DNA from: a virus
IMG/VR virus record: IMGVR_UViG_3300028388_002675
Span: 1-50,285 of that record
Reading direction: 5' to 3' (one strand)
Length of the DNA stretch: 50,285 bases
Shown piece after piece: positions 1 through 50,285 of this stretch (positions within the stretch are counted from its first letter, which is position 1; each line of letters starts with the position of its first letter). Both the position numbers and the translations under genes were made by a program. Below the pieces are notes generated by a model. That model saw only the letters and a list, made by a program, of their open reading frames with translations. It did not search any database and was not told where the DNA came from.

Positions 1-114
1 AGTTACTGTCTGCTTGTTCTCTTTGATTTTTGCATTCCATGCCTCTTCAATTTCCGCACGAACATCTTCTGAAACAACATCGTTCTCGAAAAGTGTTTTT
101 AGTGCATCCAACAT
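1..114 (-). CDS. 22: Prohead core scaffold protein gp22, N-terminal fragment
   Basis: Only the first 38 codons lie in the window, running off its left edge. The protein begins MLDALKTLFENDVVSED and continues with a helical, charged stretch. An AAGGAG ribosome binding site lies 6 bases upstream of the ATG at 114. In T4 the scaffold gene 22 follows protease gene 21, and here the fragment lies directly downstream of a clear gp21. The T4 protein forms the internal core on which the capsid assembles and is later degraded by gp21. The identity rests mainly on position; the sequence is too short for motif proof. Confidence 0.7.
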   Translation of the reverse strand, partial: MLDALKTLFENDVVSEDVRAEIEEAWNAKIKENKQTVT

Positions 115-127
115 AGTGTTCTCCTTT

Positions 128-754
128 TTATTGGAGTCGACTGATTAAATTAATCAGCGATTCTTTTAAATATTTTTGTGCCTTGGGATCTTCTTTAGTT
201 GCCTGTGCTAGTTCGTATGCCTTGTATCCTCCACGAGCATTAATTAGGTGTTCGTAAATTGGTGTAGGATATGCACCAGGGGCGCTTGGCTGTGCCACTA
301 CGTCCACGGTGATAATTTCAAAATCAGAGACGGTATTGCTACCGTCTTCTGATACATTGCCGCTACCTCTTGATGAAACACCTAGTTTGACTCCGCTTTC
401 TAGCATTGTTTTTACTAATGTGCCCATCGGCGTTGGTAGAATTTTCATTTTACCGTAACCATTTGCATCATCCATCCACATCTCTGTAATCATATGGCTA
501 ACACGGTCAAGGTTAATGTTTAATCCGTCTGGATGATCAACTTCTCCGAGAACACTGTATCCTCCGCTTATTTGGTCGTTGAGAGTTTTGACAGCCCTGC
601 CAATTTCATTCACAGGATACACACGCTGGTTAGCATTGCGTACTCCTCCCTGAATACAAATTCCCTTCATAAACAGGTCTTTTCCTTCGTTGGCGTTCTC
701 AACTACTATTCTAGCAGCGTCAAATGTCAAATGCTCTCTTAAAAAGTTACTCAT
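128..754 (-). CDS. 21: Prohead core protease gp21
   Basis: This 208-aa protein matches the T4 gp21 serine protease that processes scaffold and capsid proteins during head maturation. The visible catalytic blocks are LGEVDHPDG (His74) and KLGVSSRGSG (Ser127/128), in the order and spacing usual for this family. The length is close to T4 gp21 (212 aa). An AAGGAAG ribosome binding site precedes the ATG at 754. It sits between an acidic core protein (776-1621) and gp22, the same order as in T4 (67, 68, 21, 22). Confidence 0.93.
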   Translation of the reverse strand: MSNFLREHLTFDAARIVVENANEGKDLFMKGICIQGGVRNANQRVYPVNEIGRAVKTLNDQISGGYSVLGEVDHPDGLNINLDRVSHMITEMWMDDANGYGKMKILPTPMGTLVKTMLESGVKLGVSSRGSGNVSEDGSNTVSDFEIITVDVVAQPSAPGAYPTPIYEHLINARGGYKAYELAQATKEDPKAQKYLKESLINLISRLQ

Positions 755-775
755 TCAAACTTCCTTGTTTACTGC

Positions 776-1621
776 TTACTTTGCTCTTTTTGGAGCACCG
801 TTAAGTGGTGATCCTGCGGCTTTGTCAGCAGTCTCTGGCTTGCCTTTCTTTTCAGCGCCATGGCCAGGTTGTGACTTCATTGATTTTGAAGCCTTTCCAC
901 CAGGTACGTTTACGTTCCCGTGTGAATCTTCTTTTGTATTCGGACCGCCCATGTCGTTTTTGCCTGCTACAGTTGACTTAGTGTTTGCACCATTGTCACC
1001 CATTTTAGCATTGACTTTTTCTACATACTCACGCATTTCTTCTGCATTAGATTTTTTCATTTTCTTCTTTTTGTATGCACCTTCTTCGACTTCGTTATCG
1101 TATGACTCCATTTCTTCGTCGTCGTCTTCGTCATCCATGTCCATGTCCATGTCGTCATCGTCTTCGTCGTCCATATCCATGTCGTCTTCGTCGTTGTCTT
1201 CGCCGGCCATCATTTTTTCAAATTCTGCTTTTAGATCGTCTAATGCGTCTTCTAGATCTTCAACACGGTCTTCAATTTCTTCATCATCGTCGCCCATGTC
1301 CATGTCCATGTCGTCGCCATCTTCTGGCTCCATTGCACCCATCATGTCGTCTGCTGGGTCACCGCCCATATCCATTGGGTCAGCTTCTACTTCAAATTCG
1401 TCTAGATTAAAATCTTCATCTAGTTCGTCTTCGTCTTCATCTTCATCTTCTTCATCAGCTGCTTCATCAACTTCTTCGTCGTCTAGATCAGCTTCTAGAA
1501 GTGATTCATAAATATCTCTTGATTTTTCCACCACGATTTCGTGGAAAAGCTCTTCTGCACCTTCACGATCTTCGTTGATTAGGCGCTCAAGCATTTCTTC
1601 AAACTTATTGCGATTTGCCAT
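776..1621 (-). CDS. Acidic prohead core protein, gp67/gp68-like
   Basis: A 281-aa protein. Residues 1-45 are a helical head (FEEMLERLINEDREGAEEL, then HEIVVEKSRDIYESLL) resembling the N-terminus of marine T4-like prohead core proteins. Residues 45-175 are almost pure Asp/Glu with Met, including DMDMDM tracts and one predicted helix (IEDRVEDLEDALDDLKAEF). A basic KKKKMKK patch and a Lys/Gly-rich tail follow. It lies between portal and protease genes, where T4 has 67 and 68, small core proteins cleaved by gp21. The strong acidity fits an internal core component. The low-complexity region makes orthology to gp67 or gp68 uncertain. An AGGAG ribosome binding site lies upstream of the ATG. Confidence 0.7.
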   Translation of the reverse strand: MANRNKFEEMLERLINEDREGAEELFHEIVVEKSRDIYESLLEADLDDEEVDEAADEEDEDEDEDELDEDFNLDEFEVEADPMDMGGDPADDMMGAMEPEDGDDMDMDMGDDDEEIEDRVEDLEDALDDLKAEFEKMMAGEDNDEDDMDMDDEDDDDMDMDMDDEDDDEEMESYDNEVEEGAYKKKKMKKSNAEEMREYVEKVNAKMGDNGANTKSTVAGKNDMGGPNTKEDSHGNVNVPGGKASKSMKSQPGHGAEKKGKPETADKAAGSPLNGAPKRAK

Positions 1622-1666
1622 TACTTTTCTCCTATAAATGTATTACCTATGGTAAGGCTGTCATTT

Positions 1667-1674
1667 GTATTTAA
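1667..1674 (-). promoter_or_regulatory. Candidate late promoter element TTAAATAC
   Basis: On the minus strand the sequence reads GTTAAATACA about 46 bases before the start of the acidic core gene. It differs from the T4 late consensus TATAAATA but matches the core of other elements in this window (ATAAATAC, CTAAATAC). There is no -35 partner, as expected for gp55-type promoters. Confidence 0.4.
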
Positions 1675-1722
1675 CATTTAACGAAGAATGCACGTGGAAA
1701 TAGGCCAAAAACGACATATTTT

Positions 1723-2475
1723 TTAACAGGAAGCAGAAAATCCAAAAATTCTTTGGAAATTTTCTACACTAATTGTAGTAAAATTGCTAAAATTATTTAG
1801 TTCTTCAGGTTGATAGTTATCTGGTGCTATTACTCTTACATACTGAATTTTTGAATGTTCTTGTATTACACTTTTTGTTTGACGCAACCAATTACCAAAA
1901 AATGTAGCGCCGTCTTGTGATTTTTTATAGTTAGGTGTGTCAGCATATATGTTATTGAAACGTTTTCCAGATTCTAATCCTTGATAATCAAATCCTAGAA
2001 TATATATCGTTTCATAACCATGTTGACTAGCTAGCCATAGTGATGTAGGACCACTACTCCATCCTTTTGACGGCTGGAAATAATTAAGTCCTTGCATCTT
2101 TTGATATGCTTTATTAGGATTAGTCCAAACTTCGTTTTTTCGTTGATATCCACTTTTGTTTATTTCTAGTATCATTTTAATATCAACGGCTACTAGATAA
2201 TCGGGACTAAATGTTCTATATAACGCATTGCACCCATATATTTTTCCGTAAGTTTTTAAATCTGTAGGATTTATAGATGCTCGACTAGTGCCATTACCTA
2301 ATACAAATGCAGTATTTTTATGTTCTATTATTGGAGTTTGCTTTGATATACCAACAGGATCAACTTTTTGATTTAACAAAGGATTTGCATGGGTTATTTC
2401 TTTTTCGCGACGGCGTTGTTCTCTTATAATGTGCCATTCAGATTTTGAATATTGAGTTTTATCAAGTTTTGCCAT
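1723..2475 (-). CDS. Unknown protein with NGxS Rossmann-like motif (MptE/GT42-like?)
   Basis: A 250-aa protein I cannot assign firmly. The N-terminal ~45 residues are charged. A core then begins with AFVLGNGTSR, followed by YGCNALYR, DYLVAVDIKMI, SSGPTSLWLASQHGYETIYI and LGFDYQG. The order GNGxS, N-x-F/Y, SSG or TSG-x(8)-A-x(2)-GY-x-x-IY-x-x-GxDY recalls CstII-type sialyltransferases (GT42) and MptE-like/DUF115 proteins, which share a Rossmann-like fold. This is pattern resemblance only. It overlaps the stop of the 82-aa gene by one base (TAATG) and lies inside the head operon, where a transferase-like gene is unexpected. Confidence 0.5.
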   Translation of the reverse strand: MAKLDKTQYSKSEWHIIREQRRREKEITHANPLLNQKVDPVGISKQTPIIEHKNTAFVLGNGTSRASINPTDLKTYGKIYGCNALYRTFSPDYLVAVDIKMILEINKSGYQRKNEVWTNPNKAYQKMQGLNYFQPSKGWSSGPTSLWLASQHGYETIYILGFDYQGLESGKRFNNIYADTPNYKKSQDGATFFGNWLRQTKSVIQEHSKIQYVRVIAPDNYQPEELNNFSNFTTISVENFQRIFGFSASC

Positions 2476-2723
2476 TACACACCGGCTGCTGCTGCTTGCG
2501 CTGCTATTCCATACATCTGTTTAACAAAGTCTAGTTCTTTTGACTTTTCTTCTGTATGTAGCTCGCTTGCTTTTCTTGCACGGTTAATTTGGCGTAGGGT
2601 AAGACGTGTTTTACGAGTATCATCAAAGTCTACAATACTATCGTCATATTGGGGATCGTAACGATTGTCCTCAATCGGTTCTATAGTCTCTTTATCGTAG
2701 TAAAATAATTCTCGTAGTATCAT
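2475..2723 (-). CDS. Conserved small protein downstream of portal
   Basis: An 82-aa protein directly after gp20. Visible features are an acidic N-terminus (RYDPQYDDS), a central basic helix (DDTRKTRLTLRQINRARKA) and a C-terminal stretch ending LDFVKQMYGIAAQAAAAGV. A similar short protein with the DDTRKTRLTL motif commonly follows gp20 in marine T4-like phages. Its function is unknown. The position suggests a role in head assembly, which is inference. A late element lies only five bases before the start, so an mRNA from that site would be nearly leaderless for this gene. Confidence 0.75.
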   Translation of the reverse strand: MILRELFYYDKETIEPIEDNRYDPQYDDSIVDFDDTRKTRLTLRQINRARKASELHTEEKSKELDFVKQMYGIAAQAAAAGV

Positions 2724-2727
2724 GTAA

Positions 2728-2738
2728 GTATTTATATC
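2728..2738 (-). promoter_or_regulatory. Late promoter element GATATAAATAC
   Basis: On the minus strand GATATAAATAC contains the exact T4 late consensus TATAAATA (2729-2736). It overlaps the stop codon of gp20 and precedes the ATG of the 82-aa gene by five bases. It probably boosts late transcription of the downstream head genes. Confidence 0.7.
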
Positions 2739-4489
2739 GTTTGATCGGTAGGAGCTGGTTGTACTGCGCCGGTTTCTCCGCCGGTTACTGTTTCAGGAGC
2801 GGCAGCATCTACTCCTATTTCTGGCTCTTCAGCATCAAGTGCAACATCTTCTGCACCGTCTAGGTCTGCACTTATGCCTGCACCGCTTATGCCTGCACTA
2901 CGCATTTCTCCAGCTGCATCAGTTGACGGCTGCTCTAGCATTTCGTCATTTTCTTCTCGCCATAAACGTTCATTTTCTGCAATTTCTTCGTCACTCATAC
3001 CAAGGAATCTTTTAAGTGCAAACCTATTACTTACATAAGGTATTGCGCTCATTTGTGTAAATGTTGGTACTCGACTATTGTCTAATTCTGCTTGTCTGTA
3101 TGCAGCAAAGTTCTGTGGAGGCATAAACTTAAGATCAAACATGTTAGTATCAATGTTTACACCTTTTTCAAGCAAAAAACGTTTGAATTCTTGATTGAAC
3201 TCTTCTACAATCAGACCCTGTAGTCTTTCACAATATGTGTTAAATCTTAACTCTTGTATATAGGCTGTCCCAACTCTGCCGTCATTATAGCTAGTTGCTC
3301 CGTCATCAGCACCGGTAGGTAGATATGAACTCGGGATTCGTAAGCCGCGTACAAGCTTATTAGTAAAGTATCGAAGATCATCAATTTCTCCTAGATTAGT
3401 TCCGCCTGGCAGTGTCTCAACTTTAGATCCTCTACCTTCTGCGGTTTGTGGGAAGAAGTAATCTTCGTTGATTGACAAAGGGTTATATGAACTGTCTATG
3501 ACATTAGTACCACCACCTGTCGCGGATGGGATCCGTCTTTGATGAATTTCCGTTTTAACACGCTCCACAAATTGCATAGCAAGGTGTGAAGGCATGTTGC
3601 CCACATCAACGTAGAATACTCTTCTTTCTGGAGCTCTCTGTACACGATAGATAATAATCGCATCTTCGAGCAGTTCTTTTTGTTTGTAAACTTTGAATAT
3701 GGTCTCTAATAAACTGTTACCGAATGGATAGTTGTTGTCTAATCCTTCACTTAACGATAGATGTACAACATGTTTTGCATCAACTGCTGTTTCACCTTCT
3801 TCTATTGAAAATCTACTGCCTGCCTGTATTGGACTATTACCAACCATGCCCTGACCGCCACCTGTAAAGTATCCTTGTCCTCCAGGCATATTAGGTGACT
3901 GTATGTTGCCATTGGTAATATGTGTAGATGTTGCTACAAGTTCTTTAAAATTTAAATTCACATCTTTGATGATATATTGTTCAGGAGTTTTTCCATTGCT
4001 TTCATTAACAATAATACGAGTTACTTTTGCAGGATCAATATGAAACATTTTTTTAGTTTCAGGATCCCTTAAGAAAAATTGATCTCCATATTTGAACGTA
4101 TTTCTAAATATACGGAACATTCTAGTTTCAAAATTTTGTAGTTTAACCCACTGTTTAAGGTATTGGCCTAAAATTTGTATTTCGCTGTTAGTAGCACCTT
4201 TATTAAATTCAAAATCAAAGTTTGTGTTGTTTCTATTGTTTTGTTGCGTACAAAATTCTGCAAGAATATCTAGTGCAGCATTTACTTCAGAATCTAAATC
4301 CATTGTGTTATATTGACCGTAGCGTTCAACGCGGTTAGGTGAACCTACATATACATCTGGAAGATAGCTAGAATAATTTGTTCTTGCCGGGCCTTGAACG
4401 CCTGCATTTCTAGAGCCGTTTATAGGTGAGTAACTGCCGCTAGGGTTGTCACCTGTTGGAACAGGGGTAAAGTACTTACGCCAACTCAT
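2732..4489 (-). CDS. 20: Portal vertex protein gp20
   Basis: A 585-aa portal protein of the T4 gp20 family. Portals form the dodecameric ring at one capsid vertex, through which DNA is packaged and to which the neck attaches. Typical blocks are DLDSEVNAALDILAEFCTQ near residue 65, a YRVQRAPERRVFYVDVGNMP block in the middle, and LKFMPPQNFAAYRQAELDNS towards the end. The length is slightly above T4 gp20 (524 aa). The extra residues are an Ala/Glu/Pro/Thr-rich acidic C-terminal tail and a Gly-rich loop near residue 200. The ATG overlaps the stop of the upstream tape-measure-like gene (ATGA), indicating translational coupling. Confidence 0.95.
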   Translation of the reverse strand: MSWRKYFTPVPTGDNPSGSYSPINGSRNAGVQGPARTNYSSYLPDVYVGSPNRVERYGQYNTMDLDSEVNAALDILAEFCTQQNNRNNTNFDFEFNKGATNSEIQILGQYLKQWVKLQNFETRMFRIFRNTFKYGDQFFLRDPETKKMFHIDPAKVTRIIVNESNGKTPEQYIIKDVNLNFKELVATSTHITNGNIQSPNMPGGQGYFTGGGQGMVGNSPIQAGSRFSIEEGETAVDAKHVVHLSLSEGLDNNYPFGNSLLETIFKVYKQKELLEDAIIIYRVQRAPERRVFYVDVGNMPSHLAMQFVERVKTEIHQRRIPSATGGGTNVIDSSYNPLSINEDYFFPQTAEGRGSKVETLPGGTNLGEIDDLRYFTNKLVRGLRIPSSYLPTGADDGATSYNDGRVGTAYIQELRFNTYCERLQGLIVEEFNQEFKRFLLEKGVNIDTNMFDLKFMPPQNFAAYRQAELDNSRVPTFTQMSAIPYVSNRFALKRFLGMSDEEIAENERLWREENDEMLEQPSTDAAGEMRSAGISGAGISADLDGAEDVALDAEEPEIGVDAAAPETVTGGETGAVQPAPTDQTI

Positions 4490-6813
4490 CTAATAGCTAC
4501 TCCTTGCATTAAGTTGCCTGCACCTCTAATAGCTTCTGCTTGTTTAGCAGAGTTTCGTGCAACATTGTTATTTATTTGTATTAATTGTAACACACTTTGA
4601 TTAAGAGTGTCAAGTGCCTGCTCCATTTTACCTGTGCTTATTTTAGGACCGCTTGAAGTTACTTCAGACCTAAAAGACTCAATAGCGGTTTGTAATCCTT
4701 GTACCATTTGCGGATTTTCGCGTGTCCTTTGGATTGTATTTTTTAGATTAGGCAACATAGAAGAAAATTGACGATCAAATATTGATTGTATACCGGATAA
4801 TGAATTTATATTTTCTTGCCCGAAAGATTTCTGAATTGATCCAAATTGCTGATCAAACATGCTTGTCATACTTGATAAAGTATCAGTTGTTTGACGACCT
4901 ATACCTTGTTGACTCGAAATAGCAGTTTGCATGGTTTGACCCATTTGTTGCATCTTCGGTGCTACAGAATTCATAATCGATCTAAATGTAGATGCAGTTG
5001 TGTCCATTGCATTTTCCATATTAGGTATGACTGTGCCGTCTATGCCAGGTATAATAGTTTCTGGACCTTCTTCGCCAACCCTGTATATCTTACCTGCACT
5101 TATTGGTCCGCCTTGTGCTCTATAGCCACCAAATAAATTGTCAAGCAATCTATCCAGTTCTGGAATATTTTTCTGAGCTGCTTGACTACGTAGAAATTCT
5201 TCCATTTTATCTATGTTTGTAATTTTTGTTAATAGCGCACCGTTGTTAATAAGCGGAGTAAACACACTTGCAAATTGATTTTCTTCTTGCAATTGTTTAT
5301 CGTTAGGCTGCCCGGGTATGAGTGCTTCAGCACCGCCTTCTGCCAAAAATGTTGTGCCTGCAGCAGCAACACCTATTGCTTCTAAAGCTTTTTTTGCTGT
5401 TTCTGCAAGTTCCGTGTTTGCACCTAAATTCCTAGCAATGGTCATATGAACTTGGTTAGCACTGTTTGCAAGATCAATCGTTGTTTGATTAAGTGCTGCA
5501 CTTACTTGCTGTCCAGGAGTGCCTTTGCCTGATCTTTGTGCAGCTATTGCATCACGTCTTTGTTTTGCAAGTTCTGCTGATGCTTCTTTCTCAGTTGTAC
5601 CGGGCCCCATCTTTGCCATTTGTGCTTCAACTGCGTTTCTATAGTTTTCGCTGTCAGCGAGGAAATCTGCCTGGACTTGGCCGGTAGAATTTAATGAACC
5701 AGTTGTTGCTACAATTAGTCTAGTTTGGTCTCGTCCTGCGGCTGCTACTTGTGCTTGTACGCGAGCATTAAGCTCTGCCATTCTTGCTTGTTTTTCTTGC
5801 GGACTAATTAAAGCATTGCTAGTTTTACTTAAACGAGCCATTTCTCTAATAGTAGCAGCAATTTCAGGGTTCATAGATTCAAAATCTGCAGTCATTTTAG
5901 TTACTGGCGCATTGAGTTGTAAATAATCCTGTAGCAATGCTTGGGCTGTATCCCCTGCAACATTAAGTCCTTGGAATGCTTGATCAAAAGCCATTGAAAC
6001 ATCTTTAGCACCGTTGATTTCAGCCAATCGCATGGCTGCAATATTCTTACCGTCGCGTTGTGCGTCAAGCATTTCTTGACGCTGTTGCTCTGCACTTTCG
6101 CCTGTAACTTCCGCAATAAATGCCATATTTTCAGCCATTTTAAGGGTAGCTTGTGCAACTTGTTGATCTGACATTCCTGACAGACGTATACCTCGGCGAT
6201 TACGAGCAACATTCTCTAAAAGTAGTTCGTTTGATTCTTCTAGCGAATACCCAAGATTAGTTAGACCCTGTATGGTTTGCCCATCTTCAAACATTGCTCT
6301 AGAAAGTTCTGCAAAACGTTTTGCACCATCGTTTACACCTGCACCTAGTCCTGCTAGTGCTTGTGCATTTCTTCCTACTAGATCGGCAAATGCATCTAGA
6401 GGCATGCGGGTGCTTGCTGCGGCAGCTCTTAAAGCACCTAGGTCTCCGTTAAATCCAGCACCAACTTTGCTTAAAGATTTAAAAGTGTCATTTGTAATTT
6501 CAAGATAACTTACTACACCGGTTACGCCCATACCAAACGCTTTAGTAAGGCCACCAATAATGGGTATATTATCAGATAGATTGGCAATGTCTTTTGTGAA
6601 ATTTGAAATACTGCCGCCTGCTCTAGTTATCATACCTGTAGCATCACCAAGTGCTCCACTAAACTTTGCAGCTCCGCGACCAAAAGACATGCCGCCGCCA
6701 CTTCCACCACCGCTGCTAGGTGCTCTACCTTGCGATTGTTGTCGTTGACCTGCTGAAAATCCATCTCGTATTGCTGCAACGATTGCGTCTCTGTCTTCTC
6801 TTTCTAATGCCAT
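4486..6813 (-). CDS. Tail tape-measure-like structural protein (gp29 role?)
   Basis: A 775-aa protein. A short helical N-terminus is followed by a Gly/Ser-rich linker, then a hydrophobic region (about residues 80-105), then a long Ala/Gln/Glu/Arg-rich helical body with predicted coiled coil. Near residue 575 the block YRVGEEGPETIIPGIDGTVIP closely matches the G-E-x-GPE-x(2)-IPG-x(2)-G-x-V(I)P motif seen near the end of many tape measure proteins. Tape measure proteins set tail length inside the tail tube. T4 gp29 (590 aa) has this role but is usually not recognisable by sequence in marine relatives. The gene is upstream of, and overlaps, gp20. It could be another internal virion protein. Confidence 0.6.
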   Translation of the reverse strand: MALEREDRDAIVAAIRDGFSAGQRQQSQGRAPSSGGGSGGGMSFGRGAAKFSGALGDATGMITRAGGSISNFTKDIANLSDNIPIIGGLTKAFGMGVTGVVSYLEITNDTFKSLSKVGAGFNGDLGALRAAAASTRMPLDAFADLVGRNAQALAGLGAGVNDGAKRFAELSRAMFEDGQTIQGLTNLGYSLEESNELLLENVARNRRGIRLSGMSDQQVAQATLKMAENMAFIAEVTGESAEQQRQEMLDAQRDGKNIAAMRLAEINGAKDVSMAFDQAFQGLNVAGDTAQALLQDYLQLNAPVTKMTADFESMNPEIAATIREMARLSKTSNALISPQEKQARMAELNARVQAQVAAAGRDQTRLIVATTGSLNSTGQVQADFLADSENYRNAVEAQMAKMGPGTTEKEASAELAKQRRDAIAAQRSGKGTPGQQVSAALNQTTIDLANSANQVHMTIARNLGANTELAETAKKALEAIGVAAAGTTFLAEGGAEALIPGQPNDKQLQEENQFASVFTPLINNGALLTKITNIDKMEEFLRSQAAQKNIPELDRLLDNLFGGYRAQGGPISAGKIYRVGEEGPETIIPGIDGTVIPNMENAMDTTASTFRSIMNSVAPKMQQMGQTMQTAISSQQGIGRQTTDTLSSMTSMFDQQFGSIQKSFGQENINSLSGIQSIFDRQFSSMLPNLKNTIQRTRENPQMVQGLQTAIESFRSEVTSSGPKISTGKMEQALDTLNQSVLQLIQINNNVARNSAKQAEAIRGAGNLMQGVAIR

Positions 6814-6849
6814 AGGTTATCCAAATCATAAAGTACGTATTTTATATTG

Positions 6850-6857
6850 TATAAATA
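6850..6857 (+). promoter_or_regulatory. Late promoter TATAAATA, rightward
   Basis: An exact T4 late consensus, TATAAATA, 30 bases before the plus-strand ATG at 6888 of the baseplate hub assembly gene. It lies in the short divergent interval between that gene and the leftward tape-measure-like gene. Confidence 0.75.
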
Positions 6858-6867
6858 ACTGTACAAA

Positions 6868-6876
6868 GTATTTAGC
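6868..6876 (-). promoter_or_regulatory. Candidate late element GCTAAATAC, leftward
   Basis: The minus strand reads GCTAAATAC about 55 bases before the tape-measure-like ATG at 6813. It is the same core as other candidate late elements here, making the interval a divergent late-promoter pair. Confidence 0.45.
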
Positions 6877-6887
6877 GGAATAATAAT

Positions 6888-7711
6888 ATGAGCAGTTTTC
6901 TTCAAAATTATCAAAGACAACCTAAATTGTTTATCGATCTTCCTAGCATGTACAGATTCCTGTATTTGGTATGAATGCCATGGACGAAATATTGTTTAAA
7001 ACACCCGATGCACTGTTTTCAGGAGAAGCAACCGCACAGGTGATTCGAAGCTGTATTCCTACAATACTAGATCCGTGGAAGCTGGTAGGATTTGATATTG
7101 ATTACATCCTAATTGCGATACGTATTGCTACCTACGGTGACGACATGGGTATTACATGCACTTGCCCTAGTTGTGGAGAAAATACAGATGTAAATGTAGG
7201 TTTAACTAAAATGATACAGACTTACGATTCGTACCAAACTGAATACAATTTTACTCTAGAAGATTTAAATTTTATTCTCAAACCAATAACATACAAGCAG
7301 CTTACAGACTTTGCTGTTGAAAATTATACCTATGAACGCACACTACTACAAATAGGGCAACAGGAAGATATAGACGAAAAACAAAAAAATACAGCAATGA
7401 AAGATGTGTATAACAAAGTTAGCGAACTTAACTTGCGTATTGCTGTGAGTTATATTGACACAATTACTAATGGTAGTGATTCAGAATCTGATATAAACGA
7501 AATTACAAAATTTGTAACCAGTAATGATGCAGTTTTTTACCAAAATCTAAAAGACGGTATCACAGATCTTTCAAACAAATGGAAACTTCCTTCATTAAAA
7601 GTACAGTGCGCTTCCGAAGAGTGCAACAACGAATATAATACTAAAGTAGAGTTAGACTATTCAAATTTTTTCGGTTTGAAATTCTTACACTCTCGGAATC
7701 TGATATCGTAG
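6888..7711 (+). CDS. Baseplate hub assembly protein (gp26/gp51 family), frame-broken near N-terminus
   Basis: The main reading frame gives NAMDEILFKTPDALFSGEAT followed by AQVIRSCIPTI, ATYGDDMGITCTCPSCGENT and a second Cys pair near the end. This is the T4-type baseplate hub assembly family (gp26/gp51). The expected N-terminus is encoded at 6888 in another frame: MSSFLQNYQRQPKLFIDLPS, then a stop at 6972. The frame of the rest is open only from 6947 and reads VQIPVFGMNAMDE. Roughly 10-20 residues that normally join LPS to the VFGM block are missing, and the frame changes at 6944-6952. Translation could restart at ATG 6971 but would lack the conserved N-terminus. The frame ends at 7711, just past a U_UUU_UUC site. 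Confidence 0.75.
7666..7672 (+). promoter_or_regulatory. Candidate -1 ribosomal slip site U_UUU_UUC
   Basis: The heptamer TTTTTTC lies with codons TTT TTC exactly in the reading frame of the upstream gene, the X_XXY_YYZ form used for -1 frameshifting. The upstream frame stops 13 codons later, while the -1 frame stays open to 7905 and encodes a conserved domain without any ATG, GTG or TTG start before it. A weak stem (ATCGTA/TACGAT, 7705-7731) lies about 33 bases downstream, further than usual for a stimulator. Confidence 0.5.
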
Positions 7712-7905
7712 AACTTGCAGAACAGTACGATCTTGCTATCAAAAGAATCAAGGATGAAAGATATCGTATTGGATGGTATATGCGCGGCAGCATGACCTAT
7801 CATGATCTTATGTATAAAGTCACAGCAGAAGATATTGAAATTTTTACAAGAATTATCAAGGACAACATAGAAGCAACTAAAGAATCAAGATTGCCTTTGG
7901 TCTAG
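7672..7905 (+). CDS. C-terminal extension reached by -1 frameshift (WYMRG domain, gp26/gp51 type)
   Basis: In the -1 frame after the slip site the protein reads RFEILTLSESDIVELAEQYD, then RIGWYMRGSMTYHDL, then EDIEIFTRIIKDNIEATKES, ending at TAG 7905. The W-x-M-RG-x-MTY-x(n)-ED-x-EI-x(4)-IKDNIE-x-T pattern belongs to a small conserved baseplate-assembly domain that follows the gp26-like gene in marine T4-like phages (often called gp51). The frame is open from 7645 and its first ATG is inside the WYMRG motif, so independent initiation would lose half of it. Either it is made as a frameshifted fusion, like lambda G-GT or P2 E-E+E' tail chaperones, or an indel has removed its start. Confidence 0.6.
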   Translation, partial: RFEILTLSESDIVELAEQYDLAIKRIKDERYRIGWYMRGSMTYHDLMYKVTAEDIEIFTRIIKDNIEATKESRLPLV

Positions 7906-8190
7906 TGCAGCTTTTGTTGCCTTTGCTTTTGTTTTTCCTTTGTTGTAGATAGCAAGCAATTCAGGATTGCTTGTGATCATATCACGTAGTTTATCTACAA
8001 CTTCCTTTTCGTTAGGCTTGCTTGATTCTTGCATCGATTCTTCAGTTTTTGGATCACCACCAAACCATGGATCGTCACCCGATATATCGCCTGTTTCTGG
8101 ATCACTACCTTGCATAATATCTACCCCTGCTGCTAGTCCTAAAATTGCACTCTCTGTTAGCCACACATCTGCAATAAAGTTTTCTACCAT
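7885..8190 (-). pseudogene. Truncated duplicate of the 3' end of the 8270-9547 gene
   Basis: A 101-aa ORF whose residues 10-101 align by eye with the last ~95 residues of the neighbouring membrane-type protein (GLAAGVD with GLAKGVD, GGDPKTEESMQESS with GDDPLTISDSIQES, then Lys-rich ends). It lacks everything upstream, including all hydrophobic segments. Its ATG (8190-8188) falls at the duplication joint and shares the CATG with the plus-strand duplicate, so the start is probably fortuitous. Its stop overlaps the end of the WYMRG domain by 21 bases, as the full copy does at 8270. It may or may not be expressed. Confidence 0.7.
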
Positions 8191-8284
8191 GTATCATATA
8201 AGTCACGAAGATGTAGAAATTTTAAATAAAATAATCAAAGACAATATAGAAACCACTGAAAAAACAAAATTAGCTTTGCTTTAA
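8189..8284 (+). pseudogene. Duplicate of the 3' end of the WYMRG-domain gene
   Basis: A 31-codon remnant reading MYHISHEDVEILNKIIKDNI and ending TEKTKLALL. It corresponds to the last ~35 residues of the domain ending at 7905. The end TKL-L is closer to the usual family ending (TKK/TxLP) than the first copy. There is no upstream coding part, so it is probably a leftover of tandem duplication or of replacement by a related phage. Confidence 0.7.
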
Positions 8285-9547
8285 TAATTCTTTAGCTTTT
8301 TCTTTTCCCTTCTTAAATGCTTGCATTAGCTTTTTATCGCTTTGAATCATCTTGCGAAGTTCTTCTGTGTTTTCGTTTTTAGATTCTTGAATACTATCAG
8401 ATATAGTAAGCGGATCATCGCCAAATACACTAAAATTATCAGGAGTAATATTTTGCAACTTATCAACGCCTTTTGCAAGTCCTTTTATATACCCGGGATC
8501 CATAAACACACCTGTTTCTATTTCTTTTGCAAGAATATCAACAAGGCCAGCTGTATCTAGTAATTCTAATACCAGTTGAGTTCCGCCATACGCAACAGCC
8601 CCGCCTATAATAATTGCAACTATCCAACCTGCAGGTCCGGTTCCTAATAAAGCAATTAACCCACCTATAACCGCTGGGGCTGATGCTGCTGCGGCGGCAG
8701 CCACAGCAGGAGCTTTAATTGCAGCATATGATCCAAGAACCGCAGGTAAAACTCCTGCTGAAGCGTTTACACATACTCTAGCCATCTCATAAGAAATTTC
8801 TTTAGCAGCTTGTTTAGTCTCTTTACTCCAAGAATCTTGGCTAATACGTACATTTCTTGCTATTTGATCTTCAAAGTCAGCAGTGGCAATTCTGTTGAAT
8901 CGATCTAATTCATCTTCAAAATCTGCAATTGAAACTCCTAGCGAAATTAAAGCACCTGCGGGTCCACTTAAAATTTTTGTACTAAACAGATTACGTAAGA
9001 TACTTAAACCTTGTTTTAAAAAAGATTTGTTTTTTGTCTTAGATTTAGGATTCCTGTCTCTTTTTTGCACCGGTTCTTCTTGATCAGGAATTGGTCTGTT
9101 AAAAGGATCATATGGGTCGAACGGGCTTAACAATGCTCTTGACGTAGCTCTTGATATCTTGTTGCTAAAGGGGTCTTTTTTTAGTCCAGTTTTACCACCT
9201 ATTCTATCAGTAGGATCAACCTTAAGTTTAGGTGCTTTACCACTTGGAGCAGGACTGTATTTAGGACCTAGTCTTGGTTCAACTTTCATTTGCGGTCTAT
9301 GATTTATGTTGTAATTTCTTGCTACTTTTTCAAGAGCTTCACGACTAGTATCGCTTACAGTTTTTACATTTCCATTGGGAAATGTTATGCGCATTCTTCC
9401 GTTTTTAGTTTGCTGAAATTTCATACCCTCGAAAGGTGTTCCTGCCCTGCCAGTTGCAGTAGCAGTCTTTTTATCAACAGGATTTATAAGGTTTTTGATT
9501 TTATCAAAAACACCTTCATTAATTTCAACAACTTCAAAGACTTTCAT
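8270..9547 (-). CDS. Membrane-type virion-associated protein, unknown function
   Basis: About 425 residues, beginning MKVFEVVEINEGVFDKIKNL. I chose the ATG at 9547 because a GGAG lies five bases before it; the ATG at 9565 has no such site. Residues ~25-190 are basic and Pro/Gly-rich. Residues ~255-325 contain strongly hydrophobic Ala/Gly segments (AVAAAAAASAPAVIGGLIAL, then GTGPAGWIVAIIIGGAVAYGG), consistent with two membrane-spanning or membrane-active helices. A charged C-terminus ends in a Lys-rich tail. Proteins starting MKxFE-x(4)-EG and having a hydrophobic centre occur in marine T4-like phages, probably as internal or injected virion proteins, which is inference. The C-terminal part is duplicated at 7885-8190. 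Confidence 0.65.
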   Translation of the reverse strand: MKVFEVVEINEGVFDKIKNLINPVDKKTATATGRAGTPFEGMKFQQTKNGRMRITFPNGNVKTVSDTSREALEKVARNYNINHRPQMKVEPRLGPKYSPAPSGKAPKLKVDPTDRIGGKTGLKKDPFSNKISRATSRALLSPFDPYDPFNRPIPDQEEPVQKRDRNPKSKTKNKSFLKQGLSILRNLFSTKILSGPAGALISLGVSIADFEDELDRFNRIATADFEDQIARNVRISQDSWSKETKQAAKEISYEMARVCVNASAGVLPAVLGSYAAIKAPAVAAAAAASAPAVIGGLIALLGTGPAGWIVAIIIGGAVAYGGTQLVLELLDTAGLVDILAKEIETGVFMDPGYIKGLAKGVDKLQNITPDNFSVFGDDPLTISDSIQESKNENTEELRKMIQSDKKLMQAFKKGKEKAKELLKQS

Positions 9548-9573
9548 GTTAACTCCATACTCCATAGTATTTA

Positions 9574-9582
9574 CTATTTATG
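9574..9582 (-). promoter_or_regulatory. Candidate late element CATAAATAG
   Basis: The minus strand reads ACATAAATAGTAAATAC some 27-35 bases upstream of ATG 9547. ATAAATA matches the late core, suggesting late expression of the membrane-type protein. Confidence 0.5.
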
Positions 9583-9599
9583 TCTCAACTTCGTTGATC

Positions 9600-9936
9600 C
9601 AAGTTTTCGCTATCGCTCAAACTTTTTTGTTTTAACTGAACGAAGTGAAGTTTTAATTTCATGTAGATTGTTTCAGTCAGACGGAACCTGTTACGGTCCC
9701 ATCTAATCTCAAAAATAGCTTCATGTGAGTTCGCCACCAGCCGAGACTTGGAAGTGCTACCTCTCGCTTCGTTCCTATTGCTAAAGAGTTTTTGTGTGTA
9801 ATTTGCAGTTTTTCGACAGCCAACAATCAGTCTACATCAATCAAACATCCTACTACCGGATGCTGCTCAATGTGTTACGTGTGCTCCTATACGGTAGCTT
9901 TTTCCACAGCGGTATTTTCAAACTGGCCCGCCAACC
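9600..9936 (-). ncRNA. Gene-free, hairpin-rich stretch; candidate structured RNA
   Basis: No convincing gene lies between 9566 and 9936. An open frame without a start codon runs through part of it. The stretch looks richer in GC than its neighbours and holds several inverted repeats. On the minus strand these are a 9-bp stem GATGGGACC/GGTTCCGTC with a six-base loop (9680-9703), CATCC/GGATG (9846-9862), CCAAC/GTTGG over the end of the GIY-YIG gene (9931-9947), and a long-range ACTTCGTT/AACGAAGT pair (9588-9646). Transcription would come from the minus strand. I do not recognise the family; it could be a structured RNA, a decayed gene or a terminator complex. Confidence 0.35.
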
Positions 9937-10327
9937 TTATGTGTTGGATTGTTTTGCCTTGATGCTATGTTCTAGCAATGCCTGTTTGAGTTTGTCTGAT
10001 CCGCCTACTCTAACATTAATGATACCGTTGTAGTATTCATCTGTTTCAAGTACTCTGCGATCAAACTGTTCTCTTGCCTCTATGTAGCTCATCTCTGCGC
10101 GAGACTTGCATAGGTATAGTATTTCTCTTGTGAAGTTTTCTGGGCCTAGTGCAGTGACGTCAGCGTTGATTCTTTTTGCCTTTGAGAGGTGGTTTGGTAG
10201 TTTTAAATTTGGCTAATTTTTTGCCTATATACTTTTGCCCAGTAGTGAGATTAGTGATAAGATAAACAAAGCCTTCATACTCTTCTGGTATTGTGTCAAT
10301 TGCCTTTCCATCATAAGTCCACTGCAT
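9937..10327 (-). pseudogene. GIY-YIG domain protein, frame-broken
   Basis: The first segment starts at ATG 10327 and reads GFVYLITNLTTGQKYIGKK, the GIY-YIG nuclease signature (VY...YIG), then stops at 10160. The second segment, in another frame, reads NADVTALGPENFTREILYLC, then SYIEAREQFDR and DEYYNGIINVRVGG, stopping at 9937. These are the two halves of a small GIY-YIG protein found in T4-like marine phages. The piece that normally carries a W-x-x-YYGS-like linker is missing, and the frame changes at about 10160-10172. The catalytic core is therefore probably inactive if the sequence is correct. Such proteins act as homing or repair-type endonucleases; the neighbouring gp46 also carries a homing system. 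Confidence 0.75.
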
Positions 10328-10350
10328 GAACTTACTTACCGATGTCTACT

Positions 10351-10548
10351 TTAATTGTCGTCTGTTTTGGTTTGATGCTTTTCGTGTATTTCTTCCATGC
10401 GAGACTTTGCAAGTTCTCTAATTTTCCTTAACCAGCGCCTTGCTTCTCTGTGTGTACGCACACTATTACGAGCCTCAAATTTTTCGTTTGCCTTAAAATA
10501 AGCCATATATGCCTTTGTTAATTGATCATGTGTATCGTCGTCTATCAT
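10351..10548 (-). CDS. Conserved small charged protein downstream of gp46
   Basis: A 65-aa, highly charged, mostly helical protein (LTKAYMAYFKANEKFEARNS, then RRWLRKIRELAKSRMEEIHE). No cysteine cluster, membrane segment or known catalytic motif is seen. Its ATG overlaps the stop of gp46 (TAATG), so it is translationally coupled to the recombination nuclease operon. Small proteins of this type are common after gp46 in marine T4-like phages. Function unknown. Confidence 0.7.
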   Translation of the reverse strand: MIDDDTHDQLTKAYMAYFKANEKFEARNSVRTHREARRWLRKIRELAKSRMEEIHEKHQTKTDDN

Positions 10549-12438
10549 TACTCTACAATGTCTATGTCATTTGCGTATGACGTAAAGCCATTCTCCTTTA
10601 TAACTTTCATTACATGATTAACTCTGCCTACTAATTCGTCTTTGTGCGAAATTAGGAACACATTTTTATCACGTTCTCTGCCCATTTTCTTAAGAACACT
10701 TAATGAATTCTCAACACCTGCTGTATCCATGCCACTATCAATTAGCTCGTCAATAAACAACAGATTGATATTTTGATACAAACTCTCCCAAACATCACGG
10801 AATGCAAAGCTCATACCTAGTATAAGTCTATTACGCTCACCTCTTGACAAGTTATCAAAGTCTAGATCCTGACCTAGCTGTGTAATTTCAACGTTTAGAT
10901 CATTTTGAAACACAACTTGATGCGGTAAACCTAAACGATCAAGATAATATGTAAGTCTGTTGTTTAGATATGCAAGATTTTGATCAATAATTTTCTTACG
11001 GATAAAACTATCCTTATTTGTAAGAAGTTTAAGCAAGAATTCTTGATGTTCTTTAAAACTTGTAAGATCATTTACAGGCATCCAATCAATGTCTTGTAAT
11101 GCTGTGTTTGTTAGATCATCAATTTGTTCTTGATACGGATCTGCTTCTGTTTGCTTTGTTTCTAATGCTTGTTTTAAACTGTCAACGTTCTGTCTATGCT
11201 CGTAAGCTTCCTTGGCAGTTTCGTAAAACGTGTTAGGACGTCCGTTGATATTGCCAATTTCTTCCAGTCCTGCAAGCACATCTTTTAATTTTCCGCTAAC
11301 TTCGGTTTGATATGCTATTGCATCGTTTAATTCTTTAGTTTTTCTAGACAAAATTTCTTCTTTTTTGTCTGCGTGAAGCTCTTGTCCGCAAGTATAACAT
11401 GTAGCATCGTCGAGATTTGCGATGTCTTTTTCTGCTTTTTCAACACTTTTATCAGCACGTAATAGTGCAGAGTCTAGTGTACTTTTTTCTTTATTAAGAG
11501 CCAAAATAGCATTGTTCATTTCTGTCCAATTTGCTAATTTTTCGTGTGATTCTAACTCGGCATCTAATACTTTCTTTAATTTTTTCATTAGCTGTTTGAA
11601 TAGCATTTATCTTTGCTGTTTCTTCTGTAATAGCTTCTTTAGTCACACGAACTTGCTCTTTAAGTGCTTCGGCCTTTTCAGTAAGAATAGTAATACCTAG
11701 CAATTGTTCAATAATTGCACGTTGATCATTTGCCCGCATACTTAAGAACGGTTCGGTGTAGGTATTAAGTGCAACAATATGCTTAAACATATCGTGACTC
11801 ATGTTCAGTAAGTCATTAATAAATTCTTGTGTTTTGCGACTATCACCTTGCGATTCGTCGATCATTTCTTGTTCTTGATCGTTGATATAAAACTTGAGAA
11901 TGTTAGGCGAACGTCCTCTTTCAATGCGATAATCCTGTCCATCCTTTTCAAAATGCAAAGTGACTAACATGCCTTTGCTATTTGTCTTATTAATAAGATT
12001 ATTGCGTTTGATGTTAGTTAGTGCTGTACCATAGAGTGCGTAAGACAGAGCATTGATTATTGTAGTATTGTGAGAAAGAATTCCGTTAGTATAAAATCTA
12101 TGATCAGGATGATCTACAGTGAGATCAAACATGTTTTCTTCTATATCTGTTTTTGAGACTTTTGTAACTAAATCAGATCCGTTTTCTGTTATTATTTCTG
12201 TTTGGTTTTCGACAAGGTCTTTCGTAAAAATCTCGTTAAAATTTTTGTCAAACAAAATATGAGTATCTGCACAGTCTAACGACAATCCAGAAGCAGTTTT
12301 GATTTTCCATAGAGTGTATGGCACAGTTTTGTGGATAGAAGAAACAGGCTGCCAGCCACTATCTGTCTCTATTTCTAAATTAGACAGGTGAACGCTGTTA
12401 ATAAATTTTCTTTCTATTGTGTTAGAAATTGTATGCAT
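10548..12438 (-). CDS. 46: gp46 recombination endonuclease ATPase, C-terminal part with Int-C; one frameshift
   Basis: The ORF starts at ATG 12438 with a 124-residue intein C-part, ending NGILSHN at 12067, then the gp46 extein TTIINALSYALYGTALTNI. An AGGAAG lies ten bases before the ATG. The rest is an SbcC/Rad50-like ATPase: a coiled coil, a zinc hook CYTC, the ABC signature LSRGERNRL and Walker B LLFIDELIDSG. gp46 works with gp47 in end resection, recombination and host DNA degradation. The reading frame changes in an A6 run (11580-11585, minus strand). Removing one A joins ETAKINAIQTANEK to LKKVLDAELESHEKL in one frame, so a homopolymer error or a real indel is likely. Two parts: 12438 to ~11580, and ~11600 to 10548. 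Confidence 0.9.
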
Positions 12439-13599
12439 TTAGTTAAAACTTCCTCTTTGTTTTCTTTAAAGTCACTTTCCCAGATAATTAAAACTTCGTA
12501 GCTTTGATCTTGTGCAAATTGTATTTTGTCTTGGTCGGCTTTCCACTTATCGGATGCTTTTAGTTTAGTTCTTGGATTAACGAAGTTGGACGAATATTTT
12601 TTTGGATTAGCATGCCAAAAGTCGCCGTGATATTCAATTATTTTATTGCCAGCAGATATATCATAAATGTATTGTTTTTTGTTAGAGTCAGAAAGTGTAA
12701 GCTGATGAATAACTTCTAATTTTGGATTAGATTTTTTAACTTCTGATAAAATTTCTTTTTCGGCTTTAGAAACAGTTATTCCTTTTGTTAATTTTAACCT
12801 GTTAATTCTTGCTATTTCTTCTGCCGGTTTAGATTTTAATATCTCTTGCCATTTGTCCTGTCGTTCTTGCCAAACTTTTAATCCTTTTTCTTCTCCGTAT
12901 TTTTCTATACAAATTTCTTTAGAAAAATGTTTTTGTGACTCAGAGACTAATTTTTTAGCTTCTTCCTCAGAATAACCTCTTGCAGTAAAATATTCAGATC
13001 TCCTTTTAGATGTTATATTTCTAACATTAGACGATGCTGATTTCTTTGCACCTTTTTTGTTATTGGAGTTTTTTGTTTCTTCTGCTAATTCGATAGAGTC
13101 GCTTTCGCTGTAACCCTTTTTAATCCAGTATTCCTTTTTAATAGGGCGTCGACTATTCCTTTCAAAATCTGCTTCTTCTACAGTGTAATATGTGTTTGTG
13201 GCAGGATTGATTCTCTCAATCCAAAAATCTCTGCTATAAACACTTTTACAGTTTTTTTGTTTGTTTTCTTTCGACTTTATATAAGCTTCTTCCTCGCTCC
13301 AGCCGCGTAAAATCCAGTATTGTTTTGTATGGCGAGCGTGTTTAGAAAACAAATCTAACTTATCTCTAATATATTTTTCAATATCTTTTTTACTAGTAAT
13401 ATTTGCAGATAGCACGTCATTGAGAATTGTTTCTCTAATATCAGGTTTTAGGTTTTTAATAACATTGTCCATAATGTAAATGCAATTATCCTTTGGACTG
13501 TTGTTCCATCGCGGCATTGTATAACTCTCCTACTGTTGTTTCGTAAATTTCACCTGTTACAGTATCCCTTACTTTTACTACAGTATTTATACAAACACA
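12067..13599 (-). mobile_element. Split intein with free-standing homing endonuclease in gp46 Walker A
   Basis: Int-N begins with Cys at 13599 (CVCINTVVKVRDTVTGEIYE) and ends after 37 residues at the TAA 13488-13486. Int-C (124 residues, 12438-12067) contains a block-B-like DCADTHILF, a block-F-like LTVDHPDHRFYTNGI and the C-terminal HN. The extein reads NGTGK before and TTIINA after, so the insertion sits inside the P-loop and the +1 residue is Thr. Between the halves lies a separate Vsr-like endonuclease ORF. All three ORFs have their own starts and stops. The P-loop is rebuilt only if the halves splice in trans. The arrangement matches the fractured genes described from ocean metagenomes. 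Confidence 0.88.
12414..13517 (-). CDS. Homing endonuclease, Vsr-like (free-standing, between intein halves)
   Basis: A 367-aa protein. Three DNA-binding-like repeats lie near residues 67-88 (YWILRGWSEEEAYIKSKEN), 130-150 (YWIKKGYSESDSIELAEE) and 176-197 (YFTARGYSEEEAKKLVSES). A CIEKYGEEKGLKVWQERQ block follows (203-220). The C-terminal nuclease region has YDIS (285), IIEYHGDFWHANP (293-305), a W-x(2)-D-x(2)-K helix and YEVLIIWESDF (341-351). This is the order of very-short-patch-repair-like (EDxHD) homing nucleases. I chose ATG 13517 because an AGGAG lies nine bases before it, inside the Int-N coding sequence. The gene overlaps Int-N by 32 bases and Int-C by 25, in a different frame from both. 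Confidence 0.88.
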   Translation of the reverse strand: MPRWNNSPKDNCIYIMDNVIKNLKPDIRETILNDVLSANITSKKDIEKYIRDKLDLFSKHARHTKQYWILRGWSEEEAYIKSKENKQKNCKSVYSRDFWIERINPATNTYYTVEEADFERNSRRPIKKEYWIKKGYSESDSIELAEETKNSNNKKGAKKSASSNVRNITSKRRSEYFTARGYSEEEAKKLVSESQKHFSKEICIEKYGEEKGLKVWQERQDKWQEILKSKPAEEIARINRLKLTKGITVSKAEKEILSEVKKSNPKLEVIHQLTLSDSNKKQYIYDISAGNKIIEYHGDFWHANPKKYSSNFVNPRTKLKASDKWKADQDKIQFAQDQSYEVLIIWESDFKENKEEVLTKCIQFLTQ

Positions 13600-13755
13600 C
13601 TTGCCTGTTCCATTACGCGAGCCACTATCGTCGCCGCCTTGATCTAGATTTTCTCCTAGCACAAGTGTTAATTGTTCTCTGTTAAAGTCAACAGCTTGGG
13701 TTTGATTGCCCACGCTCATAAAATTCTTGACTGTAAGATCCTTAATTTTTATCAT
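13486..13755 (-). CDS. 46: gp46 N-terminal part fused to Int-N (split intein)
   Basis: An 89-aa ORF. Residues 1-52 are the N-terminus of gp46 (IKIKDLTVKNFMSVGNQTQA, then LVLGEN, then GSRNGTGK), i.e. the start of the ABC ATPase up to the Walker A lysine. Residues 53-89 are the intein N-part, beginning with the nucleophile Cys and carrying a block-A-like CINTVVKVRDTVTGE. It ends at TAA 13486. The ATG overlaps the stop of gp47 (ATGA). Without trans-splicing to the product starting at 12438, no complete P-loop can form. A 37-residue Int-N is shorter than the ~90-110 residues of common split inteins. Confidence 0.9.
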   Translation of the reverse strand: MIKIKDLTVKNFMSVGNQTQAVDFNREQLTLVLGENLDQGGDDSGSRNGTGKCVCINTVVKVRDTVTGEIYETTVGELYNAAMEQQSKG

Positions 13756-14762
13756 AGCTCGTTATAAATGTCCAAAAGTGTTTTCTTGTCGTAACTATCG
13801 GTGTCAAGTGCAGAAATTTCTCCAGCAACAATTTGATCTACACTTTCAAATTGTTGAATATCAAGTTCAGTTGAAATTTCTTCCATTTGTTTTTGTGGAA
13901 TAAGACTTATCTCTCTACAATTGTATTGTCTAATAAATGTCTCTTTGATAAATTGTGCTTCTTCGTATGAGATAGGCTTGTCAATAGTGACACGTAGATA
14001 CATTTTAGGTTTTATAATACTTTCGATATTATCCAGTAAATTGCTTAATGTCACGGTTCTGTATTTAGGACAATTTGGCCAGTTAATATATTCGGGCTCT
14101 TTATTATTTTCACGGTCGAGTATCATCATACCTCGCTCGTCATCGCCTGCATCTGCGTAATTATGTGGAAATGCATTACCGATATAGTGAATTTTGCCTT
14201 GTTTTTGTCGCTTGTGAAAGTGTCCACTAAACACATAGTCTTGATTTTTGAAATGCTCTGCTTTTAAATCACCATGATCTGGCATCTGTACCATAGCATT
14301 CATGTAAAAGCTCGGAAGTTCAAAATGTCCAAACATATATTTGGCTTTGATTTTTTCGATCTTTTTCCATTCATCACCTACTAACCACGGAACGAGACAC
14401 ACATTGTCGTCTTCATAGATCTCGTCTACAAATGTAATGCCCGGAATATATCTAGCAAATGCTGTTGAGTTTACATCACGTTTGTCTTTGTAATATAGGT
14501 CATGATTGCCATCGAAGAAGTAAAACTTTTCAAAACCAGCTCCTAGCTTTTCCATGCTACGGATAGTTGCATCCATAGTTGTAAGGTTAAGACTGTTTCG
14601 ATTATGATGCCAATCACCGCAGAAAATACCTGTTTCACAACCGTTGGCTTTTGCAGTTTCGATAAACCAATCTACAAACTCTTCGCAATCGTCGTTGTGT
14701 ACTTTGCTATTGCCTTTTAGTCCAAAATGGATGTCTGTAAACACCGCTGCTTTTTTAAACAA
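13752..14762 (-). CDS. 47: Recombination endonuclease subunit gp47 (Mre11/SbcD-like)
   Basis: A calcineurin-like metallophosphoesterase of about 336 residues. The metal-binding motifs appear in order: FTDIHFG (D-x-H), GDWHHN, FFDGNHD and GHFH. It is the nuclease partner of gp46. I prefer the TTG start at 14762 (FKKAAVFTDIHFG) because AGAGGAA lies six bases before it; upstream residues in the longer frame overlap the promoter and look unlike the family. A sigma70-type promoter lies just upstream at 14790-14818. The gene overlaps gp46 by four bases, giving a gp47-gp46 operon. Confidence 0.93.
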   Translation of the reverse strand: MFKKAAVFTDIHFGLKGNSKVHNDDCEEFVDWFIETAKANGCETGIFCGDWHHNRNSLNLTTMDATIRSMEKLGAGFEKFYFFDGNHDLYYKDKRDVNSTAFARYIPGITFVDEIYEDDNVCLVPWLVGDEWKKIEKIKAKYMFGHFELPSFYMNAMVQMPDHGDLKAEHFKNQDYVFSGHFHKRQKQGKIHYIGNAFPHNYADAGDDERGMMILDRENNKEPEYINWPNCPKYRTVTLSNLLDNIESIIKPKMYLRVTIDKPISYEEAQFIKETFIRQYNCREISLIPQKQMEEISTELDIQQFESVDQIVAGEISALDTDSYDKKTLLDIYNEL

Positions 14763-14789
14763 ATTTAAATTCCTCTTATATGCTGTTGT

Positions 14790-14818
14790 ATAATAACAGT
14801 TTTTTTGACACCTGTCAA
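14790..14818 (-). promoter_or_regulatory. Sigma70-type promoter for gp47-gp46
   Basis: The minus strand reads TTGACA (14818-14813), a 17-base spacer, then TATTAT (14795-14790), one mismatch from consensus. The -35 box is one arm of the inverted repeat TTGACA-CC-TGTCAA (plus strand 14805-14818), which could be a regulator site. It overlaps the 3' end of gp55. Confidence 0.7.
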
Positions 14819-15533
14819 CTATTTTTTTCCCTAGATTCGTTTTCGCGTTTTTGTGCTGCTTCCCATTCACCTGCATGTTGTCTAGTATAACTAGGATTTA
14901 ATCCGTTTTGTTCGAGTATGTCGTCTCTAATGTTTTGATTACGTTTTTCAATATTAATAACTCTTACAAATGAGTTTGTCACAGCAGCAGTATAATATGC
15001 AAATGGGTTTTGTGATTTTGATTCATCGAACTGTAGTCCGATTTGTGCTAGTTGTAAAATAGCTTGTCCTCGCATTTCATCATTGTATGTGTAACCACGA
15101 ACGTTGCCTCGAGTAGCGTAACGATCGCATAGTTTCATCCACATAAGAGCAAGCTTGTCAGTTGCCTTTCCGTGATCTTTTGAAAAATAGCCGTTATCCA
15201 TGCCACCTATCCAATGACTTTTCCCTACACAAATTAATTCATCATCGTCGTTAAATTTATAATGTTGGAAAGGAGGAAAGTTAAGTTTAATTTTAGTGTC
15301 TGCTACAGTTTTAGGATTTTTCTTACGACCCGGTTCTTCAGGAATATGATCAAATGTCATAATTCGAAAAATAAGTTCGTTTTTCTCCATTTTTCTATAG
15401 TCTATTTCGCAGTCTGCTTGTTTTACTTTTTCTCCTGCTAATTTCCTATGTTCAAAATCTTCGTTCTGTAATCTTTTTGCTTTATTATTTCCTTTAATAT
15501 GTCTTTATTATTTAAATAATTCGTTTTCCTCAT
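14815..15533 (-). CDS. 55: Late transcription sigma factor gp55, frame-broken near N-terminus
   Basis: gp55 is the sigma-like factor that directs host RNA polymerase to TATAAATA late promoters. The N-terminus starts at ATG 15533 with GGAG five bases upstream and reads MRKTNYLNNKDILKEI, matching T4 NYVNNKELLQAI. That frame stops at 15438. The rest is in another frame from about 15480: AKRLQNEDFEHRKLAGEK, IFRIMTFDHIPEEPGRKK, CVGKSHWIGGMDNGYF, then the sigma-2-like GYTYNDEMRGQAILQLAQI and SQNPFAYYTAAVTNSFVRVI. Residues between the two parts, present in relatives, are missing and the frame changes at ~15480-15500. ATG 15390 would give a 191-aa product without the N-terminal domain. Confidence 0.88.
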
Positions 15534-15554
15534 AATCACTCCAATGTTTATGTT

Positions 15555-15583
15555 ATTATAATATACGCACATTATTTTGTCAA
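15555..15583 (-). promoter_or_regulatory. Perfect sigma70 promoter for gp55
   Basis: The minus strand has TTGACA (15583-15578), exactly 17 bases, then TATAAT (15560-15555). Both boxes match consensus fully. It lies 22 bases before the gp55 ATG at 15533, so the late sigma gene would be read by unmodified host polymerase. Confidence 0.85.
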
Positions 15584-15590
15584 CTAAATA
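15584..15590 (+). promoter_or_regulatory. Candidate late promoter CTAAATA for the baseplate operon
   Basis: ACTAAATAATG lies 22 bases before the gp48 ATG and directly abuts the -35 box of the leftward gp55 promoter. It departs from TATAAATA by one base. Confidence 0.5.
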
Positions 15591-15611
15591 ATGTATAAGG
15601 AGACTAATATA

Positions 15612-16438
15612 ATGGCAGGATATGACGCAATACTTAGAGGTGCAAGAGCAGGAGCAAGAGCAGCAAGCTCAACAACATCACAGATTAGAAATTCTGTTAA
15701 TCCACAACAGTCTGTACAAAACTTCCTTGGATCTTCTGCGCAATGGGGAGAAAGAATCGGCGATGCAGTTACAGACGTAGGAAAGCAAGTTGTAGGTGAA
15801 ATTGCCAACGCAACAGGATTTGGACGTCTATTACGTGCCGCAAATTTACCCTTGTTTGGCATGCCACGAGGAGCAAATTTTGCTGAAGGCGCTTGGTCTA
15901 GTCAAGATCCAGGCGATTGGCGTGTTAGATTAAGTATTCCTCCAAATTTTAATTTACCAGGTCCTCTAGGAACAAAATTAGCAGCAACTAATGGAATGAC
16001 ATTTCCTTATACACCACAGATTATTTTATCACATTCAGCCCAATATGGACAATTAAGACCTACTCATAGTAATTATCCTTTTCCTGTTTACCAGAGCAGT
16101 GCTGTGGATAATATTACTATTGTAGGTGATTTTTTAATTGAGAACACAGACGAAGCACAATATTGGATAGCAGCAATTCATTATTTAAGAGCTGTAACAA
16201 AGATGGCATACGGAGAAACAAGCAATCAAGGTTCGCCGCCACCAGTTGTTCGTTTGAATGGCTACGGAGATTTTGTGCTTAAAAATGTTCCAGTAGTAGT
16301 TACGCAATTTAACGTAGACATGCCAACTGATGTTGATTACTTGTGCCTACATACAGTAGAAGAGCTGTCCAGTCATTTAGTCTTGATAGATTCATAGCAG
16401 GTGGATATGCAAATAGCAACGGAGTAGGATTTATTTAA
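15612..16438 (+). CDS. 48: Baseplate tail tube cap protein gp48 (gp48/gp54 class), C-terminus frame-broken
   Basis: I chose ATG 15612 (MAGYDAILRGARAG) because AAGGAG lies at 15597-15602; the in-frame ATG 15591 precedes that site. The N-terminus is Ala/Arg/Ser-rich. The body has DPGDWRVRLSIPPNF, MTFPYTPQIILSHSAQYG, HYLRAVTKMAYGE and NVPVVVTQFNVDMPTDVDYL, typical of marine T4-like gp48. After DYLC at ~16346 the frame runs into a stop at 16395. In another frame the true C-terminus follows: YSRRAVQSFSLDRFIAGGYA up to TAA 16438. A stretch normally lying between these parts is missing, with GTGCC-like microhomology at the joint (16341-16354). gp48 caps the baseplate and starts tube polymerisation. 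Confidence 0.8.
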
Positions 16439-16740
16439 TGGCAGTTTACAATTCAAACAGTCCTTGGAATAAAACACGCACTGTAAATTCACAGTATTTA
16501 GATGTTTTGTCAATAAGGCCTGTGCCTGCGGAATCGGACGATGTATTGTATACTATTGAAGTCCAATATACCCATAGGCCAGATCTTCTTGCATATGATT
16601 TGTATGGTGACAAAAATTTATGGTGGGTATTTGCTCAAAGAAACATGAATATTATTAAAGATCCTGTTTATGATATCGAAGCAGGTGTACAAATATATCT
16701 GCCAAAAGGTGAACAGTTACAAAGGGTTTTAGGATTATAA
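16438..16740 (+). CDS. 53: Baseplate wedge protein gp53
   Basis: A 100-aa protein with the gp53 family core: DDVLYTIEVQYTHRPDLLAY, DLYGDKNLWWVFAQRN and a LysM-like end (GVQIYLPKGEQLQRVLG). T4 gp53 (196 aa) locks neighbouring wedges together around the hub; marine versions are shorter. Its ATG overlaps the gp48 stop (TAATG), which supports the frame chosen for the gp48 C-terminus. Confidence 0.88.
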   Translation: MAVYNSNSPWNKTRTVNSQYLDVLSIRPVPAESDDVLYTIEVQYTHRPDLLAYDLYGDKNLWWVFAQRNMNIIKDPVYDIEAGVQIYLPKGEQLQRVLGL

Positions 16741-19461
16741 ATGGTTTTTGCTCCACAGAATTGGAAAGAAAGATTAAACGCAGCTGGTAAATCAATAGAA
16801 GAACGAGCGCAAGGTGTAGCTCAAGGTCTTGCACAGCAAGTAAGCAATCAAGCAAATATCAGCGTAGATGGTGTAGCCAATGCAATTGAAGGAGCAGCAT
16901 CGGAACTTACAGGAGCAACTGTCGATTTAGGAAGTAGTTTGAACGGATTCACAGGAAAAAGTATTGGAGATACAGTTTCTGGAGTAGCAAACGGTCTAGC
17001 AAACGGAATAACAAATGAAATAAGTAGTCAACTACAAAGTACATTCGGCGGATTTTTGGGAGGATTATTCGGAGGACAACAAGGAAATTCGTTAGATCAA
17101 TTTGCTAGTTACAATTACGAATTTACACTGGGTTGTCTAAATGCTTTTGAGGTAAATTTTCCAGATTTCACCTATAGAAACAGAGAACCATTTGTAACTA
17201 TTTTGAGAAGCAGTGGCGGACAAACCAGAGGCAGTAGAATAATATATGAAACAGGTGGTAAAACAGAATATTTCATTGATGATATAGAAATTAATTCAAC
17301 GGTTACACCTAACGGTGCAACACGGTTAACTAATGCAACTAGTTTCAGTTTGTCTATCACAGAGCCGTATAGTATGGGAAACTTTCTACAAGCGTTGCAA
17401 GTGGCTGCCCTTTCTTCTGGACATAAAAACTATATAGAAGCTCCTTATTGCCTTATAGTTCAATTTAAAGGTTGGGATGATTTTGGACGTCCTATTAATA
17501 TACCAAATACACGTAGAGTTTGGCCTATAAAATTTAATCAAATTACGTTTGAAGTTACAGAAGGCGGCAGCGTTTACAAGTGTACCGGAACCCCGTATAA
17601 TGAAATTGGATTCACAGATCAAACACAGGGAACGCACACCGATACACAATTCCAAGGTAGGAGCGTTGCTGAAATGCTTCAGTCTGGTGCTGAAAGTTTA
17701 ACTACTATTCTAAATAATAGAGAATTAGAAAAAGTAGAAGCTGGCCAAAAGAAAATAGGAAATCAATATGTAATTATGTTTCCTGTAGACGACAGTAGCG
17801 CAAGTGAAGCACTTCTTACTAGTCCAGAAAACAACGACGGTGCAACAACAGATAGCTCAAATGCTGCTGGTAGTGAAGGAATGAGAGAGCTTACCGATGA
17901 ACAGAAACAAAAGCTATACGAAAGTGTTACCGGTATACAAAACGGAGAAGTACCTGCTGATTTTGATGCAGAATTACAAAAAATATTAGGTGTGGTTGTG
18001 AGACGTTCTGAATACGGCGAACAAATTAGAGATTATGCAGAAAAAGAAGAAAATATAAATGAAATAGGCCGCTCTCTTATGTGTAAAACTAACCTAGACG
18101 GCGGCACACAACCTATGGCAACACCAAATTTAAGTGAAGACGAAAATCAACCAGGTAAGGTAAATCGTTGTCAAGTTAACAGAAGCCCGGATTTACGAGC
18201 AATGGCAGCAAGTCCTGGAAAAAAAGTGCAAGATTTGATAGAACAAACAGTTCTAGCAAGCGAATATGCAAGAAGTGTAACAACAGCGGAACCAGATGAA
18301 AACGGTATGGTGCCGTGGTTTAGGATTGAAGTTCAAACGTATATTGTGCCAGGAAGTGAACAAACTGATAAATCAGGAGAACCTGCTAGAATATTTGTAT
18401 ATCGAGTCATACCTTATAAAGTACATAGAAGCAATTTCCAGTCACCGACACAAGCAAGTCCTGGTATTCAAAACTTAACTAAACAAGCAGCAAAAGAGTA
18501 CAACTATATCTATACGGGCAAAAACAAAGATATTATTGATTTTGATATTAGATACGATCTTGCATTTTTTACTAGTATACGAGGTGACGTGGGTCAATTA
18601 ACAGCTAATAACAAACAAGGTGCTGCTAGCGAAATGGCAGCAGGCAATAATAGAAATACGCCTGTTGTTGCAGAAGGAAACACCGAAGCACTTGCAAACG
18701 GAAAAACCAAAGACGAAGTTCCAAAGAACAATAAAATGGACCTAGGTGGAATAAATCTATTACCTGAAAACATTGTTGCTATTAATTTCAATGAAGCATT
18801 GATAAACAGTAGTGTGGATTTAATCAACGTTGACCTTACAATCCACGGAGATCCTTATTATGTTGCAGACAGCGGCATGGGAAATTATAATTCTCCTGGT
18901 TTGGGAGGTTCATTAAACTTCTTGTCAGACGGCAGTATCAATTATCAGCAAAGTGAAGTACATATTTTGATTAATTTTAGAACACCTTTGGATTATGGCC
19001 CTGACGGGTATATGGAATTTCCTGGTTTAGGATCTGTGCCTGTAAAACAATTTAGTGGATTATATAAAGTTTTATATTGTAGAAATAATTTTAAAGGTGG
19101 AGAATTTACCCAAACACTTAATTTAATTAGAATTAGGAATCAGGATATAAATCCACAAATTGCTGCTACACAACAAGGACTTGCTGTTGGACTAGGTACC
19201 GGAGAAAATCAGATAGCAGAAACTCCAAACGTAGATAAAACAGGCGGCGGTGAGAGTCAAGGAGGCACAGGCGGACAATCAACAGCACAACCTGCACCTA
19301 CTACAACTGCCCCTTCTACGACTAGTGCCCCGTTAACGCCTGCACAAGTTGCATTGAGAAGACAAGCAGCAGATTATGAAATAGATAGAAATCCTTTACA
19401 AAATAGCGGCACGCCTCAACCTTCTTTCTCAAGTTTTGGAAGTTTTTTACGTGGAGATTAA
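16741..19461 (+). CDS. Large baseplate hub-like virion structural protein
   Basis: A 906-aa protein between gp53 and gp5, where marine T4-like phages carry a large structural protein, possibly filling the gp27 hub role. Residues 1-125 are amphipathic and Gly/Ala/Ser/Gln-rich. A folded region begins near 125: LGCLNAFEVNFPDFTYRNRE, then YFIDDIEINSTVTPN and FSLSITEPYSMGNFLQALQV. The middle has charged linkers. Near 690-790 there is INVDLTIHGDPYYV and YKVLYCRNNFKGGEFTQTLN, a pattern typical of hub or J-like proteins. The C-terminus is Gly/Thr/Pro/Ala-rich. It starts directly after the gp53 stop. The gp27 equivalence is inference. Confidence 0.65.
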   Translation: MVFAPQNWKERLNAAGKSIEERAQGVAQGLAQQVSNQANISVDGVANAIEGAASELTGATVDLGSSLNGFTGKSIGDTVSGVANGLANGITNEISSQLQSTFGGFLGGLFGGQQGNSLDQFASYNYEFTLGCLNAFEVNFPDFTYRNREPFVTILRSSGGQTRGSRIIYETGGKTEYFIDDIEINSTVTPNGATRLTNATSFSLSITEPYSMGNFLQALQVAALSSGHKNYIEAPYCLIVQFKGWDDFGRPINIPNTRRVWPIKFNQITFEVTEGGSVYKCTGTPYNEIGFTDQTQGTHTDTQFQGRSVAEMLQSGAESLTTILNNRELEKVEAGQKKIGNQYVIMFPVDDSSASEALLTSPENNDGATTDSSNAAGSEGMRELTDEQKQKLYESVTGIQNGEVPADFDAELQKILGVVVRRSEYGEQIRDYAEKEENINEIGRSLMCKTNLDGGTQPMATPNLSEDENQPGKVNRCQVNRSPDLRAMAASPGKKVQDLIEQTVLASEYARSVTTAEPDENGMVPWFRIEVQTYIVPGSEQTDKSGEPARIFVYRVIPYKVHRSNFQSPTQASPGIQNLTKQAAKEYNYIYTGKNKDIIDFDIRYDLAFFTSIRGDVGQLTANNKQGAASEMAAGNNRNTPVVAEGNTEALANGKTKDEVPKNNKMDLGGINLLPENIVAINFNEALINSSVDLINVDLTIHGDPYYVADSGMGNYNSPGLGGSLNFLSDGSINYQQSEVHILINFRTPLDYGPDGYMEFPGLGSVPVKQFSGLYKVLYCRNNFKGGEFTQTLNLIRIRNQDINPQIAATQQGLAVGLGTGENQIAETPNVDKTGGGESQGGTGGQSTAQPAPTTTAPSTTSAPLTPAQVALRRQAADYEIDRNPLQNSGTPQPSFSSFGSFLRGD

Positions 19462-19464
19462 TAA

Positions 19465-21204
19465 ATGACAACACCTAATCAAGAACAAAGGACCAAAGAC
19501 GGCGCTGGTGAAAAGCTCGGAGGTCCTGGTCCTTATCTTGCAAAAGTAAAAAATCACCTCGACGGTGAATATATGGGTCGCTTAAAGGTTGAATTGTTAA
19601 AACACAATACAGAAGGCAATAGCACCGAAACTACTGGACAAACAGTTACCGTAAGTTATTTGAGTCCGTTTTACGGCATAACCCCCTATAAAGGAGTAAG
19701 CGAAAACGAAGGTGGTCAATATACACAAAGCAGCTATGGGTTTTGGGCAGTACCACCCGATATAGATACAACAGTTTTAGTAATTTTTGCAGAAGGCAAC
19801 AGAGGTCAAGGATATTGGATTGGATGTGTACAAGATCAATATATGAACTTTCAAACACCGGGTCGTGCAAGCACAGGTTATAACGAAGAAGCTCCCGGAG
19901 AACGCAGACCTGTAAAGGAATATAATAAACGCATAGAAGATGGTGCAGGTAATAATCCAACACAATTTATAAAACCATGCGATCGAGATGCATGTGACAT
20001 GCTTAATAGATCAGGGTTGATGGGAGATAATATTAGAGGACACACTAGTTCTAGTGCAAGACGCGAAGTTCCTAGTATGGTTTTTGGCATGAGTACCCCA
20101 GGCCCAGCAGATTGGAGAGACGGATCGCCTAGAGTAGCATATGGTGAAAACTTTGGTCAAACTCAAGTACCGTTTAACCGTTTAGGCGGAACTACATTTG
20201 TTATGGATGATGGAGATCCTAGCAGGTATAGAACCAGTCCTCCGGGACAAGGTCCTAGTGCATACGATACACTAGCTAACGGAGGATTGCCAGAATACCC
20301 AGAAAATGAATTGGTAAGATTGCGCACTAGGACTGGTCATCAAGTATTGCTACATAATTCAGAAGATTTAATTTATATACAACATGCAAACGGTTCATAT
20401 ATTGAATTTACTTCTAACGGTAAAATAGATATCTATGCAAAGGATAGTGTTAGTGTTCATTCTAATAACGACATAAATTTAAAAGCGGATCGTAATATTA
20501 ATATACAAGCCGGAAGTGCAATCAATATGAAGTCAGGCACAAATACTAATTTTGAAAGCGGTTCTGATATGAATCTCAAAATAGGTGCAAATGGAAAAAT
20601 TACAACTGGCGGAACAACAAATATAACAGCAACTGGAATGTTTGTAACGTCTGATCCAGTGCATTTCAATGGGCCAGCTGCTGCTGGCGCCGCAGCAGCA
20701 TCTCCACCTACTAGAGTGCCAGAAGGTGGAGGCTGGACTGGAAGCGAAAATAGGAATCCTGCTGCACACACTCCGGAAAAAACAGGAAATACAGAAGGTG
20801 CTCCGCCGGTGGCCGGTGACGGAACCACAGCAGAGCAAACCCCAGAAGGTGCAGGGGAAGTCATACCAAACGATACATTTGAACAATGCCCTCCCCAAGA
20901 GACAAATGATGGAAGTGCTCCTGCTGCTAGTACCGCTACTCCTACAGATACTCAAACACAAGAACTTCTTGCAAAGCCTTCTTCAGAACTTGAAAGTGAA
21001 ATAGTAGATCCTGCGGTAAGATCAGGTAGACCTTTTAACGATAGAGAAAGAACCGCCGCAGCAATACTGCAAACAAGAGGAGCAGATGCGGTAGCAGTTC
21101 CTGGAGGTGCAAACGAACAGCAAAAGTTTATAGATGAAGTTGTACGAGTAAGAAATCTCGGCGCAACAAAAAATCCTAGTAAGGCAACATTAACAAGGGA
21201 ATAA
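19465..21204 (+). CDS. 5: Baseplate hub spike protein gp5, without lysozyme domain
   Basis: A 579-aa protein. An OB-fold N-domain (about 20-140) includes YLAKVKNHLDGEYMGRLKVE and GYWIGCVQDQYMNF. A loop region to ~280 has no lysozyme motifs. Residues ~290-340 (LVRLRTRTGHQVLLHNSEDL, then YIQHANGSYIEF) lead into an octapeptide beta-helix (NDINLKADRNINIQAGSAIN and on to ~395), the needle of the spike. The last ~180 residues are low-complexity Ala/Gly/Pro/Thr/Glu with a folded-looking end. T4 gp5 carries a lysozyme of ~170 residues between OB fold and helix; it is absent here, as in many marine relatives. Late element ATAAATAC overlaps its stop codon. Confidence 0.88.
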   Translation: MTTPNQEQRTKDGAGEKLGGPGPYLAKVKNHLDGEYMGRLKVELLKHNTEGNSTETTGQTVTVSYLSPFYGITPYKGVSENEGGQYTQSSYGFWAVPPDIDTTVLVIFAEGNRGQGYWIGCVQDQYMNFQTPGRASTGYNEEAPGERRPVKEYNKRIEDGAGNNPTQFIKPCDRDACDMLNRSGLMGDNIRGHTSSSARREVPSMVFGMSTPGPADWRDGSPRVAYGENFGQTQVPFNRLGGTTFVMDDGDPSRYRTSPPGQGPSAYDTLANGGLPEYPENELVRLRTRTGHQVLLHNSEDLIYIQHANGSYIEFTSNGKIDIYAKDSVSVHSNNDINLKADRNINIQAGSAINMKSGTNTNFESGSDMNLKIGANGKITTGGTTNITATGMFVTSDPVHFNGPAAAGAAAASPPTRVPEGGGWTGSENRNPAAHTPEKTGNTEGAPPVAGDGTTAEQTPEGAGEVIPNDTFEQCPPQETNDGSAPAASTATPTDTQTQELLAKPSSELESEIVDPAVRSGRPFNDRERTAAAILQTRGADAVAVPGGANEQQKFIDEVVRVRNLGATKNPSKATLTRE

Positions 21205-21208
21205 ATAC
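21201..21208 (+). promoter_or_regulatory. Late element ATAAATAC before gp25
   Basis: ATAAATAC overlaps the gp5 stop codon and ends three bases before the gp25 ATG. A transcript from it would begin inside gp25, so it may serve gp6 and later genes rather than gp25. Confidence 0.5.
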
Positions 21209-21211
21209 ACT

Positions 21212-21661
21212 ATGAGTACACTAGAGAAAAAACTTTACAAAGAAATAACTGTACGTCCAAATGTAAGAACAGATTACGGAATAGGATCAAAAACGTATAG
21301 AGGCTTTAGTACAATTAATAACGATGCAACAAGTTTTGTTCTCTATGACCAAGAGCTTATTAAACAGGATATAATCAATAATTTTCATATACGACAGGGC
21401 GAATTATTAAGTAATCCTGAATTTGGCACCATTATTTGGGACGTAATTTTTGAGCCTCTTACAGATCAATTGAAAAATGCAATAATAGAAAATACAACCC
21501 AGATTGTAAACAGTGATCCTAGAGTAAGCGTAGATAGCATTATAGTTGATCAGTATGAAAGTGGTATATTGATTGATGTAACACTAGTGTTTCTTCCATA
21601 TAATATAGCAGAAAGTATGCGTCTTACCTTTGATGAAAACAACGGTTTTGTAACTGGATAA
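21212..21661 (+). CDS. 25: Baseplate wedge protein gp25
   Basis: A 149-aa protein of the gp25/GpW family, which nucleates the contractile sheath at the baseplate. The conserved core is visible: IRQGELLSNPEFGTIIWDVI followed by FEP (the EPR-like motif), then AIIENTTQIVNSDPRVSVDS. The length is close to T4 gp25 (132 aa). It precedes gp6, the partner with which it forms the wedge core. Confidence 0.92.
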   Translation: MSTLEKKLYKEITVRPNVRTDYGIGSKTYRGFSTINNDATSFVLYDQELIKQDIINNFHIRQGELLSNPEFGTIIWDVIFEPLTDQLKNAIIENTTQIVNSDPRVSVDSIIVDQYESGILIDVTLVFLPYNIAESMRLTFDENNGFVTG

Positions 21662-21686
21662 TTAAGTACGTACTTATCTAATTTCA

Positions 21687-21694
21687 ATAAATAC
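21687..21694 (+). promoter_or_regulatory. Late element ATAAATAC before gp6
   Basis: ATAAATAC lies 27 bases before the gp6 ATG, in the only sizeable gap between gp25 and gp6. An AAAGGAAG ribosome binding site follows it. Confidence 0.65.
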
Positions 21695-21721
21695 TGTGTA
21701 TAATAAAGGAAGCAAAAAAAT

Positions 21722-24700
21722 ATGTCATCTACAGATAGACAAAACAGACTGCTAATTGCAGAAGATTGGAAGCGTATATATCAATCATATCGCAACGCAG
21801 ATTTCAAATCATATGACTTTGACAATTTGCGTCGAACAATGATCAACTACCTACGTCAAAACTATCCAGAAGACTTTAACGATTATATAGAAAGTTCAGA
21901 ATATCTAGCACTGATTGACCTTATAGCATTCCTAGGTCAAAATTTTGCTTTCCGTAATGATCTTAATGCTAGGGAAAACTTTCTAGAATTAGCAGAACGT
22001 CGAGAGAGTGTATTAAGATTAGCTCGATTACTTTCCTATAATCCTAAAAGAAATCAATCCGCAAACGGTTTACTTAAAATTGAAAGTGTACAAACATCTG
22101 AAGAAATTCGTGATAGCAACAATGTTAATCTAGCTAATCAAACAATTCTTTGGAATGATCCTGCTAATACTAATTGGTACGAGCAATTTATTAAAATTAT
22201 GAATGCAGCATTGCCTGTGAATAACGCATTTGGAAGGCCGATTAAATCTGATAATGTAAACGGTGTACCAACACAACAGTATAGATTTAACAGCACAAAT
22301 GCTGATACACCTGTCTACGGATTTAGTAAAACGATTGATGGAGTAAGTGCTAGATTTGAAATTGTAAGCACAGATGTATTTGATGGGAATATTATAGAAG
22401 AACCGCCATTTCCCGGAAATAATTTTGCATTTTTGTATAGAGATGATGGCAGAGGTTTTGCTAGTTCTAATTCGGGGTTCTTTTGTCATTTTAGGCAAGG
22501 CACATTAGATCAAGGCACATTCAATGTTCAGTCACCAAGCAATAATCAAGTGGTAGCTATTGATGCGGTAAATGTCAACAACACAGATGTTTGGTTGTAT
22601 AAACTTGATAGTTTTGGAGCAGAAGAAGAACTTTGGACAAGGGTTGATGCTGTAGAAGGCAACAATGTAATTTACAATAGTTTAAGCAAAAGTATTCGTA
22701 ATATTTATAGTATTTTAACTAGAGCAAACGATAGAATCAGTTTGATTTTTAGTGATGGAACATTTGGTAATTTACCACAAGGTCAATTCCGTGTATACTA
22801 TCGTACTAGTAAGAATCAAAGACTTGTTATTGATCCTGCTGACATGCGTGGATTATCCATACGTATTCCATACTTGAGTAAAACAGGTAAACAAGAAAGC
22901 CTTAATATTGTATTTTCTTTGAGATATATAGTAGACAATGCTTCTGCAAGTGAAACAAACACAAGTATAAAAGCAAATGCACCAGCAACATACTATACAC
23001 AAAATCGTATGGTAACTGCTGAAGACTATCAGATCGGCCCCTTAACTGTTAGTCAGGAAATTGTAAAAGCAAAAAGTGTTAATCGTCTTGCAAGTGGGAT
23101 AAGCAGATATTTTGATCTCAAAGATGTCACTGGAAAATATTCTGAAACTAATTTATTTGCAAAAGACGGTGTTGTTTATAAAGAATTTTTAAACCCCAAA
23201 CAAACATTTAGTTTTGTTACTAGAACAGATGTTGAAGGTGCTATTGTAAACGTAATAGAACCTATACTAGGTGACAGAAAATTAAAAAACTTTTATTTAA
23301 ATAGTTTTCCAAAAACATTAGTAGGAGATCTGAATGTAATTTGGAATAACCTTACTAGTGATACAAATCAGAGCACCGGTTATTTTACAAATGCAAGCGG
23401 ACTTCGAGCCGAACTTGGCCAGTTTACTGCTAGCACATTAAAACTAATTAAGCCAGGATCACTTATCAAGTTTGAAGCACCCGAAGGCTTCCATTTTATG
23501 GCAGACAACGAGCACGGACTTATGGAAGGTGCTGCTAACCATCCAAACGCTGTAACATACAAATGGACCAAAGTAGTCAGTGTGATAGAAAACGGAACAA
23601 CAACACAAGAAGATGGTACTGGTCCTGTGTTATTTAATGACATAATACCTAGTGGAGCAAAGCTAGTGCAAATTGTTCCCAGATTAGCAACTGCACTACA
23701 AAGCCAAGTCAAAACACAAATAATTGATCAAACATTTGCTTATAGAACATTTGCATTGCGCTTTGATACTAATATAGGCGAATGGCGTGTCATTACAAAT
23801 AACAATTTGAATGTAATTGATAATTTTAGTATTGGTAAGGCAGGTGACAAAACAAATCAACAGCTTGACGCTAGCTGGCTATTATTATTTGAAACAGACG
23901 GTGACAAATATACTATTACATACAGAGCTAGTAGATATGTTTTTGAAAGCGATAACGAGGTGCGGTTTTATTATGATAGTTCCGACAAAATCTATAATAG
24001 TTCAACTGGTGAAATTATTAAAGATAGGATCAGCGTTTTGGAAATTAACACACAACCAGATACGACACAAAGTTTTACGGTCAACTATGACTGGGAAGTT
24101 GTTGAAGAATACAGAGACGCAGAGGGTTATGTAAACAGTAAAAAAATACAAGTTAGTTTCTTTGATAGCGACGACGACGGTGTTGTTGATGACCCGGATA
24201 TTTTTGATGTGATTGTAGATGAAGCAACTAATACCACGTCTAAATATATATTCTTGCAAAAAAATACTACCAGCGACGGCGTTGAAGATTTTAATTATGT
24301 GCTACAAAGTGAATTAGAAGTTATTGTTTTATCAAGTAAAAACAATATAGGAGCATTAAGTCAGTATCAAGATAGCCAAATTTTTTATTACATTGATCAA
24401 GATATTTTTGAAGTTCTCAATAAATCAGCAGGTACCCTTTCTATTACACAAGAATATAAAGCCAGAGCCGGTAGAGACGGTTTGAAATTCCAATATATTC
24501 ATGCAGCAGATGCTAGCACTAGGATTGATCCTAGTGTGAGTAATATTATAGATACATACCTACTCACAAGAACGTATGATACACAATTTAGACAATATTT
24601 AGAAGGCACTACAGCAGCACTTCCTCTACCACCAAGTTCAGATGAACTGTTTTTGAATTATGGCGCAAATATTAATAAAATAAAATCAATAAGTGACGAA

Positions 24701-25216
24701 GTAATTTATCATCCAGTTAAGTATAAAATACTATTTGGCGATAAGGCAACTACTGATTTGCAAGCAAAGTTTAAAATTGTAAAAAATTCAGATATTGTAT
24801 TAAATGATAATGATGTTAAAAGTCGTGTAATTGCAGCGATAAATCAGTTTTTTGCACTGGAAAACTGGGAGTTTGGAGAAACATTTTACTTCTCCGAATT
24901 AAGCACCTATGTTATGCAACAGCTAGCACCAGATATTGTTACTTTTGTAGTTGTACCAAATCAAAGCACCCAAAGTTTTGGTAGTTTGTTTGAAGTGAAA
25001 TCAGAATCAGACGAAATTTTTATAAGCGGCGCAACCGTTGACGATATTGATATTATTGATGCTATTACAGCATCTAGATTAAGAGCAACCGGTGCAGTAG
25101 TTACAGCTACAAATTCTGCTAATGTAGGAATCCAGAGTAGCGGATTAAGTGCAAGTTCAAGAAGTAGTTCAAGCAGCAGTCTAAGCAGCGGCGGCGGCGG
25201 AGGATATAGTTACTAA
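21722..25216 (+). CDS. 6: Baseplate wedge protein gp6
   Basis: A 1164-aa protein with the gp6 N-terminal block DFDNLRRTMINYLRQNYPED and SSEYLALIDLIAFLGQNFAF, then FLELAERRESVLRLARLLSY, which are hallmarks of T4-like gp6. The C-terminus carries the J-like wedge region (VKYKILFGDKATTDLQAKF, then FYFSELSTYVMQQLAPDIVT) and ends in a Ser/Gly-rich tail. T4 gp6 has 660 aa; the extra ~450 residues lie in the middle (about 550-900) and look like inserted beta-rich material. gp6 dimers form the inner ring of the baseplate and bind gp25, gp53 and gp7. The stop overlaps the next ATG (TAATG). Confidence 0.93.
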   Translation: MSSTDRQNRLLIAEDWKRIYQSYRNADFKSYDFDNLRRTMINYLRQNYPEDFNDYIESSEYLALIDLIAFLGQNFAFRNDLNARENFLELAERRESVLRLARLLSYNPKRNQSANGLLKIESVQTSEEIRDSNNVNLANQTILWNDPANTNWYEQFIKIMNAALPVNNAFGRPIKSDNVNGVPTQQYRFNSTNADTPVYGFSKTIDGVSARFEIVSTDVFDGNIIEEPPFPGNNFAFLYRDDGRGFASSNSGFFCHFRQGTLDQGTFNVQSPSNNQVVAIDAVNVNNTDVWLYKLDSFGAEEELWTRVDAVEGNNVIYNSLSKSIRNIYSILTRANDRISLIFSDGTFGNLPQGQFRVYYRTSKNQRLVIDPADMRGLSIRIPYLSKTGKQESLNIVFSLRYIVDNASASETNTSIKANAPATYYTQNRMVTAEDYQIGPLTVSQEIVKAKSVNRLASGISRYFDLKDVTGKYSETNLFAKDGVVYKEFLNPKQTFSFVTRTDVEGAIVNVIEPILGDRKLKNFYLNSFPKTLVGDLNVIWNNLTSDTNQSTGYFTNASGLRAELGQFTASTLKLIKPGSLIKFEAPEGFHFMADNEHGLMEGAANHPNAVTYKWTKVVSVIENGTTTQEDGTGPVLFNDIIPSGAKLVQIVPRLATALQSQVKTQIIDQTFAYRTFALRFDTNIGEWRVITNNNLNVIDNFSIGKAGDKTNQQLDASWLLLFETDGDKYTITYRASRYVFESDNEVRFYYDSSDKIYNSSTGEIIKDRISVLEINTQPDTTQSFTVNYDWEVVEEYRDAEGYVNSKKIQVSFFDSDDDGVVDDPDIFDVIVDEATNTTSKYIFLQKNTTSDGVEDFNYVLQSELEVIVLSSKNNIGALSQYQDSQIFYYIDQDIFEVLNKSAGTLSITQEYKARAGRDGLKFQYIHAADASTRIDPSVSNIIDTYLLTRTYDTQFRQYLEGTTAALPLPPSSDELFLNYGANINKIKSISDEVIYHPVKYKILFGDKATTDLQAKFKIVKNSDIVLNDNDVKSRVIAAINQFFALENWEFGETFYFSELSTYVMQQLAPDIVTFVVVPNQSTQSFGSLFEVKSESDEIFISGATVDDIDIIDAITASRLRATGAVVTATNSANVGIQSSGLSASSRSSSSSSLSSGGGGGYSY

Positions 25217-28200
25217 TGGCATACGAAAACGATCAAAATGAGCCAGCTCTTCCAGTAGGCGGAGATAGCAAAAGGAAAAGTGCTAATCATTTACCGCGAT
25301 ATTATAGAACTCAAACCAATCGGAAATTTTTATCTAGCACCGTAGACCAATTAATTCAACCAGGTGTAGTAGAAAAAATAAATGGTTATATTGGAAGAGA
25401 GACTGCAAAGGCATTTACGTCGACTGATAATTATGTTGGTGATGTAAGTGCAGCAAGGCAAAACTATCAATTTGAACCAGCTACAGTTATCAAAGATGAT
25501 TTGAATAATGTAACTTTTTACAAAGACTACAACGATTATGTAAATCAACTTGATAGTTTTAATAAAGGCATACAAGATCATAGTATTTTCAATAGCGAGG
25601 AATACTATGCTTGGAATCCACATATAGATTGGGATAAATTTTCAAACTTTAGAGAATATTATTGGCTTCCAAATGGTCCGCAAAGTATTCCTGTGGCTGG
25701 CAATACAGTTGATGTTGAAAGTAACATAAAAGTCACTATTGGCGACAACGTTGATAATAACTCTTACATGTTTTCCAATGCTGGTACTGTGAATAATCCT
25801 ACAATAACTCTATACAGAGGACAAACATATAATTTTGAAATTAGTACACCTAACCTGCCATTTACAATTAAAACACAAAGGACCCTAGAAGACGACTTTG
25901 CTTTAGACTCTAGTAGTATTTTCGTAGTACAAGGTGTAAGTATTCAAAATCTAGAAAACGGCATAACAACAGTACGCCTAGGCGAAGATGTCCCAGATAT
26001 ACTCTATTATGTGGCAGCAAATGACATTAATGCTGCAGGAACAATTATTGTAAAAGACATAGAAGAAGCAACATTTATTGATATTGAAAGCGAAATTTTA
26101 GGAAAGCGTTATTATAAAACAGCCGACGGGATAGATCTTTCAAACGGGATGAAAATTTATTTCACTGGAGATGTTGAACCTTCTACATATGCAGAAGGTG
26201 CATACTATGTAGAAGGAGTAGGTGATAGCATAACGCTTGTGCCAGAAACAAAATTAAATACTCCAACAGCATTTACAGCCGATGTAATTTTAAAATTCGA
26301 CGACGAAGAAGCTGGCTTTGATAGACTACCGTATGGCACAGCAGTTGGCTATCCAGAAGCTAAAGATTATTTTGTAATAAACAGGGCTTCAGTAGACGGT
26401 AATATTTGGTCTAGATATAATAGATGGTTTCATAGAAGCGTGATTGAAACATCGGCAGCAGCAAACAATCAGCCAGTGTCCGTGGATCAAAATTCGAGAG
26501 CAAAACGTCCTATTATTGAATTCGAAGCTGGGCTAAAACTGGCAGAGTTTGGAACATTTGCAAAATTAGATGTAGACCTAGTTGATGACTATACAGCAGA
26601 TGTATTTTCTATCATCGAAGGAAGTCAAGGATATAATATCGACGGAGTAGATATTATTGAAGGTATGAGAATACTTTTTACAGCAGACACTGACATACGT
26701 GTTGCAGGAAGAATATTTGAAGTAGAATTTTTAAATTTTGCAGGCGGCGCCAGTACTAATCGACAAATACATTTACAAGAAGTTTCGGACACAGAACCAT
26801 TAGAAAATGAAGTTGTTTTAGTCCGACAAGGAAGTGATTATGCCGGTAGACTTTTCTACTACGATGGTAATAAATGGAAACTTACGCAAAATAAAACAAG
26901 TGTGAATCAACCTCCTTTATTTGATATATTCGATGAAGACAGTGTATCTTACACTGATACGACAGTATATCCTGCTAACAATTTCGAAGGTACCAAAATC
27001 TTTAGTTATAAGGAAGGATCAGGCGCTGAAGATAGTGAATTAGGTATACGTGTATCCTATAGAAATATAGAAAACGTAGGTGATATTATTTTTGACTTTA
27101 ATCTACTGCAAGATAGTATGACGTATACATTAGAAAATAATATTATAACCAAGAATACTAATATTGGCTTTGTAAGAAAATATGCCGATAGGACAACTTT
27201 TGAAACAGCAAACGGATGGATTACCGCCGAAGTTGATAGCGAACAGCCAGTTATACGACAATATGTATTTGATAATTCTACTGTTGGTTTTGAAATTAAT
27301 GTGTATGATAATTCGGCAGAGCTTGATGATTTATGGATTAGAGTATATCTCAATAATGTTTTGAAATTTGAAAATATAGACTATACATTGAGCACTAACA
27401 TACAAGGTAACATAGTTGTAAACTTTAACAGCGACCTAACAGTAGGAGATATAATCCTAATAAAAACAAAAAGCTCTACACTAAAAAATGAAAATGGGTT
27501 TTATGAGATACCGATTAATTTAGAAAGAAATCCGCTAAATGAAGATCTAGTTGACTTTACTCTAGGAGAAGTAAATGATCATGTGAGCACAATAGTTGAG
27601 TCAACAGATGAATTTGCAGGAACATATCCTGGTACAAGCAATTTGAGAGATCTAGGTCCATTATCAAAGTATGGTAAAAGATTTGTACAACATAGTGCTC
27701 CTATTAATTTAAGTTTGTATCATCTTTTGACTAAAGACAGTAATGTTGTAAAAGCAATTGATTATGCAAGGAAAGAATACTCCAAATTTAAAAGACTATT
27801 CATTACAACAGCAAATGAACTTGGATATGACGGGCCTGTAAAAGATCATGTAGATAAGATATTACAAGAAATAAATAGATCTAAAACAAAAGCTATGCCG
27901 TTTTTCTTTTCGGATATGGTGCCGCTTGGCGCTACAAGGAAAAACTCGTATACGGTTGAGGATGTTGATTTTACATTCTTCGGATTGAGCGAAACTTTTG
28001 TACTTACGGAACAAACCCGCAAGGCTGTGCAAGTTTACCAAAATGGCTTACAATTAACTTACGGCAAAGATTATACTTTCAATGCAGACGGATTCTGTGT
28101 TATTACAGCAACAAAGGAACTGGATGATTTAATTGAAATATATGAATATGAAACTACAAACGGATCTTTCGTACCACCTACACCTACAAAACTAGGATTG

Positions 28201-31200
28201 TATCCTAAATACGAACCTGTATTATACACAGACAATACATATCAAACTTTTTATGACAACGAAGGAACACCGCTAGACGGATCAGGACCTCGTGCAGTCA
28301 TTCAAGGGCACGATGGCAGTATAACGATTGCATATAATGATTTTAGAGATAACTTAATTTTAGAGTTAGAAAAACGAATCTATAACAATATCAAAGTGGA
28401 ATATAATACAGACCTTTTTGATATACATGATTTCGTAGGCGGCGAATTTAGGAATACTAATTTAGATAGGAATCACCTAGATAACCCTATGCTGGGAGAT
28501 TTTGTTGATTGGAGTAATTTTGTAGAAACTGATTATACACTGCATGACTTTTTTGAGCGTACTAATAGATTTACCTTCAATTACAAAAATCTACAATCTC
28601 CCAGCGATAAAACACTGCCTGGATTTTGGAGACAGATATACAAGGAAGCTTATGATACCGATCGTCCACATACCCATCCGTGGGAGCTTTTAAGTTATAC
28701 AATCAAACCGACTTGGTGGGAAGAAGTCTATGGACCTGCTCCGTATACTAGAGATAATTTAATTCTATGGCAAGATCTTGAAGGAGGTATTGTTAGAGAA
28801 CCGAATAAAAAATTAGTGACACTAGAAAAATACAAGCGACCAGGATTAACTAGCCACATTCCGGTAGATGAATCTGGAAATCTTCTTTCTCCTGTTGATA
28901 GCGGGTATATTAGAAATTATACAACTCAAAATATAGATGATAGTTTTGTGTTTGGAGACGGTGCACCTGTTGAAAGTGCTTGGCGTAAAAGTTCGGAATA
29001 TCCTTTTAGTTTAATAAAGTCTATAGTCATTAATAAACCTAGCAAGGCTTTTGCCACTGCATTTGATAGGATTAGACAAGTTAGGAATTTAGCAGGACAA
29101 TTAGTCTACAGTACCACTAGTCAACGACTACAACTTGCTAACATTGTGTTTCCTAACACTGCCGAAGAAGAAATACAGGTCTATACTTCTGGACTAGTGA
29201 ATTATATCAATAACTACATGACTGCGGATGTATTAAGAGCTTACGAATTGTATAAAACTAATGTTGCTTCTATTAGAAATCAAATAGGTTTTAAAATTGC
29301 AGGCTTTACAGACAAAGACAAATTTAGATTGATACTTGACAGTAGAACACCTACAAATGAAGGAAATGTCTTTATTCCTGATGAAAACTATCAAATATTT
29401 CTAAACACTAGTAGTCCTGTTGAGACTATAAGCTATAGTGGTGTAATTATAGAACGTAGGGATGACGGATATGTTATTAAAGGATACGATAGACAAAATA
29501 CAGTTTTCAAATATCATAGGGCAGTCAGTTCGCAAAATGATCCTAGTATTAACATAGGCGGAATAAGTGAACCATTTCTTTTTTGGGAATCTGGCAAACA
29601 ATATGTTCCAGGAACAAACGTAGAATTTGAAGGCTCATATTATAGAGTAAAAAATGCACATACTAGTGCCAACGACTTTGCTGTTGAAAATTTTTCCAAA
29701 CTCCCATTCCTTCCGTTAATTGGTGGTAGAGATGCATTTATTAGAAAACAATTTATAGATACATTTGAAGAAGAATTAAAATATGGTACAATTCTTCCTA
29801 CAATACAAGATGTGGTTGATTTTTTATTAGGATACGGCGATTGGTTAGAATCAAAAGGGTTTGTATTTGATTATTTTGACGGAGACTCGGGCAATGTTAT
29901 TAACTGGAGACACAGTGTAAACGAATTCCTATTTTGGACTACACAAAATTGGGCAGCAGGCAGTGTAATTACTTTAAGTCCTGCTGCTACAAGATTAAAA
30001 TTTAATTCTAATTACAGTACAGTTGATAATATTTTCGATAACTTTTACGGACACACTCTTTTAAAATCGGATGGTAATAAACTAGTAGAAGAATTTAGCA
30101 GCCTTGGTCGTGAACCAAACGAATTTATAATACAGCCTAGAAACACCGAAGATGGAATTTTTGCAGTTAGACTTCCGCTAGTGCAAAAAGAACATGTTTG
30201 TCTAATAGACAATAGAACTGTGTTCGGTGATATAATTTATGATATACAACCTGGTTATCGGCAGGAACGAATAAAAGTTCTAGGGTATCGTACAGATAGT
30301 TGGGACGGAAGTCTAAACATTCCAGGATTCATATATGATAATCTTGTAATAGAAGAATGGGAAGCATGGAAAGACTACACAATTGGCGATGTTGTCAAAT
30401 ACAAAGAATTTTACTATACTGCGAATAATAAAATTCCAGGCGAAGCAACATTTACATCTAGTAATTGGAATAGGTTAACTGGAAAGCCAGAGCCGGGATT
30501 GTATGCAAACTTTGAATACAAAACAAATCAGTTTGCAGATTTTTATGACCTTGATAGTGATAACTTTGATACTGAACAACAACGACTAGCGCAACATCTG
30601 ATCGGATATCAAAAACGTCAATATCTAGAAAATATTGTAAATGACAGTGTTAGTCAATATAAATTTTATCAAGGGTTTATACAAGATAAGGGAACACAAA
30701 ACGCACTTACAAAACTGTTTGATGCATTAAGTTCAGACAACAAAGACAGTTTAGAATTCTATGAAGAATGGGCAATTAAAGACGGACAATATGGTGCATC
30801 TGAAGGTTTTGAAGAAATTGAATACAAACTAGACGAATCAAAATTCAGATTAACTCCGCAGCCTATAGAATTAGTAAATTCTGTCACAGGTAACGAAACT
30901 GATTTGATTTATAGAATACTGCCTTTCGAAACGTATGTAAAAAATAATACCTACAATCATAGTGCTGCATTTCCAAGAAAAAATATTCTAGATACATATA
31001 TAAAAAATGCAGGATATGTCAATCAAGAAGATGTACAAGGTATTACAACTACATACCAAGATATAACAAATTTCTTCTATACACAAATTGCAAAGGATAG
31101 CTATATTTGGGTAGGTAATCAAAACCGAACATGGAATGTTTATAAACATGTTGCTACACCGTACACAATTGAAAGTATACAATCAGGCGATAACGAATTT

Positions 31201-34200
31201 TCTATAATTGTAGATGCTACACCTACAGATATTTTTGCTGGTGATGTGATCGGAATAGGCGATTTGTACAAATATAATGCTGTAGGTTCTGAAGATAGTA
31301 GTCAAACTACTAGCTATGAGAAATATGATCTAGAAGGATTTTTTGTAGTATCTTCTATTACAAATAATAATATAGTTTTGAAGTCAGACCAAACAATTGA
31401 AACGATTGAAAGCGTAAGAGGCTCATTAACAAAGTTTTTAGCTGTACGTGCAGGAGATGCAATCGAAGCAAATACCATTTTACAAAAAGGTGTCACAATT
31501 AACGATCTGATCTGGATTGATAATAATGGTTCGCAATCTTGGAATGTATTAAAAAATAATCAATCTTATTCAAAACTTCAAGAATTATCCAACAGTGCAA
31601 CAGGTTCTGATCATAATTATGGATTTAGTTTATCAGCAGATGATAGAAATACAACTTTACTTGTGGGTGCGCCTGATTATGAAAACGGTAGGGTTTTTGT
31701 TTATTCAAGGCCTGCAAATAGTGTTAATTTTGTGCAAACACAAATTATAGAACCGTTTGGGTTTGGCGACGATAGAGAAAGATTTGGAGCAAGTGTTGCT
31801 GTAACTCCTGACGGGGAATATGCAATAATTGGATCTCCGAGTGCATCAAATGTTAAAACAAAATATGCAGGAGCATTTGTTGAAACTACGGATTACGGAA
31901 AAGGATCCATAGTGTTAAAAGATCAAAGTCTATGGCAGTCGTTGGTTGATATAGAAGGGCAAGAAGATAATATTGTATTTGCAAGTTTCGGCAGTACTAC
32001 ACAAGCAATAGAAACTCTATCTCTAGAACTAGATTCTACAAATCAAAGTCCTGTGCTTTTAGCAGGAAATTATGCAGTAAATAGATTAACCGGCGACTAC
32101 GCCTTTCCAGGACTTTCGGTAAATCATGTGCTTGTAAGGGTACCTCTTGATATATATGACGGTTCTGGAGAAGATGATGAAGTAAAACTAGGATGGAATA
32201 AAAGAACATACTCTAATCAAAGTCAATCTGTTTTAGCGGATAGAGAACCTTTTAATGGCGATTATCCGTTAATAACAGGAGAATATCTCGAGTCAGATAA
32301 GACTATCAAACACAAAGTAGATGTAATACTATATATTGAATCAGCTACAAACGTGCCAGAAATAAATGATATTTTACAAACTAGAACAGGTAGCGGAACA
32401 GTAGCTTATGTTTTCAATGAAGCTGCCGAAACCGTAATCTATATAAAAAATGCAAATGGTACTTTTAACAACGAAGATAGTTTGTTTAGAAACGATGGAG
32501 ACTTCATAGGAAATTATGAAAAACAAGCCCCTGTAGACAATATAGATGCAGCAGATGTATGGGGCGGTTATTGGTTCATACAAACAGGGTCTTACACTCC
32601 TACACTACAAACAAATGTTGCAGATGAAGGTAAAGCACTAGTATTTTATGATGTTATAAGCGATAGTACTTCTACAGGTAGATTCTATTACAATAGTTTA
32701 GATTTTGTAGCAGGAGTTACAAACAGTCAAAACACCATAGGAAGCTACATAGAAGTTTTAAGCTTTACAGGGTCACCAGGACCTGGCGCAGTTACAGGAG
32801 ACTTTCTATCAGATAAATTTGTAGTAAGGGCACCAAAACAAGTAACCGATGCATACAGTGCAGGTCAAGAAATAGATTTATATGTCAACCAGCTGCCTAG
32901 ATATGGTACAGGTATAATTAAAGACCTTGCAGAAATTAATTTAACATCAGCAATAACAAACAAAAAGCATACTATAAGTGATATATGGGATGGATATATC
33001 AACTTTAATTTGACAAAATTTGATGCAGGAGGCAATCCGTTTGAGCCGAAAGTTGGTCTTATTGTAAGAGACAGGACACGAGAAGGTGAAGCAGAAGTTG
33101 CATATGTGCAAAAAAATGGTCTTAATGTTAATATCTTTGTAAAAAATGTCACAGGTGTCTGGTCAGTAGGTGACGATTTTGGACAAAACGCTGAAATAGA
33201 ATTTGTAGGTGTTCCTTCGGATCCCGATGTAATATATCAAGTTGATCGTATTATGGGGCAGATTCAATTTACAGGTTTAGGTTATGATCCTGCTAATATA
33301 GGCGGTTTGTTAGTACTAGAAGCACCCAATGATATTGCGGTTCCGAATGTTCCTGTACTTACAGATGTAGAGTGTTGGTTTTATAATGAAAGTAATATTT
33401 TAGGTATTCCCAGACCTGCAAACGCACCAAGTCCAGTTAATAATGAATGGACACAAGTCTTCAAGATATCTGCTGATTCTACAGGAACACCAAGCGGGCT
33501 AACAAATGAAGGAATGTATTCACTGTATCAAAGATCTGTGCCTGGCAATTACGCTCTTGTTGGATCATATACCGTACCAGAAAAGCAAGCAAACTTCTTT
33601 TTAGGTAGTCAAATAAAAATTACAAAATTTGATGATCTTTATAGAGCATTTATTCATGCCAAAGGTGAACAGACCGAATTTTCACCTGGTAGGATTTATT
33701 TGCTGAAAAATGGATTAGAAAACAGCTATTCGTATGACTGGGAATATGCAAAAAATAAAAAGTTTAAAGGTGCATTCAACGAGAGTTTAAATTATTATAC
33801 TGGAGATATTGTATATCTTTCAGACCCTGATGGAACTCTGTATACAGCAAAAACGAATATTGCTGCAGGCACATTTGATATTAGAGATTGGACGTCAACT
33901 AATGATATAGTAGATTATGTGGGTTATATCCCTAATAACACCGGATTAAGTGTTGTTACTGACAGTACAGTATTGCCTATAGTTTTAAATCAAAGTAATA
34001 TGTATGATTTTGGATCGGACTATGACATAAGCAAAAACGGCGATGTATTAGTTGTCTCTGCCTTGTACAACAATGATGAAGCTAATAGAGTCGTTGTATA
34101 CAGATCAAATAATGGATTTTTTGAAAGACGTCAAGAAATATTAGCTCCTACTAATACTAGTGGTTTTGCACAAAGTATTTCAATTAGTGATGACGGCATG

Positions 34201-37200
34201 CTTATTGCAATAGGCGAACCATATGACAATGACGTAAGATTAGATCAAGGTGTTGTTTATATTTACAAACAGACCAACGGGGAATTTTCTCTGCATCAAA
34301 CCTTGAACAGTCCAAATAACGAACGTGCAGAATTATTTGGATGGAATCTAGAATTTGACGGCGGGTCTCTTGCAATTACAGCAAGGAATGCAGATAGTTA
34401 TGTGTCTACCACATTAGACAATAATGAAACTACATTTGACCAAAGTTTTACTACATTCAAAACAATAAACGATGACAGCGGAGTAGTTTATTTGTACGAA
34501 AATTATAATAATAATATGATTTTTGGACAGATAATTCAGTCTGCAGATGCAAATATAAATTACTTTGGCAGAAATCTTTTAGTAAAAAATAATCATGTGT
34601 ATGTAGGCCTACCTGCATTAACAAAAAATAGTTTACAAGGAAGAGTGTTAGATTATAGTAAACCTGAAAATACAAAAATTTGGTCTATACACAGATCCGA
34701 AAAAGAAAGTGTAGATATTTCAAAAATTAAAAAAGTATTTTTGTATAACACTGTACAGAAAGAACTAATTACATATCTTGATTATATAGATCCTTTACAA
34801 GGAAAAGTATCTGGTGAAGCAGAACAAGATATAAGATTTAAAACATATTATGATCCTGCCACATATACAAATACAGACAATGCGAGCAGCCGCAGAATTG
34901 TTGTTGACATTACCAACGGATGGGGCAAAGAACATGTTGGCGAAGTGTGGTGGGATTTGAGCACAGCAAAGTTTTACAATCCCTATCAAGATAGTGTAAT
35001 TTATAGTACACAAAACTGGAATCAAGTTTTTATTGGTAATAGTATAGATGTTTACGAATGGGTCGAAAGTGACGTAATACCTAGTGTATGGGACCAACGT
35101 GCCGACACAAATACCTATTTTCCAAGAGGTTATAGCGGAACAAGTATCTACGGCGATAGTGTCTATTCAACTAAATCTATATACGATAGTGTAGCACAAA
35201 CCTTTAAGAGAAAGTATTATTTCTGGGTAAAAGATAAAAAGATAGTACCTAATGTAGAATTTAGAAACATTAAATTAACTGATATAAAAAGTTACATTGA
35301 AGATCCACGAGCGGCTGGCTTAAGATTTATGGCATTTATAAGTCCTACACAGTTTGTTTTGTTTAATTGTGAAGATTTAATAAAAGATCAAGATGTTGCA
35401 TTAAGTGTGCAATATTGGTCGATAGAAAACCAAACACAAAATATACATAATCAATATCAGATAATTTCAGATGGATTAGAAACAAGTCAGCCTAAAGCAG
35501 ATATTATACGCAAGTGGTATGACAGTTTAGTAGGCTATGATGAACAAAAGCGTACTGTCCCTGATCCTGCTTTGAGTGCAAAATACAAATACGGTATTTT
35601 AAATAATCCGAGACAAGGATGGTTTGTAAATAGGATTGAAGCACTAAAACAGGTAATTGAAAGAACTAATAGAGTACTTTCACAAAATCTTATTATAGAT
35701 GATAAAGACATCAGTGCATTGTTTACTAATGAGGAAGCACCCAGTGTTGCATCTAGACTATATGATACTAGTGTAGATACATTAGCTGATCTAGAATTTA
35801 TAGGTGTTGCCAGGGCAACCAGAGCAAGTCTAACTCCTGTTATTTCTAATGGAAAAATTACAAGAGTAATAATAGATAACCCAGGTAGAGGATATCGTGT
35901 AGCACCTACAGCTACAATAAGTGGAAATGGTGAAGACGCAGAAATTGAACTAGAAATTAATAGTATAGGTCAAATTACAAGTGCAACAGTGTTAAACCAA
36001 GGTAATAATTATGATAGTAGTACGCTTATAACCGTGAGAAGATTCACCGTGTTAGTAGAAACCGATGATACTATACAAGGTAAATGGGCATTGTATGAAA
36101 GAATACAAGAATCTGGTACGTGGAACAGAATTAAAAGTCAGTCCTTTGATACAAGGCTTTTCTGGGATTACAAAGATTGGTATGCCGAGGGATATAATGC
36201 TCTCACTGATATAGATTATTTGATCGATAATTCTTACGAACTAACAAGTCTTGAAAATGTTATTGGTGATGTAGTTAAAATTTCAACAATCGGAAATGGC
36301 GGGTGGCTACTTTTAGAGAAAATTAACAATCAAGATACAGCTGATTATACAATAAATTATAAGACTATCGGCCGAGAAAATGGCACAATAGAGTTTAAAA
36401 ACAATTTATATGACTTTGCTGAATCAAATGTTGGGTTTGACACAATAAGTTTTGATACAAAAATCTATGACAGTGAACCTGTAGATGAATTACGTATAAT
36501 CCTTAATTCTATAAAAGATGATTTACTTATCGATAAATTAAAAATTGAATTTAACCAATTGTTCTTTGCAAGTTTAAGGTATGTGATGAGAGAGCAGCCT
36601 TATGTAGATTGGATGTTTAAAACAAGTTTTATCAAAGCAAAGCACAATGTAGGATCATTAAGAAGAGATATTACATTTAATAATGATAATTTGCCAAGTT
36701 ACGAAGCATATGTAAAGGAAGTTAAACCTTTTGCTACAAAAATACGAGAATATTTAAGTGCATATGAAGGTTTAGATAACACACAGACTCTAGTAACTGA
36801 TTTTGATTTACCTCCAGTATATAAGGATGCATATAAAACCATACTTCCTGAAGCAGTAAAAGTAGTGAACAATACACTTATTGGAATAGATGCAGATATA
36901 GACACATATCCAAATAAGAATTGGCTAGATAATGCCACATATAAGATTACCAGTGTCGATGTAGTAGAACCGGGCGCAGGTTACACTAGTCCTCCACAGC
37001 TAACGGTAGAAGGCGGCGGCGGAACTGGCGCAGTTCTACAGGCGTATTTAGGAAGAAATGGCAGAATAACTGATGTAAAGGTAATCAATCAAGGTAGTGG
37101 ATATTACAGTACTCCTATAGTAACAATTAATGGAAATTTATTAGATACAGGAACACCTGCAAAGTTTTCGGTGAATATAGGGGATAGTCCTGTAAGAAAT

Positions 37201-40200
37201 ATTCACACTATAGTAAAATTTGACAGAACAACAGGGACTTACTTGCATACAATCCTGTCTCAAACTGAAACTTTTATAGGCACAGGAAGTAAGTTTGAAT
37301 ATCTTTTAAAATGGCCAATGGACTTGCTTACTTCAAATGTTACAGTGATTGTAGATGGAATTGAACTTTTAGAAAGCCAATATTCTTATACTAATGAACT
37401 GGATGTATCAAAAGGTTACGATAGATATTTTGGACAAATAAGATTTACTGAAGCTCCAGAATCAGCTAAAGAAATTGTAATTAGTTATAAAAAAGCTGTA
37501 GAATTGCTGCAGGCACAGGATAGAATAAATCAAATTTATAGTGCTGATCCTGGACAGTTAGGAAAAGATTTATCTCAATTAATGGATGGCATAGATTATG
37601 GTGGTGTAGAAGTCAAAAGTTTTGGCTTCAAAGGAGCCGGAGGGTGGGATGCCGGCGATTGGTACTCTGACACATGGGACGCAACCTATGATTCAACATT
37701 CGAGGATGAAATTTTTGAGTTTGACGGATCTACTATAGAAATTTCATTAAGCAAACCTTTAGAGTCTGGTGTGGTATACAATATCTATTATCAAACCCCC
37801 ACAGACAGTCAACCTGTGAGAATAGATGATCCTAACTTTGATGGATCAACTATTATTGATAATCCAAACGCAATTATGCGTTCATTCATAGGCGACGGAG
37901 TCACACAAACTCTATTCCTTGATGATTTTAAATTAGGAACATATCAAGAAGATGGATACAACACAGGGGTATCTCTCCGAACTGGTGAAGGTTATAAACT
38001 TATATTAAGAAAATCTACAAGCGATGGTACTTTTGATATAGATCCAGAAGGATACGATACCATACTTTCAGGCGGAAATTTAAATTATTCAACGGCGACT
38101 GGACTGTTAGCAGAAGATATTACAATTGACGGCGACGGTTTTGTAACACCTACAACCTCTAAAGGACCTGAAGAACTTGTGCCTGGTCAGATTCTTGATA
38201 CAGTTGATATTCAAGTATACGAAAGACCAAAAGGAGGTGCAAGTCCTATAACAAGTAGAGTTTATATTGGTGATGGATCTACAAAAACTTTTAATATAGG
38301 ATCTGCTCCTATATTTGAAGAAAGTGTATTTGTAAAAGTAGGTTTTGAAATAAAAGCTACTGACGACTACACCATTAATTACAGAGATAACACAATAACA
38401 TTTGTAACAGTACCAACTGCAAATGAAAAAATCAGCATTGTAACTTTGGGTGTAAGCGGCACAAATATATTAGATATAGATCAATTTGTAGCAGACGGCA
38501 GCACTGCAGAGTTTCTTACAAACGTTAGATGGAGCGATAAATTATCCTACTATGCAACATTAGATGGCCAGAAATTAGAAAACATTATATTTAGATCAGA
38601 TGAATCTTATGAAGCATCTAATAATGCTGTGATAAAATTCCCTTCGCCACCAGCAGCTGGAAGCATAATACGTTTCGCATTCTTTGAAAACACAACAGTG
38701 ACTGTTACAGAACAAGACGGAACATTATCTTTCAATGATACAATACCAAATTATAGTGAAGTTACAATCGATAACTTCGTTGCTGATGGTAGTACTGTAA
38801 GTTATGAATTATCACAAACTCCGTTTTCACAAGAATCACATGCTTGGTTTACGATTGTCAAAGTTAATAATAAGATCCTAGATGCAGGCTATAACAAAAG
38901 ATTTACAGTTTCGCAAGGAATATTGGAATATAAATTAGATGAATGGCAGAAACCTGCAGGAACTGTAAGAAGTAGTCAAATTAAAGTGTATCTAAATAAT
39001 GTTGAATTAGAATACATCGAACAATGGGTTTATATCGGCAATCCTAGCACAGTTAGTCAAGACGGAAGCCTGATTAGGTTGCAGTCTGGTTTGACTATTG
39101 CGGATGGAGATATTTTAGACGTTTATGTGCTTAATGATGGTGAATATGCATTTGGCACATTTGATGAAAATCAGGAATATACACCTACACCTGGTATATT
39201 GCAGTTGAATAATGCATATACTGAAGGTGATACTATCTCTGTGTATCAATTCAGTAATCATGATAGTCAAGGTTTTGAAAGACAGCAATTTGATGTTGTT
39301 GATAGATTTAATATTACTAATCTTGATGATGGTAGCAGTGTTCCTGTAGATGACGCAACCTATCCAGAAGATTGGTATAAAATTCAACATTTAAGAAATG
39401 GCCTTATAGAATTAAGAGAAGAGGCAGTTGATGCACAATATGTTTGGGTATCAATAAATGGAGATCTGCTTACACCTAACGTGCATTATTATGTTACAGA
39501 TAATAGACATTACGTTAAAATTAATGCAGATATCGCAGAAAACGATACGATAGAGATCATACAGTTTGCAAACCCAGTAACAAAAAATAGATTAGCTTGG
39601 AGGCAATTCAAAGATATGCTTAACCGTAATCACTACAAGCGTTTAGACGGCACAGCAAATATTGTATTAGCCCAAGATTTAAATTGGTATGATAACGAAA
39701 TTATTTTAACTAACGCAGATAGTTTACTAGAGCCACAGCCTCAATCAAAAACGCCCAGTGTTATTTTTATTGAAGGTGAAAGAATAGAATACTTTATAAA
39801 AGATGGTAACAAACTTAAACAACTACGCAGAGGCACACTAGGAACAGGTGTTAAAAATACTTATATTGCAGGTACCGAATTATATAATCAGAGTCAAGAT
39901 GCAACTATGCCGTATAAGGACGAAACAATTACATTAGTTCTAACAGCAGATGGCACAAGCACTGCATATGATCTAGACTTTACCCCTAATAATGTAAACG
40001 AATTTGAAGTTTTCGTTGCAGGACGTAGATTGCGTAAAAATGCTATTGGTTCTTACATACAACCAGATCCAACTTATCAAGATTCGCCCGAAGGAGATGA
40101 AACATTAGAAGCAGAATTTACTGTAGATGGAAATGTGCTAACCTTATTAGAAGCACCGAGTGAAAATCAAAAAATAATTATAGTTCGTAGACAAGGAAAA

Positions 40201-40290
40201 CTATGGACAGATCCAGGATCAGCTCTTGCAGATTCTGATACAGACATAGCAAGATTCTTGCGTGCCAATTCTCCGGACTTACCGCGATAA
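25216..40290 (+). CDS. Giant baseplate/tail structural protein (5024 aa), gp7 position
   Basis: One uninterrupted 15-kb frame following gp6, where T4 has gp7 (1032 aa). The N-terminus (about 30-160) reads RKFLSSTVDQLIQPG, FNSEEYYAWNPHIDWDKFSN and FREYYWLPNGP, a signature of very large marine phage structural proteins. Visible modules are: chitin-binding-like W-x(5)-Y-x-x-GD-x-V-x-Y-x(3)-Y units near 1453, 1712 and 2852; FG-GAP-like propeller motifs near 2134-2200 and 2928-3130; GxGY-x(3)-P units near 3552 and 3917; and about six FxGDGST modules from 4019 to 4990. I infer an outer baseplate or fibre-like arm with carbohydrate-binding and propeller domains. The exact role and gp7 equivalence are not proven. 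Confidence 0.75.
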   Translation: MAYENDQNEPALPVGGDSKRKSANHLPRYYRTQTNRKFLSSTVDQLIQPGVVEKINGYIGRETAKAFTSTDNYVGDVSAARQNYQFEPATVIKDDLNNVTFYKDYNDYVNQLDSFNKGIQDHSIFNSEEYYAWNPHIDWDKFSNFREYYWLPNGPQSIPVAGNTVDVESNIKVTIGDNVDNNSYMFSNAGTVNNPTITLYRGQTYNFEISTPNLPFTIKTQRTLEDDFALDSSSIFVVQGVSIQNLENGITTVRLGEDVPDILYYVAANDINAAGTIIVKDIEEATFIDIESEILGKRYYKTADGIDLSNGMKIYFTGDVEPSTYAEGAYYVEGVGDSITLVPETKLNTPTAFTADVILKFDDEEAGFDRLPYGTAVGYPEAKDYFVINRASVDGNIWSRYNRWFHRSVIETSAAANNQPVSVDQNSRAKRPIIEFEAGLKLAEFGTFAKLDVDLVDDYTADVFSIIEGSQGYNIDGVDIIEGMRILFTADTDIRVAGRIFEVEFLNFAGGASTNRQIHLQEVSDTEPLENEVVLVRQGSDYAGRLFYYDGNKWKLTQNKTSVNQPPLFDIFDEDSVSYTDTTVYPANNFEGTKIFSYKEGSGAEDSELGIRVSYRNIENVGDIIFDFNLLQDSMTYTLENNIITKNTNIGFVRKYADRTTFETANGWITAEVDSEQPVIRQYVFDNSTVGFEINVYDNSAELDDLWIRVYLNNVLKFENIDYTLSTNIQGNIVVNFNSDLTVGDIILIKTKSSTLKNENGFYEIPINLERNPLNEDLVDFTLGEVNDHVSTIVESTDEFAGTYPGTSNLRDLGPLSKYGKRFVQHSAPINLSLYHLLTKDSNVVKAIDYARKEYSKFKRLFITTANELGYDGPVKDHVDKILQEINRSKTKAMPFFFSDMVPLGATRKNSYTVEDVDFTFFGLSETFVLTEQTRKAVQVYQNGLQLTYGKDYTFNADGFCVITATKELDDLIEIYEYETTNGSFVPPTPTKLGLYPKYEPVLYTDNTYQTFYDNEGTPLDGSGPRAVIQGHDGSITIAYNDFRDNLILELEKRIYNNIKVEYNTDLFDIHDFVGGEFRNTNLDRNHLDNPMLGDFVDWSNFVETDYTLHDFFERTNRFTFNYKNLQSPSDKTLPGFWRQIYKEAYDTDRPHTHPWELLSYTIKPTWWEEVYGPAPYTRDNLILWQDLEGGIVREPNKKLVTLEKYKRPGLTSHIPVDESGNLLSPVDSGYIRNYTTQNIDDSFVFGDGAPVESAWRKSSEYPFSLIKSIVINKPSKAFATAFDRIRQVRNLAGQLVYSTTSQRLQLANIVFPNTAEEEIQVYTSGLVNYINNYMTADVLRAYELYKTNVASIRNQIGFKIAGFTDKDKFRLILDSRTPTNEGNVFIPDENYQIFLNTSSPVETISYSGVIIERRDDGYVIKGYDRQNTVFKYHRAVSSQNDPSINIGGISEPFLFWESGKQYVPGTNVEFEGSYYRVKNAHTSANDFAVENFSKLPFLPLIGGRDAFIRKQFIDTFEEELKYGTILPTIQDVVDFLLGYGDWLESKGFVFDYFDGDSGNVINWRHSVNEFLFWTTQNWAAGSVITLSPAATRLKFNSNYSTVDNIFDNFYGHTLLKSDGNKLVEEFSSLGREPNEFIIQPRNTEDGIFAVRLPLVQKEHVCLIDNRTVFGDIIYDIQPGYRQERIKVLGYRTDSWDGSLNIPGFIYDNLVIEEWEAWKDYTIGDVVKYKEFYYTANNKIPGEATFTSSNWNRLTGKPEPGLYANFEYKTNQFADFYDLDSDNFDTEQQRLAQHLIGYQKRQYLENIVNDSVSQYKFYQGFIQDKGTQNALTKLFDALSSDNKDSLEFYEEWAIKDGQYGASEGFEEIEYKLDESKFRLTPQPIELVNSVTGNETDLIYRILPFETYVKNNTYNHSAAFPRKNILDTYIKNAGYVNQEDVQGITTTYQDITNFFYTQIAKDSYIWVGNQNRTWNVYKHVATPYTIESIQSGDNEFSIIVDATPTDIFAGDVIGIGDLYKYNAVGSEDSSQTTSYEKYDLEGFFVVSSITNNNIVLKSDQTIETIESVRGSLTKFLAVRAGDAIEANTILQKGVTINDLIWIDNNGSQSWNVLKNNQSYSKLQELSNSATGSDHNYGFSLSADDRNTTLLVGAPDYENGRVFVYSRPANSVNFVQTQIIEPFGFGDDRERFGASVAVTPDGEYAIIGSPSASNVKTKYAGAFVETTDYGKGSIVLKDQSLWQSLVDIEGQEDNIVFASFGSTTQAIETLSLELDSTNQSPVLLAGNYAVNRLTGDYAFPGLSVNHVLVRVPLDIYDGSGEDDEVKLGWNKRTYSNQSQSVLADREPFNGDYPLITGEYLESDKTIKHKVDVILYIESATNVPEINDILQTRTGSGTVAYVFNEAAETVIYIKNANGTFNNEDSLFRNDGDFIGNYEKQAPVDNIDAADVWGGYWFIQTGSYTPTLQTNVADEGKALVFYDVISDSTSTGRFYYNSLDFVAGVTNSQNTIGSYIEVLSFTGSPGPGAVTGDFLSDKFVVRAPKQVTDAYSAGQEIDLYVNQLPRYGTGIIKDLAEINLTSAITNKKHTISDIWDGYINFNLTKFDAGGNPFEPKVGLIVRDRTREGEAEVAYVQKNGLNVNIFVKNVTGVWSVGDDFGQNAEIEFVGVPSDPDVIYQVDRIMGQIQFTGLGYDPANIGGLLVLEAPNDIAVPNVPVLTDVECWFYNESNILGIPRPANAPSPVNNEWTQVFKISADSTGTPSGLTNEGMYSLYQRSVPGNYALVGSYTVPEKQANFFLGSQIKITKFDDLYRAFIHAKGEQTEFSPGRIYLLKNGLENSYSYDWEYAKNKKFKGAFNESLNYYTGDIVYLSDPDGTLYTAKTNIAAGTFDIRDWTSTNDIVDYVGYIPNNTGLSVVTDSTVLPIVLNQSNMYDFGSDYDISKNGDVLVVSALYNNDEANRVVVYRSNNGFFERRQEILAPTNTSGFAQSISISDDGMLIAIGEPYDNDVRLDQGVVYIYKQTNGEFSLHQTLNSPNNERAELFGWNLEFDGGSLAITARNADSYVSTTLDNNETTFDQSFTTFKTINDDSGVVYLYENYNNNMIFGQIIQSADANINYFGRNLLVKNNHVYVGLPALTKNSLQGRVLDYSKPENTKIWSIHRSEKESVDISKIKKVFLYNTVQKELITYLDYIDPLQGKVSGEAEQDIRFKTYYDPATYTNTDNASSRRIVVDITNGWGKEHVGEVWWDLSTAKFYNPYQDSVIYSTQNWNQVFIGNSIDVYEWVESDVIPSVWDQRADTNTYFPRGYSGTSIYGDSVYSTKSIYDSVAQTFKRKYYFWVKDKKIVPNVEFRNIKLTDIKSYIEDPRAAGLRFMAFISPTQFVLFNCEDLIKDQDVALSVQYWSIENQTQNIHNQYQIISDGLETSQPKADIIRKWYDSLVGYDEQKRTVPDPALSAKYKYGILNNPRQGWFVNRIEALKQVIERTNRVLSQNLIIDDKDISALFTNEEAPSVASRLYDTSVDTLADLEFIGVARATRASLTPVISNGKITRVIIDNPGRGYRVAPTATISGNGEDAEIELEINSIGQITSATVLNQGNNYDSSTLITVRRFTVLVETDDTIQGKWALYERIQESGTWNRIKSQSFDTRLFWDYKDWYAEGYNALTDIDYLIDNSYELTSLENVIGDVVKISTIGNGGWLLLEKINNQDTADYTINYKTIGRENGTIEFKNNLYDFAESNVGFDTISFDTKIYDSEPVDELRIILNSIKDDLLIDKLKIEFNQLFFASLRYVMREQPYVDWMFKTSFIKAKHNVGSLRRDITFNNDNLPSYEAYVKEVKPFATKIREYLSAYEGLDNTQTLVTDFDLPPVYKDAYKTILPEAVKVVNNTLIGIDADIDTYPNKNWLDNATYKITSVDVVEPGAGYTSPPQLTVEGGGGTGAVLQAYLGRNGRITDVKVINQGSGYYSTPIVTINGNLLDTGTPAKFSVNIGDSPVRNIHTIVKFDRTTGTYLHTILSQTETFIGTGSKFEYLLKWPMDLLTSNVTVIVDGIELLESQYSYTNELDVSKGYDRYFGQIRFTEAPESAKEIVISYKKAVELLQAQDRINQIYSADPGQLGKDLSQLMDGIDYGGVEVKSFGFKGAGGWDAGDWYSDTWDATYDSTFEDEIFEFDGSTIEISLSKPLESGVVYNIYYQTPTDSQPVRIDDPNFDGSTIIDNPNAIMRSFIGDGVTQTLFLDDFKLGTYQEDGYNTGVSLRTGEGYKLILRKSTSDGTFDIDPEGYDTILSGGNLNYSTATGLLAEDITIDGDGFVTPTTSKGPEELVPGQILDTVDIQVYERPKGGASPITSRVYIGDGSTKTFNIGSAPIFEESVFVKVGFEIKATDDYTINYRDNTITFVTVPTANEKISIVTLGVSGTNILDIDQFVADGSTAEFLTNVRWSDKLSYYATLDGQKLENIIFRSDESYEASNNAVIKFPSPPAAGSIIRFAFFENTTVTVTEQDGTLSFNDTIPNYSEVTIDNFVADGSTVSYELSQTPFSQESHAWFTIVKVNNKILDAGYNKRFTVSQGILEYKLDEWQKPAGTVRSSQIKVYLNNVELEYIEQWVYIGNPSTVSQDGSLIRLQSGLTIADGDILDVYVLNDGEYAFGTFDENQEYTPTPGILQLNNAYTEGDTISVYQFSNHDSQGFERQQFDVVDRFNITNLDDGSSVPVDDATYPEDWYKIQHLRNGLIELREEAVDAQYVWVSINGDLLTPNVHYYVTDNRHYVKINADIAENDTIEIIQFANPVTKNRLAWRQFKDMLNRNHYKRLDGTANIVLAQDLNWYDNEIILTNADSLLEPQPQSKTPSVIFIEGERIEYFIKDGNKLKQLRRGTLGTGVKNTYIAGTELYNQSQDATMPYKDETITLVLTADGTSTAYDLDFTPNNVNEFEVFVAGRRLRKNAIGSYIQPDPTYQDSPEGDETLEAEFTVDGNVLTLLEAPSENQKIIIVRRQGKLWTDPGSALADSDTDIARFLRANSPDLPR

Positions 40291-40294
40291 ATAC
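40287..40294 (+). promoter_or_regulatory. Late element ATAAATAC before the fibre genes
   Basis: GATAAATACAC overlaps the stop codon of the giant gene and lies 20 bases before the next ATG. The same 11-base sequence recurs at 44993. Confidence 0.65.
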
Positions 40295-40313
40295 ACTAGC
40301 AGGATAATATAAA

Positions 40314-40928
40314 ATGACAGATAATATAAATGAAAAAAGCGGAATATTACTACAAGGTCATATCAAAATTCATGAACCTGAAACTGGTAAAGTGCTTATA
40401 GACAAAAGAAATGCTATTCATTATGAAAATATGAGTATTTCTCTAGCTGAAAGTGCTGCAAACGCCGGGCAAGGGTGGATTTATGAAATGGGGTTTGGTA
40501 ACGGAGGAACTAGTGTTGACCCAACAGGTATTATCACCTACCTTACACCAAACAGCACAGGAACAAATGCAAGTTTATATAATGAAACTTTCACTAAAGT
40601 TGTAGATAACCGTTCAATTAACAATTTAGACCCTGCAAGAAACAAAATTGAAACAAGACACGTAAGCGGTACAAATTATACAGATATATTAGTAACATGT
40701 TTGTTAGACTACGGAGAGCCTAGTGGGCAAGATGCGTTTGATACTGCAACCGATACTAATAGTTTGTATATATTTGACGAATTAGGACTTAAGGCATACT
40801 CTGCTGCGGGCGATGGCAGATTGCTTACACATGTAATATTTCATCCGGTACAAAAGAGCTTGAACAGGTTAATACAAATTGATTATACTGTAAGAGTACA
40901 AAGTTTAACTGGTTTCAACGAGGGGTAG
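40314..40928 (+). CDS. Virion structural protein, baseplate-fibre junction
   Basis: A 204-aa protein. Visible blocks are GHIKIHEPETGKVLIDKRNA, YEMGFGNGGTSVDPTGIITY and LYIFDELGLKAYSAAGDGRL. These look like the beta-rich small structural proteins that precede tail-fibre genes in marine T4-like phages. I cannot assign a T4 number; gp8, a wedge protein of 334 aa, is possible by position only. It is preceded by a late element and an AGGA ribosome binding site. The next gene begins three bases after its stop. Confidence 0.55.
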   Translation: MTDNINEKSGILLQGHIKIHEPETGKVLIDKRNAIHYENMSISLAESAANAGQGWIYEMGFGNGGTSVDPTGIITYLTPNSTGTNASLYNETFTKVVDNRSINNLDPARNKIETRHVSGTNYTDILVTCLLDYGEPSGQDAFDTATDTNSLYIFDELGLKAYSAAGDGRLLTHVIFHPVQKSLNRLIQIDYTVRVQSLTGFNEG

Positions 40929-40931
40929 TAA

Positions 40932-43079
40932 ATGGCATATACAATACGATTTACTGATAGATCAAATAAAGATCCAATTGTAGTTGAAGATGGTACAATC
41001 AACACCGAAACAAGTTTAAGCCTGCCAGGAAAAAATTCTACAGGTTACGGGCAAATTATTGCAGAAGATCTATTACATTTATTAGAAAATTTTGCATCAC
41101 CGACAGAACCTAGTCGACCTGTAGAAGGACAACTTTGGTATAATAACAATAACAATCAATTGCTTGTTTATGATAGCACCAGCTGGATTCCATCTGGTGG
41201 TTTGAGGAAGAGCGATACACAACCTGATCCAACCGAAGCATTAGATGGCGATTTATGGGTAGATACTGATAATCAGCAGCTATATCTATTTTCTGGATCA
41301 ACATGGATACTTGTCGGGCCTACTTTTAGTGAAGGACTTTCTACAGGAACATTCCCTAACACAATAGTAGGACAGGACAATACAGAATACACAGTAATTG
41401 AATTACAAGTGAGTGCGCAAGTTATTGCGATTATAGCATTTGATGAATTTACTCCTAAATCTACCATTGCAGGACTTTCGACAATAAAACCAGGTATAAA
41501 CCTTGTGCAAGGAGGACTAAACAATCCGAAATATTATGGAGTAGCAGAAAAGGCGGAAGGTCTTATTGTAAACGACCTTGTAATTCCAGCAGCAAATTTT
41601 TTACGCGGTAACGCTGAATCTACTACAGTTTTTCCTATAAATGTTCAAAACAACACAGGCATATCCTATGGTATAAATGCAGAAATGAATGTCGGAATCG
41701 AAGGACAAGCAGGAGTAATACAACATAATATCGAAGGTTCTAATGTTGATATTAGGGTGCGTAATACAGGTGCTAGTAGAACCGTCTTAAGAGTTGATAG
41801 TAATTTAAGAGTTGGTATTAATAATGTTGCCCCTGATGAAGCACTTGACGTAACCGGAAATATCTTGTCCAGCGGAACTATACGAACCGATAATACTACA
41901 GAAAGCACAAATATCGGCAACGGTGCAGTTATTGTAAAAGGCGGTGCAGGTATTGCAAAGAGTTTAAATGTAGGCGAAAATGCTCTTATCCAAAAAACTC
42001 TTACATTAGGAAATGTTGATTTAACGGTAGACACAAACGAAAGCGATGTGTTATTGCCAGATAGTAATAACACAAGGGATGTAGGCCGTCCAGATTTAAA
42101 ATTTAGACGAATGCATGCTACTACGTTTATAGGTAATCTAGAAGGCGTGGTAAGTGGAGATGTGTCAGGTAAAGCAGGTAGAGCAGATAGATTAACTACA
42201 GCTACAACATTTAGATTAAGCGGTGATGTAGAAACAGTTGAAAATAGTTTCGATGGGCAAACTGGCGGCGGCCTCAAAGATTTTAGTGTACAGATTAAAA
42301 ACAGTCTTATTTCAGGTAAAACACTTGTAACAAATTCTCAAGGCGACGATGAATTTATTCTAAACAGAACTAGCGGTTTAACAGGCTTAAAGAGGATTTC
42401 AAGAGCATCGCTGTTTGCAGATATAAGCGGATTAACACCAATAGGGAGTATTGTACCATTTGCAGGTACAGCCGAACCAGCTGGTTGGAAATTTTGCAAT
42501 GGTCAAGAATTATCTCAAGGACTATATCAAGCATTGTTTCAAATAATTGGATTTACCTATGGCCCGGAAGACGATGTTAATAATCCGCTTACCACTGGAT
42601 TTTTTAGAGTGCCAGATTTGAGAGGTAGATTCCCATTAGGTAATCTAGCTATGGGGGGTAATGCACCTTCTGTAACTACACCTGATACGCGAGCTAGAGG
42701 CACTAATCCACAAACGTTAGGCGCATCCGACGGTAGTGATGATGTAATAATAGGTATTGAAAACCTGCCTGAACACCAACACGATATGAAAGATCCAGAC
42801 GGTAGACAGTTTTTTGCATTGCGTGAGTCTGTTGGTACAGGAGATAAGCCACCAGGAGTGTCAGATTCTAAATTTGTGGATGGCGCGGACAGTTTATCAG
42901 AACGATTATCAAATTCTGGAAACATTAAAACCACCTTTACAGATGCAGAACTAGAAAAATTTGATGATGACGGCACTCCAATCACTGGCAATATTAGCTC
43001 GGTGGGTAATTCATTAGATATTCTTAACCCGTATCAAACAATTAATTATATTATTTATACAGGAAGAGTTGGAACATGA
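40932..43079 (+). CDS. Tail fibre protein with phage tail collar domain
   Basis: A 715-aa fibre protein. Residues 1-135 form an attachment module shared with the next two genes (GKNSTGYGQIIAEDLLHLLE, then EGQLWYNNNNNQLLVYD and GDLWVDTDNQQLYLFSG). A repetitive beta shaft with VTGNILSSGTIRTDN-type units follows. The tail collar domain is near 495-570: GSIVPFAGTAEPAGWKFCNG, then FFRVPDLRGRFPLGN. It ends with a His-containing tip (LPEHQHDM) and NYIIYTGR. Collar domains are found in T4 gp12-type short fibres that bind the cell surface. The stop overlaps the next gene (ATGA). Confidence 0.82.
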   Translation: MAYTIRFTDRSNKDPIVVEDGTINTETSLSLPGKNSTGYGQIIAEDLLHLLENFASPTEPSRPVEGQLWYNNNNNQLLVYDSTSWIPSGGLRKSDTQPDPTEALDGDLWVDTDNQQLYLFSGSTWILVGPTFSEGLSTGTFPNTIVGQDNTEYTVIELQVSAQVIAIIAFDEFTPKSTIAGLSTIKPGINLVQGGLNNPKYYGVAEKAEGLIVNDLVIPAANFLRGNAESTTVFPINVQNNTGISYGINAEMNVGIEGQAGVIQHNIEGSNVDIRVRNTGASRTVLRVDSNLRVGINNVAPDEALDVTGNILSSGTIRTDNTTESTNIGNGAVIVKGGAGIAKSLNVGENALIQKTLTLGNVDLTVDTNESDVLLPDSNNTRDVGRPDLKFRRMHATTFIGNLEGVVSGDVSGKAGRADRLTTATTFRLSGDVETVENSFDGQTGGGLKDFSVQIKNSLISGKTLVTNSQGDDEFILNRTSGLTGLKRISRASLFADISGLTPIGSIVPFAGTAEPAGWKFCNGQELSQGLYQALFQIIGFTYGPEDDVNNPLTTGFFRVPDLRGRFPLGNLAMGGNAPSVTTPDTRARGTNPQTLGASDGSDDVIIGIENLPEHQHDMKDPDGRQFFALRESVGTGDKPPGVSDSKFVDGADSLSERLSNSGNIKTTFTDAELEKFDDDGTPITGNISSVGNSLDILNPYQTINYIIYTGRVGT

Positions 43080-44989
43080 GTTATCAGATAAACAAAACAA
43101 ATGGTGAACTTTTAACTGAATTAGTAGATAGCGCAATTGATACTACTACAACAGATTTATCACTTGTAGGAAGAAATTACAAAGGCTATGGAGAAGCTTT
43201 TAATGAAAACTTTGTATCTTTGCTAGAAAATTTTGCTAGTAGTAGTGCCCCTAGTAATCCGTTAAAAGGGCAATTATGGTACGATTTAAGCGACAACAGA
43301 CTTAAAATTTATGACGGTTCAACATTTAGAACCGCCGGCGGCCCTATTGTAGATCCCGATCAACCCACACAATTTGTAGAAGGCGACCTATGGATAGACA
43401 GTCGTAATAATAAATTGTATATGTGGGACGGTTCGGATCTAACCTTAATAGGGCCAAATTACACTGCAGGACAGGGTAAAACAACCTTTGAGGCAGTGAC
43501 CATGATTGACACTGCTAACCAATCGAGAACAATATTGGCTCTATATATTGGAGGTGTTTTGGCAGGTATTATTAGCAGCACAGTATTTACTCCTGCAACA
43601 TCTAGTGCTATCGCTCCTTATGCTGTTGGTAGAGAAATCAAAATAGGATTTAATCCTGTAAATACTGATACCTTCAAATACCAAGGCACAGCCGTTTCAG
43701 CAGAATCGTTAGTAGACACTTCTGGTAATGAATTTACCAGTGCAGATTTTGTAAGAACCAATGAAAGAGATCAATCAAATAATGTAGTAGACCAGTCAAT
43801 GTTAGGAGCGTTATTTGTTAAAGGCACAGACGGTATTTCAGTAGGAGTTGGTGATACGAAATATGGTGCATTCAAAGTACCTTCTACAGAAACTACTACA
43901 GTCATCGAAACCCAACAAACAAATTTTGATTTTGCAATAAGAGTTAAACAAGGCAGTGACAGCGTAGATGCAATCACTGTTGATACAAGTGTAAGTAGGG
44001 TTGGTATTTTTAATAATTCTCCTAATTATAATTTAGACGTTACTGGCACAGGACATTTTACTAGCAATGTTACTATTGACGGAAATTTATTGGTTAAAGG
44101 AGACACAAGTTACTTTAATGTTTCTACTTTAAGAATAGAAGATCCTAATATAGAATTAGGATTATTAGATGATAGTACAGAAGGTGATGATGCCAATGCA
44201 GACGGCGGCGGCATAACTTTAAGGTCTACAAATGGATCAAAGGATATTCACTGGATCCAAAACACAGGCAATTGGACTTCCAATCAAAATTTCGACCTAA
44301 TATCGGGTAAAGAGTATAGAATTAATAACACACAAGTATTAAGCAAAACTAGACTGGGCGATACTGTTGCAACAGCAAATGGTTTAACTAGCATAGGGAC
44401 ACTAACATCTTTAGGTGTTACAGGAAATGTTACACTGGGCGGAAATATCATAAACGCAGGTGCAATGAATATTACTACTGGAGGAGTAATTACTCTTAAT
44501 TCTGTAAGACTTACTGGACTAGACACTCCTACAGTATCGTCAGATGCCACAACAAAAGCATATGTTGATAACCAAATAGCAACAATACCTACTAGTTTTA
44601 GTTTAGACATTACAGCGTTAACAAATCCTAACCCCCCAGGATCAGGTGACGGACCAATTACTGATGTTAAAAATATATTAGATAATATATCACCTGTGAC
44701 TACCGCTAACAATAATGCAGTAGCAAGGGTGCATTGTGTGTCTTATTCGAGTTCGACTGTGAGTGGCATTACAATTACAATTGGCACTGATCCTGATACT
44801 ACAAAAACATTAACAAAATCGTATATTGCTGTTGATAGTGCTGGAACACAGAATGAAAGTGTCGTACAGGATATTGTTGCATCTAATACTGTGAGCGGAA
44901 CTTTTACACCTAGTCCTAATAGATATACAATGGTTTTTGAAGTACAGAGTGGTGTTTGGGTGCATACATCAACTTCTAATTATACTTAA
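43076..44989 (+). CDS. Tail fibre protein, paralogue 2
   Basis: A 637-aa protein with the same N-terminal attachment module as its neighbours (GRNYKGYGEAFNENFVSLLE, then KGQLWYDLSDNRLKIYDG and EGDLWIDSRNNKLYMWDG). The shaft contains VTGTGHFTSNVTIDGNLLVK and LGVTGNVTLGGNIINAG repeats and the SSDATTKAYVDNQI motif common in phage fibres. The C-terminal ~130 residues (from about SFSLDITALT) are a separate beta-rich tip without a collar motif. It is probably a receptor-binding or fibre-shaft component. A new late element follows it. Confidence 0.75.
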   Translation: MSYQINKTNGELLTELVDSAIDTTTTDLSLVGRNYKGYGEAFNENFVSLLENFASSSAPSNPLKGQLWYDLSDNRLKIYDGSTFRTAGGPIVDPDQPTQFVEGDLWIDSRNNKLYMWDGSDLTLIGPNYTAGQGKTTFEAVTMIDTANQSRTILALYIGGVLAGIISSTVFTPATSSAIAPYAVGREIKIGFNPVNTDTFKYQGTAVSAESLVDTSGNEFTSADFVRTNERDQSNNVVDQSMLGALFVKGTDGISVGVGDTKYGAFKVPSTETTTVIETQQTNFDFAIRVKQGSDSVDAITVDTSVSRVGIFNNSPNYNLDVTGTGHFTSNVTIDGNLLVKGDTSYFNVSTLRIEDPNIELGLLDDSTEGDDANADGGGITLRSTNGSKDIHWIQNTGNWTSNQNFDLISGKEYRINNTQVLSKTRLGDTVATANGLTSIGTLTSLGVTGNVTLGGNIINAGAMNITTGGVITLNSVRLTGLDTPTVSSDATTKAYVDNQIATIPTSFSLDITALTNPNPPGSGDGPITDVKNILDNISPVTTANNNAVARVHCVSYSSSTVSGITITIGTDPDTTKTLTKSYIAVDSAGTQNESVVQDIVASNTVSGTFTPSPNRYTMVFEVQSGVWVHTSTSNYT

Positions 44990-44993
44990 TGCG

Positions 44994-45001
44994 ATAAATA
45001 C
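44994..45001 (+). promoter_or_regulatory. Late element ATAAATAC before third fibre gene
   Basis: GCGATAAATACACTA lies 24 bases before the ATG at 45025, nearly the same sequence and place as the element at 40287. Confidence 0.65.
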
Positions 45002-45024
45002 ACTACGCAAGGGGTTAAACAAAT

Positions 45025-46530
45025 ATGGCATACACTATAAACAGATATAACAACGCAACACTTACAGTTGTTGAAGACGGCACAATCGATCAAACTACAG
45101 ATATTAAACTTGTAGGAAAAAACTATGCCGGATATGGCGAAATACAAAACGAAAATTTTGTATTCCTTTTAGAAAATTTTAGTGGTGCTAATCCACCACC
45201 AAAAGCAATAAGTGGTCAAGTTTGGTTCGATAGCGGAAATTCAAAACTTAAATTTTATGATGGCAGTCAGTGGAGAACTACCGGCGGCGCAGAAATATCA
45301 GCTACACAACCTGCAGGGTTGTCGGAAGGTGATTTTTGGTGGGATACCACCAACCAACAGTTGTATGCATATAACGGAACAGATTTTGTACTAGTAGGAC
45401 CCCAAGATGCTGGAGAAGGCATCACACAAATGCAAAGTCGTAGTGTGCGTGACACAGAAGGATTAACAAAGAGTGTAATTGTTGCAACTATTAACGACGA
45501 AGAAATATTCGTTGTGAGTGGAACACAATTCACGATTGATAGTTCTGATGCAGAAAATGATATTCCTGGATTTGATGTAGTAAGACAAGGTGTTACACTT
45601 AAAAACACAATTAATGCTACAGACGGCGTGACAAGTACCGCACATAGATTCTGGGGTACTGCATCTAATGCACTAAAACTTAACGGTATAGATGCCTCAG
45701 ATTATGTAACCACAGTAGGTGGCTCTTCTACTTTTAATGTACCAGTAAATTTCCAAACAGATGCAGGCATTTCCATTGGGTTTGGTTTAGATCTTAAACT
45801 CTTTATTGAAAATGATAACGAGGGTGTGATAGCTAATGACGTAGGTAGTAAATTAAAATTACGAGCAAAACAGACAGGCGTCAATCAAAACATTTTAGAA
45901 ATGTCTGCAGGTAGTGTCCTCCCTGGTAGAAATAATGCAGATACAGGTGTAAACAGTATAGACATCGGTGCTAGCGGTAGTGAGTTTAATAATGTCTATG
46001 CAAGCACATTCACTGGAACAGCTACGCAAGCTAATACCATTGTAGTAGGTGGCAGTGCAAGATCAGGTAATGTTGGTTCAGCAGGCACAGGTACACCTAA
46101 TACTGTAGCAGTAAGAGATTCAAGTGGCAACTTAAATGCAGTATTATTCCAAGGTACAGCAACCAGCGCAAGATATGCTGACCTTGCAGAAAAATACACA
46201 ACAGCAGAAGAACTACCTGTGGGTACTGCGGTTGCAGTGTGTGGACATGAAGATCACGAAGTAGAACCTGCTGTAGCAAGTCAAATGTGTATAGGTGTTG
46301 TATCAGCAGAACCGGCATATTTAATGAATAGTGAAGCTGAAGGTCAGGCAATAGGTCTTACAGGTCGTGTTCCTGTAAGAGTTAAAGGTCCTGTTAAGAA
46401 AGGTCAAGCAGTTTTTGCTTGGGCCGACGGTGTATGTAGTACAATTGAAACTTCTGGACTAGTTGGAATTGCACTAGAATCTAATAGCGACGAATCAGAA
46501 AAACTAATTGAGTGTGTTTTAAAAGTATAA
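45025..46530 (+). CDS. Tail fibre protein, paralogue 3, with peptidase-G2-like C-terminal domain
   Basis: A 501-aa protein with the shared attachment module (GKNYAGYGEIQNENFVFLLE, then SGQVWFDSGNSKLKFYDG). The shaft ends in a DIGASGSEFNNVYASTFTGT unit. The last ~115 residues (ARYADLAEKYTTAEELPVGT, then VCGHEDHEVEPAV, GLTGRVPVRVKGPVKKGQAV) match the C-terminal domain common in marine phage fibres and related to autoproteolytic intramolecular chaperones. Whether it self-cleaves cannot be seen. A perfect late promoter overlaps its end. Confidence 0.75.
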   Translation: MAYTINRYNNATLTVVEDGTIDQTTDIKLVGKNYAGYGEIQNENFVFLLENFSGANPPPKAISGQVWFDSGNSKLKFYDGSQWRTTGGAEISATQPAGLSEGDFWWDTTNQQLYAYNGTDFVLVGPQDAGEGITQMQSRSVRDTEGLTKSVIVATINDEEIFVVSGTQFTIDSSDAENDIPGFDVVRQGVTLKNTINATDGVTSTAHRFWGTASNALKLNGIDASDYVTTVGGSSTFNVPVNFQTDAGISIGFGLDLKLFIENDNEGVIANDVGSKLKLRAKQTGVNQNILEMSAGSVLPGRNNADTGVNSIDIGASGSEFNNVYASTFTGTATQANTIVVGGSARSGNVGSAGTGTPNTVAVRDSSGNLNAVLFQGTATSARYADLAEKYTTAEELPVGTAVAVCGHEDHEVEPAVASQMCIGVVSAEPAYLMNSEAEGQAIGLTGRVPVRVKGPVKKGQAVFAWADGVCSTIETSGLVGIALESNSDESEKLIECVLKV

Positions 46531-46538
46531 ATAAATAC
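46526..46538 (+). promoter_or_regulatory. Late promoter TATAAATAAATAC
   Basis: An exact TATAAATA (46526-46533) fused to ATAAATAC (46531-46538), overlapping the stop of the third fibre gene and 35 bases before the next ATG. It is the strongest late promoter match in the window. Confidence 0.78.
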
Positions 46539-46572
46539 ATAACTATGTACTTTATAGCAGGATAAAAACGAA

Positions 46573-47496
46573 ATGGCAAAATCAGCCGGCAGCATAATTA
46601 CAGAATTAGATTATAATACCTTACAAAATGATATAGAAGTCATCATGGGCTCCCCGGCAGGAACAACTGATACTACTGCTACTGGCTACAATCAATCATT
46701 ATCTAGCTCCCAAGTCAGTGTTGGCAATACTGTGACAGAAGCACAGTGGGATAATTTAAGAACCGATATAACTAAAGCATATACCCACCAAATTGGAAGT
46801 GCCCCTACTATTACAAACGTTAGTAAATCTACTACTGTAAGGGCTGCAGAATACAATCAATACGAGGCGTTAATTACAACAGTAAGTTCAGATCCGAACA
46901 GATATACACTAGCAGCCGGACAGTCAACTACCACTACCGGACAGACAGCAACTTTATCTTCGGGTTGGAACGGCACACAAACTCATAGATTTACAGCAAC
47001 ATTTGCAAGTGCAAATGAAAGAAGAGCGTTTTTTAATGCAGGAGGAAGTATTAAGTTTAATTTAAGCTTATCATATACCGGATCTGAAGCAAAGACACTT
47101 GATTGGCAAACTATGATGAGCGATCTTGGTACAGTGGTATTTAATTATAAACAAACGACCGGCGGAGGAGGCTCCACAATAGGCAACTATGATTTATCTA
47201 GCACCTTTAAAACAATTGCTGTAGAAAACGGCGCTAACCCATATTCGGAAAACGATATTTCAATTAGGGCAAAATCTAATAGTTCTACACAAATTGAATT
47301 CCAAGTAGTTTTACGCGATGATGACACAGGAGATAGACCTGTCCCAAGTCCGCCACCACCGTTTGGACCTCTAGTAGACGAAAATGTCAAAGGTACAACA
47401 ACTAGTACAGTATCAATTACTCGTCCTAGCGGATCTAATGTAGCAGTACCTGCGCCTACAATTGCAGCAGCAGCAGGCAACACATTTACAGTATAA
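46573..47496 (+). CDS. Virion structural protein, unknown role
   Basis: A 307-aa protein rich in Thr, Ser and Gly. The N-terminal half reads GSIITELDYNTLQNDIEVIM and VTEAQWDNLRTDITKAYTHQ, two similar helical units that look like an internal repeat. The C-terminal half is beta-rich (RFTATFASANERRAFFNAGG, then GSIKFNLSLSYTGS) and ends in a Pro-rich, Ala-rich tail. Proteins of this type occur next to fibre genes in marine T4-like phages. It is the last gene before the sigma70 promoter at 47501. Confidence 0.6.
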   Translation: MAKSAGSIITELDYNTLQNDIEVIMGSPAGTTDTTATGYNQSLSSSQVSVGNTVTEAQWDNLRTDITKAYTHQIGSAPTITNVSKSTTVRAAEYNQYEALITTVSSDPNRYTLAAGQSTTTTGQTATLSSGWNGTQTHRFTATFASANERRAFFNAGGSIKFNLSLSYTGSEAKTLDWQTMMSDLGTVVFNYKQTTGGGGSTIGNYDLSSTFKTIAVENGANPYSENDISIRAKSNSSTQIEFQVVLRDDDTGDRPVPSPPPPFGPLVDENVKGTTTSTVSITRPSGSNVAVPAPTIAAAAGNTFTV

Positions 47497-47500
47497 TCAC

Positions 47501-47529
47501 TTGACAAACACATAGATTTCTAGTATAAT
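47501..47529 (+). promoter_or_regulatory. Perfect sigma70 promoter for the 47553-50285 cluster
   Basis: TTGACA (47501-47506), exactly 17 bases, then TATAAT (47524-47529). Both boxes match consensus. The ATG of the next gene is 24 bases downstream, with AGGAG at 47543. It switches the region from late to host-polymerase transcription. Confidence 0.88.
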
Positions 47530-47552
47530 AATTACTGTATTAGGAGTATCTT

Positions 47553-47900
47553 ATGGATGAACGTTTAGAAAAAGCACTAGAATTTTCTAATTATATGATT
47601 ACGCTCAACAACCAGCGTAAGCTTATACAAGAAAAATTTCAAGAACAATCAATATACTATTACAACGGCGGTAAGTTTGCAGTCACCCGCGACTTAATTG
47701 CATTTGTGCAGAGTCTTACAGCATTGAATCAAACAAGAACAATATTAATTGACGACAACGATATTCCTGTTGAAGTTGAGGATTTAGAAAAGTTTGCTAC
47801 AAATTTGTACAGCACATATTTTGAAGCAGCAAATACATACCTTACACAATACAACAACATTAAGAAAAACAGAAGCGTAGAAGGCTTAATTAATTTATGA
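47553..47900 (+). CDS. Conserved hypothetical protein (115 aa)
   Basis: A small, mostly helical protein (LEKALEFSNYMITLNNQRKL near the start, then YYYNGGKFAVTRDLIAFVQS, then EVEDLEKFATNLYSTYFEAA). There are no cysteines, membrane segment or catalytic motif. Similar proteins with the YY-x-GG-x-F core are frequent in marine T4-like phages, without known function. It is first in the sigma70-driven cluster and overlaps the next gene by four bases (ATGA). Confidence 0.7.
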   Translation: MDERLEKALEFSNYMITLNNQRKLIQEKFQEQSIYYYNGGKFAVTRDLIAFVQSLTALNQTRTILIDDNDIPVEVEDLEKFATNLYSTYFEAANTYLTQYNNIKKNRSVEGLINL

Positions 47901-48736
47901 CAAAAGGCGTGCTACTTTTTGCACAAAACAATAGTCAAATAGATTATATTAAACAGGCTCAATTTTGTGCAAAGCGTATTAAACAATATTTAAATTTACC
48001 TGTATGTCTTGCTACAGACACTTTAGAATACCTTGACAAGCATTATAACGATCATCATACATATTTTGATCAGATAATTGAACTTGAAAGACAGCCTGTA
48101 TTGCATCGTAAAAAGTTTCGTGACGGGTTGTATAGTGAGCGTACACTAGAATGGCGGAATCATAGCAGAGCAGATGCCTGGGATATAACACCATTTGATG
48201 AAACTATTGTAATGGATACCGATGTTATTGTATCAAATAATACACTTTTACATGCGTTTAGCTCTAATCAAGATTTTTTAATTGCAAAAGAATCAAAAGA
48301 TATTAAAACTTCTCGATACATATATGATTTTAAGCGTATAAGCGATAGAAGCATAGACATGTATTGGGCTACTCTTTTTTATTTTAAAAAGAATAACCAT
48401 ACACATATGCTATTTGACCTTATAAAGCACATTAGAGATAATTGGAACTTTTATAGACTAACATATAAAATTGTTGAAAAGAAGTTTAGAAACGATTTTG
48501 CATTTAGTATTGCTATACATATTTTGAACGGTTTTAGAAAAACAAATTGGCCTCTGCCTATGCCGGGTAATTTATGGCACACAATTGACAAAGATATATT
48601 AGTTACCTTGCAAGATGACAAACTTACATTTTTATTGGAAAAAGATTGGCAATACCAAGCAGCAAGTGTGCAAGGGTTAAACGTACATGTTATGAATAAA
48701 TTTAGTTTAGATAGGATTATTGATGAGTATCTCTAG
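47897..48736 (+). CDS. GT-A-fold glycosyltransferase-like protein 1
   Basis: A 279-aa protein. It starts KGVLLFAQNNSQIDYIKQAQ and has LPVCLATDT and TPFDETIVMDTDVIVSN, where DTD fits the metal- and nucleotide-sugar-binding DxD motif of GT-A enzymes. A W-ATLFYFKK-N block and a late NLWHTIDKD block follow. The next gene is a paralogue with the same layout. Phage enzymes of this kind may glycosylate DNA, virion or host surface; the substrate is not visible. The last 14 bases overlap the next gene. Confidence 0.68.
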   Translation: MTKGVLLFAQNNSQIDYIKQAQFCAKRIKQYLNLPVCLATDTLEYLDKHYNDHHTYFDQIIELERQPVLHRKKFRDGLYSERTLEWRNHSRADAWDITPFDETIVMDTDVIVSNNTLLHAFSSNQDFLIAKESKDIKTSRYIYDFKRISDRSIDMYWATLFYFKKNNHTHMLFDLIKHIRDNWNFYRLTYKIVEKKFRNDFAFSIAIHILNGFRKTNWPLPMPGNLWHTIDKDILVTLQDDKLTFLLEKDWQYQAASVQGLNVHVMNKFSLDRIIDEYL

Positions 48737-49553
48737 AGGATTTTGTATACTAGCACAAAATAATTCAAAAACTGATTATGTAAGACAAGCGTATGCGCTT
48801 GCATGTAGTATACATCGTTTCAACAAAAATCAATATATAACATTAATTACTAATGGCGATGTTCCTGAAAAATACAAATCAGTATTTGATCAAATAGTAG
48901 AAATACCTTGGACTGATCAAGCAGACAACGCTGATTGGAAAATTGAAAACCGTTGGAAAGTTTATCATGCTAGTCCTTATGATGAAACTATTGTAATGGA
49001 TGCAGATATGCTTGTACTACAAAATATAGAACATTGGTGGGAGTATCTTACTAATCGAGATTTATTCTTTACAACAAAAATAAAAACATATCGCGGAGAA
49101 CCTGCACTGGGTAGAGATTATCGTAAAGTATTTGATGCTAACGATTTGCCTGATCTTTACAGTGCTTTTTATTACTTTAAAAAAGGCGAAGTTGCAAAAG
49201 AATTCTTTGTAATGCTTGAGATTGTAATGATTAACTGGGAGTTGTTTTATGGAAAATATGCATCTGTAGATTATCAGAAATGGTGTAGTGTAGATGTAAG
49301 TTGTGCAATAGCTAGCAAACTTCTAGGAAATGCCAGAGAAATTACAGACTCGTTAGGTCCTATTAGTATAACGCATATGAAACCAAGACTACAATATTGG
49401 CATTTTATACCTGACCGTTGGACCAAAGTACTGGATGCATTTATGGATAAAGATTGCAATCTAATGCTAGGAAATTTTTCTCAAACAGGTGTACTACACT
49501 ATGTTGAAGATGAATTCTTAACAGACAAAATATTAGCAAAGGTTATCCCATGA
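48723..49553 (+). CDS. GT-A-fold glycosyltransferase-like protein 2 (paralogue)
   Basis: About 276 residues. The start is ATG 48723; an adjacent upstream TTG is less likely. It repeats the layout of its neighbour: RGFCILAQNNSKTDYVRQAY, YITLITNGDVP and SPYDETIVMDADMLVLQNIE with a DAD (DxD) motif, then YSAFYYFKKGEVAKEFF, SVDVSCAIASKLLG and ITHMKPRLQYW near the end, a typical His/Trp acceptor-side block. Tandem duplication with later divergence is likely. It overlaps the following ORF by four bases. Confidence 0.72.
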   Translation: MSISRGFCILAQNNSKTDYVRQAYALACSIHRFNKNQYITLITNGDVPEKYKSVFDQIVEIPWTDQADNADWKIENRWKVYHASPYDETIVMDADMLVLQNIEHWWEYLTNRDLFFTTKIKTYRGEPALGRDYRKVFDANDLPDLYSAFYYFKKGEVAKEFFVMLEIVMINWELFYGKYASVDYQKWCSVDVSCAIASKLLGNAREITDSLGPISITHMKPRLQYWHFIPDRWTKVLDAFMDKDCNLMLGNFSQTGVLHYVEDEFLTDKILAKVIP

Positions 49554-50125
49554 GTTTTTATATTTATTACCAATCTGCTACAGGTAATATTTTAGCAGTA
49601 GCAAATGAACAGAATAGTGAAAATGGGGAAGTCTATATTGAAACTGATTATGACACTTTCCTAAAATTTAGTACAAGTGAATATAAACTACATGAATGGG
49701 CTGTTCTTTCTAGCCCTAAAGATGACGAAATAGTAGAACTTGTAAAACGTGTGCAAGAAGTTAAGGAATTTGATCCTGATAAAAGTATCAAGCAAATTGA
49801 AAAAGTAAAGACCCCGCCAAACAACGCATTTGTAATAAAACAAGATACAAAATTAGGAAGATGGCAAGTTACTACAACTCTAGATAATAAACATTTAATT
49901 TATCATAGTCAAACAGACGGATATACAGATCAACAAAAACAAATATTTGTTATTGAAGAAGATAATCCAACAGCACTACTTGATACTTTTGTTATAGAAT
50001 TTAAAGATTTATTGACAAATAACAAATATGATGTTAGATTATATAATAAGACAATTGCAAAAAGAAAAGACATAAGCTTGATTTGTAGCCGAGTTGATGA
50101 AGAATATGTACATATAGTGAGCTAG
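49550..50125 (+). CDS. Conserved hypothetical protein (191 aa)
   Basis: I do not recognise the family. The N-terminal ~60 residues form a beta-rich unit (YIYYQSATGNILAVANEQNS, then TDYDTFLKFSTSEYKLHEWA). The middle is charged, and a second part reads NNAFVIKQDTKLGRWQVTTT and QIFVIEEDNPTALLDTFVIE. There is no signal peptide, membrane helix or catalytic motif. It sits between glycosyltransferase-like genes with ATGA coupling, so a role in the same process is plausible but unproven. Confidence 0.6.
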   Translation: MSFYIYYQSATGNILAVANEQNSENGEVYIETDYDTFLKFSTSEYKLHEWAVLSSPKDDEIVELVKRVQEVKEFDPDKSIKQIEKVKTPPNNAFVIKQDTKLGRWQVTTTLDNKHLIYHSQTDGYTDQQKQIFVIEEDNPTALLDTFVIEFKDLLTNNKYDVRLYNKTIAKRKDISLICSRVDEEYVHIVS

Positions 50126-50126
50126 A

Positions 50127-50285
50127 ATGAATAATTTTAAAGTAATTGATTACGATATAATCTATTTAAGTTATGACGAACCTAATGCAGAAAAGAATTA
50201 TGCAGATTTATGTTCAAAAGTGCCTTGGGCCAAAAGGGTTCACGGAGTAAAAGGATCAGATGCTGCACACAAGGCCTGCGCAGAA
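50127..50285 (+). CDS. Conserved phage protein, N-terminal fragment (glycosyltransferase-like?)
   Basis: 53 codons before the window ends. The protein starts one base after the previous stop and reads YDIIYLSYDEPNAEKNYADL, VPWAKRVHGVKGSDAAHKAC. The IIYLSYDEP...WAKRVHGVKGSDAAHKACA signature recurs in marine T4-like phages in proteins often noted as glycosyltransferase-like. Neighbouring genes favour that, but the catalytic part lies outside the window. Confidence 0.65.
   Translation, partial: MNNFKVIDYDIIYLSYDEPNAEKNYADLCSKVPWAKRVHGVKGSDAAHKACAE

What the first reader, a model, noticed from the sequence alone, without database searches (positions are those of the whole stretch)
12067..13599. 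gp46 is a fractured gene: split intein plus free-standing Vsr-like homing endonuclease in the Walker A loop
The sequence shows three consecutive ORFs: gp46-N with a Cys-starting intein N-part, a 367-aa Vsr-like nuclease, and an intein C-part (ending HN) with the rest of gp46. The extein joins NGTGK to TTIINA, restoring the P-loop only after trans-splicing. Such fractured genes with split inteins and this endonuclease family are known from ocean metagenomes for gp41, NrdA/NrdJ and IMPDH genes. I do not know of a described gp46 case. A recombination nuclease controlled by protein splicing would be notable, since homing itself depends on recombination.
Basis: partly seen in the sequence, partly recalled or inferred. 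Interest (0 to 1): 0.93.

Follow-up and report, generated by a model that had tools for sequence, protein, structure and literature searches.

The report
Split-intein-fractured phage recombination gene gp46
A giant phage carries its DNA-recombination gene gp46 in two pieces, cut inside the ATP-binding loop by a mobile protein-splicing element plus its own DNA-cutting enzyme; the two protein halves probably rejoin themselves after translation, a known trick found here in a gene not previously reported to have it.

Summary
On the minus strand, gp46 is interrupted after ...NGTGK (Walker A lysine) by three ORFs: a 37-aa Cys1 intein N-part, a 367-aa nuclease, and a 124-aa intein C-part ending LSHN before TTIINA. 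This is not an isolated assembly accident. 26 other distinct gp46 inserts from viral contigs show the same split, and close relatives lack the insert at exactly this bond. One empty relative is 99% identical in protein to the window's gp46. The intein C-part matches atypically split inteins (VidaL best), and the nuclease domain models as Vsr/I-Bth0305I. The same intein family sits at the same GK^T/S bond of the terminase large subunit, sometimes in cis. Silent-site divergence is much lower in the insert than in the flanking gp46, which points to lateral spread by homing. Splicing and cleavage are inferred, not shown. Verdict: a real, well-supported new member (new host gene) of the known fractured-gene/split-intein kind. 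The idea that splicing controls recombination is untested.

The parts
13752..14876 (-). gp47 / SbcD-like nuclease subunit, directly upstream of gp46
   Evidence: PHROG 100 E 8e-72
13600..13755 (-). gp46 N-extein, 52 aa, ends at the Walker A lysine (..GSRNGTGK)
   Evidence: PHROG 77 SbcC-like E 1.5e-7; 100% identical to the intein-free L022/L023
13486..13599 (-). IntN, 37 aa from Cys1 (CVCINTVVKV...), with stop codon; also encodes the ribosome-binding sequence of the nuclease ORF
   Evidence: alignment A3 with Cys1 invariant in 14 of 14
13525..13531 (-). Shine-Dalgarno-like AGGAGAG for the nuclease ORF, inside the IntN codons for VGEL
   Evidence: sequence; GGAGA/GGGGA kept across most relatives, including a HEN-less copy (L163) where it now precedes the IntC start
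12414..13517 (-). free-standing putative homing endonuclease ORF, 367 aa
   Evidence: dN/dS 0.15 against L002
12417..12782 (-). Vsr-like nuclease domain, residues 246-367 (D286, E295, G298, W301, H302 invariant in 15 homologues)
   Evidence: AlphaFold model; VIA-align Z 11.3 to Vsr 1cw0, 10.5 to I-Bth0305I 3r3p
12449..12456 (-). Shine-Dalgarno-like AGAGGAAG before the IntC start codon
   Evidence: sequence; retained in HEN-deleted L004 and L144
12067..12438 (-). IntC, 124 aa, own ATG, ends FYTNGILSHN (overlaps the nuclease ORF by 25 bp)
   Evidence: IntC profile vs VidaL E 6.3e-8; HINT-fold model
11494..12066 (-). gp46 C-extein, starts TTIINA; reading frame true to relatives down to ~11565, then frameshifted tail
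   Evidence: PHROG 77 E 3e-38; 98.8% identical to L022/L023
11564..11569 (.). junction of a 98-bp out-of-frame deletion relative to all relatives compared (second break of gp46)
10548..11606 (-). orphaned rest of gp46 (zinc hook, ABC signature, Walker B), 352 aa
   Evidence: PHROG 77 E 1.5e-46, Rad50_zn_hook E 5e-4

Best explanation
The gp46 (SbcC/Rad50-like) gene of a jumbo myovirus has been invaded between the lysine and threonine of Walker A by a mobile element made of an atypically split class 1 intein and a Vsr-like homing endonuclease. Three polypeptides are made from overlapping ORFs: gp46-N fused to IntN, the nuclease, and IntC fused to gp46-C. IntN and IntC associate to form a HINT domain. 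Cys1 attacks the K-C bond, Thr+1 attacks the thioester, Asn cyclises, and the exteins are joined as NGTGK-TTIINA, restoring Walker A. The nuclease cuts empty gp46 alleles in co-infecting phages, and repair copies the whole 1.5-kb element in. Shown by sequence comparison: anatomy, exact insertion point, conserved split, conserved splice residues, fold assignments, purifying selection, and lateral movement of the insert relative to its host gene. Inferred: trans-splicing, DNA cleavage and homing.
For: Exact empty sites in relatives, including L022/L023 with identical N-extein and 98.8% identical C-extein, and in the isolate PA5oct (NGTGKTAKLNALSYALFG). Same three-ORF layout in 22 distinct gp46 inserts, and split but HEN-less in 5 more. 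HEN/IntC overlap is exactly 25 bp in most copies. Cys1, penultimate His and terminal Asn are invariant in the 14 aligned. IntC profile and model match split inteins. Vsr-like nuclease domain. Window vs L002 silent divergence: IntN 0.21, IntC 0.42, HEN 0.46, against exteins 0.89 and 0.85; dN/dS 0.15 for HEN and 0.055 for IntC. In the extein tree the window nests within empty alleles with starred support, and presence/absence needs 7 changes. Homologous cis mini-intein, 36% identical over 158 residues, at the same bond in TerL of phage Magnus.
Against: No biochemistry: splicing and cleavage are untested. The usual block B Thr is replaced (CADTH; Ala at His-3). The window's own gp46-C is frameshifted by a 98-bp deletion, so the spliced product as assembled lacks the second half of the ATPase. 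The nuclease domain assignment rests on a model of overall pTM 0.40 (the domain itself is at high pLDDT); its sequence-profile match to solved structures was nil, and Foldseek E-values for it were weak (0.16 or worse).
Confidence: 0.9

Rival explanations
1. Ordinary cis intein with an internal endonuclease, split only by sequencing errors or joined in vivo by two programmed frameshifts.
For: ORFs overlap (32 and 25 bp); cis forms of the same family with in-frame nuclease do exist in TerL (L155, L160, L168, L171). The window contig has other unique deletions.
Against: The same two breaks recur in 27 distinct gp46 inserts of independent contigs. Nuclease and IntC have their own starts with SD-like sequences. 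In the five HEN-less gp46 copies the stop after IntN and the separate IntC start are kept, although nothing else would prevent fusion.
Confidence: 0.05
2. A dead remnant: gp46 is a pseudogene in this phage and neither splicing nor homing still works.
For: 98-bp frameshifting deletion in gp46-C and a 59-bp one in the nearby SegE-like gene.
Against: Extein dN/dS against L022 is about 0.01; against L002 IntC is 0.055 and HEN 0.15; relatives have intact 660-667 aa C ORFs. The window lacks 50-230 bp at about nine places relative to its nearest relative, which looks like a contig-wide defect rather than decay of gp46.
Confidence: 0.08
3. Free-standing endonuclease insertion that split gp46 into two subunits that work together without splicing (as with mobE in nrdA of phage Aeh1).
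For: Such split genes encode working enzymes without splicing (PMC2988022).
Against: Both breakpoints carry conserved intein halves with Cys1 and SHN/T junctions, HINT fold, and a cis mini-intein homologue; the break is inside the phosphate-binding loop, where an unspliced two-chain enzyme is unlikely to bind ATP.
Confidence: 0.03

Closest known systems
Fractured genes with split inteins and Vsr-like endonuclease (Dassa et al. 2009, NAR 37:2560; gp41, NrdA/NrdJ, IMPDH)
   Same: Gene broken into N-extein-IntN, free-standing Vsr-like nuclease ORF, IntC-C-extein
   Different: Host gene is gp46; split is near the N end (37/124 aa). The paper itself was not held, so the comparison rests on memory and on citing papers
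Atypically split inteins VidaL, AceL-TerL, GOS-TerL (37/115 aa), Cat-TerL
   Same: Short IntN, long IntC; IntC profile best hit VidaL; IntN length equal to GOS-TerL (PMC11766414)
   Different: AceL/GOS-TerL have Cys+1, so another insertion bond; here Cys1/Thr+1 at Walker A K^T
P-loop inteins of TerL (TerL1-a type) and Ackermannviridae TerL mini-inteins
   Same: Same GK^T bond (PMC5050341 calls it the classic P-loop insertion); homologous intein 36% identical in phage Magnus TerL
   Different: The two isolate examples read here (Magnus, Kuja) are cis and HEN-less; here split with nuclease, in gp46
I-Bth0305I and Vsr/EDxHD nucleases
   Same: Predicted catalytic-domain fold, Z 10.5-11.3
   Different: I-Bth0305I is intron-encoded (own knowledge); here the N-terminal 245 aa are a distinct, repeat-containing putative DNA-binding region

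Membership tests
Class 1 intein | Nucleophile at position 1 | tested here: met
   Cys1 invariant in 14 aligned gp46 copies
Class 1 intein | C-terminal His-Asn followed by Cys/Ser/Thr | tested here: met
   LSHN then T; SHN invariant in 14; TIGR01443 above cut-off
Class 1 intein | HINT fold | tested here: met
   IntC model: 38 matches at E <= 0.001, top VidaL E 2e-7
Class 1 intein | Block B Thr-x-x-His | tested here: inconclusive
   His invariant (H60), Thr replaced by Ala (A-D-x-H) in all 14; effect on splicing unknown
Class 1 intein | Splices | not testable with these tools
   needs expression
Fractured gene (split intein with free-standing endonuclease) | IntN and IntC in separate ORFs, nuclease ORF between | tested here: met
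   window and 21 other distinct gp46 inserts
Fractured gene (split intein with free-standing endonuclease) | Insert absent from relatives at the exact splice bond | tested here: met
   30 distinct empty alleles
Vsr-like (EDxHD) homing endonuclease | Vsr-type nuclease fold | tested here: met
   Z 11.3 to 1cw0, 10.5 to 3r3p over residues 246-367
Vsr-like (EDxHD) homing endonuclease | Conserved catalytic D/E/H set | tested here: met
   D286, E295, H302 invariant in 15; roles not tested
Vsr-like (EDxHD) homing endonuclease | Cuts the empty site and drives homing | not testable with these tools
   only indirect: lateral transfer signal
gp46 / SbcC-like ATPase | Walker A, zinc hook, signature, Walker B | tested here: met
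   phrog_77 over N, C and D ORFs; Rad50_zn_hook weak; in this contig spread over three ORFs
AceL/GOS-TerL allele | Same insertion bond (Cys+1) | tested here: not met
   +1 residue is Thr at Walker A; AceL/GOS have Cys+1 (PMC11766414)

The most novel reading that the evidence does not exclude
One split-intein/Vsr-nuclease lineage is specialised on the Walker A lysine-threonine bond as such. It has crossed between two unrelated P-loop ATPases (gp46 and terminase), alternated between cis, split+nuclease and split-only states, and in gp46 makes the phage's recombination machinery, on which homing may itself depend, wait for trans-splicing.
Probability: 0.3. Interest if true: 0.68.

Novelty: new member of a known kind. 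Interest (0 to 1): 0.52.

Why it matters
gp46/gp47 process DNA ends for phage recombination and possibly take part in homing (PMC2988022). An element that breaks gp46 in its ATP-binding loop therefore couples its own mobility and its host's recombination to protein trans-splicing. The natural series found here (empty, split+nuclease, split without nuclease, cis mini-intein, and an unrelated LAGLIDADG-like cis intein at the same bond) makes it testable how and why inteins become split and stay split. The 37-aa Cys1/Thr+1 IntN pieces are also candidate protein-ligation tools.

Tried and rejected
A homopolymer indel as cause of the second break was my first guess; the alignment showed a 98-bp deletion instead. 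The Cr30 phage homologue of the nuclease was checked as a gp46 case: it stands beside terL. Partial matches of query residues 78-311 in 121Q-like phages were checked as possible inteins in one case: the Sharanji gp46 is continuous. Monophyly of gp46 inteins: the best tree needs 4 host changes, but the AU test does not reject a single gp46 group (p 0.29), so host jumping is suggested, not shown; four long-branch rows were left out and two host labels corrected after the first tree. Sequence-profile search of solved structures with the nuclease found nothing; only the fold search did. Matches of the nuclease model to mitoribosomal proteins were not pursued. Literature: no paper in the library holds both 'split intein' and 'gp46'; SbcC/Rad50 + intein gave nothing relevant; Dassa 2009 is not held.

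Full report
What was checked. On the minus strand the window holds gp47 (13752-14876), then gp46 in pieces. The first piece is 52 aa of gp46 ending at the Walker A lysine (NGTGK), followed by CVCINTVVKVRDTVTGEIYETTVGELYNAAMEQQSKG and a stop. Next comes a 367-aa ORF in another frame, then an ORF that begins MHTISNTIERKF and runs for 124 aa to FYTNGILSHN before TTIINALSYALYG.

Insertion point. tblastn of the pieces against 80 loci found by the C ORF and 24 found by the nuclease shows two classes: loci with the insert, and loci in which gp46-N residue 52 is followed without a gap by gp46-C residue 1. L022 and L023 are 100% identical to the window in the N-extein and 98.8% in the C-extein, yet empty. 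The isolate PA5oct has a continuous gp46 (NGTGKTAKLNALSYALFG), annotated as seen by mass spectrometry. One locus, L078, carries at the same bond a different intein, Ser1 and LAGLIDADG-like by inspection, in one continuous 951-aa frame.

The split is real and conserved. In 27 distinct gp46 inserts (window included) none is continuous: 22 have the nuclease and 5 do not. The IntN ORF ends in a stop, the nuclease start is in most copies preceded by GGAGA or GGGGA lying inside the IntN codons, and IntC has its own start, overlapping the nuclease end by exactly 25 bp in most copies. L004, L018, L144, L159 and L163 have lost the nuclease but keep the stop and the separate IntC start. In L163 the IntN-borne SD now stands directly before the IntC start. 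This argues against sequencing error and against frameshifting as explanations.

What the intein is. Cys1 and the terminal Ser-His-Asn are invariant in the 14 copies aligned. The IntC profile finds VidaL (E 6e-8), gp41-1 (1e-5), Cat (2e-5), NrdJ-1 and PolB16 among solved structures. The predicted IntC structure finds VidaL first, then other inteins. With 37 + 124 aa it belongs to the atypically split, short-IntN inteins; GOS-TerL is 37/115 (PMC11766414). A cis mini-intein of 159 aa in the terminase of Klebsiella phage Magnus aligns with joined IntN+IntC at 36% identity over 158 residues.

What the nuclease is. Residues 246-367 of the model (mean pLDDT 80; about 90 over most of this domain) align to Vsr (Z 11.3) and I-Bth0305I (Z 10.5), the two top entries. 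D286, E295, G298, W301 and H302 are invariant in 15 homologues. The first 245 residues hold several copies of a YW..RG(W/Y)SEEEA-like motif, probably DNA-binding (inference). dN/dS between window and L002 is 0.15.

Movement. Between window and L002, silent differences are 0.21 (IntN), 0.46 (HEN) and 0.42 (IntC) per site, but 0.89 and 0.85 in the flanking exteins: the element is shared more recently than the gene that carries it. In the extein tree the window sits inside empty alleles with starred support, and presence needs 7 changes (6-8 in bootstraps; at least 3 forced by starred branches). Both fit homing; neither shows cleavage.

Host range of the element. The relatives with clear IntN and IntC sit at Walker A GK^[TS] of gp46 or of terminase. 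More distant relatives were seen in a gp41-type helicase (L092), in a P-loop ATPase of unassigned type (L095) and in UvsX (H188). In terminase, one clade is cis with the nuclease in frame (L155, L160, L168, L171, L178) or without it (L176); the cis/split state changes once on the tree. The best tree needs 4 changes of host gene, but a single gp46 group is not rejected (p 0.29). Among isolates, 318 phage records match IntC. Of the 100 rows shown (40 best, 60 spread, with some overlap), those with a gene named by function are terminase, except one UvsX-like recombinase; none is named gp46. No isolate covers 80% of the IntC-gp46-C query.

In the window, gp46-C lacks 98 bp at about 11,565 that relatives have, which shifts the frame and ends the ORF at 314 aa (660-667 aa in most intein-bearing relatives); the rest is the orphan ORF 10548-11606. 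A SegE-like gene nearby lacks 59 bp. Against its nearest long relative, the window lacks 50-230 bp at about nine places. I read this as a defect of the contig, but a real deletion is not excluded. The biology therefore rests on the relatives as much as on the window.

Setting. The window carries a portal protein, baseplate, tail-fibre and late sigma factor genes; its nearest isolates by gp46 and by a baseplate hub protein are PA5oct-group jumbo myoviruses, at well under 60% identity.

Verdict. Fractured gp46 with a split intein and Vsr-like nuclease: supported, confidence 0.9. It is a new host gene for a known arrangement. That splicing controls recombination, or that the element is a Walker A specialist that jumps between unrelated ATPases, is possible but unproven.

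Noticed in passing
window 944, 9755, 9841-9866, 9946-9963, 10166-10173, 11564-11569, 15474-15486, 16343-16346, 34395-34423: Relative to the nearest long relative (record of L023), the window lacks 50-230 bp at about nine places with little or no sequence in exchange, at least two of them out of frame; suggests contig-wide assembly defects or many small real deletions.
   Followed up: partly
window 9937-10327 (minus strand): SegE-like GIY-YIG gene broken into two ORFs by a 59-bp deletion; intact (about 150 aa) in L078.
   Followed up: partly
L078:466-1533: A different intein (Ser1, LAGLIDADG-like by inspection) in cis at exactly the same gp46 Walker A bond: two unrelated inteins have hit one bond.
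   Followed up: partly
L153 and L160: Terminases that appear to carry two inteins, one at Walker A GK^T/S and one just before a CN/CLYLDEFA-like Walker B stretch.
   Followed up: no
L091 and L096: More distant gp46/SbcC genes with split intein and related nuclease at the same bond (GK^S).
   Followed up: partly
L083:2671-3763: About 1.1 kb of extra sequence between gp47 and gp46, not examined.
   Followed up: no
phage record OR805293.1 7665-8048 (hit H188): A relative of this IntC lies in a UvsX-like recombinase of a PA5oct-group phage.
   Followed up: no
window 25216-40290 (plus strand): A single 5,024-aa ORF between baseplate and tail-fibre genes, not examined.
   Followed up: no

What the first reader, a model, noticed from the sequence alone, without database searches (positions are those of the whole stretch)
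13486..13599. Atypical split site: 37-residue Int-N, broken between blocks A and B
Common split inteins break near the normal endonuclease insertion site, giving Int-N of about 90-110 residues with blocks A and B. Here Int-N has 37 residues and ends before block B. The block-B-like DCADTHILF lies after the nuclease gene, in the 124-residue Int-C. This recalls the AceL-TerL type of short-N natural split inteins. The nuclease gene occupies exactly this unusual break.
Basis: partly seen in the sequence, partly recalled or inferred. Interest (0 to 1): 0.8.

Follow-up and report, generated by a model that had tools for sequence, protein, structure and literature searches.

The report
Nuclease-fractured short-N split intein
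A phage DNA-repair gene is cut in two by a mobile self-splicing protein (intein) that is itself broken very near its start, with a homing-nuclease gene sitting exactly in the break; relatives suggest that such oddly split inteins, some of them laboratory tools, are footprints of nuclease genes.

Summary
In a T4-like phage, gp46 is interrupted after the Walker-A lysine (GTGK^T) by a class-1-type intein: 37-residue Int-N (13489-13599 -), a 367-codon nuclease gene overlapping both halves (12414-13517 -), and 124-residue Int-C (12067-12438 -) carrying block B. Int-N plus Int-C are predicted to form a complete Hint fold, closest to VidaL; the only disordered stretch is the break, just after helix 1. 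That is site S2, the break published for AceL-TerL and GOS-TerL. Thirteen gp46 loci keep this break; intein-free gp46 alleles define the insertion (1533 nt).

What I add: nuclease genes recur at short-N breaks. In the gp46/TerL family, 38 of 46 distinct loci carry one (35 Vsr-like, 3 GIY-YIG-type). In AceL/GOS-TerL relatives, 73 of 80 loci carry a GIY-YIG gene. VidaL's own locus carries a Vsr-like gene, and nuclease-less VidaL loci keep its last codons as spacer. Contiguous versions of related inteins exist in each lineage. Natural short-N splits therefore look like scars of homing-endonuclease entry at a second site in the fold. Splicing and cleavage are inferred, not shown. New variant of a known kind (fractured gene).

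The parts
13600..13755 (-). gp46 (SbcC-like) N-extein, residues 1-52, ending GTGK (Walker A)
   Evidence: PHROG 77 E 1.5e-7; intact in the intein-free alleles L023, L024
13489..13599 (-). Int-N, 37 residues, block A and helix 1 only (stop codon 13486-13488)
   Evidence: fold
13527..13531 (-). AGGAG, Shine-Dalgarno-like, inside the Int-N helix codons, 9 nt before the nuclease ATG
   Evidence: read from sequence; purine-rich G-tract kept in the 13 loci printed, ATG kept in 12 of 13 (lost in L015)
12414..13517 (-). homing-endonuclease-like ORF, 367 aa: helical N-terminal part with YWxxRGxSxEEA-type repeats, C-terminal Vsr-like nuclease domain; overlaps Int-N by 32 nt and Int-C by 25 nt
12067..12438 (-). 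Int-C, 124 residues: rest of the Hint fold, block B DCADTHILF, blocks F and G, ends SHN
11494..12066 (-). gp46 C-extein, first part, starts TTIINALSYALYG; frame lost near 11564-11569
   Evidence: PHROG 77 E 3e-38; about 98 nt missing relative to L024
10548..11606 (-). gp46 C-extein, remainder, zinc hook and C-terminal ATPase lobe, in another frame
   Evidence: PHROG 77 E 1.5e-46; Rad50 zinc hook E 5e-4, below gathering score
13752..14876 (-). gp47 (SbcD-like), the gene upstream; context
   Evidence: PHROG 100 E 7.8e-72

Best explanation
This is a mobile fractured-gene element in phage gp46. Three proteins are made from overlapping ORFs: gp46N-IntN, a Vsr-like homing endonuclease, and IntC-gp46C. 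Int-N (two strands and helix 1) docks on Int-C to complete a Hint domain split at site S2. Cys1, the block-B His, the block-F Asp and the terminal His-Asn then ligate GTGK to TTII through a Cys1/Thr+1 class 1 reaction, restoring the Walker A motif and active gp46. The nuclease cuts intein-free gp46 alleles, and recombination copies the whole 1533-nt block. The break is where a nuclease gene took up residence in a once contiguous intein; when the nuclease is later deleted, the intein usually stays split. Shown here: anatomy, conservation, predicted fold, empty sites, contiguous and nuclease-less relatives, nuclease fossils. Inferred: splicing, cutting, the order of events in the gp46 clade.
For: Anatomy and conservation. 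Fold. Intein-free alleles with the P-loop intact, about 85-90% DNA identity to the window on both sides of an exact insertion. Mobility: at fourfold sites the intein plus nuclease is less diverged from L002 and L003 than the flanking gp46 is (35/99 v 47/61, p 3e-7; 37/116 v 41/59, p 3e-6), while the window's gp46 is nearer the intein-free L024 (24/56 and 10/22). Selection: dN/dS against L003 0.056 for Int-C and 0.155 for the nuclease. Nuclease: AF2 domain resembles Vsr (Foldseek probability 1.00) and I-Bth0305I (0.97); homologous to the 'putative VSR endonuclease' of the fractured polB of Aeromonas phage Aes123. Nuclease loss leaving both overlapping ends: L005, L019. Contiguous versus fractured at the same place: Firehammervirus TerL, VidaL/UvsX, AceL-type TerL.
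Against: No splicing or cleavage experiment. In this contig gp46 is frameshifted 3' of the intein by a missing stretch of about 98 nt, so this copy is either defective or misassembled. Block-B Thr (N3:7) is Ala throughout the 13 loci, although the fast-splicing VidaL also has Ala there in the HMM alignment. Of nine silent-site comparisons only two are strong, two are nominal (p 0.018, 0.036, uncorrected) and five do not differ at 0.05. Foldseek E-values for the nuclease are weak (best Vsr 0.10), and HMMER gives no credible Pfam match for it. Direction of cis-to-split change in the gp46 clade is not resolved by the tree (clade support 0.80).
Confidence: 0.8

Rival explanations
1. The intein is decayed and non-splicing: gp46 is simply a broken gene with a nuclease insertion.
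For: gp46 is frameshifted downstream in this contig; block B lacks the usual Thr.
Against: All catalytic positions are invariant across 13 loci, dN/dS is below 1, the fold is confident, and the start of the C-extein stays open in relatives.
Confidence: 0.08
2. The short-N split arose independently of any nuclease (ordinary gene fission), and nucleases settled later in an existing intergenic gap.
For: Nuclease-less split forms exist: 8 of 46 in this family, 5 of 80 in the AceL/GOS type.
Against: Five nuclease-less forms have recognisable nuclease ends: L005, L119, L124 by HMM, L019 and VidaL-type L251 by reading and alignment; L214 and L228 look the same by eye. Closely related contiguous forms exist. 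For L139, L143, L146, L150 no remnant was found, so fission first is not excluded there.
Confidence: 0.2
3. Int-N is joined to Int-C as one chain by frameshift or readthrough, so the intein is in effect contiguous.
For: Int-N and Int-C are in the same frame in all 12 distinct gp46 loci with both halves on the contig, and in the window; in L005 and L019 a single TAA interrupts the shared frame.
Against: A nuclease gene of about 1.1 kb in another frame lies between them in most loci; frame register is not kept in other members; nuclease and Int-C have their own start codons.
Confidence: 0.03

Closest known systems
GOS-TerL and AceL-TerL split inteins (S2 break; consensus Cat)
   Same: Split after helix 1, short Int-N (37 and 25 aa natural; PMC11766414 and PMC13014065 passages); Int-C profile matches CatC E 2e-5; their IMG/VR relatives also have a nuclease gene in the break
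   Different: Host gene TerL; nuclease GIY-YIG; +1 Cys rather than Thr in the loci printed; about 24% identity to CatC in the fold match
VidaL split intein (S1 break)
   Same: Best sequence and fold match; C-A-x-x-H block B; the natural locus L249 has a Vsr-like nuclease in the break
   Different: Int-N 16 aa, broken before helix 1; host gene UvsX (named from Paride's annotation and by eye)
Fractured genes with Vsr-like (EDxHD) nuclease (Dassa 2009, recalled; Aes123 polB seen here)
   Same: Gene order host-N/Int-N, nuclease, Int-C/host-C with overlaps; homologous nuclease domain
   Different: Typical split site (Int-N about 100-120 aa; PMC12707363 and PMC13014065 passages); here the break is at S2
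Contiguous TerL mini-inteins of Ackermannviridae (e.g. Klebsiella phage Magnus, 159 aa)
   Same: Same intein family (tblastn 36-43% identity over Int-C), same Walker-A insertion point GK^T
   Different: Contiguous, no nuclease in the break, TerL instead of gp46
LAGLIDADG-like intein in the gp46 P-loop of L079
   Same: Same insertion site GTGK^ in gp46
   Different: Unrelated contiguous Ser1 maxi-intein (nuclease type judged by eye)

Membership tests
Class 1 intein | Nucleophile at position 1, block B His, C-terminal His-Asn, nucleophile at +1 | tested here: met
   C1, and H60, H123, N124 of Int-C, invariant in 13 loci; +1 is Thr in the window. Block-B Thr replaced by Ala.
Class 1 intein | Complete Hint fold | tested here: met
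   AF2 pLDDT 88.4, top PDB match VidaL, 61 PDB hits at E <= 0.001; the model is of L005, not of the window itself
Class 1 intein | Protein splicing activity | not testable with these tools
   needs experiment
Short-N (S2) natural split intein, AceL/GOS-TerL type | Break after helix alpha1, Int-N about 25-37 aa, block B in Int-C | tested here: met
   helix 23-37 then disordered 39-57; definition from PMC13014065 passages
Short-N (S2) natural split intein, AceL/GOS-TerL type | Same sequence clade as AceL/GOS-TerL | tested here: not met
   separate clades in the Int-C tree; so it works like them but is not one of them
Fractured gene | Nuclease ORF between the split-intein halves of one host gene | tested here: met
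Vsr-like homing endonuclease | Vsr-like nuclease domain | tested here: met
   Foldseek 1cw0 probability 1.00 but E 0.10, 3r3p 0.97; homology to Aes123 VSR endonuclease E 3e-9; IIE[YF]xGD[FY]WH-type core in 24 of 27 aligned
Vsr-like homing endonuclease | Cuts the intein-free allele | not testable with these tools
   intein-free alleles exist but cutting needs an assay

The most novel reading that the evidence does not exclude
Natural short-N split inteins (S1 and S2 types, including the laboratory tools VidaL and AceL/GOS/Cat) are not chance fissions: they are scars of homing-endonuclease genes of unrelated families entering the Hint fold at a second place, near its first helix. Some Int-N tails are fossil nuclease codons (L236's 37-residue Int-N ends in a stretch resembling the nuclease's last codons, which would explain why GOS-TerL's 37 residues can be cut to 27). 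The nuclease modules there are swapped, the break outlives the nuclease, and refusion to a contiguous intein also occurs.
Probability: 0.55. Interest if true: 0.72.

Novelty: new variant of a known kind. Interest (0 to 1): 0.58.

Why it matters
It joins two things usually treated apart: odd split sites prized for protein labelling, and selfish nuclease genes. If right, it tells where to look for more ultra-short split inteins (find the nuclease, read the flanks), explains dispensable Int-N tails, and supplies natural contiguous/fractured pairs, such as Campylobacter phage CP220 and F379 TerL, in which the cost of splitting near helix 1 can be measured directly.

Tried and rejected
Block B upstream of the nuclease: none found. 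Same-frame Int-N/Int-C as a rule: true in the gp46 clade but not in the wider family, so read as inheritance. An unbroken gp46 C-extein: no, frame lost by a missing stretch. Pfam name for the nuclease: none credible; settled by fold and homology. Int-N profile against PDB: nothing useful. Alignment A4 misplaced the short L022 Int-N row, so it was dropped before folding. The Int-N finder gave 5 wrong-frame Int-N and its regex missed 13 GIY-YIG genes; recounted by tblastn. In one search L094 was mislabelled T5orf172 (its nuclease scores 600 bits over the whole Vsr-type profile) and L150's Int-N was misread; both corrected by hand. One search misplaced the Int-N of L135, L140, L148 and L151, which one search left without an Int-N; they were counted by their nuclease. 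One search labelled L253 split; corrected to contiguous. Rows dropped: one search kept 102 of 189 loci (incomplete Int-C or identical cores removed); one search kept distinct cores scoring at least 120 bits (46). The IMG/VR scans kept only their best 80 loci (of 323, 211 and 125 confirmed), so frequencies are for those. Literature: searches showed no gp46 split intein and no statement that nucleases occupy S1/S2 breaks (listings and the passages named below). The key primary papers were not seen: Dassa 2009, Bachmann 2015, Stevens 2018 and Aranko 2014 are not held, and Thiel 2014, Neugebauer 2017 and Burton 2020 were not looked up, so prior report cannot be excluded. Papers seen as passages only: PMC6892783, PMC10189870, PMC11766414, PMC12707363, PMC7891396, PMC7090010, PMC13014065.

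Full report
WHAT IS THERE. The window is a virus record of a T4-like phage: gp47, gp46, late sigma factor, portal, baseplate genes. gp46 is interrupted between GTGK and TTIINALSY. On the minus strand come gp46 residues 1-52 fused to a 37-residue Int-N (C1 at 13599, TAA at 13488-13486), a 367-codon ORF (13517-12414), and Int-C of 124 residues (12438-12067) fused to the rest of gp46. The middle ORF starts inside the Int-N tail and ends inside Int-C. Its ATG follows AGGAG by 9 nt, so the helix codons of Int-N double as a likely ribosome-binding site; the ATG is kept in 12 of 13 loci printed.

IT IS NOT CHANCE. An IMG/VR scan (best 80 of 323 kept) gave 21 loci (L002-L022) with full Int-C; with the window they make 13 distinct sequences. 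All 12 distinct relatives have the same break, and 10 have the nuclease. Close relatives without the intein (L023, L024: 84.7% DNA identity from gp47 to the insertion point, 89.7% over the first 506 nt after it) show an intact P-loop and fix the insertion as 12067-13599, 1533 nt.

FOLD. In L005 the nuclease is deleted down to a 40-residue remnant, and one TAA interrupts the shared frame of Int-N and Int-C. Reading TAA as Q and aligning 41 other sequences or fragments gave an AlphaFold2 model with pLDDT 88.4 and pTM 0.81. Int-N forms strands 7-12 and 18-22 and helix 23-37; residues 39-57 are the only segment below 50; Int-C forms the rest. Foldseek's best PDB match is VidaL (E 7e-9, TM 0.82 on the target), with Cat at rank 41 among other inteins. 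A recent paper defines natural short-N breaks as S1, after strand 2 (VidaL, PolB16), and S2, after helix 1 (AceL, GOS TerL) (PMC13014065 passages). This one is S2.

THE NUCLEASE. No Pfam family is credible. Its AF2 model (pLDDT 84.8, pTM 0.45, so domain placement is uncertain) matches Vsr 1cw0 with probability 1.00 at E 0.10, and the catalytic domain of I-Bth0305I with 0.97. tblastn finds 40 phage records, including the 'putative VSR endonuclease' between the halves of fractured polB in Aeromonas phage Aes123, and a free-standing copy (45.6% identity over the matched half) just upstream of an uninterrupted TerL in Caulobacter phage Cr30. In a 27-row alignment 24 have the IIE[FY]xGDxWH-type core. 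Three (L107, L108, L159) keep the shared KCIEKYGEExG...RQxKW module but end differently; Pfam sees T5orf172 in L107 (E 4e-6) and, just below gathering score, in L108; L159 follows by alignment to L108. The catalytic module appears to have been swapped.

HOW GENERAL IS IT. Family 1, Walker-A inteins of gp46 and TerL (best 80 of 211 kept): 46 distinct Int-C. 35 have a Vsr-like nuclease (three cut by the contig end, one, L095, apparently disrupted), 3 the T5orf172 type, 8 none (with the corrections in Tried and rejected). Of these eight, L005, L119 and L124 keep nuclease ends by HMM and L019 by reading. Family 2, AceL/GOS-TerL type (best 80 of 125 kept, not dereplicated): 73 of 80 have a GIY-YIG gene (65 full length, 8 cut by the contig end; 63-100% identity to that of L170, which scores PF01541 E 8e-7), 5 are split without it (L214, L228, L230, L236, L242), 1 is contiguous (L224), and 1 (L210) starts at Int-C. 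Family 3, VidaL (5 loci): L249, identical to VidaL over the 101 residues used, has a 380-residue ORF with the Vsr-like core in the break; L250 has part of it; L251 has none, L252 is identical to L251 over the 1059 nt shared; L253 is contiguous. In L251 the spacer aligns to the last codons of L249's nuclease, so it is a fossil. Pseudomonas phage Paride UvsX is a cultured example with a nuclease-like ORF.

CONTIGUOUS AND FRACTURED FORMS OF ONE INTEIN. In Campylobacter Firehammervirus TerL, the intein is contiguous in CP220, WX1 and IBB_35, and fractured by a GIY-YIG-looking gene (judged by eye) in F379. F379 and IBB_35 share 96% DNA identity over Int-C and the adjoining TerL. Only 2 of 15 related records (F379, CJLB-13) cover the nuclease. 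CJLB-12 lacks it and has its halves out of frame; I did not inspect the remaining records one by one. Ackermannviridae TerL carries contiguous relatives of the window's intein; 319 phage records match Int-C, 236 of them named Salmonella, Klebsiella or Escherichia phages, and I inspected six Ackermannviridae (Magnus, Kuja, VAP7, A221, Vi01, PP35), all contiguous. On a tree of 102 Int-C the contiguous/split label changes at least 5 times (shuffled mean 9.7, minimum 7). The tree joins the gp46/TerL split clade (support 0.80) to the Ackermannviridae group (0.97) but does not order the states.

MOBILITY. Against L002 and L003 the intein and nuclease differ at 35/99 and 37/116 fourfold sites while gp46 flanks differ at 47/61 and 41/59 (p 3e-7, 3e-6). 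Seven other comparisons are weaker or null: L006 0.018, L093 0.036, L094 0.051, L103 0.19, L004 0.24, L021 0.26, L011 0.85. The window's gp46 is closer to the intein-free L024 (24/56; 10/22). This fits recent transfer of the element between gp46 alleles.

VERDICT. Observation and interpretation stand. As an object it is a fractured gene with an S2 break, a combination I did not find in the papers searched, but the primary papers on AceL, GOS and VidaL were not seen. The wider claim, that short-N breaks mark nuclease entry, rests on three lineages plus Firehammervirus and is the part worth testing. Splicing, nuclease activity and the direction of change remain inferred.

Noticed in passing
window 11564-11569: About 98 nt present in gp46 of L024 are missing, which shifts the reading frame in the coiled coil; the downstream ORF stays open. 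Recent deletion or assembly fault.
   Followed up: partly
L079:295-1929: The same gp46 P-loop site holds an unrelated contiguous Ser1 intein with a LAGLIDADG-like middle part in another phage (family named by eye).
   Followed up: no
L107, L108, L159 (nuclease ORFs): Nucleases sharing the central module but ending in a T5orf172 (GIY-YIG-type) domain instead of the Vsr-like one: catalytic module swap at one break.
   Followed up: partly
L167:3527-4549 (Caulobacter phage Cr30): A relative of the nuclease stands free just upstream of an uninterrupted TerL.
   Followed up: partly
L236:1340-1480: AceL-type Int-N of 37 residues without a nuclease; its last ten or so residues look like nuclease codons fused on, which may parallel GOS-TerL (37, reducible to 27).
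   Followed up: partly
L261 (Campylobacter phage CJLB-12, TerL): Nuclease absent, the two intein halves overlap out of frame with no obvious start for the second; how TerL is made in this cultured phage is unclear.
   Followed up: no
L170:1511-3391; L255:1102-3216: TerL genes that carry two inteins, one of them at Walker A and another downstream.
   Followed up: no
L015:4843-4956: The nuclease start ATG is changed to ATT although the nuclease frame stays open; start codon unknown.
   Followed up: no
window 25216-40290: A single ORF of 5024 codons lies between baseplate and tail-fibre-like genes; not analysed.
   Followed up: no
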